Positions 1 through 64,000 of a DNA stretch of 64,000 bases are shown piece by piece. The stretch lies in contig CM041204.1 in the NCBI GenBank assembly GCA_023078555.1, positions 1,088,923 through 1,152,922 on the forward strand, given 5' to 3'. Positions within the stretch are counted from its first letter, which is position 1, and every line of letters begins with the position of its first letter. The stretch is from Ulva prolifera (Eukaryota; Chlorophyta; Ulvophyceae; Ulvales; Ulvaceae). The notes beneath the pieces were generated by a model, which ran no database searches, was not told the DNA's origin, and saw only the letters and a program-made list of their open reading frames with translations. The position numbers and the translations under genes are program-made.

Positions 1-1477
1 TGCCGATGCGGTGTGATAGCCACCTGCTCAGATGAGGAGGTGGAGCGCACCGAGGCTGAACAGCAGGACAAGCTCCCTATGCTTTGGCTTCAGGATTTTG
101 CCCCCACACGCCAGGTTGAGGGCCTTTCCAGCCGGGGAGTTGAGGAAGCTGCTTTTGTCTTTGACAGCTGTTGCCCTGGCTTCCCGTACGCTCGTCAGCA
201 GCCCCGGCTGCAGGAGGAGGTCTTTCAGCGAGGCTTCTTCGCCAAAGAAGAAAGTTGAGCGCACAGGGACACCCTTCCCTGTGAGATCGACATCAAATCG
301 CTGTTGACAACAACCTGGGGTTCCACAGGTGTCCGCCAGATGCTGGTGATGGTCACCCGGATCAAGTGGGGGGAACAAGGTCCAGCATTGGGGACAAACG
401 TGGCGCGTTACAGAGGAAACAGGCGGGACACCCAAGACCGCCTTGACGAGGTGGAAGGAGGGAGGGAAAAAGTTTCCATCGGGTAGCAGGAGGTAATGTA
501 TGAACCTGCACCACGTGTCGACGACCACGTCTTGTATGCAGAAGAGGCTCTTCAACTGGGCAATCCACATGCACACTGTGAGGACGGTGAGGGCGCTGCC
601 GGTGTATATGTGTTTCATGCGTTGCTCATGCCACCAGGCGCCCGTGCCCTTCCGGGCCCCTGTGGTGGGGTCCGGGCCGTCGTCATCCGCCTCCTGCATG
701 TGCAACGATCAGGCGTGTCCTACGGAGGAGTACGAGCTGATTCACAGCATTGTATGTAATGGAAGATGTGGACACACCTCAGGTTCGTCTGAACTGTAGT
801 CCGTCTCTGATGAAAAGGCAATGGAGTCGGCGTCTGAGAAGTCTGAGTCGTCGTCTGAAAATTGTGCGGGGCCCTCGGCGTGATCGCTTTCGGACGGTGG
901 GGGCAGCTGTACACAATCCCAACACCTCGGAGTTGCATTGGGCGAGCAGGCAAGAAACAGCTGAGGGACAGGAGCGCTGACACCCATGGCCATCGTGATC
1001 ACGAGCCGCTGTCATGCCGATCTGCATCATGATCAGGCAAACCGGGACTTAGCACGGTCAACTACCGAAGGTACGCACGTCGAAGAGGTCGTCGGAGTGG
1101 GCAGGCTCATCGGGGGGACCCCCCATGTCTGGAGGTGATGGGGATCTCCCAGAGGGACCGGCCCCGTCGTGTCTGCCGCTGCGGTCATCATCGGCAGTAG
1201 CGGAGGTCGGGCCAGCGGCTGGCCTCGAGTCTGGGCCCGCGTCGTCGTGTCCACCAGCGGCTCTCCGCGATGCGGCTGCTGCACTCAGTCGACGGCTGCA
1301 AGGACCGTGATGGTTTTGGGCGGTGTTGTGCCTCTGAAACTTCTCACCACAGCCTAGACACTGGTATTTAAACGGTTCCTTCCCCGTCGGCTCGGGAGGG
1401 ATCAGGCGCTTACAGTTCGCTTTGGCAACCAATTCGTTCACCTCCGCCCTCTTCAGTCTATCCGCCGAACCAGCCAT
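1..1477 (-). CDS. TNP2-type CACTA transposase, 5' exons, partial at window edge
   Basis: Transposase of the tnp2 family (PF02992-like), which would bind and cut element ends in the nucleus. Three exons join in phase 0: 1079-1477, 778-906 and 1-693 (continuing off the window); donors are GTGCGT and GTGTGT, acceptors TACAG and ATGCAG. Exon 1 starts with ATG at 1477 and carries a C2H2-type finger (YQCLGCGEKF...H...C, about residues 38-60). Exon 2 is acidic and Ser/Asp rich. Exon 3 has the cysteine-rich block CPQCWTLFPP ... CGTPGCCQQRF followed by a FFFG...LL segment, resembling the zinc-like region that precedes the catalytic part of TNP2. The catalytic part lies outside the window. It is head-to-head with the gene starting at 1815 (338 bp apart), suggesting a shared bidirectional promoter region inside the element. 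Confidence 0.7.
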
Positions 1478-1814
1478 GGTAGCCAGCCGGACTTAAGCAT
1501 TCTTGTGAAGATGTTCAACGATAGCGCGGCCTCTGGTGTTTGTCGTCCCTATGATGGCATTACGTCCCACGAAGACCTCCCTGTCGCATCCCATGTTCGC
1601 CCTGACGCCACAATCCCAGGCGAGGCGCCGGGGTATCGAGGCAGCCAAACCTTTGAAGGCGGACCGCGCGACGACGCTACATCGGCATACCATTCAAAGC
1701 ACGGAGCAGCAAAGCATGTGCGAATGACGCGATATGTTAGCTGTGCCTACGATACGACCATCCACAGTACGGGCCATAGACGTGTGTTAATTCCGCTTTG
1801 TCTAATCATCCACC

Positions 1815-2420
1815 ATGTCCAACCTGCAGTTCACGTTCCTCCGCGCGGCGCCCGTCGTCATCGAGAAAGAAGTTGTAGATGACGCAGACAACGGAGCAGG
1901 GATGCTTGACGTGCTGGTCAGCAACGTGTGGAGCAGAGGTGCCGGCGTCGACGGGTTGACTTTGACGTCAACCGTCGACAAAGACAGCTCCGTTGATATC
2001 GACAGTGTCGAGAAACTGATGACGTGCGTAAGGTACTTCTTCAGGAAAGGCACTATCGCTGGACTGCTGAAGCCGCCCGTGCTGGTGAAGGCGCTGGGCA
2101 AGGGCAGAGGGAGCGTGGGACAAGCGTCGGCAGCAGTCGGCACTGCACACTCCACAGCTACGGCCTTGACTGCGGACCCGGAAGCTGACAGGCGGTGGGA
2201 AACGATGAAGGATGCGGTGATGATGTGGACGGAAGGGATGAGATCCAAGGTGGCGGGAATGGCCGATGCCCACACGCAAGGCAAGAAGGTGCAGGGACTA
2301 GTGAACCTGGCCCTCCCAGACGACGAGAAGGTGTGGGTCGGGAGTATTCTAACGAAAACGCGGGCGGACGCACTCGGCAAAGCTGCACATGGGGTACGGC
2401 TGCTGTCTCCGACTAACAAC
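1815..2420 (+). CDS. CACTA-1 partner gene, 5' exon, unknown function
   Basis: ATG at 1815 opens a 202-codon stretch that could end in phase 0 at a GTGATT donor after 2420; the frame itself stays open to 2537. The protein (MSNLQFTFLR...) has no motif I recognise; it is mixed alpha/beta-looking with a Ser/Ala/Thr-rich middle (around residues 100-125) and a lysine-rich patch. A second stretch, 2471-2629, is open in another frame (53 codons, MPPTVSVVSW start) and looks protein-like, so either an intron or a frameshift separates them. It may be the start of the gene whose last exons are at 3566-4654; the link across 2420-3566 is inferred from orientation and phase-0 splicing only. By position it could be the second (TNPA-like) gene of the transposon. 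Confidence 0.5.
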
Positions 2421-2747
2421 GTGATTGCAAACTGGGGTCCACTACCACCCCGTCAGGCCCACGGGATCCCATGCCACCGACTGTCAGTGTTGTGTCTTGG
2501 CGCGTCAGAGTCGCCATTCGCGGTCAGTATGCAGTGACGGGTATCGTGTACAGGTCGGCAGAACAGGTGAAGCGTACAAAGCTGCGACTAATATCAATCA
2601 TGCTTTCTACCGCCAGCACGCCCATTTGAACGCCGTGACCAAAGAGTGTGCCTCTGCTGATGCTCGGGTTATGCCGTGCCTGTTGCCGTGCCCATGCCGT
2701 ACCTGCTGCCGTGTGTAACAACTGTGAAGTCAAGAGACATAGAAGAA

Positions 2748-2837
2748 GAGATCTGTCGTCTACCCTTTAAGGTTCAGCTGCTTATATACTATGAGATCTG
2801 TCGTCTACCCTTTAAGGTCCAGCTGCTTATATACTAT
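2748..2837. repeat. 45-bp tandem duplication with TATATA motifs
   Basis: Two 45-bp units (2748-2792, 2793-2837), nearly identical, each with CTTATATACTAT near its end. Could be a duplicated core promoter for a transcript starting downstream, or simple slippage. Confidence 0.75.
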
Positions 2838-3120
2838 AAGACAGCCTGTGTACGACACCTGCCACAGTGTGCTGAGCTCAGCCCACTGTTCCCCGTACTG
2901 TGACGTATCGTCACACCGTGCCCAACGGTGGCGGAGAAGGGAAGCACACAGTATCCGCCCAAACGGAGGTGACCCGATGTGCAGGAAGTATGCGAGACGG
3001 GCGTGGGACCATAACACGGGCCTGCGGAGGAATCCCAGCGCCCGCGAGCAGAGGAAGCTGCTCGCGGCAATGAATGTGTTCCAGAACACCAAGGCATGTC
3101 CTCCACCTTGGTCAGAGTTG

Positions 3121-3536
3121 GAGTGGCCATTCGCCGAATGGCCACCCCAGCGCGTCCTGCGTTGTGTTGCACTGCACGCGCCCGGAGTGGCCATTCGCCG
3201 AGTGGCCACTCCAGCGCGTCATGCATTGTGTTGCACTGCACGCGCCCGGAGTGGCCATTCGCCGAATGGCCACTCCAGCGCGTCATGCATTGTGTTGCAC
3301 TGCACGCGCCCGGAGTGGCCATTCGCCGAATGGCCACTCCAGCGCGTCATGCATTGTGTTGCACTGCACGCGCCCGGAGTGGCCATTCGCCGAATGGCCA
3401 CTCCAGCGCGTCATGCATTGTGTTGCACTGCACGCGCCCGGAGTGGCCATTCGCCGAATGGCCACTCCAGCGCGTCATGCATTGTGTTGCACTGCACGCG
3501 CCCGGAGTGTCCATTCGCCGAATGGCCACTCCAGCG
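3121..3536. repeat. 64-bp minisatellite, each unit with a 13-bp-arm palindrome
   Basis: Seven palindromes start every 64 bp (3121, 3185, 3249, 3313, 3377, 3441, 3505). The core is GAGTGGCCATTCG, one base, then its perfect reverse complement. Single-base changes mark the first, second and last units. Because 64 is not a multiple of 3 the array is open in several frames on both strands, producing long ORFs that are artefacts of the repeat. It lies between the 5' and 3' exons of the CACTA-1 partner gene, probably in an intron. Confidence 0.95.
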
Positions 3537-3565
3537 CGGCGCGGCCTGCTTGAATCCGCACTTGC

Positions 3566-4654
3566 ATGGCCACTGACCTGCCATTCGGCGACTGTGTTCC
3601 AACCAATGTGGTTCGTGCGCAGTTCACCGTGAGAGGAGACCGCTTCCCTATCGATAGCGAACCCATGAAAACCCCCGAGGCCTGGGCTATGGAGGACGGT
3701 GAGTATGTGTGCGAAGGAATCGCCAAGGTTGCTGCGGCCCGGCGCGCCCTCGAAGGGACCGCTGACTCTCCCGTCCAACGGGGCAAGAGACAAAGGAAGA
3801 CCGAGAAGGTACAATCTCACCACACGCTGTACTGCCCGCCTGAGGTTGACCATTAAGTGGTACCGGGATTGTACGGACGCCTGTGTGAGCGGCATGTGCC
3901 ATCATTCGAGGCAGCCATGCGTGTACAGGCTCCTACCGCATCGAAGTCAGGAAGACGGGGCACTCATTCCAACAGCGGACGGCGCACAATGCTCGCTGAC
4001 TTTTCTCCCCGGCGGCCAGGGCTAGATCCAAGGGCAGACCGCACTGCTGATAAGGACAGTGAGCACCTGCGTGACGTGGAAGAGGTGGGTCACGATCAGA
4101 TGGGTGAAGAGGAAGAGCCTGATTCTCCCCAGCGGGCAGACGATCGATGCGAGTCCCCGGAGATGGAGTTACAAGCCGCAGCGCCGGTACGTCCTCTTAT
4201 GATTTGTGCCAATTGACGCCTAGTCCGATTGTACTTGCCCCACCCATCATCAGACCAGGTGTAAGAGCGCCTGTACATTGCAGAAGTCCAACAAAGCTCT
4301 TGAGAAGCGAAAGGCCAAGGCAGAGAAGGAGGCCGCCCTACAAGCGCGCAGGGATATTCGGAAAAAGATAGAGGATTGCGAGGCTAAGCTGGCAAGGCAT
4401 CAGCCCAAGAGCAAGGGTGCGAGTGTGCAGAAATTAAAACAGCAGGTTGCTGTATTGACGGTATGTCACTACCCCGATACACTTGAACTAACATGTGACA
4501 CCAATGCCTGCAATTGTAGCACTATTTGTGTGACAGTCGCTCAGACCACGAATGCATTAGAGCCGTGCACTCATGCAGCTGGTATTGCATGCAGGCCGAG
4601 TTGTCAAAGGTGCAAGACTCCTTAATTGACGACTTCCCGGACGAGGACGAGTAG
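3566..4654 (+). CDS. CACTA-1 partner gene, 3' exons, acidic then coiled-coil C-terminus
   Basis: Four exons, all joined in phase 0: 3566-3808, 3929-4186, 4284-4460 and 4595-4654 (TAG stop). Donors GTACAA, GTACGT, GTATGT; acceptors TACAG, TTGCAG, ATGCAG. The first exon ends in a basic cluster (RGKRQRKTEK) that could be a nuclear localisation signal. The second is acidic (EEEEPDSPQ). The third is a charged heptad-like helix (KALEKRKAKAEKEAALQARR), a likely coiled coil, and the fourth closes with DDFPDEDE. ATG at 3566 is the first usable start here, but the gene may begin at 1815. The pattern (NLS, acidic stretch, coiled coil) fits a DNA-binding or oligomerising accessory protein of a CACTA element; this is inference, with no family recognised. 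Confidence 0.6.
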
Positions 4655-5139
4655 ACATGCCAGTGCATTGTATGGTTGTATTTGGGCCACCTCAGGACCA
4701 TCTTGCAGCCTGTACGTAGACATAGGTCCTTTGCCCGGTCCTGTCCGCGGAATGTCAGGGAGTCTGTCCTGAGGAAATGTGTGGGAGTGTAAGCTATGTA
4801 TGAATCTAGCGATGAACAAGGAAAGCACGCGCCATGTAAGCACCTACAGCATATGAATGCAGGCATATTGCCAACTGCAGCCCCGTGTTCACGTGCCTCA
4901 TAACAAAGAAAACAACCACATCATGCTTCCACAAAACCGCGATCCTTCCTGCACTCCGCTTACATGTGCGCGACCAGGTCTGATCCGGTAATAACGCCCA
5001 TGACGCCCATGACGCCCATGACGTCAGGCATTGCGTGTCCACAAGTGCACACTCCTCGAAACCATACGTGAGTTTATCTCAAGCCAGACGGATACATGTA
5101 CGTCAAGAGGTCACCAATCCTACGGCCCAGCCTGTATTT
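4655..5139. other. No gene seen; transition to transposon end
   Basis: No ORF with convincing splice context. Contains three tandem CGCCCATGA units near 4995-5022. Confidence 0.5.
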
Positions 5140-5479
5140 CCCGCATCCCCGAGGCGGACGCCATACGGATCCGAGACGGATCCGAAATTTAGTGCACGCG
5201 TCCGTAGGCCCTCCGTCGGACGCACAACGGAACCGTCTTTTCTTCCGTACATCCTCCGGTTGGGCTCCGAAGGCAGGCTAGTAACAAAAGGCGTTGCCCT
5301 GGGGCGTACCGGACGGGAATCGGAAAATCCTACCTGCCTCTGCCCCACCTCCGCCACAAGTCTCCGATACTCCTAGCAACCTACGTCCGGCCTCCACCGA
5401 TTCTCCGAAGGCTCTCCAACTGCCCCTCCGCACACACTACGTCAGCTCTCCGATTCACCGTGTCGCCATTCTTCTAGTG
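5140..5479. repeat. Right subterminal repeat region of CACTA-1
   Basis: At least a dozen TCCG or CGGA motifs in both orientations within 340 bp (for example GGATCCGAGA, TCTCCGATA, TTCTCCGAAGG, TCTCCGATTC), ending in TAGTG. In CACTA elements such arrays are binding sites for the element-encoded accessory protein. The ORF over this stretch (5035-5376) is probably incidental. Confidence 0.6.
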
Positions 5480-5882
5480 CATCATGATGCACCTATGTGG
5501 CCAGAAGTGTCTACAGATGTTCTAGAGTACACGGGAGCAGACTAATTAGTTATAACATAGCACATGGGTCCATTTTGCAGCATTGTATTCTCCCGTAAAT
5601 AGCACATTGGTCCATTCCAAATCAACATCTATCCACACAGCCGCACTGCCGCAGTCTCACAGACACCCTGTTGGCCGGCAGGGCGCATGCAGTGGCCTCT
5701 CGTCTGGGGTCAGCTGCAGGGAATCAAGGTGATCTGTTACAAGGACAAATGCGGCGGGACGGGCAGCGATGCGAAAGAAGCAAGCAGATCAAGTACAAAC
5801 CCAGACACCCACGCAACACACACAGAACTCATCACGTGCCCAGAAATCGACGTCGCACCCAGAACCTCAGACCGCTACACGC
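5480..5882. repeat. Copy of the kinase-gene 5' flank (third copy)
   Basis: From CATCATGATGCACC to GACCGCTACACG this matches 30880-31277 and 55053-55455 with few differences. At those two sites it lies directly upstream of the first exon recognised in the tandem kinase genes, so this is a relic of a fourth paralogue whose body was displaced by CACTA-1 on the left and whose flank is interrupted by the Copia LTR at 5883. Confidence 0.85.
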
Positions 5883-6134
5883 TGTTGTGTTCCTCGTTTC
5901 TTGTTGTTCCTTACAGTCTTCTTCTATACTTGGTATCTATGAGATACCTCTGACCTATGTTAACCTACAAAGATAAAGCTGTCTCTATGCATCTGTATTA
6001 TCTATGACCCGTGTGCGTGCACGCTCTCTCGTGCAGCGTGTCCATCGCTTGGCACCTACCAACAACCTCACATGCATTGGACATGCATGTCCGTGCATGC
6101 ATGCACTAGTGCGGCGCGGCAGCGCCTCACAACA
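5883..6134 (-). repeat. 3' LTR of Copia-2 (252 bp)
   Basis: Read on the minus strand it runs TGTTGTGAGG ... AACACAACA, i.e. canonical TG...CA, and is preceded by the purine tract ACAAAGGGGAG. Confidence 0.75.
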
Positions 6135-6158
6135 CTCCCCTTTGTTGTCGGTGCCTTG

Positions 6159-7587
6159 TTACCCTGGCCTACGGACCAGGCCCATGTCCCTGACATTCTC
6201 TGAGAACTTCTGTAGTGGTACAGCCTTGGTTAAGCAGTCTGCCAACATCTTGCCTGTCTCTATGTATTCGCATTTAATCTCGTTCCTCTCGACATGCTCC
6301 TGGACAAACCGGTATGCCACATCTATGTGTTTCGTCCTTTGATGCGAATGAGGATGATGGAGTAGTTTTAATGCTCCTTGATTATCCACCGACATCGGTA
6401 TTGTTGACACAAAGCCATTGAATTCGCCGTCCAGGTTGCGCAGCCATAGCGCCTCCTTGGCTGCGTGAGCAGCTGACATATATTCCGATTCGCAAGTAGA
6501 GGTCGCCACCGTAGACTGAAGTTTAGATGACCAGGTGATCGCTCCCTTTGCTCTAATGAACACGAATCCAGAGGTCGACTTACGTTGGTCCAGGTCTCCT
6601 GCGTAGTCCGCATCACAAAACCCATAAACTGCCTTTCCTTCGCCTTTCTGATACATAATGCCAAGGTCTGTGGTGCTCGCCAGGTATCTTATGACTTGCT
6701 TGAGAGCCGCGACATGGTCTGGTCCCGGATTAGACATGTGCCTCGCCAGCGCGCCTACAGATTGTGACAAATCTGGCCTGGTGCAATCTGCTAAGTACAT
6801 CAGGCTTCCAATCGCACTCTGGTAATGTTGTAAAGTTTGTGAATCCGCTGTCCCTTCATACTTCTCCAGCTTCAGGTTGACGTCCATGGGTGTTTTCCTC
6901 CCCTTAGTGTCAGTCAGTCCAAATTGTTTCACCAAATCCCTTGCTGTTTCTCGTTGACCAATCCATAACGTTCCTTGTGACCGGTTCCTGATAATTTCCA
7001 TACCTAGGAAATGTTTGGCCTCCCCTCGATCCACGATCTGCAGTTTTCCTTTCAGTGCTTCACTGATCTCTTTCAAATCTTGTTGTGGACCCGTCAATAG
7101 AAGGTCGTCCACATATACTAAGATGAATGTGACCTGTCCTTGGGTTTCTCTTCTGAATATGTACAGGCTCTGATCAGAATGAGCAACCGTCATGCCCATG
7201 TCCAAGAGTATTTGTTTCAAGTGCTGAAACCATGCCCTGCCAGCCTGCTTGAGCCCATAGAGTGCTCGATTTAGTTTCCAGACTTTTCCCGCTTCGCCAT
7301 GTCCGGGTGGCGGTTTGACATACACTGTTTCCTCCAGTTTGCTGTGCATAAATGCTGCCTTCACATCCAGCTGCAAAATGTCCAGGTCATGTATAGCTGC
7401 TTGTGACATCAAATATCTTGCTGTGGAGTAGCGGCCCACAGGTGCATAAACCTCCTTGAAGTCAATGCCAGGCTTCTGTGCACAGCCTTTGACCACCAGC
7501 CTTGCTCTGTATTTTTCAATACGCCCTAACTCATCTCTCTTGATCTGAAAGACCCATCTCACGGGAATCGGCTTGACTGCCGGGTCC
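6159..7587 (-). pseudogene. Copia-2 pol fragment: reverse transcriptase and RNase H
   Basis: About 475 residues, open throughout. The start of the RT domain is PVRWVFQIKRD, followed by LDVKAAFMHSKL, LYGLKQAGRAW, the catalytic FILVYVDDLLL (YVDD box), the connection segment (SAIGSLMYLADCTRPDL) and RNase H with CDADYAGDLDQRKSTSGF and RTKHIDVAYRFVQEH. The RT core and RNase H are complete, unlike Copia-1, but there is no start codon and a TAA lies just upstream in frame, so it is a remnant. The family differs clearly from Copia-1 in sequence. Confidence 0.9.
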
Positions 7588-7610
7588 AAACACAGTGGTT
7601 ATGGTGGGAT

Positions 7611-8030
7611 TGCCTCACCTGGGTGCGCCACCAGGCAAGGTGCGCCACCAATGGGTGAGCTACTTTGTAAGTCACAGGTTGTCTCTCGAATCCACCTTAA
7701 ATAGCATTCCTTGTAAATCATATGCCTCAAGGTGTCCATGTGATATGCTGATTGCAGGATTTGTTGCGCATGGAAGCATGTACGTAAGAGCGGGACTCAG
7801 TTCTCCTCACCTGCGGGGTGCGTCAATCGACAGGGTGAGCTAGGCGCGGGGGAGCCTGGTAACCAACTCCCCACATGTGGGCATATATCGGTGGCTGGGC
7901 ACTACAATGACTTCGATCATGTCAAGTGAGTTGAAATGACTCCGATTCAGGTGCAATGCACATCATTCAGTGATGCAGGGGTGTGCACCACTCACCCCAC
8001 GGGTGAGCTGTTATGTATGGTGAGCCAGGC
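7611..8030. repeat. Left subterminal repeats of CACTA-2
   Basis: GGGTGAGCT recurs at about 7653, 7835 and 8002 with GGTGAGCC near 8019, and CTCACC in inverse orientation near 7613, 7807 and 7990. The motif reappears near the right end (GGGTGAGCG near 23940, GGGTGAGTG near 25078). From 8031 to 9187 no gene is visible. Confidence 0.5.
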
Positions 8031-11000
8031 TGCATGAGCCAAGGCCACCAGCACGCCAGGCCTCAACAAGCCTCAAAGCATGTGAAGCAACTGGGGAACA
8101 TGAGTATTTGATGCGTGGACATGAGGGGTACCGGTCCACCGATGCGCGGTGTGCTGACCACTGGAGTTGCTGATCAGCAGATATATGCAGTGATGTCAAT
8201 CATCTCTCCCTTTGGGAACTGCATCATGGAGCCGCACAAATGGGTTCAGTGCTAGTAGAAGGATTGCTAATTGATATATTGCAGGACTTGTACTGTGCAT
8301 ACTGCCGTGGAGAGTCAAGTACTTGAGTGCCAACCAATACACGGAGTGCAGCTGCATCAGATTGACTGATCGGTGGTGTGCACTTGAGATGACGAGTACC
8401 TCGTCCCCACATTGACGCGGTCCACATTCGGACAGCTTTAGAGATGTGAATTGGTGTGTGATGTCACGGAGATTATGTTGTGTGTAAGCTGACGCAGCTC
8501 AGGCATAGCTACGTGTTGCTCGCGAAGCGCTGTGCTGCTCCGGTCTCGAGATGCAACATCAGGGAACGTTGGCGGGGATTTTTTAAATGCCATACCTAAA
8601 TCATACTCAAGGTCGTCGCCGGGCCTGCCAAAACTGATCCACCGATGTATTGATGTCATTCACCAGCCGCAGGACTCGACCATCACGCTCTATTATCTAG
8701 ATGCGTGGAGTGGCTCCGGCAATTCGCCGTTTTGAAGAATTAATTAAGCTCTATACGCTGTACACGGCGATTTTTTCTACCCCGCGCGATCCGCCCTTGA
8801 CATGCCCGCTCGCAAGGTCGCCAATACGGCCGCGGGTGCAGGCAGAAGTGCTGTATCGGTCACTCAGCTTCACCCGCTACTGCATGGTATTAGCTGTCAC
8901 ACCATAATCCTGCATTTTGACATGTACGTCTTTGTCAACCAAATGCAGCTACATCTACTTCCTGCCGCTGATCGAGGCCATGTACGACGCCATCGCTGAA
9001 GGACCCTCGCATTGCGTGGCTGTGGGTGGTTTAGTTCCAGAGTGCGTGCGCGATGCGATCGTCTGAGTCACGTCGACGTTTGGTACGAGCCACTTAGAAA
9101 TTATTTGTGGTTGTCTAGGGCACGATCTGTATCCGGAGAATGGCGTAGTATTAGCGATAGCAGAAACGTCGTCCATGGACGCAGTCAATGGCAAAGAAGA
9201 GGTCGAGATCTCAGTCGACAGAGGAGCCAGCGAGGGAAGAATTTGTGAGTCTTGCATACGGCTGGTTCTGGTGCAGAAAGTGCGGCAAGAAGGTTAGACA
9301 TACGGGGCACCTGAGTCGACATCTCATTTCCAAGACGCACAAGCGCAACGTTCTTCGCGTATCAGATGGTGGAGAGTTGTTTCCCATAGCTAATGTGGTC
9401 ACGCCGGAGCGCTGTGTATATGTTGCTGCAGGTGGCGACGCCAGTGCTCAACATAGACAGCCATCTCCGCCATTACCCCAGCATGATGACCTTAGTGATC
9501 CTGTTGGCCCATATTCAAGACCAATAGGGGCTTCAGACTTGAGTATATTATTTACACCAGCTGTCAGCGACGCTGAGGACGAAGGGCCCAAGCTACCACC
9601 ATACGTACCACCCCCAGGTGATGAGCAGCAGTCAGAAGAGACATTCGCTGTTGTGCCCTTGTCTTGGGAGGTTGATGACACAGCCGCCACAAAGTCAAGG
9701 CCTCTTCCTGAGGCTGTCAATGGAGAGGATGATGCACAATATGCGGTCAGTCCACGTTACTGTGTCCAGTGCAAAAGTTTCCCAGTCGTTATGACACTGC
9801 ATCTCTTTACAATCTGACACTCATTTACTTATTCTCTAGATCGTATCCAATAGTACCAAGGTCACGCTCTGTGCGGTGCAGGATGTGGCCAGCCTCATCC
9901 GATTTGGAGAAGATGAGATCCGTGCCCGTGGAGGGGTCGACGTTGCTGCAGTTTTGGAGGCCGCCTTATCGCAAGGTCTCCAGGCTGCTCCGGATGTCAG
10001 TATGCAGGTTCTCACTGCTGAGCTATTGTACCGCATGGATCTGCAGAAGGCTGCGCAACTGAATGAGGGGTTGCCACCTCCTCGACCATACACGGTGCGA
10101 TGGTATCAAGACAACGCGGACGAGATGGTGGCATCTGGGAGCACAATCACAGTCCGCCAGGCCTGCTTTTGCCTTGCCGCACTGAAATTGCGCGGTGGTA
10201 TGACGCGAAGGGCGTTCGATGACTTGTGCAGACTGTTGTCCATCGGAGGATTTCTGAGTGGCGACACCAATTTCATGCCTCGGTGTGTCCCCGAGTTTTG
10301 TTGCCTGCACAACCATTGTACATGTATGTGATGCTGCAATGATGTGCTGCTTGAGATGCACCCACACAAGACATTGTGTGTGACATATAGTAAACATCGT
10401 AGGTCTGAACATCTAATCAATGGGGTGTTGTGCCTCCAAGGTCCGGATGCATATGCATGGGATTTGTGTGACAATGGGCAATGCCCGACTGTTTATGGTC
10501 GATCGTTACCAATGGCTGAGAGACGCTTGAGGCACGGCGAACGTTGTGTCAATTGTGGAAACCTGCGCTACTCAAAGAGGAACAATCAACTGCAGCCTGC
10601 ACGGAGGTTTGTTCACCTCCGTTGCCATGTCATGTATGCACCCTGCATGCATTTATTCATGTGCACTTTCGCACGTTTGCAGTGCTTATATTCTCAAGCT
10701 AGACGACGTAGTGAGACACATGTTTGGAGTCGAGATGTTTGCACGATTCGCGGGCACGCGCACACGAGCCATGTTGGACTCTCCGGTGTACAAGCGTCTT
10801 GATGAAGTGCACGGCCACGTCATCTCAACCCTGTCCAGCCAGGTCTCCGAGCACCCAGGTGACTCGGGCCTTGCTTCCCCAGAAGTGGCTGGGCCTTCCA
10901 CCGCTGCAGCCGCACCGACATGTAGACCGGAGGATTTTGTGGATCCCGATCCTAGCGACGAAATCATGACAGCTTCTGGCGATGTCTTGACTTTGTGTTT

Positions 11001-12496
11001 TGCGTTATTTGTGGATGGTGTCCAGCTTCACCAGCACGGCAGAGCGACAACAACAGTTGTGGGCATCAAGTGCCTTGATCTACCCGGCTTCCTCTGCAAC
11101 ACAGACTTAGCATGCTATCCACTAGCTTTTATTGGAGGGGAGAAAGAGCCATCGAATTTGCAAGAGTTCATGTCAATCATTTTGAAGCAGTTCAAGGCTC
11201 ACGAACCCAATGGTTCTGTTGACAAAGATGGTATGTGTGCGGGAGCCATTGCTCCCCGGCCTTCTTCCCTGTCACTTCACCATAGGAGCGATGTGGTGCT
11301 TCTAGCACAGTGTTGTGATCCATGCGTGCTGGCATTGCAGGAAAATATTTGGTGGAAGGTCTTCCCATACGGGTCTGGGACACTTATAGGCGGAAATGGC
11401 GGCAGGTATATCCTGTCTTCGTCTTTGCTTTCGCAGACACCCCGGCGAGGCGAGGATGGGCTTTGACAACTGGACACACTGGGTTCAGTGGTTGTGACAG
11501 ATGTGGCATTCGAGGCATTCGCCTGCTTCCCGATGGAATCAAGCTAAACTGGACGGCTTTTGCTGGATATTACCGCCCTTGCACTGCCGTTATCCCCGAC
11601 ATAGACAAAACCGTGCGGCACTCTTGTGCATGGTGCTGAATCAACTTGTCGTCTTACTGGCATAAGCTTGTTCATCTGTATGCAGAAAAAGCGCACCAAG
11701 AAAGTGGAGGTTGGTAAAAAGTGCCAGCAGAAGGAGAAAACCATTAATGTGCAATTCGGGAAGAACGGTCAGCCTGACCAAGCTGCGTTGCAAAGTGTCT
11801 TGGTCGATGATGTGCAGCACCGCGCCCGCAGCACCAAGGCCCTCAACATCACCAAACAGGCTGAGAAGAAGTATAAACTGCCTGAAATGGCAAGAGACGG
11901 CGGCCAGCACTCTGCAAACCCACACACAAGAGAGCAGAGACGTCTCACACGAGGTCCGTTTGCCCCTATTCGTATTGATACTCACGCATGTTGTAGTGGT
12001 AACCCTCGACATCAGTTGATCATGCTATTCAATGGGTATCACATGCTTGCGTGTACAATTGCATGTAATCTCTAATCGCTGTGCCGTTGACTTCAATTCA
12101 CGCTGGTGGTGCAAGCCATAAGCAACACGTCACTGCAGCGACGTGTTTTCTTATCTCGGGTATGCAGATGTTGACTGCGGTGTGCACGATCTGTGCAGAT
12201 TGCGAAGCAGCCTGGGACTCGCGATATAATCATGCCAACGAAAAACACAAGGAGATTGGGTGTCGCGGAGTGAATCCGTTCCAATTGAGCGGCTTGTTGG
12301 GATACGAGTAAGCGCTGTGGTCGACTGATTACTTGGAGATGCTGTCTCTTGCGCTGTCAAGGTTAACTTTGTTTGTATGCAGTTTTCAATTGACTTTCGT
12401 GGATCCCATGTCGCACTCAATACTGTACAGCTTACTTCGTAACTTCATGGAATTGATTTGCAACACCACGAACGGCCTCGAAGTTGATGGCATGGG

Positions 12497-12501
12497 GTTC
12501 T
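12497..12501. repeat. TSD of Copia-1, left copy (GTTCT)
   Basis: GTTCT directly before the left LTR, repeated at 16457-16461 after the right LTR; 5 bp is typical for Copia integration. Confidence 0.9.
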
Positions 12502-13048
12502 TGTGGTGAAACCAGGAGTTTTCAGGAGAATCATAAGCATGGCTCAATAGGAGACTGCTGTGTGAGGGAGCTAGAAGCTAGCATATCAAGAGGTGGTTGT
12601 ACGCATGGTTGCTGTACGCGTGCTCGACGCGATCCCTGAGATAAAGGGACTCAGAAAGCGGGAGCGTTTGTTGTTTTGCACATAGGTAGACATTATGTGT
12701 CTGTGTGCTTGTTTGCATATAAGCCTTGTGTTGACTCCAGTAGGACATCTTGTCTATTGGAGTTAAACACAGGTATGGTGTCCTCTAGCTGACATGCATG
12801 GATATGTGGTTGGTTTGTGCTTGTGGACACATAGTCTGCTGAGTTGGTATAACTCAGCATGTTGAATGCAGGCTGCATGAATCTGTGAGTACTCTAGAGG
12901 GAGACACTCACAGCAGCTGTGTTCTTTCACAGGTATACTTCTACTTAGTGTATACCTCTGTAATCTTGTCTATTGGAGTTAAACACAGGCTGCATGAATC
13001 TGTGAGTACTCTAGAGGGAGACACTCACAGCAGCTGTGTTCTTTCACA
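12502..13048 (+). repeat. Left LTR of Copia-1 (547 bp)
   Basis: TGTGGTGAAACC ... TTCTTTCACA. Contains an internal duplication: a segment of about 78 bp (CTTGTCTATTGG/GGCTGCATGAATC to TTTCACA) appears twice. Confidence 0.95.
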
Positions 13049-13075
13049 GGTTATGGGCTCATTGTGTTAAGCGCA

Positions 13076-15895
13076 ATGGAAGATCAACGAAGCAGCACTC
13101 TCCATGCCGTCCGCAAGCTGAAGCGGGGTGGGGACTACCGGCTGTGGGCTGCACAGTTCCGGGCATCCTTGACTACTATGGGAGTGGAGGGCTGGCTCAC
13201 AGAGGAGCCAGACATGGCTGCACAACAGGAAGTGATGGCGGACGCGAAGGTCCGGAGCAGGATGCTGCTCTGCGTTGAAGACAGAGGTCTGGCGCGCATC
13301 ATCGACCGTGCAGCCACCACCATGGCGGCGTGGCAGCAAGTGCGTGCTGAATACGAGGCGGAGCAGGAGCTTCGGCAACCGCTCTTGGTGAGCGAGCTGA
13401 ATGACATTCGGCAAGGCTCATCGGAGGCATACACGCGGTATGCAGAGAGGGTGCTTGAGGTTCTTGAGAAGCTTCAAGACACCGACTTCGCGGCAGCGGA
13501 TCAGCTGGCCGCGAATGCGCTCGTGCGTGGACTAAAGGAGGCTCCAGAGAGGGGGTCCCTGGTCATGATGCTTACACAGCATGTGAGCGCAGGCTTCAAC
13601 CAGGTCATGAAGGAGCTGAAGGCTGCCGTCAGACTCGTGGAGAGTTCTCAGCAGAGTGCTGGGAACAGAGATGGCAAGGCGATGAACGCCGAGGGCCAGA
13701 AGAAGCGGAAAGAGACGCGGAAATGTTTCAACTGCGGGAAGGTAGGCCACATCCAGAAGGACTGTCGGCAACCGAAGGTGAAGCCTGAGGATCGCCCGCG
13801 GCCGGCAGCAGCAATGGTTGCACAAGCTGCACATCCATCCGAGGGGATGGCAATGGCCACCGGGGCAAGCACTGATGCTCTGCTCTACGACAGCGGATCT
13901 TCTCACCACATTGTACACAATCGCAATGTGATTCGTGACATGAGACCTAGCAGCACCAAGCGAGTGGTTCTGGGAGGTGGTGAGTGCCACGATGTCATGG
14001 GAGAAGGAGAAGTGTGGCTGGATGGAGGCCCAGCGGGCCTGGTGCTGCTGCGTTCGGTGCTATGGGTACCGAGCATGACAGTGAACCTTCTATCAGGGTT
14101 CCTGGCAACTGAAGCAGCTCATGAGTGCACCCAGAAGGGTGACAGATGTGAGATCATGGACGCTAAAGGAGGCATCATCCTCACAGGACAGAAGCGTGGG
14201 CGTGTGTATGAAATGAACTGCGAGATGATGCCCGCAGATGCAGAGCCGGTGGGCTCAGAGACCGGTGAAGACCTGATGGCTCCTGATCTTGGAGAGCCAG
14301 ACATGTATGCGGACATGCCACCACTGGAAGCTGCCAGTGATGCCGAGGACTCGGACGGTGAAGACTCCGACGACGATGCTGGTGATGACGGCAATGAAGA
14401 TGATGGCGATGATGGCGGTGGTGATGCTGGTGATGACGGCAACGCCGATGGTGGTGAAGACCCCGACAATGACGGTGATGCGGGCGCGCCACCCGTAGAA
14501 GAGATACCAGCACACAGGTACCCCAGACGGGAGCGGCGTGCACCTGATGCATTTCAACCCCATGCGTATGCGTACGCTGCGGACGGGCTGACAGATGAAC
14601 CGAAGACGACTGCGGAGGCGCTTGGCCGACCTGATGCGGAGCTCTGGCGTGCATCCATGGACGCAGAGTGGACATCCATCATTGAGAAGAGGGTTCTGGA
14701 CCTCATGACTGAAGTACCAATGGGAAAGAGGGTTCTGCCGATGAAACCAGTCTACAAAATCAAGCGCGATGCGTTTGGAGCAGTTGACAAGTACAAGACC
14801 CGGCTGGTAGTGCTGGGGTGCTTGCAGCGCAAGGGCATGGACTTCGAAGAAGTTTTTGCTCCCACTGCTCAGCAAGCGACATTTCGAGTCATGCTCGCAC
14901 ACGCTGCGGAGCATGATTTTGAGCTGCATCAGTTTGATGTGGCAACAGCTTTCCTGAATGGGGAGCTTGACCCGACCGACGAGGTGTACGTTCGGATGCC
15001 GGAGGCATTCGGCGGCCGCACATACAGACTGCGGAAAGCTCTGTATGGGCTGAAGCAGGCTGCGCGTGCCTGGCACGCCAAGCTGCTGAGCGAGCTCACC
15101 CGTCTCGGATTCACTGCATCGGAGTCGGACCCATGCATGTTCTACAAAGGTGAAGGGCAGCGGCGAGTCTACATTCTGATCTACGTGGACGACGGTATAA
15201 TCATCGGCAGGAAGCAGATGGTTCAGGCAGCCTTGGCGGCAATCGCCGGCGCCTTTGAGATCAAGGACATCGGGAAGGTCACCTACTTCCTGGGTCTGCA
15301 GCTTCGGAGGGACCGTGAGCTAGGGCAGATGTGGTTGGGTCAGCCGAAGTATGCCCGTGATGTGCTGGAGCGTTTCGGCATGTCTGACAGCAAAGCGGTC
15401 ACCACACCGCTGGAGGCAAACACAGATGCTGATTACGCTGGTGAACCTGACTCTAGAAAGAGCACCTCAGGTGCAGTTGTACTCATGCATGGTGGTCCTG
15501 TGGTCTGGAAATCCAAGTTGCAGACTGTGGTAGCTTGCTCAACATGTGAGGCTGAGTATGTGGCAGCAGCTGCAGCGGTGAAGGAGGTGTTGTGGGTTCG
15601 CAAGCTCATGGCTGAGCTGAGTGGGCAGATGCAGCGTATTCGGCTGTATGGGGACAACCAGTCCGCCCTTGTTTTGATGAAGCAGCATACTCCAGGAGCA
15701 GCTGGTAGGACAAAGCACATAGACATTGCGTTTCATTTTGTCCGCCACCGTGTGATGCAAGGAGACATTGAAGCAGTGTTTGTCAAGACAGAGGAGATGA
15801 AGGCTGACATCCTCACCAAGGCGCTTCCAGGCCCGAAGCAGGAGGCTGGAGCAAAGGCGCTGGGAATGCAGATCTCTCAGATTGAATCAGTCTGA
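13076..15895 (+). CDS. Copia-1 Gag-Pol polyprotein with internal deletions
   Basis: ATG at 13076, TGA at 15893; 939 residues. Gag (UBN2-like) has the CX2CX4HX4C zinc knuckle CFNCGKVGHIQKDC near residue 217. The aspartic protease motif LLYDSGSSHHI is near residue 271. After the protease the ORF passes into a Gly/Asp-rich acidic spacer (about 400-470) and then directly to RT (VYKIKRDAFG, LYGLKQAARAW, YVDDGIII near 702): the integrase HHCC and DDE domains are absent. RT ends in VTTPLEAN and continues immediately into RNase H DADYAGEPDSRKSTSG, so roughly 100 residues that normally join them (the YRSAVGSLMYL...DI region) are also gone. Both deletions keep the frame. Confidence 0.9.
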   Translation: MEDQRSSTLHAVRKLKRGGDYRLWAAQFRASLTTMGVEGWLTEEPDMAAQQEVMADAKVRSRMLLCVEDRGLARIIDRAATTMAAWQQVRAEYEAEQELRQPLLVSELNDIRQGSSEAYTRYAERVLEVLEKLQDTDFAAADQLAANALVRGLKEAPERGSLVMMLTQHVSAGFNQVMKELKAAVRLVESSQQSAGNRDGKAMNAEGQKKRKETRKCFNCGKVGHIQKDCRQPKVKPEDRPRPAAAMVAQAAHPSEGMAMATGASTDALLYDSGSSHHIVHNRNVIRDMRPSSTKRVVLGGGECHDVMGEGEVWLDGGPAGLVLLRSVLWVPSMTVNLLSGFLATEAAHECTQKGDRCEIMDAKGGIILTGQKRGRVYEMNCEMMPADAEPVGSETGEDLMAPDLGEPDMYADMPPLEAASDAEDSDGEDSDDDAGDDGNEDDGDDGGGDAGDDGNADGGEDPDNDGDAGAPPVEEIPAHRYPRRERRAPDAFQPHAYAYAADGLTDEPKTTAEALGRPDAELWRASMDAEWTSIIEKRVLDLMTEVPMGKRVLPMKPVYKIKRDAFGAVDKYKTRLVVLGCLQRKGMDFEEVFAPTAQQATFRVMLAHAAEHDFELHQFDVATAFLNGELDPTDEVYVRMPEAFGGRTYRLRKALYGLKQAARAWHAKLLSELTRLGFTASESDPCMFYKGEGQRRVYILIYVDDGIIIGRKQMVQAALAAIAGAFEIKDIGKVTYFLGLQLRRDRELGQMWLGQPKYARDVLERFGMSDSKAVTTPLEANTDADYAGEPDSRKSTSGAVVLMHGGPVVWKSKLQTVVACSTCEAEYVAAAAAVKEVLWVRKLMAELSGQMQRIRLYGDNQSALVLMKQHTPGAAGRTKHIDIAFHFVRHRVMQGDIEAVFVKTEEMKADILTKALPGPKQEAGAKALGMQISQIESV

Positions 15896-15909
15896 TGATT
15901 CAGGGGGGC

Positions 15910-16456
15910 TGTGGTGAAACCAGGAGTTTTCAGGAGAATCATAAGCATGGCTCAATAGGAGACTGCTGTGTGAGGGAGCTAGAAGCTAGCATATCAAGAG
16001 GTGGTTGTACGCATGGTTGCTGTACGCGTGCTCGACGCGATCCCTGAGATAAAGGGACTCAGAAAGCGGGAGCGTTTGTTGTTTTGCACATAGGTAGACA
16101 TTATGTGTCTGTGTGCTTGTTTGCATATAAGCCTTGTGTTGACTCCAGTAGGACATCTTGTCTATTGGAGTTAAACACAGGTATGGTGTCCTCTAGCTGA
16201 CATGCATGGATATGTGGTTGGTTTGTGCTTGTGGACACATAGTCTGCTGAGTTGGTATAACTCAGCATGTTGAATGCAGGCTGCATGAATCTGTGAGTAC
16301 TCTAGAGGGAGACACTCACAGCAGCTGTGTTCTTTCACAGGTATACTTCTACTTAGTGTATACCTCTGTAATCTTGTCTATTGGAGTTAAACACAGGCTG
16401 CATGAATCTGTGAGTACTCTAGAGGGAGACACTCACAGCAGCTGTGTTCTTTCACA
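15910..16456 (+). repeat. Right LTR of Copia-1 (547 bp)
   Basis: Same length and, by eye, same sequence as the left LTR; followed by TSD GTTCT at 16457-16461. Confidence 0.95.
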
Positions 16457-18160
16457 GTTCTTCCTGGCAGGCCAACTGCAAGATCGGATGGACACTTTCA
16501 GTGAGAAATTTGAGTATCCAAGTGCATACAATCGCCGCCCACCGAAATTCCGTCGGTAAGCCTCACTTCTCCAAGAATTCAATGTAATCGTGGCTATCCA
16601 TGTTGAGCTCCATTGACTGCAGGGGAATCCCATTTTCAAAGTGGCTCTTTGAAGAGTTGAACACCGGTGTGGAGATTACCATTGCCATGATCATGTACGT
16701 AGCAAGATCAGAAATTCATCCAGGGATCTTGAAGATGTGGGCCCATTTGCGGAAGTTCACCTTGTACTTCCTACACTATCGACCAGGGCAACACACCGAC
16801 GCACAGATTTTAGACGCACAGAGGGAATTGTTCCAATTTGGTGAGTATGCAGAACAACACTTGCATTGCAAGTCCTTGACATGTCTTGTCCACCGTTGCT
16901 TTGCTCACATACCTCAGCAAGTCATGGCCACGTTGCCTGGAGCGTATCTACGTGAGGATTGGGGAGAGAGAATGATTCGTCACACGAAGGGCGCAATTAC
17001 TGGACATGCAACGAAGCACGCAGCAAGAGCATCTGCCGGCGTATGTCTGGTTGAAATGGGGCTGCGCGCCAACCAACAGCAACACCCGTCCATTGATGAG
17101 CCTTTGCGCGCAATTCGTCCGACACCGTCACCACGACCAAAGGACACGGGCGACGACTATGGCACCTTGCTGCACACCCTGTCACCTGCCTACACCGGCG
17201 AAGATCGAGATGAGGTGTGTAATTGTACTAGCATCCGTGCAACGTGTTCTGTGGCCCAATTTGCAGTGACAACCGCACTGTACCTACTGTCTCCAGATTT
17301 GCATGTTTTCAGGTGAGTAGATTCGCCAAGTGCCTCACGGAAATGGCAGATAGGGTAGGCAGAGCTCACAGAGTTGAAGGAGAACTGGAGATAGCCGGTA
17401 AGTTGAAAGCAGAACATATCAAGGGCACTAAGAACAGACAGAAAGGCGGCATTGACCATGAAGATGATCAGAAGGCTGAAGTGCAGTGCTCAGACTCTGC
17501 GACCATTCATCGCGGAGCATTTGTAGTCCGAACTGCGGTCGGCACCAAGGCATATGGGCGTACCCACTCAGATCAGTATGTGTATGTTCCCTTCCGGGCT
17601 GGTGGGGCACACAATGCATGTGTGATGCGTATCAGTCAACTGTTGCTAGTGAAACGGGCGGGTATGGGCTGGCCGAATGACGAGGCCAGGTTTGCAGTGG
17701 GGAAAATGTGGGACCATCTTGCTGTGAGGAAGGGTGTCGGATTGGAGACTCACTTCAACGATGATCCAGCATTAGGAGCATGTACCATCCCGAGGGCCCT
17801 TTTCTTGGCACCAAAACGGCGTAGAATGGGCTATAGGATTGCAGTTTTTCTGCGACAGATTCACTGTCCTTGTGTGTACATTCCTGACCCGGCTGGTGAC
17901 ACCTTCATGACAGTGGGGAAAATGGGATATCATGGTAGGATGGACTTGCAGTGGGAGTCCGGGAGTTGGCTCCCGTGTGATGAAGATTGTGATGAGAGGT
18001 AATCACGGTCTTGTGTAATTCATAAAGAAAATACAACTCAATAGCTTCTAGTCGTGTGTTTGGGCTTCTGTTGGCCGTGTCATATTAACCTCAGAGCCGA
18101 CATATCTCTGTCACCGTCGCCGTCAAAGGCACAATGAGCACAATTTCGTCCCTTTGGGAG

Positions 18161-18957
18161 ATTCCAAGCAGCCTCTGAGCTGTCCGTAGCGACAGGCTCG
18201 CAGAAGTGTGAGATTGCAGTGCTGTGGGCACGGTGCAAGTCACTGCAGCACACGGCCATGCACTGCATCAAGGTCTGATGTTGCTTCTCTGTCATCCATG
18301 CATCAACATACTGGTGACTCTGCCTGCCAAAGTTGAGATCCAAATTCCAAGCAGCCTCTGAGCTGTCCGTAGCGACAGGCTCGCAGAAGTGTGAGATTGC
18401 AGTGATGTGGGCACGGTGCAAGTCACTGCAGCACACGGCCATGCACTGCATCAAGGTCTGATGCTGCTCTTCTGTCATCCATGCATAAACATACTGGTGA
18501 CTCTGCCTGCCAAAGTTGAGATCCAAATTCCAAGCAGCCTCTGAGCTGTCCGTAGCGACAGGCTAGCAGGAGTGTGAGATGGCAGTGCTGTGGGCACAGT
18601 GCAAGTCACTGCAGCACACGGCCATGCACTGCATCAAGGTCTGATGCTGCTCTTCTGTCATCCATGCATAAACATACTGGTGACTCTGCCTGCCAAAGTT
18701 GAGATCCAAATTCCAAGCAGCCTCTGAGCTGTCCGTAGCGACAGGCTAGCAGGAGTGTGAGATGGCAGTGCTGTGGGCACCGTGCAAGTCACTGCAGCAC
18801 ACGGCCATGCACTGCATCAAGGTCTGATGCTGCTCTTCTGTCATCCATGCATAAACATACTGGTGACTCTGCCTGCCAAAGTCGAGATCCAAATTCCAAG
18901 CAGTCTCTGAGCTGTCCGTAGCGACAGGCTCGCAGGAGTGTGAGATTGCAGTGCTAT
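18161..18957 (-). repeat. 183-bp tandem repeat encoding a 61-residue unit on the minus strand
   Basis: ATTCCAAGCAGCCTCTGAGC recurs at 18161, 18344, 18527, 18710 and (one change) 18893, a period of 183 bp = 61 codons. On the minus strand each unit reads ...WMTE(E/K)QHQTLMQCMAVCC...EPVATDSSE(A/T)AWN..., staying in frame from unit to unit. In units 3 and 4 the same GAG codon (CEP) is a TAG stop, so the longest present ORF (18080-18526) covers just over two units. No family recognised. It lies in CACTA-2 between its two genes. Confidence 0.9.
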
Positions 18958-18965
18958 GGGTATAC

Positions 18966-20040
18966 AGGCACAGCATGATCGAGGCAACTATGTGCACTAA
19001 TGATTTTCAGTATTGTGAAAGTGAGCGAGTATACCCCTGGTACACGGTGTTGCATTGCAAGCGTCGCTTGGTTGCTTGAACAAACACCAACTTGCCTTAT
19101 TGCACTACGCAGGGACGATACGTATGTACATAGTCAAGCACGACCAAGAGTAGTAGAGAATGTTGCACTCACGACAGGAGGAGTCGTAGGTGTAAGGTTG
19201 GAACAACACAAACGCAGAAAATGCCAATTATACATCTGCAGACAAGGGTTCATGACTCATGGAAACCAATGCTTCCACATATAAGCAGAAGCCTAGCACG
19301 TGGCAAAGGTGCAGACATATTCCATGAGCATGTCGAGGTGGATATCCACTCAATTGTCCCCGCAGTTGTGAATGAGGACAGACACGTCGATATACAAAAT
19401 ACCATCGTTATTCATTATTCATTAGAGGTACCTCTTACATCGTTGACTGAATGGATCCGTATGCCCGGAGTAACATCATGAAGGCACCTCACTAGTACTG
19501 CAGCGCAGGCTAGACGCTACATATCGCCAGTTGCGTTTGATGTGCACAATCTTTCAAAATTATTGACTATCCATTTCACATTGTACATGTCGATTATAAA
19601 CTCATGCTCGTGTCAAATAATTTTGAAAACGAGTGCACACGAAATACTTGCGTACAACGCATCGTGCGCTGAAGGTCGATGTGGCTACGAGTGCATCAGG
19701 CCAACCAGTTCAATCACTAATTGCAAGGCGATGATGACTGAGCGAGGCAATTTCAGAATGCATGTGCACGTAATCATGCACAAAAGCGTCAGCGAGTGAC
19801 CATGTTTCCAATCTTGGCGCATACATTTTGCGTCCGTTCAACGTCGAGATGAGGGGGTGTCTATAGCGGACCGGGCAACGTCCACGCGCTTGTTCGAAAT
19901 TTCAGTTCGAATGATGCGTTTGGATTCCAAAAGCAGCACCAGCGACTACGGCACACGTAAGCCATGCAACTTCGCTGTAGCTGTACAATCCTAATTGTAT
20001 TGCGGCGTTATAACTGCCGCGTTCCAAAGAGACCGTTGCC
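18966..20040. other. No gene seen inside CACTA-2
   Basis: AT-richer stretch between the satellite and the next gene; short ORFs only, no splice-supported coding sequence. It presumably holds the promoter of the gene starting at 20041. Confidence 0.5.
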
Positions 20041-23000
20041 ATGGCAGAGCAAGCGCCACCTCCTCGAGTGAGGGACTTGACAGCTCTAATCGTGGTGATA
20101 GATGACAAGGAGCTGCATATTTCGCTTTTGAAACGGAAGAACGTTTCGGAGGAAGACTTCCTGACCAGTCGTGCTGCCGAGTTTGGACGCAAGGTCAACT
20201 CACGATGTTTCCGGCTATATCACAGCGTTGCAGGCGCACGTGAAGTCGACGACCACTCTGTAGATGAGATCTTCGAGTCGCAAGTCATTATCCCGTACGA
20301 GCAGAAAATGCTATGGCCACATGCGGTGCACGGCACGACAGGTGTCATCCGTCTAGATCCGCCGCGGTCCGGGGAGACTGTGCCGTCCCCGACAAGGCAG
20401 AGCCATCAAAGCGGCAACAGAATTGCGAGAAGAGCTGCTCATGTGCGTGCCGTGATCGTCTTCGGGCGTATCTCGTTCATGCAGCGCGTGATTGTTAGGA
20501 GCCGATGATTGGCATTCAATCCAACATCGGAATTTCGATGTTGAATGAGTCGCACGGTGCTTGCAGGCTGAAAAGGAAATGAACATCAAGCTGCAACTTT
20601 TCATGCCTCGCGTTACGGTTGCAGCATTCACTTATGCGGCCATGCACCTGCCCATTTCGAAATTCGCCACTCTCCCATCACTTGCCTTGGGAGCTGTGAT
20701 CTCAAGCCTCATCCGCAAGCTGCTAAGGGATCCGGAGGTTGACGCATGGAATCTGGAGGAAGCAATCGCAAGGCTGACGCCAGAGGTATGGCCGATTCAG
20801 AATGTTGTGAAGGAGGAGGAGCAACCGGTGGCGCCAAGGGCAATCTACACCAACCGAGGCAACTGCGCTGCTGCAGGAAGTCGAAGGCCTGAAGCAATTC
20901 CGAAATGCGTGGTCGATTAAGAAGAGCCGGACTGAGATTTTGCGAATGGTGTTTCAATACATCGACAGATGCTGCGAGCATGAGCTCAAGCCCGATGCTG
21001 CCAAGGAAGCCAAGGCCGCTTTCAGACAGGTATCCAAGGTCATTGACACCGACAATTCAAGAAAAATACGGACCTCATGTGATCTTATCTTCTTATCATG
21101 GGCTCAGGTCCTGCAGAGGACTGAAAATCTGGAAGATTTGCTGACAGATGAGCCATGGGAATTTTCGGTGGATGACCGAAAGCCGATCGTCGAGGGCCTG
21201 CAAAAGGCCATTGACGAGCTCGCAGCTTTCAAGAAGCCACTGGGCGCGAAAAAGTACCGAGAAGAGACCAGAAGAGCGGTCAGTGGATTGGCCACATCCA
21301 AGAAGACTGGTGTCGTACGTGATCTATATCTGACACCACACCACATGATACAATTGTGCTCCATGTAGCAAATGTCATGATCATGTACAAGGACGTCTTG
21401 TATGCAGGGGCTGCGGGCTTTGAAAGCGGAGTTTGGAGACATGTTGCAATTTGACAAGACGCTGGACGGGGCACTCGATGCAACCATGCCTGTTGGCAAA
21501 TCGACGCAAGAGCTGCAGAAATATGAAAATCTACAGGCATGGGGTGACGATTGGGGAACCCCCTTCTACAGCACAGATAAGTCTCCGCTTTACCCCATCT
21601 ACCAACAGCGTTCTTTGCAAAAGCCTCAAAATCAAACAGAGAAACAGCTGCTTGAAAAGCCAGAAGAGTTTACTCTGAAAAGGCTCTTTGCTGCATCCGG
21701 TCAGAATGTCAGCGCCGGTTACATGCTCTTCCAGACACGGCATCCCCTGCTCGTATGGACAGTTCCAGTGCCACAATTTGATGGACAGTCGCGAGCATAC
21801 TCACACGAGTCCGACGAGACGGACATTGATGCAAATTCTGACGAGGATCTGTTGCCCGATAACCAGCCCTCGGGACAGGGGGTGCCCCCAACATCCCGCA
21901 CCAGTATCGAAGGTCCGAGGTCAGGCCGCCTGCATGTGGCGGGTGTCTTGATGCTGAATTGCATCGTGCCATATGTGGTACGATTTCGAATGCATGGGCG
22001 ATGCCCCGGTCGTGCCTGTGTCACTAGGTACGCACCGAAACCAATGTGAACGGCGCTCACAAGAGAAGAAAATACACGCAGGCTGCCCTATTCAAGATCC
22101 ATGGGTTGCAACCTCCGCACGAGCTCATAAACTTCACTGAAGCTCTCAACACAACAGTTCCATTGAGACCAAGCCTGGGGGCACACCAAGAGGCTGACGT
22201 GGCAGATGATGAAGATTCAGATGGAGCAGAGTTTGAATCCGACCATGAAGACGGGGAGCCTACACAGCAGGCAGCAGCAGCAACAGTGAACTTGAGGGCA
22301 GAAAGAAGAAGCCGTCGAGGCAATGCCCCAAGGAAGTCGCCATTGCAGGGGTCATCTGCTACAGCCCGGCCAACGGGTGTGAACTCAGCGTCAACAGGAT
22401 CTGGGAGGAAGCGCAAGGTGGTCAGCGTGGCAAAGCAGTCTACCCAGCTATCAAGTGATGATGAAACTGCTGCGGTATGTCCGCTGCTGTTTATGAGTGC
22501 ACCGGACAGATGTGACTACTCATGCCTGTGCCCGTCCCCAAGGCAAACTCGAGTGCTGCACTTACTTCACAGCATAGCCGGTGGCACTGCAGGAGCCAGA
22601 CACCGAGGAACATGAGATTGCACCAGCAGCTGCGGCTGCCCCGTCTAGGAGGAAGCGCAAGGTGGTCAGCGTGGCAAAGCAGTCTACCCAGCTATCAAGT
22701 GATGATGAAACTGCTGCGGTATGTCCACTGCTGTTTATGAGTGCACCGGACAGATGTGACTACTCATGCCTGTGCCCGTCCCCAAGGCAAACTCGAGTGC
22801 TGCACTTACTTCACAGCATAGCCGGTGGCACTGCAGGAGCCAGACACCGAGGAACATGAGATTGCACCAGCAGCTGCGGTTGCCCCGTCTAGGAGGAAGC
22901 GCAAGGTGGTCAGCGTGGCAAAGCAGTCTACCCAGCTATCAAGTGATGATGAAGCTGCTGCGGTATGTCCACTGCTGGTTATGAGTGCACCGGACAGATG

Positions 23001-23441
23001 TGACTACTCATGCCTGTGCCCGTCCCCAAGGCAAACTCGAGTGCTGCACTTACTTCACAGCATAGCCGGTGGCACTGCAGGAGCCAGACACCGAGGAACA
23101 TGAGATTGCACCAGCAGCTGCGGTTGCCCCGTCTAGGAGGCAGCGCAAGGTGGTCAGCGTGGCAAAGCAGTCTACCCAGCTATCAAGTGATGATGAAACT
23201 GCTGCGGTATGTCCACTGCTGTTTATGAGTGCACCGGACAGATGTGACTACTCATGCCTGTGCCCGTCCCCAAGGCAAACTCGAGTGCTGCACTTACTTC
23301 ACAGCATAGCCGGTGGCTCTGCAGGAGCCAGACACCGAGGAACATGAGATTGCACCAGCAGCTGCGGTTGCCCCGTCTAGGAGGAAACGCCAGACAAGTA
23401 GCCGACGCAGCAAGCCTCCTAAGCGAGGCAACAAATCATAG
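20041..23441 (+). CDS. CACTA-2 partner gene with tandemly duplicated 3' exons
   Basis: Ten exons, every intron phase 0: 20041-20442, 20567-20785, 20877-21029, 21108-21314, 21408-21935, 22082-22474, 22593-22718, 22837-22962, 23081-23206 and 23325-23441 (TAG). The product is about 798 residues. The N-terminus (MAEQAPPPRVRDLTALIVVI) looks like a small folded domain; exons 2-4 are helical (LGAVISSLIRKLLRDPEVDAW; FQYIDRCCEHELKPDAAKEA); exons 5 and 6 hold acidic Asp/Glu/Ser patches. Exons 7-9 are 126-bp copies encoding EPDTEEHEIAPAAA followed by SRRKRKVVSVAKQ and SSDDE, and exon 10 shares the first half and ends in RRSKPPKRGNKS. The basic clusters look like nuclear localisation or DNA-binding tails. 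No known domain recognised; by position a TNPA-like accessory protein of the transposon is possible. Confidence 0.75.
22475..23441 (+). repeat. 244-bp tandem repeat = 126-bp exon plus 118-bp intron
   Basis: Period 244 bp, with exon starts at 22593, 22837, 23081 and 23325; units differ by only a few bases, including Ala/Val and Lys/Gln changes in the encoded exon. Each exon is symmetric (phase 0-0), so copies can be added, lost or skipped without changing the frame. The last unit keeps the 5' half of the exon and then diverges to the stop. Confidence 0.95.
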
Positions 23442-25106
23442 AAAGCAGTGCACCTTAAGTACGCATCTCAGAGCCTCCAGATGTGCCAATTGGTTAACCA
23501 CCTGCTCTCATGTCTACTTTTACGCATGCAGGATCTTACGTTGACGTAATTAAACATGCAGTTGCAATTAATTGTTGCTGATGTCAGCGTTGATGCAGCC
23601 TGCAAACGTACGGAGGCAGCAACACACAACAAGAATCCGCAGTGCTGTGGACTCCGCACGTCAAGGCAGTGGCGCTATCAATCTTCATTTTTTCTATACT
23701 TGCTTTAGACTGGATTGTCTGTGTGGCGCCTGTGTGGGGACTGGCGCAGAGGGACCCCCGCGCAGGCAGATAGTGGCTGGTGGAGGGCAGTGAACGTTGT
23801 AACAACAAGCATACATGCCCAGATAAACAATAGCAGCATTACCGCGATCAATTCCTTCCAATTTCAGCTGCAATCAACAGTTTGCGCACCTGCGACGCGC
23901 ACCCCTGCGATGGTTGCTCACGTGCAGTGGCGAACTTGGCGGGTGAGCGACCGTTCGGGGGGAGCCGGCATGCGTTTAAGTGCGCAAGTGGAAGTGAGCG
24001 ACAACGTAAGAACCCAGATGCACATCGTGCACTCTACTGATGCGATGTCCAACAACTCATACGACCTCAAAGGTACTATCTGAATACATCACCGCATCCG
24101 CACAATCCGGCACGCAGTGGTGGACGTGCAACAGTTTCACCGCACGCGCGACAAGCTGGACTATTCAGCGCAAAGCAAGGCAGCACCTCACATTTTCGTT
24201 AATGCATGAATATTGGTACTCGTGGGCCGTAGTATTGTGACCGGCGACGGGCCCACAGAATCACTCGACACAAGCATGCAACCACCACGCTGCTATCTGA
24301 AGGTCGAGGCGCCACAGATATATCGATTTACTCCAAGCAGTGTTCACGCACTGTCACAGCTATTCATGGATGTAGTTTCCAGTCCACCTAGTGGGCCGGG
24401 GGAGGTGCCGACTTGGTATGATACAGTATGCCATTACACTTGCAACGCTCCAACTACAATGATAATCATGGAGAGAATCAAAGGGCTGCACACACAAATA
24501 CATAGATACGTTAAATTTGACTTCTGGATGCCTCCGGAACAGAAATCGGTAATTCGGTGGCCAAATGTTGTCGTGATGTTCAATCATGCATGACATCCAA
24601 GCACCCAGATGAAACGACCATGCGGACAACAGTATCCAGTAATCGCCCGTGGAATCATGCTAGTTAGACTACAGAGCGTTTTATGTTGCATGTGAGCCCT
24701 GCACGACCACATGAACGCTCGCCTCGCTTGCAATACCCAGCGACACACCATGGAGTAGCGGGCCTAGGAGCGTTCAGACGATCGCAGAGCACTTCGAAAC
24801 GACGCGTCAATACAACTGAATTGATATCATATATCTCGCCAGGGTCATTTGTGCACCTCCCGCTGTCTTTGGAACGAGCTGCTCGATGATCATGCAAACA
24901 CACACACACACATGAAGTGACACTGCTACCTCTTTCCTTCGCCAACACACCCCGGATTGATTGTACATTGTTCCACATCGAACCTTGTATCTTAATATTG
25001 CATTTGCGTCTCGTTTAGAGCTGTTTTAAAGAACTTTCAGATCGCGGATTCGTCGCGCACCCTCAGTGGCGCACCCAGGGTGAGTGACATGCACGTAGCT
25101 ATAGTG
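23442..25106. other. 3' non-coding and right subterminal region of CACTA-2
   Basis: No gene with splice support. An open stretch at 24213-24593 has no recognisable domain. Subterminal-type motifs (GTGGCG...GGGTGAG) occur near 23930 and 25065, and the proposed terminus is TATAGTG at 25106. Confidence 0.5.
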
Positions 25107-25523
25107 TCCGATCAGTGGGATGCAAACCTACATGTTGGTGGAATCTATGCACGCACACAGTGTTACGGAAGAGTGGACGGGAACTGACGCAGCAGTAGAA
25201 TCTCTTCCGCATCAACAGCCACACTGCAACAGCTTACGCACACGCACATGCACACGCACATGCGTACCTTCCCAGACATAAATCAGGCATCGGATAGTTA
25301 TCAGGTTCATGCAATCCAGGGTCTGTGGGGGTACACATGCAATGCATCTACGGGTTCCCGCACTATCAGTTTTGCCCGGCCGACCATAATGCAAATTTAA
25401 AGTTTAAACCCGAACATGCTGCACGCATTTGTGTGAACTCATACTGTTCACCTGCTGTGACAAACACGGACTCTCGACATCTGGAGTATCATCCTGATGG
25501 CATAGCGGAGGCCATCAATTTGG
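25107..25523. other. Short intergenic spacer downstream of kinase copy 1
   Basis: No gene. CACACGCACATG dinucleotide-like repeats near 25238-25264. The second beta-helix module and 3' flank seen in copies 2 and 3 are missing here. Confidence 0.5.
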
Positions 25524-28500
25524 CTAATCTGATGCTGGAAAAGCCCACACGCGTCTAAAACGTCTCAAATATCGAGCACAGAAAGATTCGGGCGCACCAT
25601 CTCTTGCAGGAGATCCATGGGTATGCATCGAGCGTCCATTGAGTGTTGCGCCCCCCTCCACAGAGATTCCCGCAGCAGCAAAGATGTGGGAGTTCAACAG
25701 ATATAGGTTGGTTGCAACACCTTTGACCAGAATTGCATGATCGTTCGGCAAGGACGGTCCGTAGTGGCGGGCCTCGGTGGCGCGCAGCTCTGCGGTGGCC
25801 CCTCCATGCACGATGAGCTTGCAGTGGTCTAGCGTGACGTCTTGCAGCATGATCCGGCAGTTGGGCCCCCCGCAGATGATAAAACCTCCTGTACAACTTC
25901 TGGCATCAGGTGCAAAGCCTCGGCTACTAGCATATATACATAAAGCGCTCGAGTACGCGTCATGGTGCATCAAGATTGCAAGGTATCTAGGCTGGGCCAT
26001 GCCAGTGGACAACATCATGACCCCGATTCAATCTCATGTTATCATAATGCGGTAGCTAACGACAACATGGAATCGTGCAATCGTGCGTTGAATTGCAAAC
26101 ATGCAGCAATTGCAAGCTTTCAGCACATTTCTGAAATACGCAGCAGGGCTGACCTCTTGCGCAATTGGCGCGCACCTTGAAACACACAGTTGCGGAACAC
26201 GGTGTCACTTGAACCCTCCAAAACGATGACACCCGAGATGCCAAGCTGCAGGCACGCATTGCATACAATTGCGCCGCCCTGTTGCAGCGCCACCCCTGAT
26301 TGTGACCCCACCTCATGATGCTTACTGTGCCGGCCGTGAGCCTTGCAATTGCCACGTGCAGAGGCGTGGCTGTGTACTAGGTCAGAAAAATCCCGGCCCA
26401 AGACCGCCGCTCCCGAAGAGGAGTCCTCTGGTGTAAAGGGCAGTGGCCGCTGGGTTTGTCCACATCCAAAGGCAAACACACTGCCCGGGGTGCTTGTAGC
26501 CAGGCGGGTGAGGAGCTTCCCGATGGAGTAGATATGACTGACATCCTGTACATGACATTTCAGGTACTGAACGCTACCACATGATGCTGCACCTTGATGA
26601 CAGTATGGGACAAGCTGCAAGGCTCTAGCGCATCCGTCTATTATATAGCACGTAGCCAGCTACAGGTTCGCAGCCATGTGTGCCAGTGGCAGTCCAGTGA
26701 TAAGACCGCTCGACCACTGGACCCTTGCACGTCGCGACCAGTGGTAGAGCAGTCTTATCACTGGACTGCCACACCATGCCATAGCACGTGAAGTATCTAA
26801 CTTGACTCAATTTATAAGAATAACCCCTGGGCAAACCGGCGTGCAATATCATTCTGAGCGCTGTCTGATGCAAACAAGTGACTATACAAACAATGCTGAC
26901 ATCAGTGTGACGCACCTCTTCGCTCTCTGGTGTGGGAAGGACTCCACACGCTGTAGTAGCCACCCGCTGTTTTGTGGACGTGGCCAAGGCATGGGGATTG
27001 GGCGCGTCCCCAGCTCCTGACACTGAGAACTCAGGTCCTCCAGCGCTCATGCCAGAGATCATTATATCGCCGCACTCAGGCTGCTGTATAATGTGCATTC
27101 GGTCGCTGCTGAAGGTCGTAGCAGGCTCCGATGTCCTGGCTGTCTGATCAGTTGCCGGTGCAGAGACGACTGCCAGCGATTGCTGCCAGTGACGAGAAGG
27201 CCCAAGGCCTCCTCCCCCTCCATGTGCATTTCTGCCACATGCTAGCTTCAAACATGCAGGCTTGCTGCTAGTGTCGTGCAAACTCTCAACGGCCAGCTGG
27301 GCCCGGGCATTTGAATTCGAAAGACAGCCCTCTGCAGCACTGCCACCGGCAACCCCCAGCAGCGGTTTCTGTGCCCTCATGCCGATAGGTACATGTCTGT
27401 CTGCAAAGGCGATGAAGCGGGTCGTGCAGCCTTCCGAAAGGAGGGCGACCTGCATATCTATCAGTTGCTGCTGCACGGACACCAGGGACGGCCTGTCGGC
27501 AGCCTCGATGGCTGTCATGGATGTGATGAGCTGCTTCAGGGCAGGGGGCCTCACGTAAGCAGGCACTGGAATCGGGCATCCTGCAAATAGCCCACCTTGA
27601 CCTCTGCTGCTGCTGCGCTCTGCTTTGTGCAAGACTGACACAGATACCTCCAAAACTATCAGAGCCGCAAAATCCTGCTTTCTAAACAGCGATATGTGCA
27701 GTGTCTCTACTGTGTTAACTTGACTACATATAATGAATTCATCGAGAGGATCAGCAACCTATTTTAGAAAAGCTCAGTCGGTCAGCAGCACAAGTGTTTC
27801 TCAGCTGACAGTGCACGATGAACCAAAATTGAGGCTGACCGTCACAGTGCCACAGGTGTGACAGTACCTGAGAAGAGCTTGGCAAAGATGGCCTCGAGGG
27901 TGTCTCCGCCGTATGGGTGCGCCCCGGTCGCGGCGTAGAGCAGCGTCGCGCCCATGCTGTACACGTCGCTGCGCCGCTGTGCGTTGCCCAGCAGCTGCTC
28001 CTTCGACGCGTACCCCGGCGTCCCCTTAGCCACACCCTTGACCATTGTCTGCATCGCTGTTGTGATGGATGAGCGCACGCACGTCGGCAGCCGCTTTGCA
28101 AGCCCAAAATCCGCCAGCCGCACGCTGTGCTGCGCTGCGTCGCCGTCGCCACCGTCGCCATTCGAGGCCTTGCTGGAGAGCGCCAGGAGGATGTTGCCGG
28201 GTGTGACATCGAGGTGGAGGCAGCGCGCACTGCGGTGCACGGCGTCCAGCGCGGAGCACAGCATGAGGCCCAGCGTCACAAGGTCCAGCGGCGGCAGGCC
28301 AGGCAGCTTGCACTGCTGCTTCGCACGCGGCACAAGCTCCGCCAGGCTCCCTTCGCACAGCTCCATCAGCAGCCTGCGGTTGCAGCAGTGCATGAGCAGC
28401 CTGCGGTTGCAGCAGTGCATGAGCAGGCTGAGGTGTAGCAGTGCATGAGCAGGCTGAGAACTGGACAGCGGTGCATACTGTAGGATCCGCATGCATTGCA

Positions 28501-30802
28501 GCAGAATGAATTCAGCGAATGGCAAGATGACGATTAGTTCTGGCTTCACAGGTAATGTTCACCATCCACGTAGCCTGCGACGCTGTGTAATTGTTGAAAT
28601 ATTCAAAAAAACACCCCATACACAGGCTGTAGCTAGCAGGGGTCTCACAATTGTCCATTGTAAGCCCACGAACAGCAGTCAGGGCGCACACCAGAGCTCA
28701 GAGTCAGTCCAGCAGTAGCCGTGCAGCTTGCACACGTGCGGGCTCGCAACACCCGCGATGTAAGACGTCGATACCACCTGCTTCACCGCTGCCATCTCCT
28801 TCGCGCCCGCACCGGCCGGCAGCGGCACCTGCTTCACTGCAATTCGTCGCCCTCCAAGCCACCCCTCCTGCACGGTGCCTTCCCCCCCGGCCCCCAGCCG
28901 CTTCCCCAGCGTCACGTCGGAACTCCGCACCAGGCGCGGCGCGTAGCCGTGGCTCTCCGCCGACACAACCTTCGAGACAGTTTCATTCTCTTCCAACAGC
29001 GCGTCCTCCGCCAGAGGCGCGTGGCACAGGGTGCACTGCCGATCCCGCACGAGTTGTTGCGCTCCGGTGTGCGAGACGGCGAAGCCGCAGCACGGCAACG
29101 TTACGGGGCGGAGGGGGCCCTCCGGCATGAGGGGCACTCCCAGCACGAGGCAGGCGGTGACGGCTAGGCAGCCCTTGCTGATAGCCTCCTTCAGGGCTGC
29201 CGCCAACGTCTCATTGCTGGCCGGGGTCTCGCCGTCCGCTGCCTCGTCCAGCTCGTCCAGTGCCTGCACGCATGGGGATCATGCTTACATGCGTGCCTGC
29301 AGTGCTCATCATGATGCGGGTCATACATGTGCAGCAACCAACGCGACTGCAAGACAGGACGGGCACGATTGGCTGTTGTACGTACCCGTCAACGCGGTGT
29401 TTCATTTCGACGGCGACAGCTAAACTGTGAAGCGAATGCGAGCGCCACGGGCAGCCAACCAACACCGATACTTCGAACGGCAGAGTAGAGAACACACTTT
29501 ACGTAGGCACAAGAGTCAGGGTGTGTCCTGCCTGACATATTGTGAAAGTCCAGTGGTAGAGCGGTCTTATCACTGGGCTGTCACACATATGTGGTCATGC
29601 ATGCACATGTTGCCCGTACGAGTCGTCTGGAGCATCGATCGAGCTCTAGCCTAGGCGCCAGCAGATGCGCAGTACGGCAAAGCACGGCTGCAGCACAGCA
29701 CATCTACATTTACTGGGAGGCGCACACCACCGTCGGTACCTGCGTTCATACAGGTCACACATTTTCAGAGGCACAGAAGATCACCTCAAGGATGCGCCCG
29801 GACTGCATGCTGGCGGCGGCGCCGGCGGGCATGCCGCAGAAGCGCTCCAGGCAGCCCTTGATCTGCTCGATGTCCGCACTCATCTCGCGCTGCATCGTCA
29901 GCATCTGCCGCGAGAACGAGTCGACTGTGAGCTGCAGCACGTCCACCGCGTCCATCAGCTGCTCCAGCCCCTCCCCCAGCCGCAGCTGCAGCGCGACACA
30001 ACCCTCCACCACCTTGTCAGTGCTATCGGCATTCAACTGCAGCATGCTGTCATGCATGGTGGCCATGCATTGCTGGATGTCGGCGACGGTCGCGGTCGTC
30101 GAGGCCATGGACTCGACGGTGGCCTGGAGGTGGCGGAGGTGCACAGCGGCCTCGCAGGAAGAGTCCTGGAGGGAGATGGCGCGGCTCTGGAGTTCGGCGA
30201 CGGCGGTGGAGACGTTGGCGGCAGAGGCGACGGAGACGGTGAGCAGGGGGAGTAGCTGCTGTATCTTCTGCATGACTGTGCGCATGCGCTCCTGCAGCAG
30301 CGGGAACTTCAAAGCAGTACAAACAGAAGTTACTTTCAGTTGTTCATGACGCCATGTGAACGTTGACATGGCACTGCACAAGGGGCGGCTATTGGAATTT
30401 GAATGCATGATGATCTGCAATCATCGTGTGTAAGCATGTAAGGGAGAACCGTTAGCCCCCCTGTTCAGTGAGCATGCGGCACTCTGCCTTTACGTAAGTT
30501 CTTTGGTCGCCTATGATGTAACAGTACGACCTCCTGATGTGCAGGACTGTCACTGTTACAGGCACGGCCAGTGCACGATCAGCTTGCAGCTTTCATACTT
30601 GACGGTCGCATCGGGCAGAGGGCGGCACACCGTCTCGCTGCGTATGTTCCACAAGGAGGCGGCGGCGCCGCGGCTTTCGTACTGGGAGAGCTTGTCTGAG
30701 GCCACCCCCACCAGCGCCCCCAGCTCCCGCACCACCGGCTCCGCGTGCGGTGGCACGTCCGCCTTGACACTCTCCAGAACCTTGGCAACGTTCTGCATGA
30801 AC
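25524..30802 (-). CDS. Kinase copy 1: helical / U-box-like / protein kinase / beta-helix protein
   Basis: Seven exons in consistent phase (from the 5' end): 30577-30802, 29785-30306, 28692-29263, 27868-28373, 26916-27580, 26176-26545, 25524-25888 (TAG); about 1,075 residues. Exons 1-2 are all-helical (FMQNVAKVLESVKADVPPHA; LLQERMRTVMQKIQQLLPLL). Exon 3 has a U-box/RING-like segment (RPVTLPCCGFAVS...CTLCHAPL) and the kinase N-lobe (LGAGGEGTV glycine loop, AVKQ lysine). Exon 4 has HLDVTPGNILL (catalytic Asp and Asn), ADFGLAK and GTPGYASKEQ; exon 5 closes the kinase (ADRPSLVSVQQQL) and is followed by a low-complexity linker. Exons 6-7 encode one beta-helix-like module (GGAIVCNACLQL, GSSDTVFRNCVF, GFIICGGPNCRI). 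Likely a Ser/Thr/Tyr kinase with a ligand-binding C-terminus; no signal peptide or membrane segment seen. The true 5' end is uncertain: the ATG at 30881 is out of frame here. It is shorter than copies 2 and 3, lacking their second module. Confidence 0.8.
26687..26771. repeat. Fold-back hairpin in intron 5 of kinase copy 1
   Basis: Arms 26687-26720 and 26738-26771 are complementary at 32 of 34 positions around a 17-nt loop (left arm begins TGGCAGTCCAGTGATAAGAC). One arm also occurs alone in intron 2 (about 29548-29583). It could be a small fold-back transposon or a small-RNA precursor. Confidence 0.85.
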
Positions 30803-31913
30803 CTGCAACCCGGCCCAGCCACAGCGTCAGCTTGGGACTGAATTCCCACTGGCTGGGTAAGATGTCAATGTTGAACATCATGATGCACCTATGTGGCCAG
30901 AAGTGTCTACAGAAGTTCTAGAGTACACGGGAGCAGACTAATTAGTTATAACATAGCACATGGGTCCATTTTGTAGTATTGTATTCTCCCGTAAATAGCA
31001 CATTGGTCCATTCCAAATCAACATCCATCCACACAGCCGCACTGCCGCAGTCTCACAGACACCCTGTTGGCCGGCAGGCGCATGCAGTGGCCTCTCGTCT
31101 GGGGTCAGCTGCAGGGAATCAAGGTGATCTGTTACAAGGACAAACGTGGCGGGACGGGCAGCGATGCGAAGGAAGCAAGCAGATCAAGTACAAACCCAGA
31201 CACCCACGCAACACACACAGAACTCATCACGTGCCCGGAAATTGACGTCGCACCCAGAACCTCAGACCGCTACACGCCCACACCCCCACACGCACCCAAA
31301 CAGACACACACCGCCCCACACAGCACCCCACACCACAACGCTTGTCCCCGCACGACAGAGCCACGCCCGACGAAGGACCGCCCGAGGCTGCCGGTCCGGG
31401 CCGCCTGACTGCCGGAAGCCTCCTCCGCCCCTAACCCCACCCCACCCCACCCCCAGACCCACAGCGCATGCGCACCCTGCCAGCCTGGCAGACCGCCACG
31501 CGGCCCAGCCGGCCCACACCGGAGACGATGCGGTTTCCAGGCTGCTCCTGTGGGGAGTGCACTGTCATATGCATGCACATGCCATCGAAGGCATCCCGGA
31601 CACCCAACAGCCAGAGGCCAGTGGCCGTTGCACCACGTGGTGTCAAGCAGGCGGGACACACAAGGACGCACAGGGACAAACGTGGCGTGGCGGGAAGCAC
31701 CACGAAAAGAACGAGCATCGTTAGATCACAATCATGGATTTAGACAAGTACACCCTAGCTGGCTGTACAGGCACCGCTCGCCTGCAGATGCAGGCGGGCG
31801 CGGTGTTGTAATGGCTCAAGCACACCACAGCGTGGCTGCTCTCAGGCTTATGCACACATCGGCTCATGCATACATTCTGACGCACGCGTTTGTACGCGGG
31901 CGCTGCGAGGACT
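30803..31913. repeat. 5' flank of kinase copy 1, shared with copy 2
   Basis: About 95% like 54983-56180 by eye, and its proximal 400 bp matches 5480-5882. No gene inside: the ORFs here are low-complexity Pro/His/Arg or Gly/Val readings of C-rich DNA (CACACCCCCACACG-type). Presumed promoter region for minus-strand transcription; no TATA assignment is justified. Confidence 0.8.
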
Positions 31914-31917
31914 GAGC
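31914..31917. repeat. Target-site duplication GAGC, left copy
   Basis: GAGC at 31914-31917 and again at 38928-38931 flank the direct-repeat element. The homologous uninserted junction is at about 56181, where CGCTGC runs straight into CTCACATTC. Confidence 0.75.
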
Positions 31918-32604
31918 CAGTAGGTGCACGAAAGTGTTCCTAGCCTAGAACGAACATTCAGATCCGGATGTATTGTGCATTGCAAGCGAATCGCGGCTCG
32001 CTGCGATTCAGCGTATAGCAAGAACAGACCCATGCACGTACAAATCAGGGCAGCAACCCGCTGCAGCTGCGCGCCATTGCCAACGGTCAAATGAATCAGC
32101 AGAGGCAAAAACAGCCACCTCTCCCTGGCATGCGGTCAGCGAGCGCCAGGCAGTGAGCTGTTGCGTGCACATGGGTATTGGCGAGCTGATGCTATCTGGG
32201 CTTGGAAGCGGGTGAATTGGACAGCTTGGTGGTCATTGTGGTTGCGTATCAAGTTCAGTGCCGCGGCGTCGCGGGGTCACCGAGCCCGACATGTTCGGAT
32301 GGCAGCACCAAGAAGCCAAGCCCGACGCAACAGATTGCTACAGATGAGCGCCGTGTCGCGAGCTGGAAGGCTGCTGTTTTTGATAGGCTTCGATATGCTC
32401 GTCAAGCGTTCAGAAGATGTGCCTGTCGCGCGCTTGATGGAAACAGTGATTGCGAAAGCTTTGACACAGACGACCGCACGAGTAGCTGCTGTCAAGTCTT
32501 TGTAACCCTCCTGGTGATCGGTGGCGGCGGCCGGCAACGCTGTCTATGTTAAAAAGCGATTCTCCGGGGGGGCCTAGGCTTGGAACACTAACGAATTGGC
32601 ACAG
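31918..32604. repeat. Left terminal direct repeat (687 bp)
   Basis: Matches 38241-38927 except within the G run near 32570 (CCGGGGGGG versus CCTGGGGGG). Contains a plus-strand ORF (32161-32505, 114 codons) of unknown meaning, present in both repeats. Confidence 0.95.
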
Positions 32605-32870
32605 AAGGGATTCAGGCGTGTTGAGGCGTTTGGAATGCAGGAGCCGCATTGCGCAATATGCACCTCGTGAAACCATGCAGCCGGTAAAGACATGGAGGTA
32701 TAGTATTGGACAGCTTCGGAGGGCACTATTGTGCGTGCCGATTCGTTGTTACACTGGTTGCGAGGAGAGGGCTGCGGGCAGTAGCGCCGGAGCACAACAA
32801 CAGGCTCTTTCAGCAGACTGACAAGGTAATTTCCATGGTGTGTGCGTGCTCTGATGGGCTGTAACGTGCA

Positions 32871-33824
32871 TCACGTCCAGCGTGTGTCTCGAATCCACGC
32901 ACCAGCTGTTCCCTTCAACGTGACCGTTTCTGACACGACAGGCTTATCTGCCGGTCCGGTCACAACGTCAACTTGAACGTCTTGGCCTCGATCAGCGGCC
33001 AGAACTCTGCATATGATCACCTGCTTTCGCACCGAACCCAGTATGTGCTTCCTACCTTCCGGGCCGTTGCCCCTCGCCACAACTGCATCGTTGATCCACT
33101 TCTGATACTGCGCGCCCTGCCACAGCAACTCATTTGAGAGATCAAAGCCTAGAATCTTCAGCCTCACATCTCCTTTCAACGTTCCGACCATGTGCTCCGG
33201 CGGGGAATGAATGTCGGGTGAAATTTTCGACAGCGGCATCAGTTGCCGCTCATGCACGGTGATGTAGTTGATGTTGCGTAGGGACTCATGCCATCTCCGT
33301 AGTAAAACTGGGTGACAGCCGTCCTGAGTGATGGCCCTATGCAGGTCACGAAGTCGGTTGTGCTGGGCATTTCCGCGGCGCATCAACTCTCTCACGCGGC
33401 TGGAGCTCGAGCCCTCGTCGAAAAGCTGCAGGTTGCTCGCTTGCTTATGCGGGGCAGGCGCACCAAGCCGTTGGGAGACGGCCCTTTGGTCGAAGCCAGC
33501 CACGTCTGCGCCTCGCGGCTGCTGGATCACCGATCTGAGCCAGGCATGTCTCGTGTCCCAGTCCAGGCTGAAAAAGCATGGAATTGTGATCGCCCCCCAA
33601 TACTGCTGGGGGATCTGTGCTTCCCTTGCAAAGTTTCGGCACAGCTGTTGATATGCCTCATCACATCCTGTCCTGTAGTGCTTCCGAATGGTAGGCAGTA
33701 CCGCGTAGGCAAACATAGCAGCCAGTTCACTCGAGACTGGCGCTCTTGCCTTCTTGCCTTCTGCAGTCTGCACACATGTTGGCATCCTTGTTCTGTCATT
33801 GTGGCTCTTTGTGTCAGATTGCAT
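32871..33824 (-). CDS. Unknown 317-residue protein of the direct-repeat element
   Basis: Uninterrupted from ATG at 33824 to TGA at 32871. No family recognised. Central helical region (YQQLCRNFAREAQIPQQYW; WHESLRNINYITVHERQL) and a C-terminal part that looks beta-rich (HILGSVRKQVIICRVL, VQVDVVTG). The last codons lie about 270 bp from the left terminal repeat. It is divergent from the nuclease-like exon starting near 33890, so the two may share a promoter. An intact reading frame in a recent insertion suggests a working element gene, but no transposition role can be assigned. Confidence 0.6.
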   Translation of the reverse strand: MQSDTKSHNDRTRMPTCVQTAEGKKARAPVSSELAAMFAYAVLPTIRKHYRTGCDEAYQQLCRNFAREAQIPQQYWGAITIPCFFSLDWDTRHAWLRSVIQQPRGADVAGFDQRAVSQRLGAPAPHKQASNLQLFDEGSSSSRVRELMRRGNAQHNRLRDLHRAITQDGCHPVLLRRWHESLRNINYITVHERQLMPLSKISPDIHSPPEHMVGTLKGDVRLKILGFDLSNELLWQGAQYQKWINDAVVARGNGPEGRKHILGSVRKQVIICRVLAADRGQDVQVDVVTGPADKPVVSETVTLKGTAGAWIRDTRWT

Positions 33825-33979
33825 TTCTGTGAGCTGTCAGAGGTCTGCAAGAGGCACTCTAGCTAAACTTTTGTGTGCAATGTGCAGGTGCTTGTCAGGT
33901 GGAGCAGCTGCAACAGCTTCTACCCCAAGGTTACAAGCTGCACCCATGCCATGACCACCATGGTCATGTGTGTGGGTGC

Positions 33980-34468
33980 ATGATGCCCCTGAAGACGAAG
34001 CCTAAAAGCCCCTGTCAATGCAAGATACATGGCAGATTCAAGGACAGTGGAGGTGCTGAAGCCCTGCAAGTCTTGAGGGAAGCTGGATACTGTGGCCTGG
34101 TGTGCACACAGTGGCCCCTCCACTCAGAGACACAGAAGCTACAGGGTAGGGTGATGGCATCAGTGCACAGGGGTAAGAAGAGAAGCAGACGTGGAGGACA
34201 GTATAGGGAGGGGTGCAACCTGAAGCTGGACCTAGTGTTGTCATCACCAGGTCCAGAGTGCACGTTGGTTGCTGTTGAGGTGCAAGGCAACAATCACACC
34301 AGATCTCGGGTGGTTAAAAGTGATCATGAGAAAACGATTGCATGTCTTGGTGCATGTATTACCGTGTATGGCTTGAGTGCAGATGAATGTATATGTGCTG
34401 TACAGCAAGGGCCATCTCGCTCTGCCAGTGGATTTGTTTCAGCTGTTGACAGTATAGCTTTAGAGATT
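33980..34468 (+). CDS. PD-(D/E)XK-like nuclease candidate of the direct-repeat element
   Basis: 163 codons from ATG 33980 to a phase-0 GTAAGC donor after 34468; the frame is open upstream to an ATGTGCAG acceptor at 33887, so a 5' exon may exist. The first residues hold a Cys/His cluster (CQCKIHG, preceded upstream by CGC). Around residues 82-118 is LKLDLVLSS ... LVAVEVQGNNHTRS ... SDHEKT, i.e. Asp, then beta-strand, then E-X-Q, followed by His and a helix with Lys. That matches the layout of restriction-like PD-(D/E)XK folds of the DUF559/Vsr sort. A basic stretch (RGKKRSRRGG) precedes it. If active it would nick or cut DNA, perhaps for mobility. The family call is from motif shape only. Confidence 0.5.
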
Positions 34469-34516
34469 GTAAGCGTGCTGGCATTGTTCACAACGTGCAT
34501 GTGGTTTGCCATGTGG

Positions 34517-35269
34517 TCACGCAATGTAGCAGCACACCATGAACCATCGTGGATTGAACTTGCCCGTCGTGAAGGCTTCCCATTCTTCCTTCGAGCTCTT
34601 GTTGTGATATGCCTCAATCGCGCTTGGCTGATTGCAGTACCGGTTGCGGACGATATCTTCCTTGTCAGCCTCAGATATGTCATCAAACCAGTATTTGAAC
34701 CCTTGGAACATTTTCTTCTCACCCTCTTCGTCGACAGCCCCATGCCTGGCTCCATGATAGGGATACCAAGCATAGGTGCCATACTGCTGGTGCACAGCAA
34801 TATACACGAGGATCAACGGGAGTGTCCCCACACTGGCGTTTTCCAACTTGGTGTTCCTGATGGGTTGTGGTGTGCCACGGCACCACAGGCCAGTGAGACC
34901 CTCCACCATTGCTGATGGGTCAACACTGAAGGCATCCACCCACCACTGGTTCATGCCATTGCTTGGGTCCCACCTGCACTCTCCTGTGATGTTTGGCATG
35001 CAGCTGTCATCAACACCTGCCTGCTGCTCTTGCCCTTTCTTCCTCTTGTTGTCTTGGGTTGGGGGCTCTTCAGCCACTGGCTCTACAGTCACTGCATTAA
35101 ACTGCATTGGGCTTTGGCCTAAAACTTGGCGAGCACACTCCTGCACCTCGATCATACTCGGGTCATTGCAGCTTATATGGGCTAACAACTCACATGAGGG
35201 GGGGAGCATGCATTGCAGGCAGTGCCCTATGTGGGGGCATGCATAGCAGGAGGTGCAGATCAGACACAC
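34517..35269 (-). CDS. Unknown Cys-rich protein or exon of the direct-repeat element
   Basis: 250 codons to TGA at 34517. It starts with a cysteine cluster (MCLICTSCYACPHIGHCLQC) that could bind zinc, followed by a Lys/Gln-rich linker and a Trp/Tyr-rich C-terminal region (NQWWVDAFSVDPSAM; FKYWFDDISEADKEDI). Its 5' end lies inside the first unit of the 317-bp satellite, so the true upstream exon may be at 37191-37973. It ends 47 bp from the convergent nuclease exon. No family recognised. Confidence 0.5.
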   Translation of the reverse strand: MCLICTSCYACPHIGHCLQCMLPPSCELLAHISCNDPSMIEVQECARQVLGQSPMQFNAVTVEPVAEEPPTQDNKRKKGQEQQAGVDDSCMPNITGECRWDPSNGMNQWWVDAFSVDPSAMVEGLTGLWCRGTPQPIRNTKLENASVGTLPLILVYIAVHQQYGTYAWYPYHGARHGAVDEEGEKKMFQGFKYWFDDISEADKEDIVRNRYCNQPSAIEAYHNKSSKEEWEAFTTGKFNPRWFMVCCYIA

Positions 35270-37139
35270 TGGCTATGCAGATGATGCTGAAACTTGGTAC
35301 ACAGTATGACCATAACGTTGGCTGCTGTATGTTCTGAGATGAGCCTCATTGGAGCTCTGGTGCACTAGATGCACATGCCAACAGGGTGGTCTGTGCATTG
35401 GTCACACCAGGTGCTCTGATGCTCTTTTGACTCTCAAACTTCGTAACTCTACACTACAGCTCAATATGCCCATGGTGTAGAAGATTCAGCGTCGTGCAGT
35501 GAGTGGGGCATGGTCTAGTCCATGTGCAGGTGGCTGCTGGTGTGTTTGCATTGGCATGCATAGCAGGAGGTGCAGATCAGACACACTGGCTATGCAGATG
35601 ATGCTGAAACTTGGTACACAGTATAACCATAAAGTTGGCTGCTGTATGTTCTGAGATGAGCCTCATTGGAGCTCTGGTGCACTAGATGCATATGCCAACA
35701 GGGTGGTCTGTGCATTGGTCACACCACATGCTCTGATGCTCTTTTGACTCTCAAACTTCGTACCTCTACACTACAGGTCAATATGCCCATGGTGTAGAAG
35801 ATTCAGCGTCGTGCAGTGAGTGGGGCATGGTCTAGTCCATGTGCAGGTGGCTGCTGGTGTGTTTGCATTGGCATGCATAGCAGGAGGTGCAGATCAGACA
35901 CACTGGCTATGCAGATGATGCTGAAACTTGGTACACAGTATAATCATGAAGTTGGCTGCTGTATGTTCTGAGATGAGCCTCATTGGAGCTCTGGTGCACT
36001 AGATGCATATGCCAACAGGGTGGTCTGTGCATTGGTCACACCACATGCTCTGATGCTCTTTTGACTCTCAAACTTCGTACCTCTACACTACAGGTCAATA
36101 TGCCCATGGTGTAGAAGATTCAGCGTCGTGCAGTGAGTGGGGCATGGTCTAGTCCATGTGCAGGTGGCTGCTGGTGTGTTTGCATTGGCATGCATAGCAG
36201 GAGGTGCAGATCAGACACACTGGCTATGTAGATGATGCTGAAACTTGGTACACAGTATAACCATAAAGTTGGCTGCTGTATGTTCTGAGATGAGCCTCAT
36301 TGGAGCTCTGGTGCACTAGATGCACATGCCAACAGGGTGGTCTGTGCATTGGTCACACCACATGCTCTGATGCTCTTTTGACTCTCAAACTTCGTAACTC
36401 TACACTACAGGTCAATATGCCCATGGTGTAGAAGATTCAGCGTCGTGCAGTGAGTGGGGCATGGTCTAGTCCATGTGCAGGTGGCTGCTGGTGTGTTTGC
36501 ATTGGCATGCATAGCAGGAGGTGCAGATCAGACACACTGGCTATGCAGATGATGCTGAAACTTGGTACACAGTATAACCATAAAGTTGGCTGCTGTATGT
36601 TCTGAGATGAGCCTCATTGGAGCTCTGGTGCACTAGATGCACATGCCAACAGGGTGGTCTGTGCATTGGTCACACCACATGCTCTGATGCTCTTTTGACT
36701 CTCAAACTTCGTAACTCTACACTACAGGTCAATATGCCCATGGTGTAGAAGATTCAGCGTCGTGCAGTGAGTGGGGCATGGTCTAGTCCATGTGCAGGTG
36801 GCTGCTGGTGTGTTTGCATTGGCATGCATAGCAGGAGGTGCAGATCAGACACACTGGCTATGCAGATGATGCTGAAACTTGGTACACAGTATAACCATAA
36901 AGTTGGCTGCTGTATGTTCTGAGATGAGCCTCATTGGAGCTCTGGTGCACTAGATGCACTTGCCAACAGGGTGGTCTGTGCATTGGTCACACCAGGTGCT
37001 CTGATGCTCTTTTGACTCCCAAACTTCGTAACTCTACACTACAGGTCAATATGCCCATGGTGTAGAAGATTCAGCGTCGTGCAGTGTGTGGGGCATGGTC
37101 TGGTCCATGTGCAGGTGGCTGTGGGTGTGCTTTGCATTG
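35237..37139. repeat. 317-bp tandem satellite, six units
   Basis: GCATGCATAGCAGGAGGTGC recurs at 35237, 35554, 35871, 36188, 36505 and 36822, with a degenerate continuation near 37138; period 317 bp. Units differ at a few bases. The first unit overlaps the 5' end of the ORF at 35269, so the array seems to have grown from an exon/intron edge. No ORF spans the array. Confidence 0.97.
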
Positions 37140-37190
37140 GCATGCATGGCTTGGTGTGCTTTGTGCCAATTCCACTATATTGCAACGGCG

Positions 37191-37973
37191 TCAAGTACAC
37201 ATTCCAGATAAAATGGGACACACTCGGACGTTCTCATCGTTCCTGACTTTCTTCATCCTGATCTTGACCACCATGAGTTTGGGTTCATGCTCTTGTAGTT
37301 GCAGCCACAGTCCCCTCATAGTCTTGCAGCTCAGCTTGTCAAACTCTGCAGCAAATGCTTCTGTCCTCCTTGCACGAAGGTCGTGTAGGTTCCTGTAGAG
37401 GCATTTATTGCCAGCTGCATCTGGATACCCTGCCATGATGAGTTCAAGAATGTTTTGTAGGTGGGGGTGGTTCTTGGCATGTTTGTACCCCTTCACATGA
37501 GGGGGGGCATCCACCACACTGCCTGTCCTGAGCAGCCTTAATGTCCATGTCTTGGCTGCTTCTTTCACGGTGTCACGGTCCAACTCGTGTATTTTTGCAT
37601 TGGTCTCCTTCACCTCATGCCTGCCATTTTCTGTCTCTCTGACCAAATCCAATAATTTATCATATATTGGCTTCCATCGTTGCCGATTGCCTTTCGGCCA
37701 ATCCTTCCCGGAACTGTTTTTGAGCTGCAGTCTCTCGGCAGCTGTCATCTGGTTCATCAAGAATGCTGCCATCACCGCTCTCGTGTGGCGGGACCACCTT
37801 GCATGCGGATGGGCGCCCGCCACTGGTTCGTCACCGTCTAAATCCTCCGCCACAGCTTCGTCCAAATCACTACCAGATGAGTCCGCTGCGCCGCAGTCAG
37901 GTTCACCGTCTGTGCTCTCCCGCCCGCTGCACCGCAAGACAGTATGCAACCTGCCACCGGAACATCCGCACAT
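37191..37973 (-). CDS. Unknown 260-residue protein or 5' exon of the direct-repeat element
   Basis: ATG at 37973, TGA at 37191. Acidic N-terminal half (DSSGSDLDEAVAEDLDGDE), then a basic helical region (MTAAERLQLKNSSGKDWPKG; RQRWKPIYDKLLDLV) and C-terminal helices (LYRNLHDLRARRTEAF). The layout resembles a DNA-binding N-terminal region but no domain is recognised. It begins about 270 bp inside the right terminal repeat, consistent with transcription starting in that repeat and running leftwards, possibly splicing over the satellite to 35269. Confidence 0.5.
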   Translation of the reverse strand: MCGCSGGRLHTVLRCSGRESTDGEPDCGAADSSGSDLDEAVAEDLDGDEPVAGAHPHARWSRHTRAVMAAFLMNQMTAAERLQLKNSSGKDWPKGNRQRWKPIYDKLLDLVRETENGRHEVKETNAKIHELDRDTVKEAAKTWTLRLLRTGSVVDAPPHVKGYKHAKNHPHLQNILELIMAGYPDAAGNKCLYRNLHDLRARRTEAFAAEFDKLSCKTMRGLWLQLQEHEPKLMVVKIRMKKVRNDENVRVCPILSGMCT

Positions 37974-38240
37974 ACACGTCGGACAGACTGCTCGCCACGA
38001 AGATCACCGTGAGTGAACGCTCAGATTAACACTTGCTGTCTAAAACGCGAATCGCCTGCTCAGACGTACCTGTCCATGTCGTCGTCCGTGTGGTGACTCA
38101 TCGCAGCGCTCGAGCAGCCTACCGTTCAAAGCACACAGGTCGTTTCTGGCGCAGACACAAGTTGCGTACCAGTCTAAGTCATATTTATAATTACAAGGGA
38201 GGTTCTGCGCGCACATTCATCACACCACACGAATACGGTT

Positions 38241-38927
38241 CAGTAGGTGCACGAAAGTGTTCCTAGCCTAGAACGAACATTCAGATCCGGATGTATTGTG
38301 CATTGCAAGCGAATCGCGGCTCGCTGCGATTCAGCGTATAGCAAGAACAGACCCATGCACGTACAAATCAGGGCAGCAACCCGCTGCAGCTGCGCGCCAT
38401 TGCCAACGGTCAAATGAATCAGCAGAGGCAAAAACAGCCACCTCTCCCTGGCATGCGGTCAGCGAGCGCCAGGCAGTGAGCTGTTGCGTGCACATGGGTA
38501 TTGGCGAGCTGATGCTATCTGGGCTTGGAAGCGGGTGAATTGGACAGCTTGGTGGTCATTGTGGTTGCGTATCAAGTTCAGTGCCGCGGCGTCGCGGGGT
38601 CACCGAGCCCGACATGTTCGGATGGCAGCACCAAGAAGCCAAGCCCGACGCAACAGATTGCTACAGATGAGCGCCGTGTCGCGAGCTGGAAGGCTGCTGT
38701 TTTTGATAGGCTTCGATATGCTCGTCAAGCGTTCAGAAGATGTGCCTGTCGCGCGCTTGATGGAAACAGTGATTGCGAAAGCTTTGACACAGACGACCGC
38801 ACGAGTAGCTGCTGTCAAGTCTTTGTAACCCTCCTGGTGATCGGTGGCGGCGGCCGGCAACGCTGTCTATGTTAAAAAGCGATTCTCCTGGGGGGCCTAG
38901 GCTTGGAACACTAACGAATTGGCACAG
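38241..38927. repeat. Right terminal direct repeat (687 bp)
   Basis: Partner of 31918-32604; followed at 38928 by TSD GAGC and then CTCACATTC, the sequence that continues the interrupted intergenic region. Confidence 0.95.
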
Positions 38928-39576
38928 GAGCCTCACATTCGCAGTTGAGTCATGATATTGCCGACGCTAGCTGCGAACACCGAGTCGGGGACCAACCTGT
39001 ATTAATTTACGCACTGTTATGTACATATCAGCCCGAGATGCACGGTATGTAGCGTAAACATTACACGGCTAGTCTGGCAGTGTTGAAGACAAGTCTTGGA
39101 CGAGTGTCTCGGCGGCACAGTCTACGTCGGCTTTCACTCGTCGTTGACTGTTCACAGCGAAGGCAACGGGCATAGAAACCCATAGCAAAGGTCAAGTGCC
39201 GAATGCATGATTTCAGGTTCCTCTACAGGTGCATCCGTTCATGTTGACAATTCTAGCGACCTCGAGAGCCATGGGCAGGTCCAGACTCTGACTCTAGGCA
39301 CCCAGCGCAGGTCTGCGACCATCGCGCTTCCTCAGAAATACTATAGTACAAGGCGAGCGTCAGCGCATTCTATGCTACGAGCATTGGAAATCATTCCCGT
39401 GTCTGGTGCACTGGCGATGTGCCGGAATTGCGAGAACCAACAGCACGCAAAGGACCCGGATGTGATCGAGAGACACGTTACAAGCTAGCACTGCGCACAT
39501 TGCGAATGTTTTCCTCTCTCCATCGCGAGCTCTATACAGCTTGAATAGCGTATATGCCTCTCTGATGATCAGCTGA

Positions 39577-40065
39577 ATGGCACTGTCTGCGCCAGAGGGC
39601 AGCAGCTCCATGCTCCAGAGCTTGAGCAGCCAACTTGACCCTTGGCGACGCCGAAACTGAGAAGTCTGCGCCGTGTATCGCCCAGGCAGTGATGAGCCTT
39701 TCAGCAAAACGCTGCTGTACACGCGTTATACATCGCTGTCGATCCTTCCCACGTTTGTCAAAGCCGAGACAAGAGCTCGATTGGACTGGCAGTCCACAGT
39801 TGGAGACTCTGCAGACAGACTTACAACGGCAGAGATGTATGGTGAATTTTTGTTTCTCCATCTACAATTACCAGGATGCCGTTTGGTACTCCTTTCCAGA
39901 CCCATGGCGGGCGACGGTAGCACACGGTGTGGCTACAGGCTACATTCGCGAATGATCATTGCTGAACCGGTCGTTGCGGGCAGCATCCTGTGCGCCATGA
40001 CCCCCACCCAGACAGACGCGTTTGGATCGGCCACGCATCTCATGCAAGCCTTCAGAACGCACTGA
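39577..40065 (+). pseudogene. 163-codon frame with a TGA stop; sister copy at 56828
   Basis: ATG 39577 to TGA 40063-40065, the same length as 56828-57316, but interrupted here by TGA at 39658-39660 where the sister copy has TGC. No domain recognised (FLFLHLQLPGCRLVLL is hydrophobic). It could be a decayed gene or a chance frame in duplicated DNA. Confidence 0.35.
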
Positions 40066-41248
40066 CTCAGCGATGGCATTTTTTGCCGCGTGTCACCAAC
40101 CCCCGCATGCGTATGCCTAGGCAGGAAGCTTCCACGGCCATGTCTGCAGAGCCATGAAACGCCCTGAATAAGGGCTATAGCCCATGTTCAGTGCACTTGC
40201 TCAGTCAACATCTGCGTTGCGCCGGTTCGATGTGGTACTGTCTCAAGTTTCTGCGAAGCTGCCGTGTGGGCGCTAGTGCTGTGCTGCACGGGGTGGCGTT
40301 GGTGTACAAGTGCCGCATCATGAGGCTGCTATGTGGGAGCAGCTCTGCATGTTGTGGCGGTGTTGTGGGGCCCGGGGACGGAGGGTTTCGGGCACGGACG
40401 GCCCTTCGCGCTGCCCTTGACCAGCACCACCTCGTGCGCAGCTTCAGAGCACCACGTCTACACTCATCGCTCAGATTATTCTGGCTGAAAGGCTTGCTCG
40501 CAGCGCGGGCCTGCCCAAGCCGCACCTGTGAGACGTCGACGTCTCGCCTGGATCCAGGCCACCCGGATTCCGGATCCAATCCAGGCCCTTGACGGCAGCA
40601 AGCGCTGCTTCCGCCCGCGAGCATAGCAGAGGCCGTCTCCTTCCCTAGCAACGCAGCACACGGCACGCCATTTGGGGGCACACAAACTTACTGCTGTGGG
40701 ACGGTGCTTGGCCAGCCCGGCCACCTTTGCACTTGCAATGGGGGTTCCTTGGGAGTGAGCCGCAGTCTGAGATGCTAGCTTGCATGCGGACATGTCTTTG
40801 CGGAGAACCAGGAGTGCGCAGGCAGCGTTAGCAGCCAGCTGTGTATGGGCGAGTAACGGAGTCGGCTTGCTTGTGCCGCTTTTCTGTTCTTGTCATGCGC
40901 AAATCTCCCGCGGTCGTACCTGCCCCTCTGACTTTGTCCAAGTGACAGCTTTATCTTGCTGTATTGCAGTATATCAGGTCCGCCCCTGAAACGCGATCAC
41001 AGCATCACACCCATGTGATGGCACGTTATGTGCCCGTTACATCGGTTGGCTGCGATCTTGGTTGTTGCAATCCATACACGCCAAAATGTGTGGTCCTTGA
41101 TGAACACAAGGACCAGAGGCGAGGAGGCAGGTGGAACCACAAAGACACCGAGTAGCTCAAGGAAAGGCCACCAACACAGCACAACGCACCCAAGTCAATG
41201 TCAGGTGCCCACACAAAAAGCCCACCTGCCCAACAAAGACACTCAGCT

Positions 41249-41276
41249 CCCCCCCCCCCCCCCCCCCCCCCCCCCC
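41249..41276. repeat. Poly(C) tract, 28 bases
   Basis: Uninterrupted C run about 150 bp downstream of the kinase copy 2 stop codon; G-rich on the transcribed-sense strand. The sister tract at 58508 has 39 bases. Confidence 0.99.
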
Positions 41277-41422
41277 GCGCACGAGCAGAAACCAAGGCAG
41301 AGCCACTGCACACACCATGATTCACACAAAGCACAGCCCCCAATCAAGTTTCCCATTAATGCAAGTAGTGAGGGACATGGTAGCTGAAGGAGGTGACGCA
41401 AACCCGGCTCATACCATCACAG

Positions 41423-44400
41423 CTAGATCAGATCAGGTGCGCGATTCACATTCGTGCGCACGGCGGTAACACCCCCTCCAGCCTCAACAGCAATGCCTCT
41501 GTTCGTCTCCACTGCGAAGTCCTCGGCAGACAGGGTTGAGCCTGCGCCGGTGACGAGCACCGCGTGGTCTCGGAAGTCAGCGTCATGCCGCGAGAGAGAC
41601 ATGGTGGCCGTCGTGTGGCGCACAGTAGCAGTGGCACCGCCGCTCACCACGAGCATGCAGTCGTGCAGGGCCACACGCTCCAGCACAACGCGGCAGTGGC
41701 GGCTGTGGCAGAACAGCATCCCCCCTGCAACACACCAAGCAGCTCATATGTATGCTCAGATGAAGGTTCTGTGAGTTGGCCGCTATCCTGGCCATCACAC
41801 TCCATGCGCATGCGAACTCGTTGTTGTAGGGAGCCTTCAGGGAACTCATGCATACGCCAATACGATGATCTGGTGCCACAATCCATTGTCGTGGTGCCCA
41901 TGTGACTGGAATGTTTAACTAGTCACAACATCGCGCCGGCAGCGGACCGCGGGAGGCGCGCCGGCACTGTGAGCATGCATGTGCCTTACCCTGGATTTCG
42001 ACGTCGTTGAGCACGGTGTCGCTTGATCCCCCAAGAAAGAGAACCCCGTTCTGGTCCAGCTGCAGGCGGACATTGGAGACTGTCGCGCCGCCCTGTGCCA
42101 GAATCCCCGCCTTGTGAACCCTCAAACTCCCATCCTTCGCCCCGAGAGCCGAGGCCACTGCGTGCAATGCTATGCGGCCGAGACTAGTGTGGAGGTCGGA
42201 AGATAGCTTCTGCTTCCCAGCTCGTGGACCGTAGGTTGAAGTATTCGGGAAGGAGAAGATTCGGCCCGGGTGGTTCTTCGAGAGCCGGGCCACGAGGTGC
42301 GCCAGCGTCTCGATGCCCGTGATGTCCTGGACATGCATGCATGCACGTATGCGTTGTAGCTAGAGAGTGCATGCGCGTAGACATGCGCAGCAGGATCTCA
42401 TCTGAGTCAGCGTTCATTCACGCACAGCTGGCGGAGTCCAGCAAGAGCGTGTCCTCATGCGCATGTGCTGCGATCACACGCATGCGGCAGCGCCTTGGCC
42501 GTCACTGACAGTGGACACAGTCGACGTCAGGTATGCTGCTGAGCTTTATACGAGAGAGTGAACGGAAGAAGACAAACACCAAAACCAGATCTGTATACGA
42601 ATACGCGACCAGGGAACGCGCCACACGTACTTCGCAGCGTACGCCTGTCTGGCCCCGGGGTGCCGCAGGCTACCATCACGATGTCCGCAATTCACTGGCA
42701 GGCGAGAACAGTGGCAGTGTCTCAAAGCTGCTGGCGTGGAACCTATCTACGTGGAACCACCTGACCCTTTCATCAAATCTTTTATAAGCTTAGATTAATT
42801 AATCTAGGTATACGTATTGTGGTCCTGTGAGTGCCACACACTGCAGCTGCAGGGAGATGCACTGTTGAATCATACCTCCAGTTGATCACCAGGCCAATTC
42901 GTATCTCCTGGAGCACGCAGTAGCGATGGGGATGATGCAGAGGCGGTCGCCGCGCCGCCCGGAGCGTATGTTGGCTTCGGCAGGGGCCGCAGCGCGTCCA
43001 GGTCAGCATGGCCGCGTGCAGGGGCGGAAAGCCGTGAGGGTGCCGGTAATGAGGCCTGCCGGGTCCAAGCGGGCACGTCGGCCAAAGTTTCAGGCGCGGG
43101 GCCGGGAGAGGGGAGGAACCGCAGCGAGCCGTCGGTCGTGGCGCTGCGTTGCATCGGCACCGCAGTGTCTGCATGCATGGACAAATTGTCACCACGGCTT
43201 TGAGCTTCACGCAAGCACCTGAACTTCATGCTGGCCGGCGGCTGGCATGCAGTTCCGGGTGGCCAGTGGCCTGCCGGACGCAGCTGTGAAACTGTCGCGG
43301 ACCGCCCCTATCCCTAGGGCCCCCCCCCCCCCCCCCCCCCCCCAGCGACAGCCAAAAGCTGTCATCATGATTTGCTGTCACTTCTAAAACATGCATACCC
43401 AGCTTGCAGTCAGCGTGTGCCCATACTGCCATCAATATGATATTATGGCCGCAGAGCAAACATGTTCACTGCAAGCACATACCGAAGGCATGTACAGCAC
43501 TGGCCATAGAGCAGCACGAGCTATAGCGCAGCCAAGCCAGATCGCCCTGTGCAACCACTTGCAAATGGTCAATTCTGCACAGTGCAGCTGCCTGGCATGG
43601 CCGTGAGCCAATGAGACAATCCATGTTCCATGTCCTTGACTGCGATATGACATGTAGCCCTGACAATACAAGGGAGCGAATCGATGCGGAGGTGCAGGCC
43701 TAGGTTGAAATCGCCGAGCACACCATGCGAGCCGTGGACTTGCATCCAGTCTCCGATGAGCGTTGCGCCCTCTTCCACGGCAATCCCCACAGCGGCCAGG
43801 ATGTGGGCATCTGCCACATGCAGGTTGGAGACCATCCCTGTGACCACCACCGCGTGGTCGCTGAGAATGCATGTCCCCGAGTGCTGCGCCTGCGTGGCGT
43901 GCAGCTCGGCCGTGGCCCCGCCATGCACAATGAGCTGGCAGTGGTCCAGAGTGACGTGGTGCAGAGCGAGGCGGCAGTTGGGGCCCCCGCAGATGATGAC
44001 GCCCCCTGCAACATACGTACAGCTGACAGCATGACCCAAGCTTTGGCCATCAATAGGAGTGGCTTGAATGCAGGCTGACGCAGGTCAACGCCATCGTGTC
44101 TGGGTCGATGTCACAGTCAGCTTAGGGAGAGAGCAAACAACAGCATGTACATACATAGCTCTAAGGCCGGTAAATTCATAGCACATGCATGTCCATGCAC
44201 TAGCGTGACACAGGGCAGTAGCTTCAATGGCTCGTGCCTTGAATAACACAGTTTTTGAAGACCGTGTCGCTTGTCCCCTCAAGAATGATGGCACCAGATT
44301 GGCCGAGCTGCAGGCACGCGTTGTCCACCGTCGCGCCGCCCCTGTCCAGCACCACGCCCACCCGCAGCCCCGGCGAAACGCGTTCACGCTCGCTGCGGCC

Positions 44401-47400
44401 CGTCTTCAGGCTGAAAGACTTCCTTGTTGCAGGGGGCTGCCTAGGCAGCAGGTGCGAGAAGTCGCGGGCCTTGACGGCCGCGACCGACGCGTCCGTGCGT
44501 GCGAGGGGCAGAGGCTGCTGGATGTGTCTGAAGCCCAGGGAAAATACGTGGCCGGGGCTGCTTGCGGCAAGGCGGCTGAACAGCTGCCCAACGGTGTGGA
44601 TGTTGCTGATGTCCTGTACAGCATCAGGTTAAGAACTCTTGTCTCTGCCGCATGCCAAATCGTCTCCACTCGACGACGCGGCACGATACTATATCTCCAG
44701 GATAAAGGCAAGGATACAGGGACGCAGTCAGGCCATGCATACAGGTCATCCATGGGTGGGCAGGAGCAACACTGAAAACCAGGCACATCGATATCCCTTC
44801 TCAAGCAAACATGCTTTCGAGGCATCACGCATTCAGATGGGCAAGCTACGGCTGGCCACCGAGCATACAAACGAAACCACCAGCACGTGTAATCGTATGT
44901 GCGGCGCCCCGCGATGCAGACCGGTGCCGCGTGCCTGAAATTTACGTACATGCATGTATCAATACACACCATGCACCACGCAGTCCGATGTGATCCGGAG
45001 GCATCGCGTTGGCAGGCGGTGGTGCTAGTGCGGCATACCTCTTGAACTTGTGCCTGTGGCCGCACTCCACGCCCTGTGTCTGACGATTGCTCTGGTGTGG
45101 ACGCGTCCAAGGCACGGGTATCTCCTAACTGTGCAGGTTCACGCCCCCCGGCACTCACAGATGATGGTGACATTTTTTTTACTGCAGGCTGCTGTGACTC
45201 GTGTGCTTGGGTATCACTCGTAGCCACAGCTGGCTCCGACGTCTCAGTTGTCTTCTCTGTTACCGGTGCAGAGACGACCGCCAGCGGCTGCTCAGGGACA
45301 GCCTCCAGGTCCGCTGCAGCACTAGTACTAGTGCTGGCAAGTCCCAATGGGGGCGGCTGTGCCCTCATACCGGCGGATCCGCCGGAGAGATGGCGATCTC
45401 CAAAGGCGATGAATCGAGTGGAGGAGCCTTCAGCGAGGAGGGCGACCTGGATGGCCATCAGCTGCTGCTGCACGGACGCCAGGGGCGGCCTGTCGGCAGC
45501 CTCAATGGCTGTCATGGATGTGATGAGCTGCTTCAGGGCAGGAGGCTCCACGTATGTCGGCACTGGGATCGGAATTCCTGCAGTAGCAGACCTTCGTCAG
45601 CAGCTGCTGACATTCAACTCAGAAGTTGCGGCGCGCAATGTAATACCAAAGTCTATCTGTGATGATTACCATGGCTATGATGTGCTAAACGCTCTCGGCA
45701 GGGAAGCGGACCGGCTACCGCGACACGGACACGAACTTGATCACGCGATAGGCTTTCTTGTTGAGTCTTAGTTTCTGTTTTTGTGTCTTTCGGAATTCGC
45801 CCGCGGGCAGTGGCGATGCGACGATGAGGCTGCGCTCGAGTCAAGACGAGGCACTCTCGGCAACTATCGCAACCAGAAGTCATCCCAGGTGCCAGAACTC
45901 ACAGATCCCGAGTTAGATGTTTTATTGTGTTATGTTGTGCGTTCCTGGCCAGCTTGGTCCGGCAACACCCATTGCCGACGCCGTGTGCTGCGTGGTTGCC
46001 GAACTATTGCGCACTGCTTGTTTCTACATGCTTTGCCCGTTTCACACCCACAGAATGCATACCATCTCGCTTATAACATCTGATTCCCGATTCTGGTGGG
46101 CAGTTGCACGAGCACACGGTAGTTGCGTGAGTGTGTGTCTTCTCGCGCCGCGATGTTTAGTTTCGGGCTGTGCTAGCAATGCCAAGACGCCGAACTGCGC
46201 GGCATGTTGCCGCTCAAAGACAGTTATTGTGTGCCTTCTCCTTTTGTTTACGGGCTCCGCGATGTTCAGGCTCCGCGAGCCCGTGCCGTCAGCGTTCTTG
46301 CTGTGCGGCTACGCCTGATGCACGACTGTAGCGCATGTTGTTGGGCACGCAGGCCCGAGCCCATGCATACACTTGTAGTCATCACAGTCTGTGTGTGTGT
46401 GTGGCGAGCAGACCGCGAAACGTGCAAAGTCTGGGGGGGATCCCGGCGGATGCCCTGCCGCACGCCCAATGCTTGTCCAACGTGAGTGTGCCTGGCAAAC
46501 TCCCACGGTCAAACGGGCTGTACGAGCCAAGCGCTTGTCCCACGTGGGTGTCTCTGGCAGCTCACGGTCAAGCGGGTGGTTCGGTGGGGGTTCTGTGTGC
46601 TATGTCGCGCTCTCCGAATAAAGGGTGGAGAGGGCCTCATAAGAGTAGCCTCGTTCGCTGCCCTCCCGAGTAGACAGCCTGAGGGCGTAGCTGGCGGAAG
46701 CCCGCCACCCCCGCAGACAGCGTACCACGTTAATGACCTGTCCTGCTTTTTGCACGCACACCACAATGCTCTTGGGGTCTGACTCGTGCGGCCGCTGTGT
46801 CCCGATGCGAACTTATTAGAGTGTTCACAACAAAAGCACAGTGCATGATTCAAAACGCCCTTCCGGGCGACTTCTCCATCTCCGGGTCCGGTGCGCGAGT
46901 AGCGCGCGCCCGGCCTTATGCCGGGCTTGTTAGTGCGAGTCAGTAGCTGTGTTGTGGAGTGTGGTGTCTGGTCTGGGTTCCGGCTCCTACAGTCCGGTGT
47001 GTGGCGTCTCTGCTCTGTATGCCACGTAGGTACACTGGGCTGGGGAGCCCTTGTTGGGCATCCGTACGTGGATGTGCTGTCAAGTGTTCTCTGTGCTACG
47101 TGTTGCAGTCTCCTGTGTGGTATGTTGTGATGGTGTGGTTAATGTTGGGGGGCGGGCGGTGTCCTCCCCCTCCCCCATTCTGGTGTCTGCTTGACTAGTA
47201 TGTGGTGGCTGGTGCAATGTCGCACAGCCACGTGCGTAGTTGTCCATGTGCGCATGCTCGTTTTCGATCCGTACCGCAACAGCCTGGTCCTCTCCCCTCC
47301 AACACGACTCTCTATGACTGAGACAGTGAACGCGCTTGTGATGCAACAAACTGGCATAAGGCATCAGCAGCACAATGAGCATGAGGAGGTGATGCAAGTT

Positions 47401-50400
47401 GTGCCACCAAATCGCGTAGTGTTCTCTTTCTTTGGCCCTTGTGACGTTGTCTGCCACACGGGCGCATTCCTCTCCGTGACCTCACACAGCGCCACCCTCT
47501 CAATGCTTCAGGCCGCCCACCGTACACGACACAGAAACAAAACAACTGGGCAGCCATTCCTCCTGTTGTCCGTCTACAGAAGACTCGACATCGCGAAAAC
47601 TATCGCACAGGGCGTGGTTCCTTTTGCCCAAGCATGCTCAGAGGCACTGCTTCCTCGGGGTTGCCGCACGGCTCCCTCTACCAAAATAGAACTCACATAC
47701 ATGATGTATCCACAAGGCGATGGCCGGAACAAACCACTCCGCGCTCGCCCCCACCCTACCACCACCGAACCTGCAACCGCGGCCAACCGCTTTGCACCTC
47801 TCGCCTCTGCACATGACAACCAGGCGGGTACATCTAAAGCACCAACATGTGTCACGCTTGGAAGCATAAATGTGAATGGTATGTTTACACAATCCTTGTC
47901 ATCTAAACATGTGGATGTTTGTGCATTTCTGTCATCAAAACATGTGGACATTTGTTCAGTTCAAAAAACCTGGTGCGACTTGTCGGACACAGAGAAAACT
48001 TCTATGCTTGCCGCGCACGGGTATACTGCATATGGTGCTCCGGGATACACAACTCAAACAAGGACCGGCGGCGGCACATGCATCATTGTGAAAGACACAC
48101 TGTCACACCTTACACACACACTATCCCGGGGTTCCAAGAAAAATCATCAGACAACCTGGGTACAATTGTGCGCCGGCAGACACACAACCAAGACTGCAAT
48201 CGGAAGTGTATACATACGGCCGGTGGCACACACCCGTCCTGCAGACAGCGACAGGTTTGCTGCTGAGCTGGAAGCTCTCACACATGACATACACTACTTG
48301 ACTGACAAGGGATTCCACATCATTGTGTGCGGGGACTTCAACGCCAGGATTGGGAATGCACAAAACTCACATCATATTCCGCTACATAATGAAACGTTCC
48401 GTAACTCACAGGGCTGTCGCCTAATAAACATGGTAGAACAATGCAACATGCATGTCATGCACAACCACACTGCCTTTTCGCCGACGTGCATGCATGCCGG
48501 CGGCACCTCTGTTGTTGACTACTGTCTGACGAGCTCTGCATGTAGGGACCGTTGCAGTGCACCTGCAATCCACTCTGATGGGCAGTGTCTCTCTGATCAC
48601 GCGCTGCTCATACTATCACTGTCACTGCCACATGCCACACACAGAAGCAAGCGCAAATGCGCCCGATCACACAAAAAACGGTGGAATAGGAAAGCAATGC
48701 ACAACTAGGAGACAGTCGCAAACTTTGAAACAGCCCTGCAAGAGCCCCTTGCGCAGTTGCTGCACGACATGGACTCATGTAGCATGCCGCATGCTGAAGC
48801 TGCCGACACTTTCACATCTGCCTTGACAAACATCCTACGTACCGCAGGAGAGCAATGCTTTGGGAAACACCAGGTGCGGACCCATCGCGTGAAATGGTGG
48901 AACAAAGAATATGCAGACCTCAGACGCGAATGCTGGACCCTTCACGAGACACATTGCCGGACCGGCAGCGACACCGACAAGCTAGCATTCCAGCAACGCC
49001 GAGCTGCAAAGAACCAGCTGAAACGCGATCTCAAACGTGCATACACCAAACAGCAAGCCAACCATGTCTCTAAAACGTGCACGCCAGGACTTGAGTCTAA
49101 AGTTTCATGGGTGTCAGCGAAACTTTTGTTGAAACTGCTAACCAGGGGTGGCTCGACGGCCGAGCACCCCGTGCCTTCTGTTATGTCTGGGGGAGTCCCC
49201 TCTGATAATATCGACACAGTGATGCAGGTTTTCTCGAATCACTACCAATCTGAAATGAACCCGGTCCCACATGCCACATTCTGCGAGCAAACTGATGCAC
49301 ATGTCAGAGATACATTGCACGCATGGCGCCAAAATGAGCCTGAACACAACCAAGAGATGGATGATGCCTTCACACTTCACGAACTTCAACAAGCACTTGC
49401 TACAATGCACAACTGGAAAGCCGCAGACCACGATGATATCATCTGCGAACTACTGAAGGCCGGGGGGCCGCAATTGCAAACCGTCGTCCTGCAGCTCCTC
49501 AATTTCTGCTGGACGCACGAAACCATTCCCAATGCGTGGTCACTCGGAACAATTGTAAGCCTCCACAAAGCCGGGGATGCAACAGACCCCTCCAGCTACC
49601 GGGGTATCACACTGCTTTCAATATTCCGGAAGCTTTTCAGCACACTACTCAGGTCCCGCCTCCAAAACAATATAACCCTCCATGAGTCTCAAGCCGCATT
49701 CCGCGAGGATCGCGGCTGTGTAGACCATGTCCACACCTTTGCACGCATTGTCCGGGCGGCTACCGCGGCGGACACTCCACTTTATGCTGTCTTCCTGGAC
49801 ATCCGGAAAGCATACGATACTGTGTGGCGCGACGGTCTGTTGTACAAACTACTCCAGAAAGGAGTGACAGGCCGCCTCGGTCGGGTCATCACACACATGC
49901 TCTCAAACACGAAATCAAGGGTGCGCTTCCAAGACCAGGATTCACCATACTTCCCCATCACCCTCGGGGTCGGCCAAGGCGACCCCCTGTCAACCATTCT
50001 CTTTGATGTGTTCATTGATGATCTGCTTGAAACACTGCACACCCGTCCAAAAGAACTCTGCATTCCCCTTGACTCACCAGACACCGATAAAATTTCCGGA
50101 CTCACTTATGCAGATGATGTCAATGCAATGTCCTTGACACCGGCAGGGCTCCAGGGACATATTGATACAATCGATAAATGGTTGTTTCAATGGCGCTCCT
50201 TACCAAATGTGTTGAAGTCTAAAACTATGGTGTTCAATCAGCCGCAGGGCGGCGCACCAGTTGTCTTCCAGCTGCGGGGGTCGCAGTTGGAGACTGTTCA
50301 CACCTACAAATACTTGGGTGTTTTCTTTCAGTCAAATGGCTCTTGGTCTGAACATATGCATCATGTACGCGCAAAGATGAACAAGGCACTGGGCGCGTGG

Positions 50401-53400
50401 CGGCCAGTGCTGCGTTGCCACTACCTCCCGGTGACCGCCCGGCTCCGCCTTGTTTATGCGTTCATATATACTCCTGCTTTGTATGGGGCTGAGGTCTGGA
50501 TTGGCCCGAAAACTGAACTTGACAAACTTGATACCATCTGTAAAAAGGCAATCCGCATGGTGTTTGGTCTGCACCAGTTCGATTGCAGGGAGGAGATTCT
50601 TTTTTCCGACACGGGCCTCCTGCCTGTGAGGTCAATGATCAAGGCAGCTAACCTTTGCTGGTACGCAAAGCTGACACACATGGGGGCGGAGCGATTCCCG
50701 GTTGCGGTGGAATCCACCGCGATTCGGGGTCACTCTCAACGGGGGCCGGGGGCGAGCGGGGACTTTCATTCCCGCATCACGGCCATTGCGGCAGAACTGA
50801 AACGATATGCACACATCAGACTTGCCTTACAGGCTCCACCCGAGCCTGAGCATCGCCGCCGACGTGGGCCACCCAGGGTGTCCAGACGTCTCGGCCTGCA
50901 TGATCAGCCGTCCACACAAAGCCCTCTCACAATTACGTACTCAAATCTTACCCGTGAGAAGGTCGTGGCTGTCATGTGGTTGGCATACCTTGAACAACGA
51001 TTTGAGAAGCGTGGTCGCGACAATAAGGTCACTGGAGAGTGGTTGCGTGGTGTGATAACACACTAACTAGGGTCACTAGCCCCGTTTATGGACTCCGTTG
51101 AGCCCGGTCTTGTGCGTGTGCTAATGTCTGCTCGTTCTGGTCTGTCTCCTATCTTGTGAAGGCACCGTAGTGAAAAGCATTTGGAATATTCACGTGCTGC
51201 TGATGTCTTCACATCCTACATCGCACGTGCACCCATCGGGGCAGTTCTGCCACCTGTCCCAGTGGCACATCGTGATCAGCATGTCTCCGCCGTTGCGGTT
51301 TTGGTGCGGCAGTTGCTCGCACAGCCAGGTCCTTATGACAGTGCCTCTGGTGTTTCGTGGTCTGATGTAGCGGTTGTTCTCTTGTCGGTGTTGATGGTGT
51401 TGGTGGTGATGCTGGGGTGTGGGGTGTTGCAAATCGCCCGTCCCCTCTCGGTGAATTGGCTGCATTCTGTGGCGCAAGTCAGAGTTTGCGGCAGCATGTT
51501 GCTTGGATGCCTCTTTCGGTCCCGGATTTCGGAGTTGTCAATGTCCAAATGGATACGGCTATGTAATCATGCATACATACATTATCTAACTACATACATT
51601 ATCGCTTGTACGACCCTGATGCGTATAGTTTTGTGCCGTTGTCGCATGAGACGCATGGTCGATTGGGACGGCCTGCCATGAATCACTTGAATCGGCTGGC
51701 GGAGGTTGCGTCTCGGTGTGGCAAGGTGAACCGTGCTTTGTTTGTGACGAATGCTCTGCGCCGGTTGAGTGTGGCGTTGTGCAAGGGGAATGCTCTTGTG
51801 CTCCGTGCGGGGCTTCAATCTTTGGCTGGCATCACCGGCCGAGCTGTGGTACGTGCTCGTGCCCGGCCTAGTGCCATGACTGCCTGAGTGGATTTGCGTG
51901 TGTATTCCTGGCAACGGCTCGCTTCCCGGCCTCTGTCCTTTGTAACTACATACATACCTGGAAAGCGTGAGTGGATTTGCGTGTGTATTCCTGGCAACGG
52001 CTCGCTGCCTGGCCTCTGTCCTTTGTAACTACATACATGGAAAGCAAGAGATCTCCAAACCGTATATGGGGACTGCAGAGTATAAAACGGCAACACACGG
52101 TTGCCGCTGCATGTGGGGCCATATTCTAGAGGAAAGCCGCAAAATAGTTGGTTTGGTCAACCTACAAGCCACTGTAAGCCTGCGGAGTTGAACGTTGTAC
52201 GTAGCAACGTTGAGGCTTAGCACACCTGAAAAGAGCTTGGCAAAGATGGCCTCGAAGGTGTCTCCCCCGTATGGGTGCGCCCCGGTCGCGGCGTAGAGCA
52301 GCGTCGCGCCCATGCTGTACACGTCGCTGCGCCGCTGCGCGTTGCCCAGCAGCTGCTCCTTCGACGCGTACCCCGGCGTCCCCTTGGCCACACCCTTCAC
52401 CATTGTCTGCATCGCTGTTGTGATGGATGACCGCACGCACGTGGGCAGCCGCTTTGCCAGCCCGAAATCCGCCAGCCGCACGCTGTGCTGCGCTGCGTCG
52501 CCGTCCCCACCGTCGCCCTTCGAGGCCTTGCTGGAGGGCGCCAGGAGGATGTTGCCGGGGGTGACGTCGAGGTGGAGGCAGCGCGCGCTGCGGTGCACGG
52601 CGTCCAGCGCGGAGCACAGCATGAGGCCCAGCGTGACGAGGTCCAGCGGCGGCAGGCCGGGCAGCTTGCACTGCTGCTTCGCACGTGGCACAAGCTCCGC
52701 CAGGCTCCCTTCGCACAGCTCCATCAGCAGCCTGTGGTTGCAGCAGGTAGCCCAGTGAAGAAGTGGATCGGTAATTGGACAGCCATAGACGTTAGCACAC
52801 GTTGTAGGAGCACTCAGTAGGCTACGTATACTGGCGAGTCGACGCCCGGTGGCACAGGTGATGCGTATCTCAAGACGTCTCAGTCATCTGATCTCGGGGC
52901 ATGTACCAATGCTAGCAGAAGCGTGCACAGCTGTATTACAGCCAGCAATCGCACCAGAGCTCGGTGTCAGTCCAGCAGTAGCCATGCAGTTTGCACACGT
53001 GCGGGCTCGCAACTCCCGCGATGTACGACGTTGACACAACCTGCTTCACCGCTGCCATTTCCTTCGCGCCCGCACCGGCCGGCAGCGGCACCTGCTTCAC
53101 CGCGAGTCGTCGCCCTCCTAGCCACCCCTCCTGCACCGTACCTTCCCCCCCGGCCCCCAGCTGTTTCCCCAGTGTCACATCGGAGCTCCGCACAAGGCGC
53201 GGCGCGTAGCCATGGCTTTCCGCCGAGACTACCATCGAAACGGTGTCATTTTCTTCCAGCACCGCATCCTCCGCTAGAGGCGCGTGGCACAAAGTGCACT
53301 GCCCATCCCGCACGAGCTGCTGTGCTCCGGTGTGCGAGACGGCGAAGCCGCAGCACGGCAGCGTGACGGGGCGGAGGGGGCCCTCCGGCATGAGGGGCAC

Positions 53401-54982
53401 TCCCAACACGAGGCAGGCGGTGACGGCCAGGCGGCCCTTGTTGATAGCCTCCTTCAGGGCTGCCGCCAACGTCTCATTGCTGGCCGCGGCTGCGCTGCCG
53501 TCTGCCTCAGCCAGCTCGTCCAGCGCCTGCACGCATGGGGACCATGCATCGGGCAACGTCTGGTTGCTTTCACATGCAGTGATTCGGAGCATGCCCCAGC
53601 GCACGCAATCTTGGCACAGCACGGCCAAGCATGTACGCAAGCCTGATCATTTATGCATGGCAGGGTGCATAGCATAGCTGATCTGACCACACGCTTGTCG
53701 ATAAGTGAGAGCCTTGATGTGTCCTGTGAAACCACGCTAGCCGTCGGGGCACTGCCGAGATGTTGAGGAGACTGCAAATCTAGACATCGCAGCACAGCAC
53801 ATCATCCTATGTATCGCTGGCCAAGCCAATGGGCCCCACCTGCGTGCACATGCTGTCATATGGGTCACACATATGTTGTCCCGGTGTTCTGTAGTTGTCG
53901 GTATCAAAGGATGATCCCAAAAGACTCAGTTCGATAGATCCTTGTGGACTGGACACATCATGATGAACAAAGGCATGCATGTGGCTGGGTGCTGACCTCG
54001 AGGATGCGCCCGGACTGCATGCTGGCGGCGGCGCCGGCGGGCATGCCGCAGAAGCGCTCCAGGCAGCCCTTGATCTGATCGATGTCCGCACTCATCTCGC
54101 GCTGCATCGCTAGCATCTGCCGCGAGAAGGAGTCGACTGTGAGCTGCAGCATGTCCACCGCGTCCATCAGCTGCTCCAGCCCTTCCCCCAGCCGCAGCTG
54201 CAGCGCAACGCACCCCTCCACCACCTTTTGCGTGCTCTCGGCATTCAACTGCAGCATGCTGTCATGCATGGTTCCCATGCACTGCTCAATGTCGGCGACG
54301 GTCGCGGTCGTGGAGGCCATGGACTCGACGGTGGCTTGGAGGTGGCTGAGGTGCACAGCGGCATCGCAGGAAGAGTCCTGGAGGGAGACGGCGCGGCTCT
54401 GGAGTTCGGCGACGGCAGTGGAGACGTTGGCGGCAGAGGCGACGGAGACAGTCAGCAGGGGGAGCAGCTGCTGCACGTTCTGCATGATTGAGCGCATGCG
54501 CTCCTGCAGCAGCGGGAACTTCAAAGCAGTACAAACAGAAGTTACTTTCAGTTGTTCATGACGCCATGTGAACGTTGACATGGCACTGCACAAGGGGCGG
54601 CTATTGGAATTTGAATGCATGATGATCTGCAATCATCGTGTGCAAGCATGTAAGGGAGAACCGTTAGCCCCCCTGTTCAGTGAGCATGCGGCACTCTGCC
54701 TTTACGTAAGTTCTTTGGTCGCCTATGATGTAACAGTACGACCTCCTGATGTGCACGATCAGCTTGCAGCGTTCATACTTGACAATCGCAGCGGGCAGCA
54801 GGCAGCGCACCGTCTCGCTGCGTATGTTCCACAGCGAGGCGGCGGCGCCGCGGTTGTCGTACTTCGACAGCTTGTTAGAGGCCACCCCCACGAGCGCCCC
54901 CAGCTCTCGCACCACCGGCTCCGCATGCGCCGGGACATTTGCCTTGACACTCTCCAGCACCTTGGCGACGTTCTGCATGAAC
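41423..54982 (-). CDS. Kinase copy 2: full-length helical / U-box-like / kinase / double beta-helix protein
   Basis: Ten exons in consistent phase: 54757-54982, 53997-54518, 52955-53526, 52226-52731, 45039-45577, 44238-44613, 43670-44005, 42876-43168, 41990-42326, 41423-41724 (TAG); about 1,335 residues, all frames open. Helices (1-249), U-box-like RPVTLPCCGF...CTLCHAPL (about 300-340), kinase (about 365-640) with LGAGGEGTV, AVKQ, HLDVTPGN, ADFGLAK and ADRPPLASV, a linker, beta-helix module 1 (DISNIHTVGQLF...GGATVDNACLQL; GVIICGGPNCRL), a Pro/Ala-rich linker exon, and module 2 (DITGIETLAHLV...GGATVSNVRLQL; GMLFCHSRHCRV). Intron 6 (after 44238) uses a GC donor. In this copy an ATG at 55056 is in frame with exon 1, a possible start. 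Intron 4 is 6.6 kb because of an antisense LINE. Proposed role: cytosolic sensor kinase; inference only. Confidence 0.85.
43320..43343. repeat. Poly(C) tract, 24 bases, in an intron of kinase copy 2
   Basis: Lies in the intron between exons 43670-44005 and 42876-43168; the corresponding intron of copy 3 has no such tract. Confidence 0.98.
47191..51066 (+). pseudogene. LINE ORF2: endonuclease and reverse transcriptase with one in-frame stop
   Basis: One reading frame broken only by TAG at 48706-48708. Endonuclease part (from about 47860): SINVNG, VQKTW, VCGDFNARIG, and SDHALL at its end; the residue normally glutamate in the QE(T/S) motif reads lysine here, which would be expected to abolish metal binding. 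RT part (48757-51066): FLDIRKAYDTVW, GVGQGDPLSTILF, LTYADDVNAMS and HTYKYLGVFF. An L1-like or similar APE clade; the exact clade is not assigned. The stop and the Glu-to-Lys change suggest an inactive copy. Confidence 0.88.
51886..52040 (+). repeat. Tandemly duplicated 3' end of the LINE
   Basis: GTGAGTGGATTTGCGTGTG to AACTACATACAT occurs twice in tandem (starting about 51886 and 51967), about 80 bp each. Confidence 0.85.
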
Positions 54983-56180
54983 CTGCACTCCAGCTGCAAC
55001 GTCAGCGTTGAACTGACTTCCCACTGGCTGGGTAAGATGTCAATGTTGAACATCATGATGCACCCATGTGGCCAGAAGTGTCTACAGATGTTCTAGAGTA
55101 CACGGGAGCAGACTAATTAGTTATAACATAGCACATGGGTCCATTTTGTAGTATTGTCTTCTCCCGTAAATAGCACATTGGTCCATTCCAAATCAACATC
55201 CATCCACACAGCCGCACTGCCGCAGTCTCACAGACACCCTGTTGGCCGGCAGGGCGCATGCAGGGGCCTCTCGTCTGGGGTCAGCTGCAGGGAATCAAGG
55301 TGATCTGTTACAAGGACAAACGCGGCGGGACGGGCAGCGATGCGAAAGAAGCAAGCAGATCAAGTACAAACCCAGACACCCACGCAACACACACAGAACT
55401 CATCACGTGCCCAGAAATCGACGTCGCACCCAGAACCTCAGACCGCTACACGCCGACACCCCCACACGCACCCAAACAGACACACACCGCCCCTTCCTTT
55501 GTAACACACACCGCCCCACACAGCACCCCACACCACAACGCTTGTCCCCGCACGACAGAGCCACGCCCGACGAAGGACCGCCCGAGGCTGCCGGTCCGGG
55601 CCGCCTGACTGCCGGGGGCCTCCCCCGTCCCAAACCCCACCCCATCCCACCCCCAGACCCACAGCGCATGCGCACCCTGCCAGCGCACCCTGCCAGCCTG
55701 GCAGACCGCCACGCGGCCCAGTTGGCCCGCGTTGCATCGCACCGGAGACGATGCGGTTTCCAGGCTGCTCCTGCGGGGAGTGCATTGTCATATGCATGCA
55801 CATGCCATCGAAGGCATCCCGGACGCCCAACAGCCAGAGGCCATTGGCCGTTGCACCACGTGGCGTCAAGCAGGCGGGACACACTGAACGGGGCGTGGCA
55901 CAAGGACGCACTGGGCGTGGCACAAGGACGCACTGGGCGTGGCACAAGGACGCACAGGGACAAACGTGGGGTGGCGGGAAGCACCACGAAAAGAACGAGC
56001 ATCGTTAGATCACAATCATGGATTTAGACAAGACATCCTAGCTGGCTGTACAGGCACCGCTCGCCTGCAGACGCAGCTGGCGAGCACGCGGGCGCGGTAT
56101 TGCGCACACCACAGCGTGGCTGCGCTCAGCACATCGGCTCATGCATACATTCTGACGCACGCGTTTGTACGCGGGCGCTG
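54983..56180. repeat. 5' flank of kinase copy 2, shared with copy 1
   Basis: Homologous to 30803-31913. Compared with copy 1 it has a threefold 25-bp repeat (GGCGTGGCACAAGGACGCACT) at about 55895-55960. No gene seen; ORFs are low-complexity. Confidence 0.85.
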
Positions 56181-56827
56181 CCTCACATTCGCAGTTGAGT
56201 CATGATATTGCCGACGCTAGCTGCGAACACCGAGTCGGGGACCGACCTGTATTAATTTACGCACTGTTATGTACATATCAGCCCGAGATGCACGGTATGT
56301 AGCGTAAACATTACACGGCTAGTCTGGCAGTGTTGAAGACAAGTCTTGGACGAGTGTCTCGGCGGCACAGTCTACGTCGGCTTTCAAACTCGTCGTTGAC
56401 TGTTCACAGCGAAGGCAACGGGCATAGAAACCCATAGCAAAGGTCAAGTGCCGAATGCATGATTTAAGGTTCCTCTACAGGTGCATCCGTTCATGTTGAC
56501 AATTCTAGCGACCTCGAGAGCCATGGGCAGGTCCAGACTCTGACTCTAGGCACCCAGCGCAGGTCTGCGACCATCGCGCTTCCTCAGAAATACTATAGTA
56601 CAAGGCCAGCGTCAGCGCATTCTAGGCTACGAGCATTGGAATCATTCCCGTGTCTGGTGCACTGGCGATGTGCCGGAATTGCGAGAACCAACAGCACGCA
56701 AAGGACCCGGATGTGATCGAGAGACACGCTACAAGCTAGCACAGCGCACATTGCGAATGTTTTCCTCTCTCCATCGCGAGCTCTATACAGCTTGAATAGC
56801 GTATATGCCTCTCTGATGATCAGCTGA

Positions 56828-57316
56828 ATGGCACTGTCTGCGCCAGAGGGCAGCAGCTCCATGCTCCAGAGCGAGAGCAGCCAACTTGACCCTTGGCGAC
56901 GCCGAAACTGCGAAGTCCGCGCCGTGTATCGCCCAGGCAGTGATGAGCCTTTCAGCAAAACGCTGCTGTACGCGCGTTATACGTCGCTGTCGATCCTTCC
57001 CACGTTTGTCAAAGCCGAGACAAGAGCTCGAGTGGACTGGCAGTCCACAGTTGGAGACTCTGCAGACAGACTTACAACGGCAGAGATGCATGGTGACTTT
57101 TTGTTTCTCCATCTACAATTACCAGGATGCCGTTTGGTGCTCCTTTCCAGACCCATGGCGGGCGACGGTAGCACACGGTGTGGCTAGAGGCTACATTCGC
57201 GAATGATCATTGCTGAACCGGTCGTTGCGGGCAGCATCCTGTGCGCCATGACCCCCACCCAGACAGACGCGTTTGGATCGGCCACGCATCTCATGCAAGC
57301 CTTCAGAACGCACTGA
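56828..57316 (+). pseudogene. 163-codon frame with a TAG stop; sister copy at 39577
   Basis: Same frame and length as 39577-40065. Here codon TAC of the sister is TAG (57185-57187), while the sister's TGA is TGC here. No family recognised. Confidence 0.35.
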
Positions 57317-58506
57317 CTCAGCGATGGCAATTTTTGCCGCGTGTCACCAACCCCCGCATGCGTATGCCTAGGCAGGAAGCTTCCACGGCCATGTCTGCAG
57401 AGCCGTGAAACGCCCTGAATAAGGCCTATAACCCATGTTCAGTGCACTTGCTCAGTCAACATCTGCGTTGCGCCGGTTTGATGTGGTACTGTCTCAAGTT
57501 TCTGCGAAGCTGCCGTTTGGGCGCTAGTGCTGTGCTGCACGGGGTGGCGTTGGTGTACAAGTGCCGCATCATGAGGCTGCTATGTGGGAGCAGCTCTGCA
57601 TGTGTTGTGGCGGTGCTGTGGGGCCCGGGGACGGAGGGGTTTCGGGCACGGACGGCCCTTCGCGCTGCCCTTGACCAGCACCACCCCGTGCGCAGCTTCA
57701 GAGCACCACGTCCACACTCATCGCACAGATTATTCTGGCTGAAAGGCTTGCTCGCAGCGCAGGCCTGCCCAAGCCGCAGCTGTGAGACGTCGACGTCTCG
57801 CCTGGATCCAGGCCACCCGGACTCCGGATCCAATCCAGGCCCTTGACGGCAGCAAGCGCTGCTTCCGCCCGCGAGCATAGCAGAGGCCGTCTCATACCAT
57901 AGCAGCGCAGCACACGGCACGCCATTTGGGGGCACACAAACTTACTGCTGTGGGATGTTGTTTGGCCAGCCCGGCCATCCATGCACTTGCAATATTGGGG
58001 GCTCCTTGGGAGTGAGCCGCAGTCTGAGACGCTAGCTTGTATGCGGACATGTCTTTGCGGAGAACCAGGAGTGCGCAGGCAGCGTTAGCAGCCAGCTGTG
58101 TATGGGCGAGTGACGGAATCGGTTTTGCTTGTGCCGCTTTTCGTTTCTTGTCATGCGCAAATCTCCCGCGTTGGTACCTGCCCCTCTGACTTTGTCCAAG
58201 TGACACCCTTATCTTGCTGTATTGCAGTATGTCGGGTCTGCCCCTGAAACGCGATCACAGCATCACACCCATGTGATGGCATGTTATGTGCCCGTTACAT
58301 CGGTTGGCTGCAATCTTGGTTGTTGCAATCCATACACGTCAAAATGTGTGGTCCTTGATGAACACAAGGACCAGAGGCGAGGAGGCAGGTGGAACCACAA
58401 AGACACCGAGTAGCTCAAGGAAAGACCACAAACACAGCACAACTCACCCAAGTCAATGTCAGGTGCCCACACAAAAAAGCCCACCTGCCCAACCAAGCCA
58501 CTCAGC

Positions 58507-58507
<1 letters not shown>

Positions 58508-58546
<39 letters not shown>
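58508..58546. repeat. Poly(C) tract, 39 bases
   Basis: Uninterrupted C run about 150 bp past the kinase copy 3 stop; 11 bases longer than its sister. Confidence 0.99.
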
Positions 58547-58547
<1 letters not shown>

Positions 58548-58695
58548 CGCATGAGCAGAAACCAAGGCAGAGCCATTGCACACACCATGAGCCACACAGA
58601 AACCAGCCCCCATGATCAAATTACCCATTGATGCAAGTGGCAAGGGATCCGGATATGATAGCTGAAGGAGGTGACGCAAACCCGGGCTCATGGCG

Positions 58696-61600
58696 TCACG
58701 GCTCATTCAGATCGGGTGCGCGGTTCACATGCGTGCGCACGGCGGTGACGGCCCCCCCGGCCTCCACAGCGATGCCTCTGTTCGTCTCCACTGCGAAGTC
58801 CTCGGCAGACAGGGTTGAGCCTGCCCCGGTGACGAGCACCGCGTGGTCTCGGAAGTCAGCGTCATGCCGCGAGAGAGACATGGTGGCCGTCGTGTGGCGC
58901 ACAGTAGCAGTGGCACCGCCGCTCACCACGAGCATGCAGTCGTGCAGGGCCACACGCTCCAGCACAACGCGGCAGTGGCGGCTGTGGCAGAACAGCATCC
59001 CCCCTGCAACACACCAAGCAGCTCATATGTATGCTCAAGTAAAAGCTAAGTGAGTTGGCCGCTATCCTGGCCATCACACTCCATGCGCATGCGAACTCGT
59101 TGTTGTAGGGAGCCTTCAGGGAACTCATGCATACGCCAATACGATGATCTGGTGCGACAATCCATTGTCGTGGTGCCCATGTGACTGGAATGTTTAACTA
59201 GTCACAACATCGCGCCGGCAGCGGATCGCGGGAGGCGCTCCGGCACTGTCAACATGCATGTGTCGTACCCTCGACTTCGACGTCGTTGAGCACGGTGTCA
59301 CTTGATCCCCCAAGAAAGAGAACCCCGTTCCGGTGCAGCTGCAGGCTGACATTGGAGACTGTCGCGCCGCCCTGTGCCAGAATCCCCGCCTTGTGAACCC
59401 TCAAATTCCCATCCTTCGCCCCGAGAGCCGAGGCCACTGCGTGCAATGCTATGCGGCCGAGACTAGTGTGGAGGTCGGAAGATAGCTTCTGCTTCCCAGC
59501 TCGTGGACCGTAGGTTGAAGTATTCGGGAAGGAGAAGATTCGGCCCGGGTGGCTCTTTGAGAGCCGGGACACGAGGTGCGCGAGCGTCTCGATGCCCGTG
59601 ATGTCCTGTACATGCATGCATGTATGCGTTGTAGCTAGAGCTCTCGAGAGTGCAAGCGCGTAGACATGCGCGGCAGGATCTCATCTGAGTCAGCGTTCAT
59701 TCACGCACAGCCGGCGGAGTCCAGCAAGAGCGTGTCCTCATACGCATATGCTGCGATCACACGCATGCGTCAGCGCCTTGGCCGTCACTGACAGTGGACA
59801 CAGTCAGGTATGCTGCTGATCTTTATACGAGAGAGTGAACGGAAGAAGACAAACACCGAAACCAAATCTGTATACGTATACGCGACCAGGTAACGCGCCA
59901 CACGTACTTCGCAGCTTCGGGAGGGAGAGTGTGTACGCCTGTCCGGCCCCGGGGCGCCGCAGCCTACCATCACGATGTCCGCAATTCACTGGCAGGCGAA
60001 AACAGTGGCAGTGTCTCAAAGCTGCAGGTGTAGAACCTATCTACGTGGAACCACCTGACCCTTTCATCAAATCTTTTAATCTAGGTATACGTATTGTGGT
60101 CCTGTGAGTGCCACACACTGCAGCTGCAGGGAGATGCCCTGTTGAATCATACCTCCAGTTGATCACCAGGCCAATTCGTTGCTCCTGGAGCACGCAGTAG
60201 CGATGGGGATGATGCAGAGGCGGTCGCCGCCCCGCCCGGAGCGTACGCGGGCCTCGGCAGGGGCCGCAGCGCGTCCAGGTCTGCATGGCCGCATGCAGGG
60301 GCGGAAAGCCGTGAGGGTGCCGGCAATGAGGCCTGCCGGTCCCAAGCGGGCACGTCGGCCAAAGTTTCACTGACGCGCCTGGCAGGCGCGGGGACGGGAG
60401 AGGGGAGGGACCGCAGCGAGCTGTCGGTCGTGGCACTGCGCTGCATCGGCACCGCCGTGTCTGCAACCAAAAGCTGTCATTTGCTGTCACTTCTAAATCA
60501 TGCATCCCGGGCCCGAGCTTGCGGTCAGCGTGTACCCATACTGCCATGTCATGGCCGCAGAGCCATGGGAACATGTTCACTGCAAGCACATACCGAAGGT
60601 ATGTACAGCACTGACCATAGAGCAGCACAAGCTATAGCACAGCCACGCTAGATCACCCTTTGCAACAACTTGCAAATGGTATATTCTGCACAGCCTGTGC
60701 AGAAGGCAGAGTGCGGCTGTCTGTCATGGTCATGAGCCAATGGAACAATCTATATTCCATGTACTTGAATGTGATGTGACATGTAGCACTGACAATACAA
60801 GGGAGCGAATCGATGCGGCGGTGCAGGCCTAGGTTGAAGTTGCCAGGCGCACCATGTGAGCCGTGGACTAGCATCCAGTCTCCGATGAGCGTCGCGCCCT
60901 CTTCCACGGCGATCCCCGCCGCGGCCAAGATGTGGGTGTTTAACACGTGCAGGTTGGAAGCCACCCCTGTGACCACCACCGCGTGGCCGTTGAGCATGGA
61001 CGTCTCCGAGTGGCACGCCTTTGTGGCGTGCAGCTCGACCGTGGCGCCGCCACGAACGATGAGCTTGCAGTGGTCCAGAGTCACACCATACAAAGCGAGG
61101 CGGCAGTTGGGCCCCCCGCAGATGATGTACCCTCCTGCAAAATAATCCGGTTCACATTGACTGTTTACTCCAGGTCCGAGGCCTGGGCTATAAAATGGAC
61201 TAACTCGAATGATGCGCCGCGAGCTGAAGCAGGTTGAAAACGCCGTGTTGGGGACGACACCATAGTACGTCTACTAAGCTAGGAACACAATGACAAAAGG
61301 CAGCATGTACATACACATCTACATGGCCGAATCATTGGAATCACACAGATCGGAGCACAATCGCAGTCCATGCAGTACAACTAGGGCCTACTGCTACTAG
61401 TAGCCTGAGAGGGGGCCGCCCGCGCCTTTAATGACACAGTTCCTGAACACCGTGTCGCTTGTCCCATCAAGTATGATGACCCCAGCATGGCTGAGCTGCA
61501 GGCACGCGTTGTCCACCGTCGCGCCACCCCTGTCCAGCACCACCCCCATTCGCAGCCCCGGCGCGTCGTATTCATGTACACTGGGCACGGTCTTCAGGCC

Positions 61601-64000
61601 AGAATACTTGCTCTTTGCGGGGGGCTGCCCAGGCAGCAGGGGCTGCCTAGGCAGCAGGTGCGAGACATCGCGGCCCTTGACGGCCGCCACCGACGCGTCC
61701 GTGCGCTCGAGGGGTAGCGGCTGCTGGAAATGTCTGAAGCCCCACGAGAATACATGGCCGGGGTTGCTTGCTTCAAGGCGACTGAACAGCTGCCCAACGG
61801 TGTGAATGTTGCTGATGTCCTCCACAGCTTCAGGCTGCTCATGAGAACTGTTGTCTCTGCGGCATGCCAAATCATCTCCACTCGACGATAGGGCACGTTA
61901 TTATATTTACGGGACAAAGCCAAGGCTACAGGGACACAGTCAGTCAGGTCATGCATACACGGGTGGGCAGGGGCACTACTGAAAATCAGGCACATCGATG
62001 TCCCTGCTCAGGCAAAATTGCTCTCGAGGCATCACATATCCAGATGTGCAAGCTACGGGCAGCCACCGCACATACAAAACGTAACCACCAGCACGTGTGG
62101 TAGTCTGCGCGGCGCTCCCAGATGTAGACCGGCGCCATGTGCCGGAACTGTACACAGTCCGATGTGATCCGGTGGAATCGCGTTGGCACGCGGTGGTGCT
62201 AGTGCGGCATACCTCTTGAACTTCTGCCTTTGGCCGCGCTCCACACACTGTGTCTGACGATTGCTCTCGCGTGGACGCGTCCAAGTCACGGGTAACAAGT
62301 GCACCTGCACCTCCTAACTGTGCAGGTTCATGCCCCCCGGCACTCACATCAGAGGCAGTTGACATTTGTTTGACTGCAGGCTGCTGTGACTTGTGAGGTT
62401 GAGCACCACTCGTAGCTGCAGCAGGCTTTGACATTATGCTTGCCTGCTCTGTTACCGGTGCAGAGACAACCGCCAGTGGCTCCTCATGATCAGGAGTAGC
62501 CTCAAGGACCCCTGCAGCACCAGTGCTTGCAAGCCCGCGTAGGGGCGGCCGTGGCCTCATGCCAACGGAGATGTGTCGATCGCCAAAGGCGATGAATTGA
62601 GTGGAGCAGCCTTCAGCGAGGAGAGCGACCTGGATGGCCATCAGCTGCTGCTGCACGGACGCCAGGGGCGGCCTGTCGGCAGCCTCGATGGCTGTCATGG
62701 ATGTGATGAGCTGCTTCAGGGCAGGAGGCTCCACGTAAGCAGGCACTGGCATCGGAATCCCTGCAGCAGCAGACCTGCTTCAGCAGTGCTAGCATTCAAC
62801 TCATAAGGCGCGGTACGCAATGAAACACTTGGCAAGCAAGAGATCTCCAAAATGCACATGGGGACTGCAGAGTGTAGAACGGCAACACACGGTTGCCGCT
62901 GCATGTGGGGCCATATTCTAGAGGAAAGCCGCAAAATAGTGGGTTTGGTCAACATACAAGCTTCTGTAAGCCTGCGGAGTTGAACGTTGTACGTAGCAAA
63001 GCTGAGGCTGCGCACACCTGAAAAGAGCTTGGCAAAGATGGCCTCAAAGGTGTCTCCCCTGTATGGGTGCGCCCCGGTCGCGGCGTAGAGCAGCGTCGCG
63101 CCCATGCTGTACACGTCGCTGCGCCGCTGCGCGTTGCCCAGCAGCTGCTCCTTCGACGCGTACCCCGGCGTCCCCTTGGCCACACCCTTCACCATTGTCT
63201 GCATCGCTGTTGTGATGGATGACCGCACGCACGTGGGCAGCCGCTTTGCCAGCCCGAAATCCGCCAGCCGCACGCTGTGCTGCGCTGCGTCGCTGTCCCC
63301 ACCGTCGCCCTTCGAGGCCTTGCTGGAGGGCGCCAGGAGGATGTTGCCGGGGGTGATGTCGAGGTGGAGGCAGCGCGCGCTGCGGTGCACGGCGTCCAGC
63401 GCGGAGCACAGCATGAGGCCCAGCGTCACGAGGTCCAGCGGTGGCAAGCCGGGCAGCTTGCACTGCTGCTTTGCCCTCGGCACAAGCTCCGCCAGGCTCC
63501 CTTCGCACAGCTCCATCAGCAGCCTGCGGTTGCAGCAGGTAGCCCAGTGAAGAAGTGGATCGGTAATTGGACAGCCATTGACGTTAGCACACGTTGTAGG
63601 AGCACTCAGTAGGCTACGTATACTGGCGAGTCGACGCCCGGCGTCACAGGTGATGCTTATCTCAAGACGTCTCAGTCATCTCATCTCGGGGCATGTAACA
63701 ATGCTAGCAGAAGCGTGCACAGCTGTATTACAGCCAGCAATCGCACCAGAGCTCAGAGTCAGTCCAGCAGTAGCCGTGCAGCTTGCACACGTGCGGGCTC
63801 GCAACACCCGCGATGTAAGACGTCGACACCACCTGCTTCACCGCTGCCATTTCCTTCGCGCCCGCACCGGCCGGCAGCGGCACCTGCTTCACTGCAATTT
63901 GTCGCCCTCCTAGCCACCCCTCCTGCACGGTGCCCTCCCCCCCGGCCCCCAGCCGCTTCCCCAGCGTCACGTCGGAACTCCGCACCAGGCGCGGCGCGTA
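58696..64000 (-). CDS. Kinase copy 3: kinase / double beta-helix protein, 5' part outside window
   Basis: Exons: 63747 to beyond 64000 (kinase N-lobe with LGAGGEGTV and AVKQ), 63018-63523 (HLDITPGN, ADFGLAK), 62213-62760 (end of kinase and linker), 61426-61819, 60799-61134, 60153-60460, 59269-59605, 58696-59003 (TGA). Exon lengths keep the same phases as copy 2; length differences are multiples of three (for example the 15-bp insertion in the linker exon 60153-60460). The exon 61426-61819 ends at a GC donor as in copy 2. Exon 4 and introns 3-4 are nearly identical to copy 2, showing recent duplication or conversion. All visible frames are intact. The helical and U-box-like exons should lie just beyond the window. 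Confidence 0.85.

Follow-up and report, generated by a model that had tools for sequence, protein, structure and literature searches.

A probable composite-like DNA transposon of Ulva prolifera with a putative DDE transposase gene and an antisense nuclease gene nested in its predicted intron

The 7-kb insertion described here, found in a 64,000-nucleotide stretch of Ulva prolifera DNA that we refer to as the window, is probably a composite-like DNA transposon, in which two direct, mobile-unit-like repeats surround a probable DDE transposase gene and a nested antisense PD-(D/E)XK gene. This architecture is so far known from one animal transposon group, KolobokP, and the best reading of the Ulva element is that of a second composite-like lineage which evolved separately. 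The chance is slightly under even that it also represents a new DDE transposon superfamily, one that reached the composite-like architecture independently of KolobokP and carries its nuclease gene antisense in a transposase intron. The features of the window are as follows.

31914..31917, no strand: GAGC target duplication, left
31918..38927: element (family 1), 7 kb, two terminal direct repeats around internal genes
31918..32604, minus strand: terminal direct repeat, right-hand in the transposase sense, 687 bp, CTGTGCC...CTACTG
31933..31948, no strand: arm of the subterminal inverted repeat in the first direct repeat, paired with 32574-32589
32871..33767, minus strand: predicted exon 3, candidate catalytic D2 at 33561-33563 and E at 33195-33197
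33875..34468, plus strand: PD-(D/E)XK nuclease-like gene, antisense within predicted intron 2; open frame extends to 34915
34538..35140, minus strand: predicted exon 2, candidate catalytic D1, codon 34934-34936
35236..37147, no strand: tandem array of 6 x 317 bp within predicted intron 1
37272..37973, minus strand: probable transposase gene, predicted exon 1, an ORF with uncertain start codon, donor junction between ATG and GTGGTC; homologous to family 2 gene A
38241..38927, minus strand: terminal direct repeat, left-hand in the transposase sense, 687 bp
38256-38271 and 38897-38912: matching subterminal inverted pair in the second direct repeat
38928..38931, no strand: GAGC target duplication, right
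56168..56190, plus strand: empty paralogous site; an 11-bp deletion adjoins the insertion point

The element was inserted as one piece and made a 4-bp duplication. As an earlier sequence-only reading had proposed, its terminal repeats are near-identical, with a single mismatch between them, and GAGC lies directly outside both ends. That reading also took position 56180 as an empty site, which holds in that the paralogue aligns continuously over the insertion point, but 11 bp next to it are missing; the paralogues at C9:312777-313052 and C36:12603-12879 are undisturbed, each with an intact target and GAGC once. The 56180 site was also considered as proof of excision and rejected, as the deletion does adjoin the insertion point but two more indels lie within 250 bp.

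A search of the 88.9-Mb genome with the 687-bp repeat, a check that the sequence-only reading had suggested, found 38 matching places, among them three full elements that are 97–99% alike, together with solo repeats flanked by 4-bp duplications. This bears out a multicopy, gene-bearing mobile element and is not the single-copy pattern that would have pointed to a segmental rearrangement. Full copies of family 1 vary in the number of 317-bp tandem units; an 11.4-kb copy was considered as a larger autonomous relative and rejected, its additional 4438 bp consisting of 14 such units. Across this and two further families (see below) solos, monomers and a repeat–repeat tandem are seen, and 4-bp duplications flank 30 of the 35 insertions examined, the three families being pooled. 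For family 1 this scoring drew on 30 of the 38 places, less the four partial copies L026 and L028-L030; the other eight comprise two second pieces of interrupted solos, two pieces of one divergent copy (C5:541146-541959, left out of the scoring) and four that were not retrieved.

Each 687-bp repeat has imperfect inverted ends of its own (CTGT.../CAGT...). The subterminal inverted repeats AGTGTTCC-AGCCTAG, 16–31 nt from each repeat end, match at 15 of 16 positions, a score reached in 1 of 1000 shuffles. Compared in register, the inverted ends of the three families match at 22, 22 and 27 of 40 positions, scores that 11, 4 and 0 of 20000 internal controls attain; by local alignment the family 2 ends are weak (102 of 5000 controls score as high); the window's own Copia gives 9/40 in the same comparison. 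Repeats end in CT...TG in all three families, their 5' ends beginning with CT or CA, and the C1e repeat pair is 100% identical. Each repeat resembles a mobile unit, with its own ends and a 4-bp target duplication.

The two additional families in the same genome have 22–37% protein identity and unrelated terminal repeats of 637 and 670 bp. All three share one plan, namely a transposase-type gene with alignable D, D and E, an antisense intronic PD-(D/E)XK gene, a minisatellite, 4-bp duplications and solos, and family 2 includes a five-unit multimer in which neighbouring units share repeats. For family 2, 40 of 114 candidates were scored and the flanks of four solos read; for family 3, 40 of 131 candidates and five solos. 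The sequence read excludes 657 bases in the C1 array (11886655-11887311) and, for the family 3 element, most of C3:6451577-6452599.

The three minus-strand ORFs, listed separately in the sequence-only reading, most plausibly represent exons of a single gene, judging from conserved splice-like junctions. The predicted spliced gene most likely encodes a DDE-type transposase, an assignment that rests on motifs. In the three-family protein alignment, which for family 1 starts after residue 110 and for families 2 and 3 excludes the N-terminal exons, just five acidic columns are invariant, and these include the D, D and E. The candidate triad is spread over two exons and becomes visible only when the families are aligned. 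Of the earlier statement that RT, integrase and DDE signatures were all lacking, the part on RT stands (none was seen) and that on DDE is corrected by this candidate; the first candidate D lies in a poorly conserved part of the alignment. Against decayed relatives, exons 2 and 3 have a dN/dS of 0.36–0.48, compared with 1.27 for a control frame; two copies of family 2 gene B give 1.41, on 6 changes only. Between families 1 and 3, gene B matches only weakly (E 0.047, 22%). Profile searches gave no match for the transposase ORFs in the libraries searched, Pfam included, and scans of viral contigs and prokaryote genomes confirmed no relatives, although distant ones could be missed because short peptide patterns were used. 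The IS630/Tc1/mariner group is known by the motifs DNAxxH and SPDxNPIExxWxxLK, with a D-to-E spacing of about 34–39. The Ulva motifs DNAPxH and PDxHxxxExxxGxxK resemble these, but here the D-to-E distance is 122–171 residues, one extra residue precedes the E, and both the TA duplication and a Pfam match are missing.

Predicted intron 2, which hosts the nuclease gene, is the large last intron of the transposase gene. The nuclease is assigned to PF10881/PF18741 (DUF2726/MTES_1575 type): PF10881 matches the window copy at E 0.0042, below the cut-off, the family 3 protein also below it, and the family 2 protein at 1e-8, above it. With the D...E pattern present and D, E and H invariant across the three families, the PD-(D/E)XK-like exon recognised earlier is upheld. 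Its dN/dS against decayed relatives is 0.41–0.56 (control frame again 1.27); matches in PADLOC and PHROGs (E 0.0013 to 0.032) were weak and not used. In Tn7 a PD-(D/E)XK nuclease likewise works together with a DDE transposase (TnsA/TnsB). The same two enzyme types occur together in KolobokE (PMC9587614). The likeness to both systems is one of pairing by type, with no claim of homology, and unlike theirs the Ulva nuclease is DUF2726/MTES_1575-like and antisense.

Direct terminal repeats, a 4-bp duplication and many solos are what an LTR retrotransposon would show, and Copia elements do occur in the genome, so the element could be a non-autonomous LTR retrotransposon with captured genes, mobilised by Copia or Gypsy. 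We consider this very unlikely. The ends are not TG...CA, as the sequence-only reading had noted, but CTG...CTG, and the repeats contain the inverted ends that the window's Copia does not have; inspection by eye in both orientations showed no priming site or polypurine tract beside them; and the identical gene set recurs in families whose repeats are unrelated. A gag-pol with RT and integrase is absent from all three full copies read, the 11.4-kb copy included. The one apparent gag-pol parent (C2:4358914-4365165) was rejected, being a Copia seated within a solo repeat flanked by a CTAG duplication of its own. The element is therefore probably no LTR derivative, and the earlier suggestion of a gene-carrying non-autonomous LTR element is not supported. 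Another alternative is that the conserved genes are passengers of an unrelated transposase encoded elsewhere and that D, D and E are aligned by chance. This would fit the missing match to a recognised transposase and a DDE call based on motifs, but it is scarcely credible given that the gene set, under purifying selection, accompanies all three repeat families that were read.

A closer comparison is with KolobokP, a group of composite-like transposons of animals (Kojima and Bao 2022, PMC9587614). Their long terminal direct repeats, about 450 or 660 bp in length, have inverted ends of their own; transposase and nuclease lie on opposite strands; and solos, (repeat-internal)n-repeat multimers and 3–5-bp duplications occur. 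All of these have counterparts in the Ulva families, with their antisense nuclease gene, and the earlier term 'new class' goes too far for an architecture that KolobokP already has, although the transposase may belong to a new lineage. The same paper reports for KolobokP a His-Me nuclease, RR...YY ends and zinc fingers (PMC9587614). Here, the nuclease is of the PD-(D/E)XK type and nested in a transposase intron, the ends are CT...TG, minisatellites lie inside and the KolobokP-type zinc finger is missing. The element could instead belong to the Kolobok superfamily as a divergent relative of KolobokP in which PD-(D/E)XK has replaced the His-Me nuclease; this would account for the shared architecture, the repeat length near the 660-bp class and the nuclease on the complementary strand. 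It seems improbable, since TTAA is found in none of 30 four-base duplications (the superfamily makes TTAA duplications, KolobokP itself being weakly specific; PMC9587614), the 5' ends are not RR, and the region between the second D and the E has neither a conserved C/DxxH motif nor conserved cysteines, in a comparison by published features. Bacterial composite transposons also have two directly repeated mobile units around an internal region (PMC9587614), but in the Ulva element the transposase is internal and not in the flanking units.

For the composite-like transposon that we favour, the transposase would recognise the ends of any repeat and could mobilise either the entire element or a single repeat by itself. 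We infer single-repeat movement with reserve, because solos may also arise by recombination, and recombination between repeats would be a further source of both solos and multimers. The authors of KolobokP, who state that long terminal direct repeats are unknown in any other DNA transposon, propose without experiment that the nuclease multiplies the element by induced unequal crossover (PMC9587614). Following that proposal, the Ulva nuclease might cut in or at a repeat, and repair templated on another copy would add repeat-plus-internal units and restore composites.

Annotation pipelines would class elements of this kind as LTR retrotransposons lacking pol. If the Ulva element does represent a new superfamily that came to this plan independently, two unrelated lineages share one plan and a similar repeat length, and the combination of repeats and nuclease would be a working propagation system, not an accident. 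A second lineage whose nuclease is unrelated but likewise antisense, and which also has solos, multimers and repeats of comparable length, would turn the crossover proposal for KolobokP into a comparative test, in which the features common to both lineages should mark what the mechanism requires.

The element at 31918–38927, which we read as a composite-like DNA transposon, is bounded by direct repeats of 687 bp each that differ from one another at a single base and carry GAGC on their outer flanks. Between them lie three long ORFs on the minus strand, one on the plus strand and a tandem array of six 317-bp units (coordinates are those of the window unless prefixed C).

Features of the window element
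31918–32604, terminal direct repeat
32871–33767, minus strand, predicted exon 3 of the probable transposase gene
34538–35140, minus strand, predicted exon 2
37272–37973, minus strand, predicted exon 1
38241–38927, terminal direct repeat

The empty paralogous site at 56180, cited by the sequence-only reading as proof of recent insertion, is genuine, although an 11-bp deletion adjoins its insertion point. A search with this site gave six matches, namely the site itself, a 100% identical copy at C9:60277, both insertion flanks and two further empty paralogues, and because these last two have an unbroken target with one GAGC only, insertion is established without relying on the deleted site. The deletion at this site (56168–56190), common to the C9:60277 copy, may have been left by an excision or have arisen by chance. 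The element sits in one copy of a large segmental duplication (81–96% identity; 27866–31661 and 38930–45640 versus 52224–55884 and 56180–62822) with an additional partial copy at 62827–64000, and tandem arrays occur elsewhere in the window at 3120–3538 (64 bp), 18161–18960 (183 bp) and 22400–23390 (244 bp).

In the genome searched (88.9 Mb, 44 contigs) the 687-bp repeat has 38 matching places, among them full elements and solos (lone repeats without an internal region); the element is multi-copy.

Full copies of family 1 (the window element and its kin)
Window, 7010 bp, 6 units of 317 bp
C1:669941–681388, 11448 bp, 20 units of 317 bp, from length alone
C5:8813316–8819690, 6375 bp, 4 units of 317 bp

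These copies share 97–99% alignment identity and differ in length by whole 317-bp units, and the repeats of each pair differ by 1, 0 and 0 bases (window, C1, C5). Thirty repeat places were fetched: six lie in full copies, two in a repeat–repeat tandem and 16 are two-ended solos, the rest being two interrupted solos and four partial repeats. Perfect 4-bp duplications were found at 12/16 two-ended and 2/2 interrupted solos (14/18), and a 4-bp duplication also flanks all three full copies and the tandem. The latter (C1:4345378–4346748) consists of two identical repeats with CAG common at the junction and GAAG at both outer flanks. Such a tandem would be expected if the internal region had been lost at the inner ends and the repeats joined at CAG; chance deletion would also suffice.

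Two other families in this genome have the same plan. Searches with the window proteins found decayed relatives at C6:7732–7737 kb and C6:7797–7802 kb as well as a more remote group, family 2, whose best E values were 2.5e-5 (exon 1) and 1.4e-4 (exon 3); family 3 was reached through a PF10881 profile search.

Members of families 2 and 3
C2:5492914–5498575, family 2 monomer, identical 637-bp repeats, ACAT duplication
C1:11222518–11228100, family 2 monomer, identical 637-bp repeats, GATT duplication
C1, family 2 array of five internal units and six repeats, GTGG duplication
C3:6451556–6458431, family 3 element, identical 670-bp repeats, TCAC duplication, read except part of its left side

Match tables list additional gene copies on C5, C1, C3 and C6 and two divergent relatives, one at C4:6542960–6545464 (57% in gene B, the downstream exon part of the probable transposase, and 52% in the nuclease) and one at C3:3847131–3848296 (34–37% in gene B, nuclease not matched). 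Solos read in families 2 and 3 have 4-bp duplications in 4/4 and 4/5 cases; over the three families 30/35 insertions examined have one, and none of the 30 is TTAA. Among 40 scored repeats each (of 114 and 131 candidates), 30 in family 2 lie outside the monomers and array, and 34 in family 3 lie outside the element, distant from known internal pieces. This fits independent movement, and recombination is also compatible. The C2 element abuts a tandem array (C2:5498576–5499227, period about 168 bp). At least 11 places (C9:2026468, C6:7418450, C3:9500922 and others) all show 78–79% identity to the family 2 repeat, a uniformity that suggests a separate solo subfamily.

The repeats of the three families show no mutual similarity beyond a 14-base match (E ~0.5), and each has inverted ends.

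Repeat ends (start in transposase sense; opposite end, reverse-complemented; in-register matches over the first 40 positions; equalled among 20000 pairs drawn inside the same repeats)
Family 1: CTGTGCC; CAGTAGG; 22; 11
Family 2: CTGTCCC; CAGTCGG; 22; 4
Family 3: CTCTGGT; CACCGGT; 27; 0

The family 1 match is concentrated in AGTGTTCC-AGCCTAG (15/16); in local alignment the family 2 ends are weaker, their score being reached by 102/5000 controls. Inverted ends were not found (9/40 positions matching) in a control Copia at 12502–16457, which has identical 548-bp direct repeats starting TGTG and an RVT_2 match (E 8.3e-50). Its 965-residue gag–RT frame gives gag, zinc knuckle, Pol_BBD and RVT_2 in Pfam, the integrase core not being listed at E 0.001. 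All three full family 1 copies read lack gag–pol, and the larger gag–pol-bearing relative that would have made the element an ordinary LTR derivative did not appear: the candidate parent, C2:4358914–4365165, was rejected because it is another Copia, with frames of 937 and 689 residues, that lies within a solo 687-bp repeat.

The three minus-strand ORFs are predicted to be exons of one gene because their junctions align in phase 0 across the families: gene A, the exon 1 counterpart, ends at F(M/L) before GT, and gene B starts after CAG, each at the same alignment position in all three. The protein alignment has five invariant acidic columns.

Invariant acidic residues
D of F(L/M)DxGK (WVDAF in family 1)
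A further E
D of SxDNAPxH (SLDWDTRH in family 1)
D and E of PDxHxxxExxVG

The first D, the D preceding NAPxH and the last E form a candidate triad, and this DDE assignment is the weakest step of the argument. The last two motifs may resemble those of IS630/Tc1; no meaningful match to the protein was found in Pfam, NCBIfam, PHROGs or PDB. Comparison with the decayed C6 copies gives exon 3 a dN/dS of 0.37 and exon 2 values of 0.48 and 0.36, versus 1.27 for a control frame. Among near-identical copies it is 0.06 to 0.41 except in family 2 gene B, where 1.41, resting on six changes, counts slightly against the composite-like transposon reading, as does the low local-alignment score of the family 2 ends.

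Within the predicted exon 2–exon 3 intron all three families carry a PD-(D/E)XK nuclease gene on the opposite strand, and the two genes are on opposite strands at each locus where both were seen. PF10881 matches it at E 1e-8 in family 2, 3e-4 in family 3 and 0.0042, below the cut-off, in the window copy, and PF18741 matches the family 3 nuclease (E 1e-5). All three families keep a D, the AVEVxG glutamate and an H unchanged, and dN/dS is 0.41 and 0.56 (90 and 85 codons). A PF10881 search of the genome, which missed the C4 relative, gave 12 places, each within families 1–3. Tandem arrays lie in intron 1 in family 1 (317 bp) and in the nuclease-bearing intron in families 2 and 3 (about 72 bp and 153 bp).

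The closest parallel is KolobokP, a group of animal composite-like transposons (PMC9587614). Its terminal direct repeats are long, near 450 or 660 bp, and each has inverted ends; a DDD/E transposase is encoded on one strand and a nuclease on the other, duplications measure 3–5 bp, and both solos and multimers occur. Hosts, nuclease, termini and the signatures of the transposase set it apart from the window element. According to the same paper such repeats occur in no other DNA transposon (PMC9587614), and none was found among the titles seen in searches of the openly accessible literature.

The elements insert with a 4-bp duplication, occur in four structural forms and have both genes under selection. 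Any repeat's ends would be substrates for the predicted transposase, lone repeats would move as non-autonomous units, and the nuclease may promote exchange between repeats, restoring composites.
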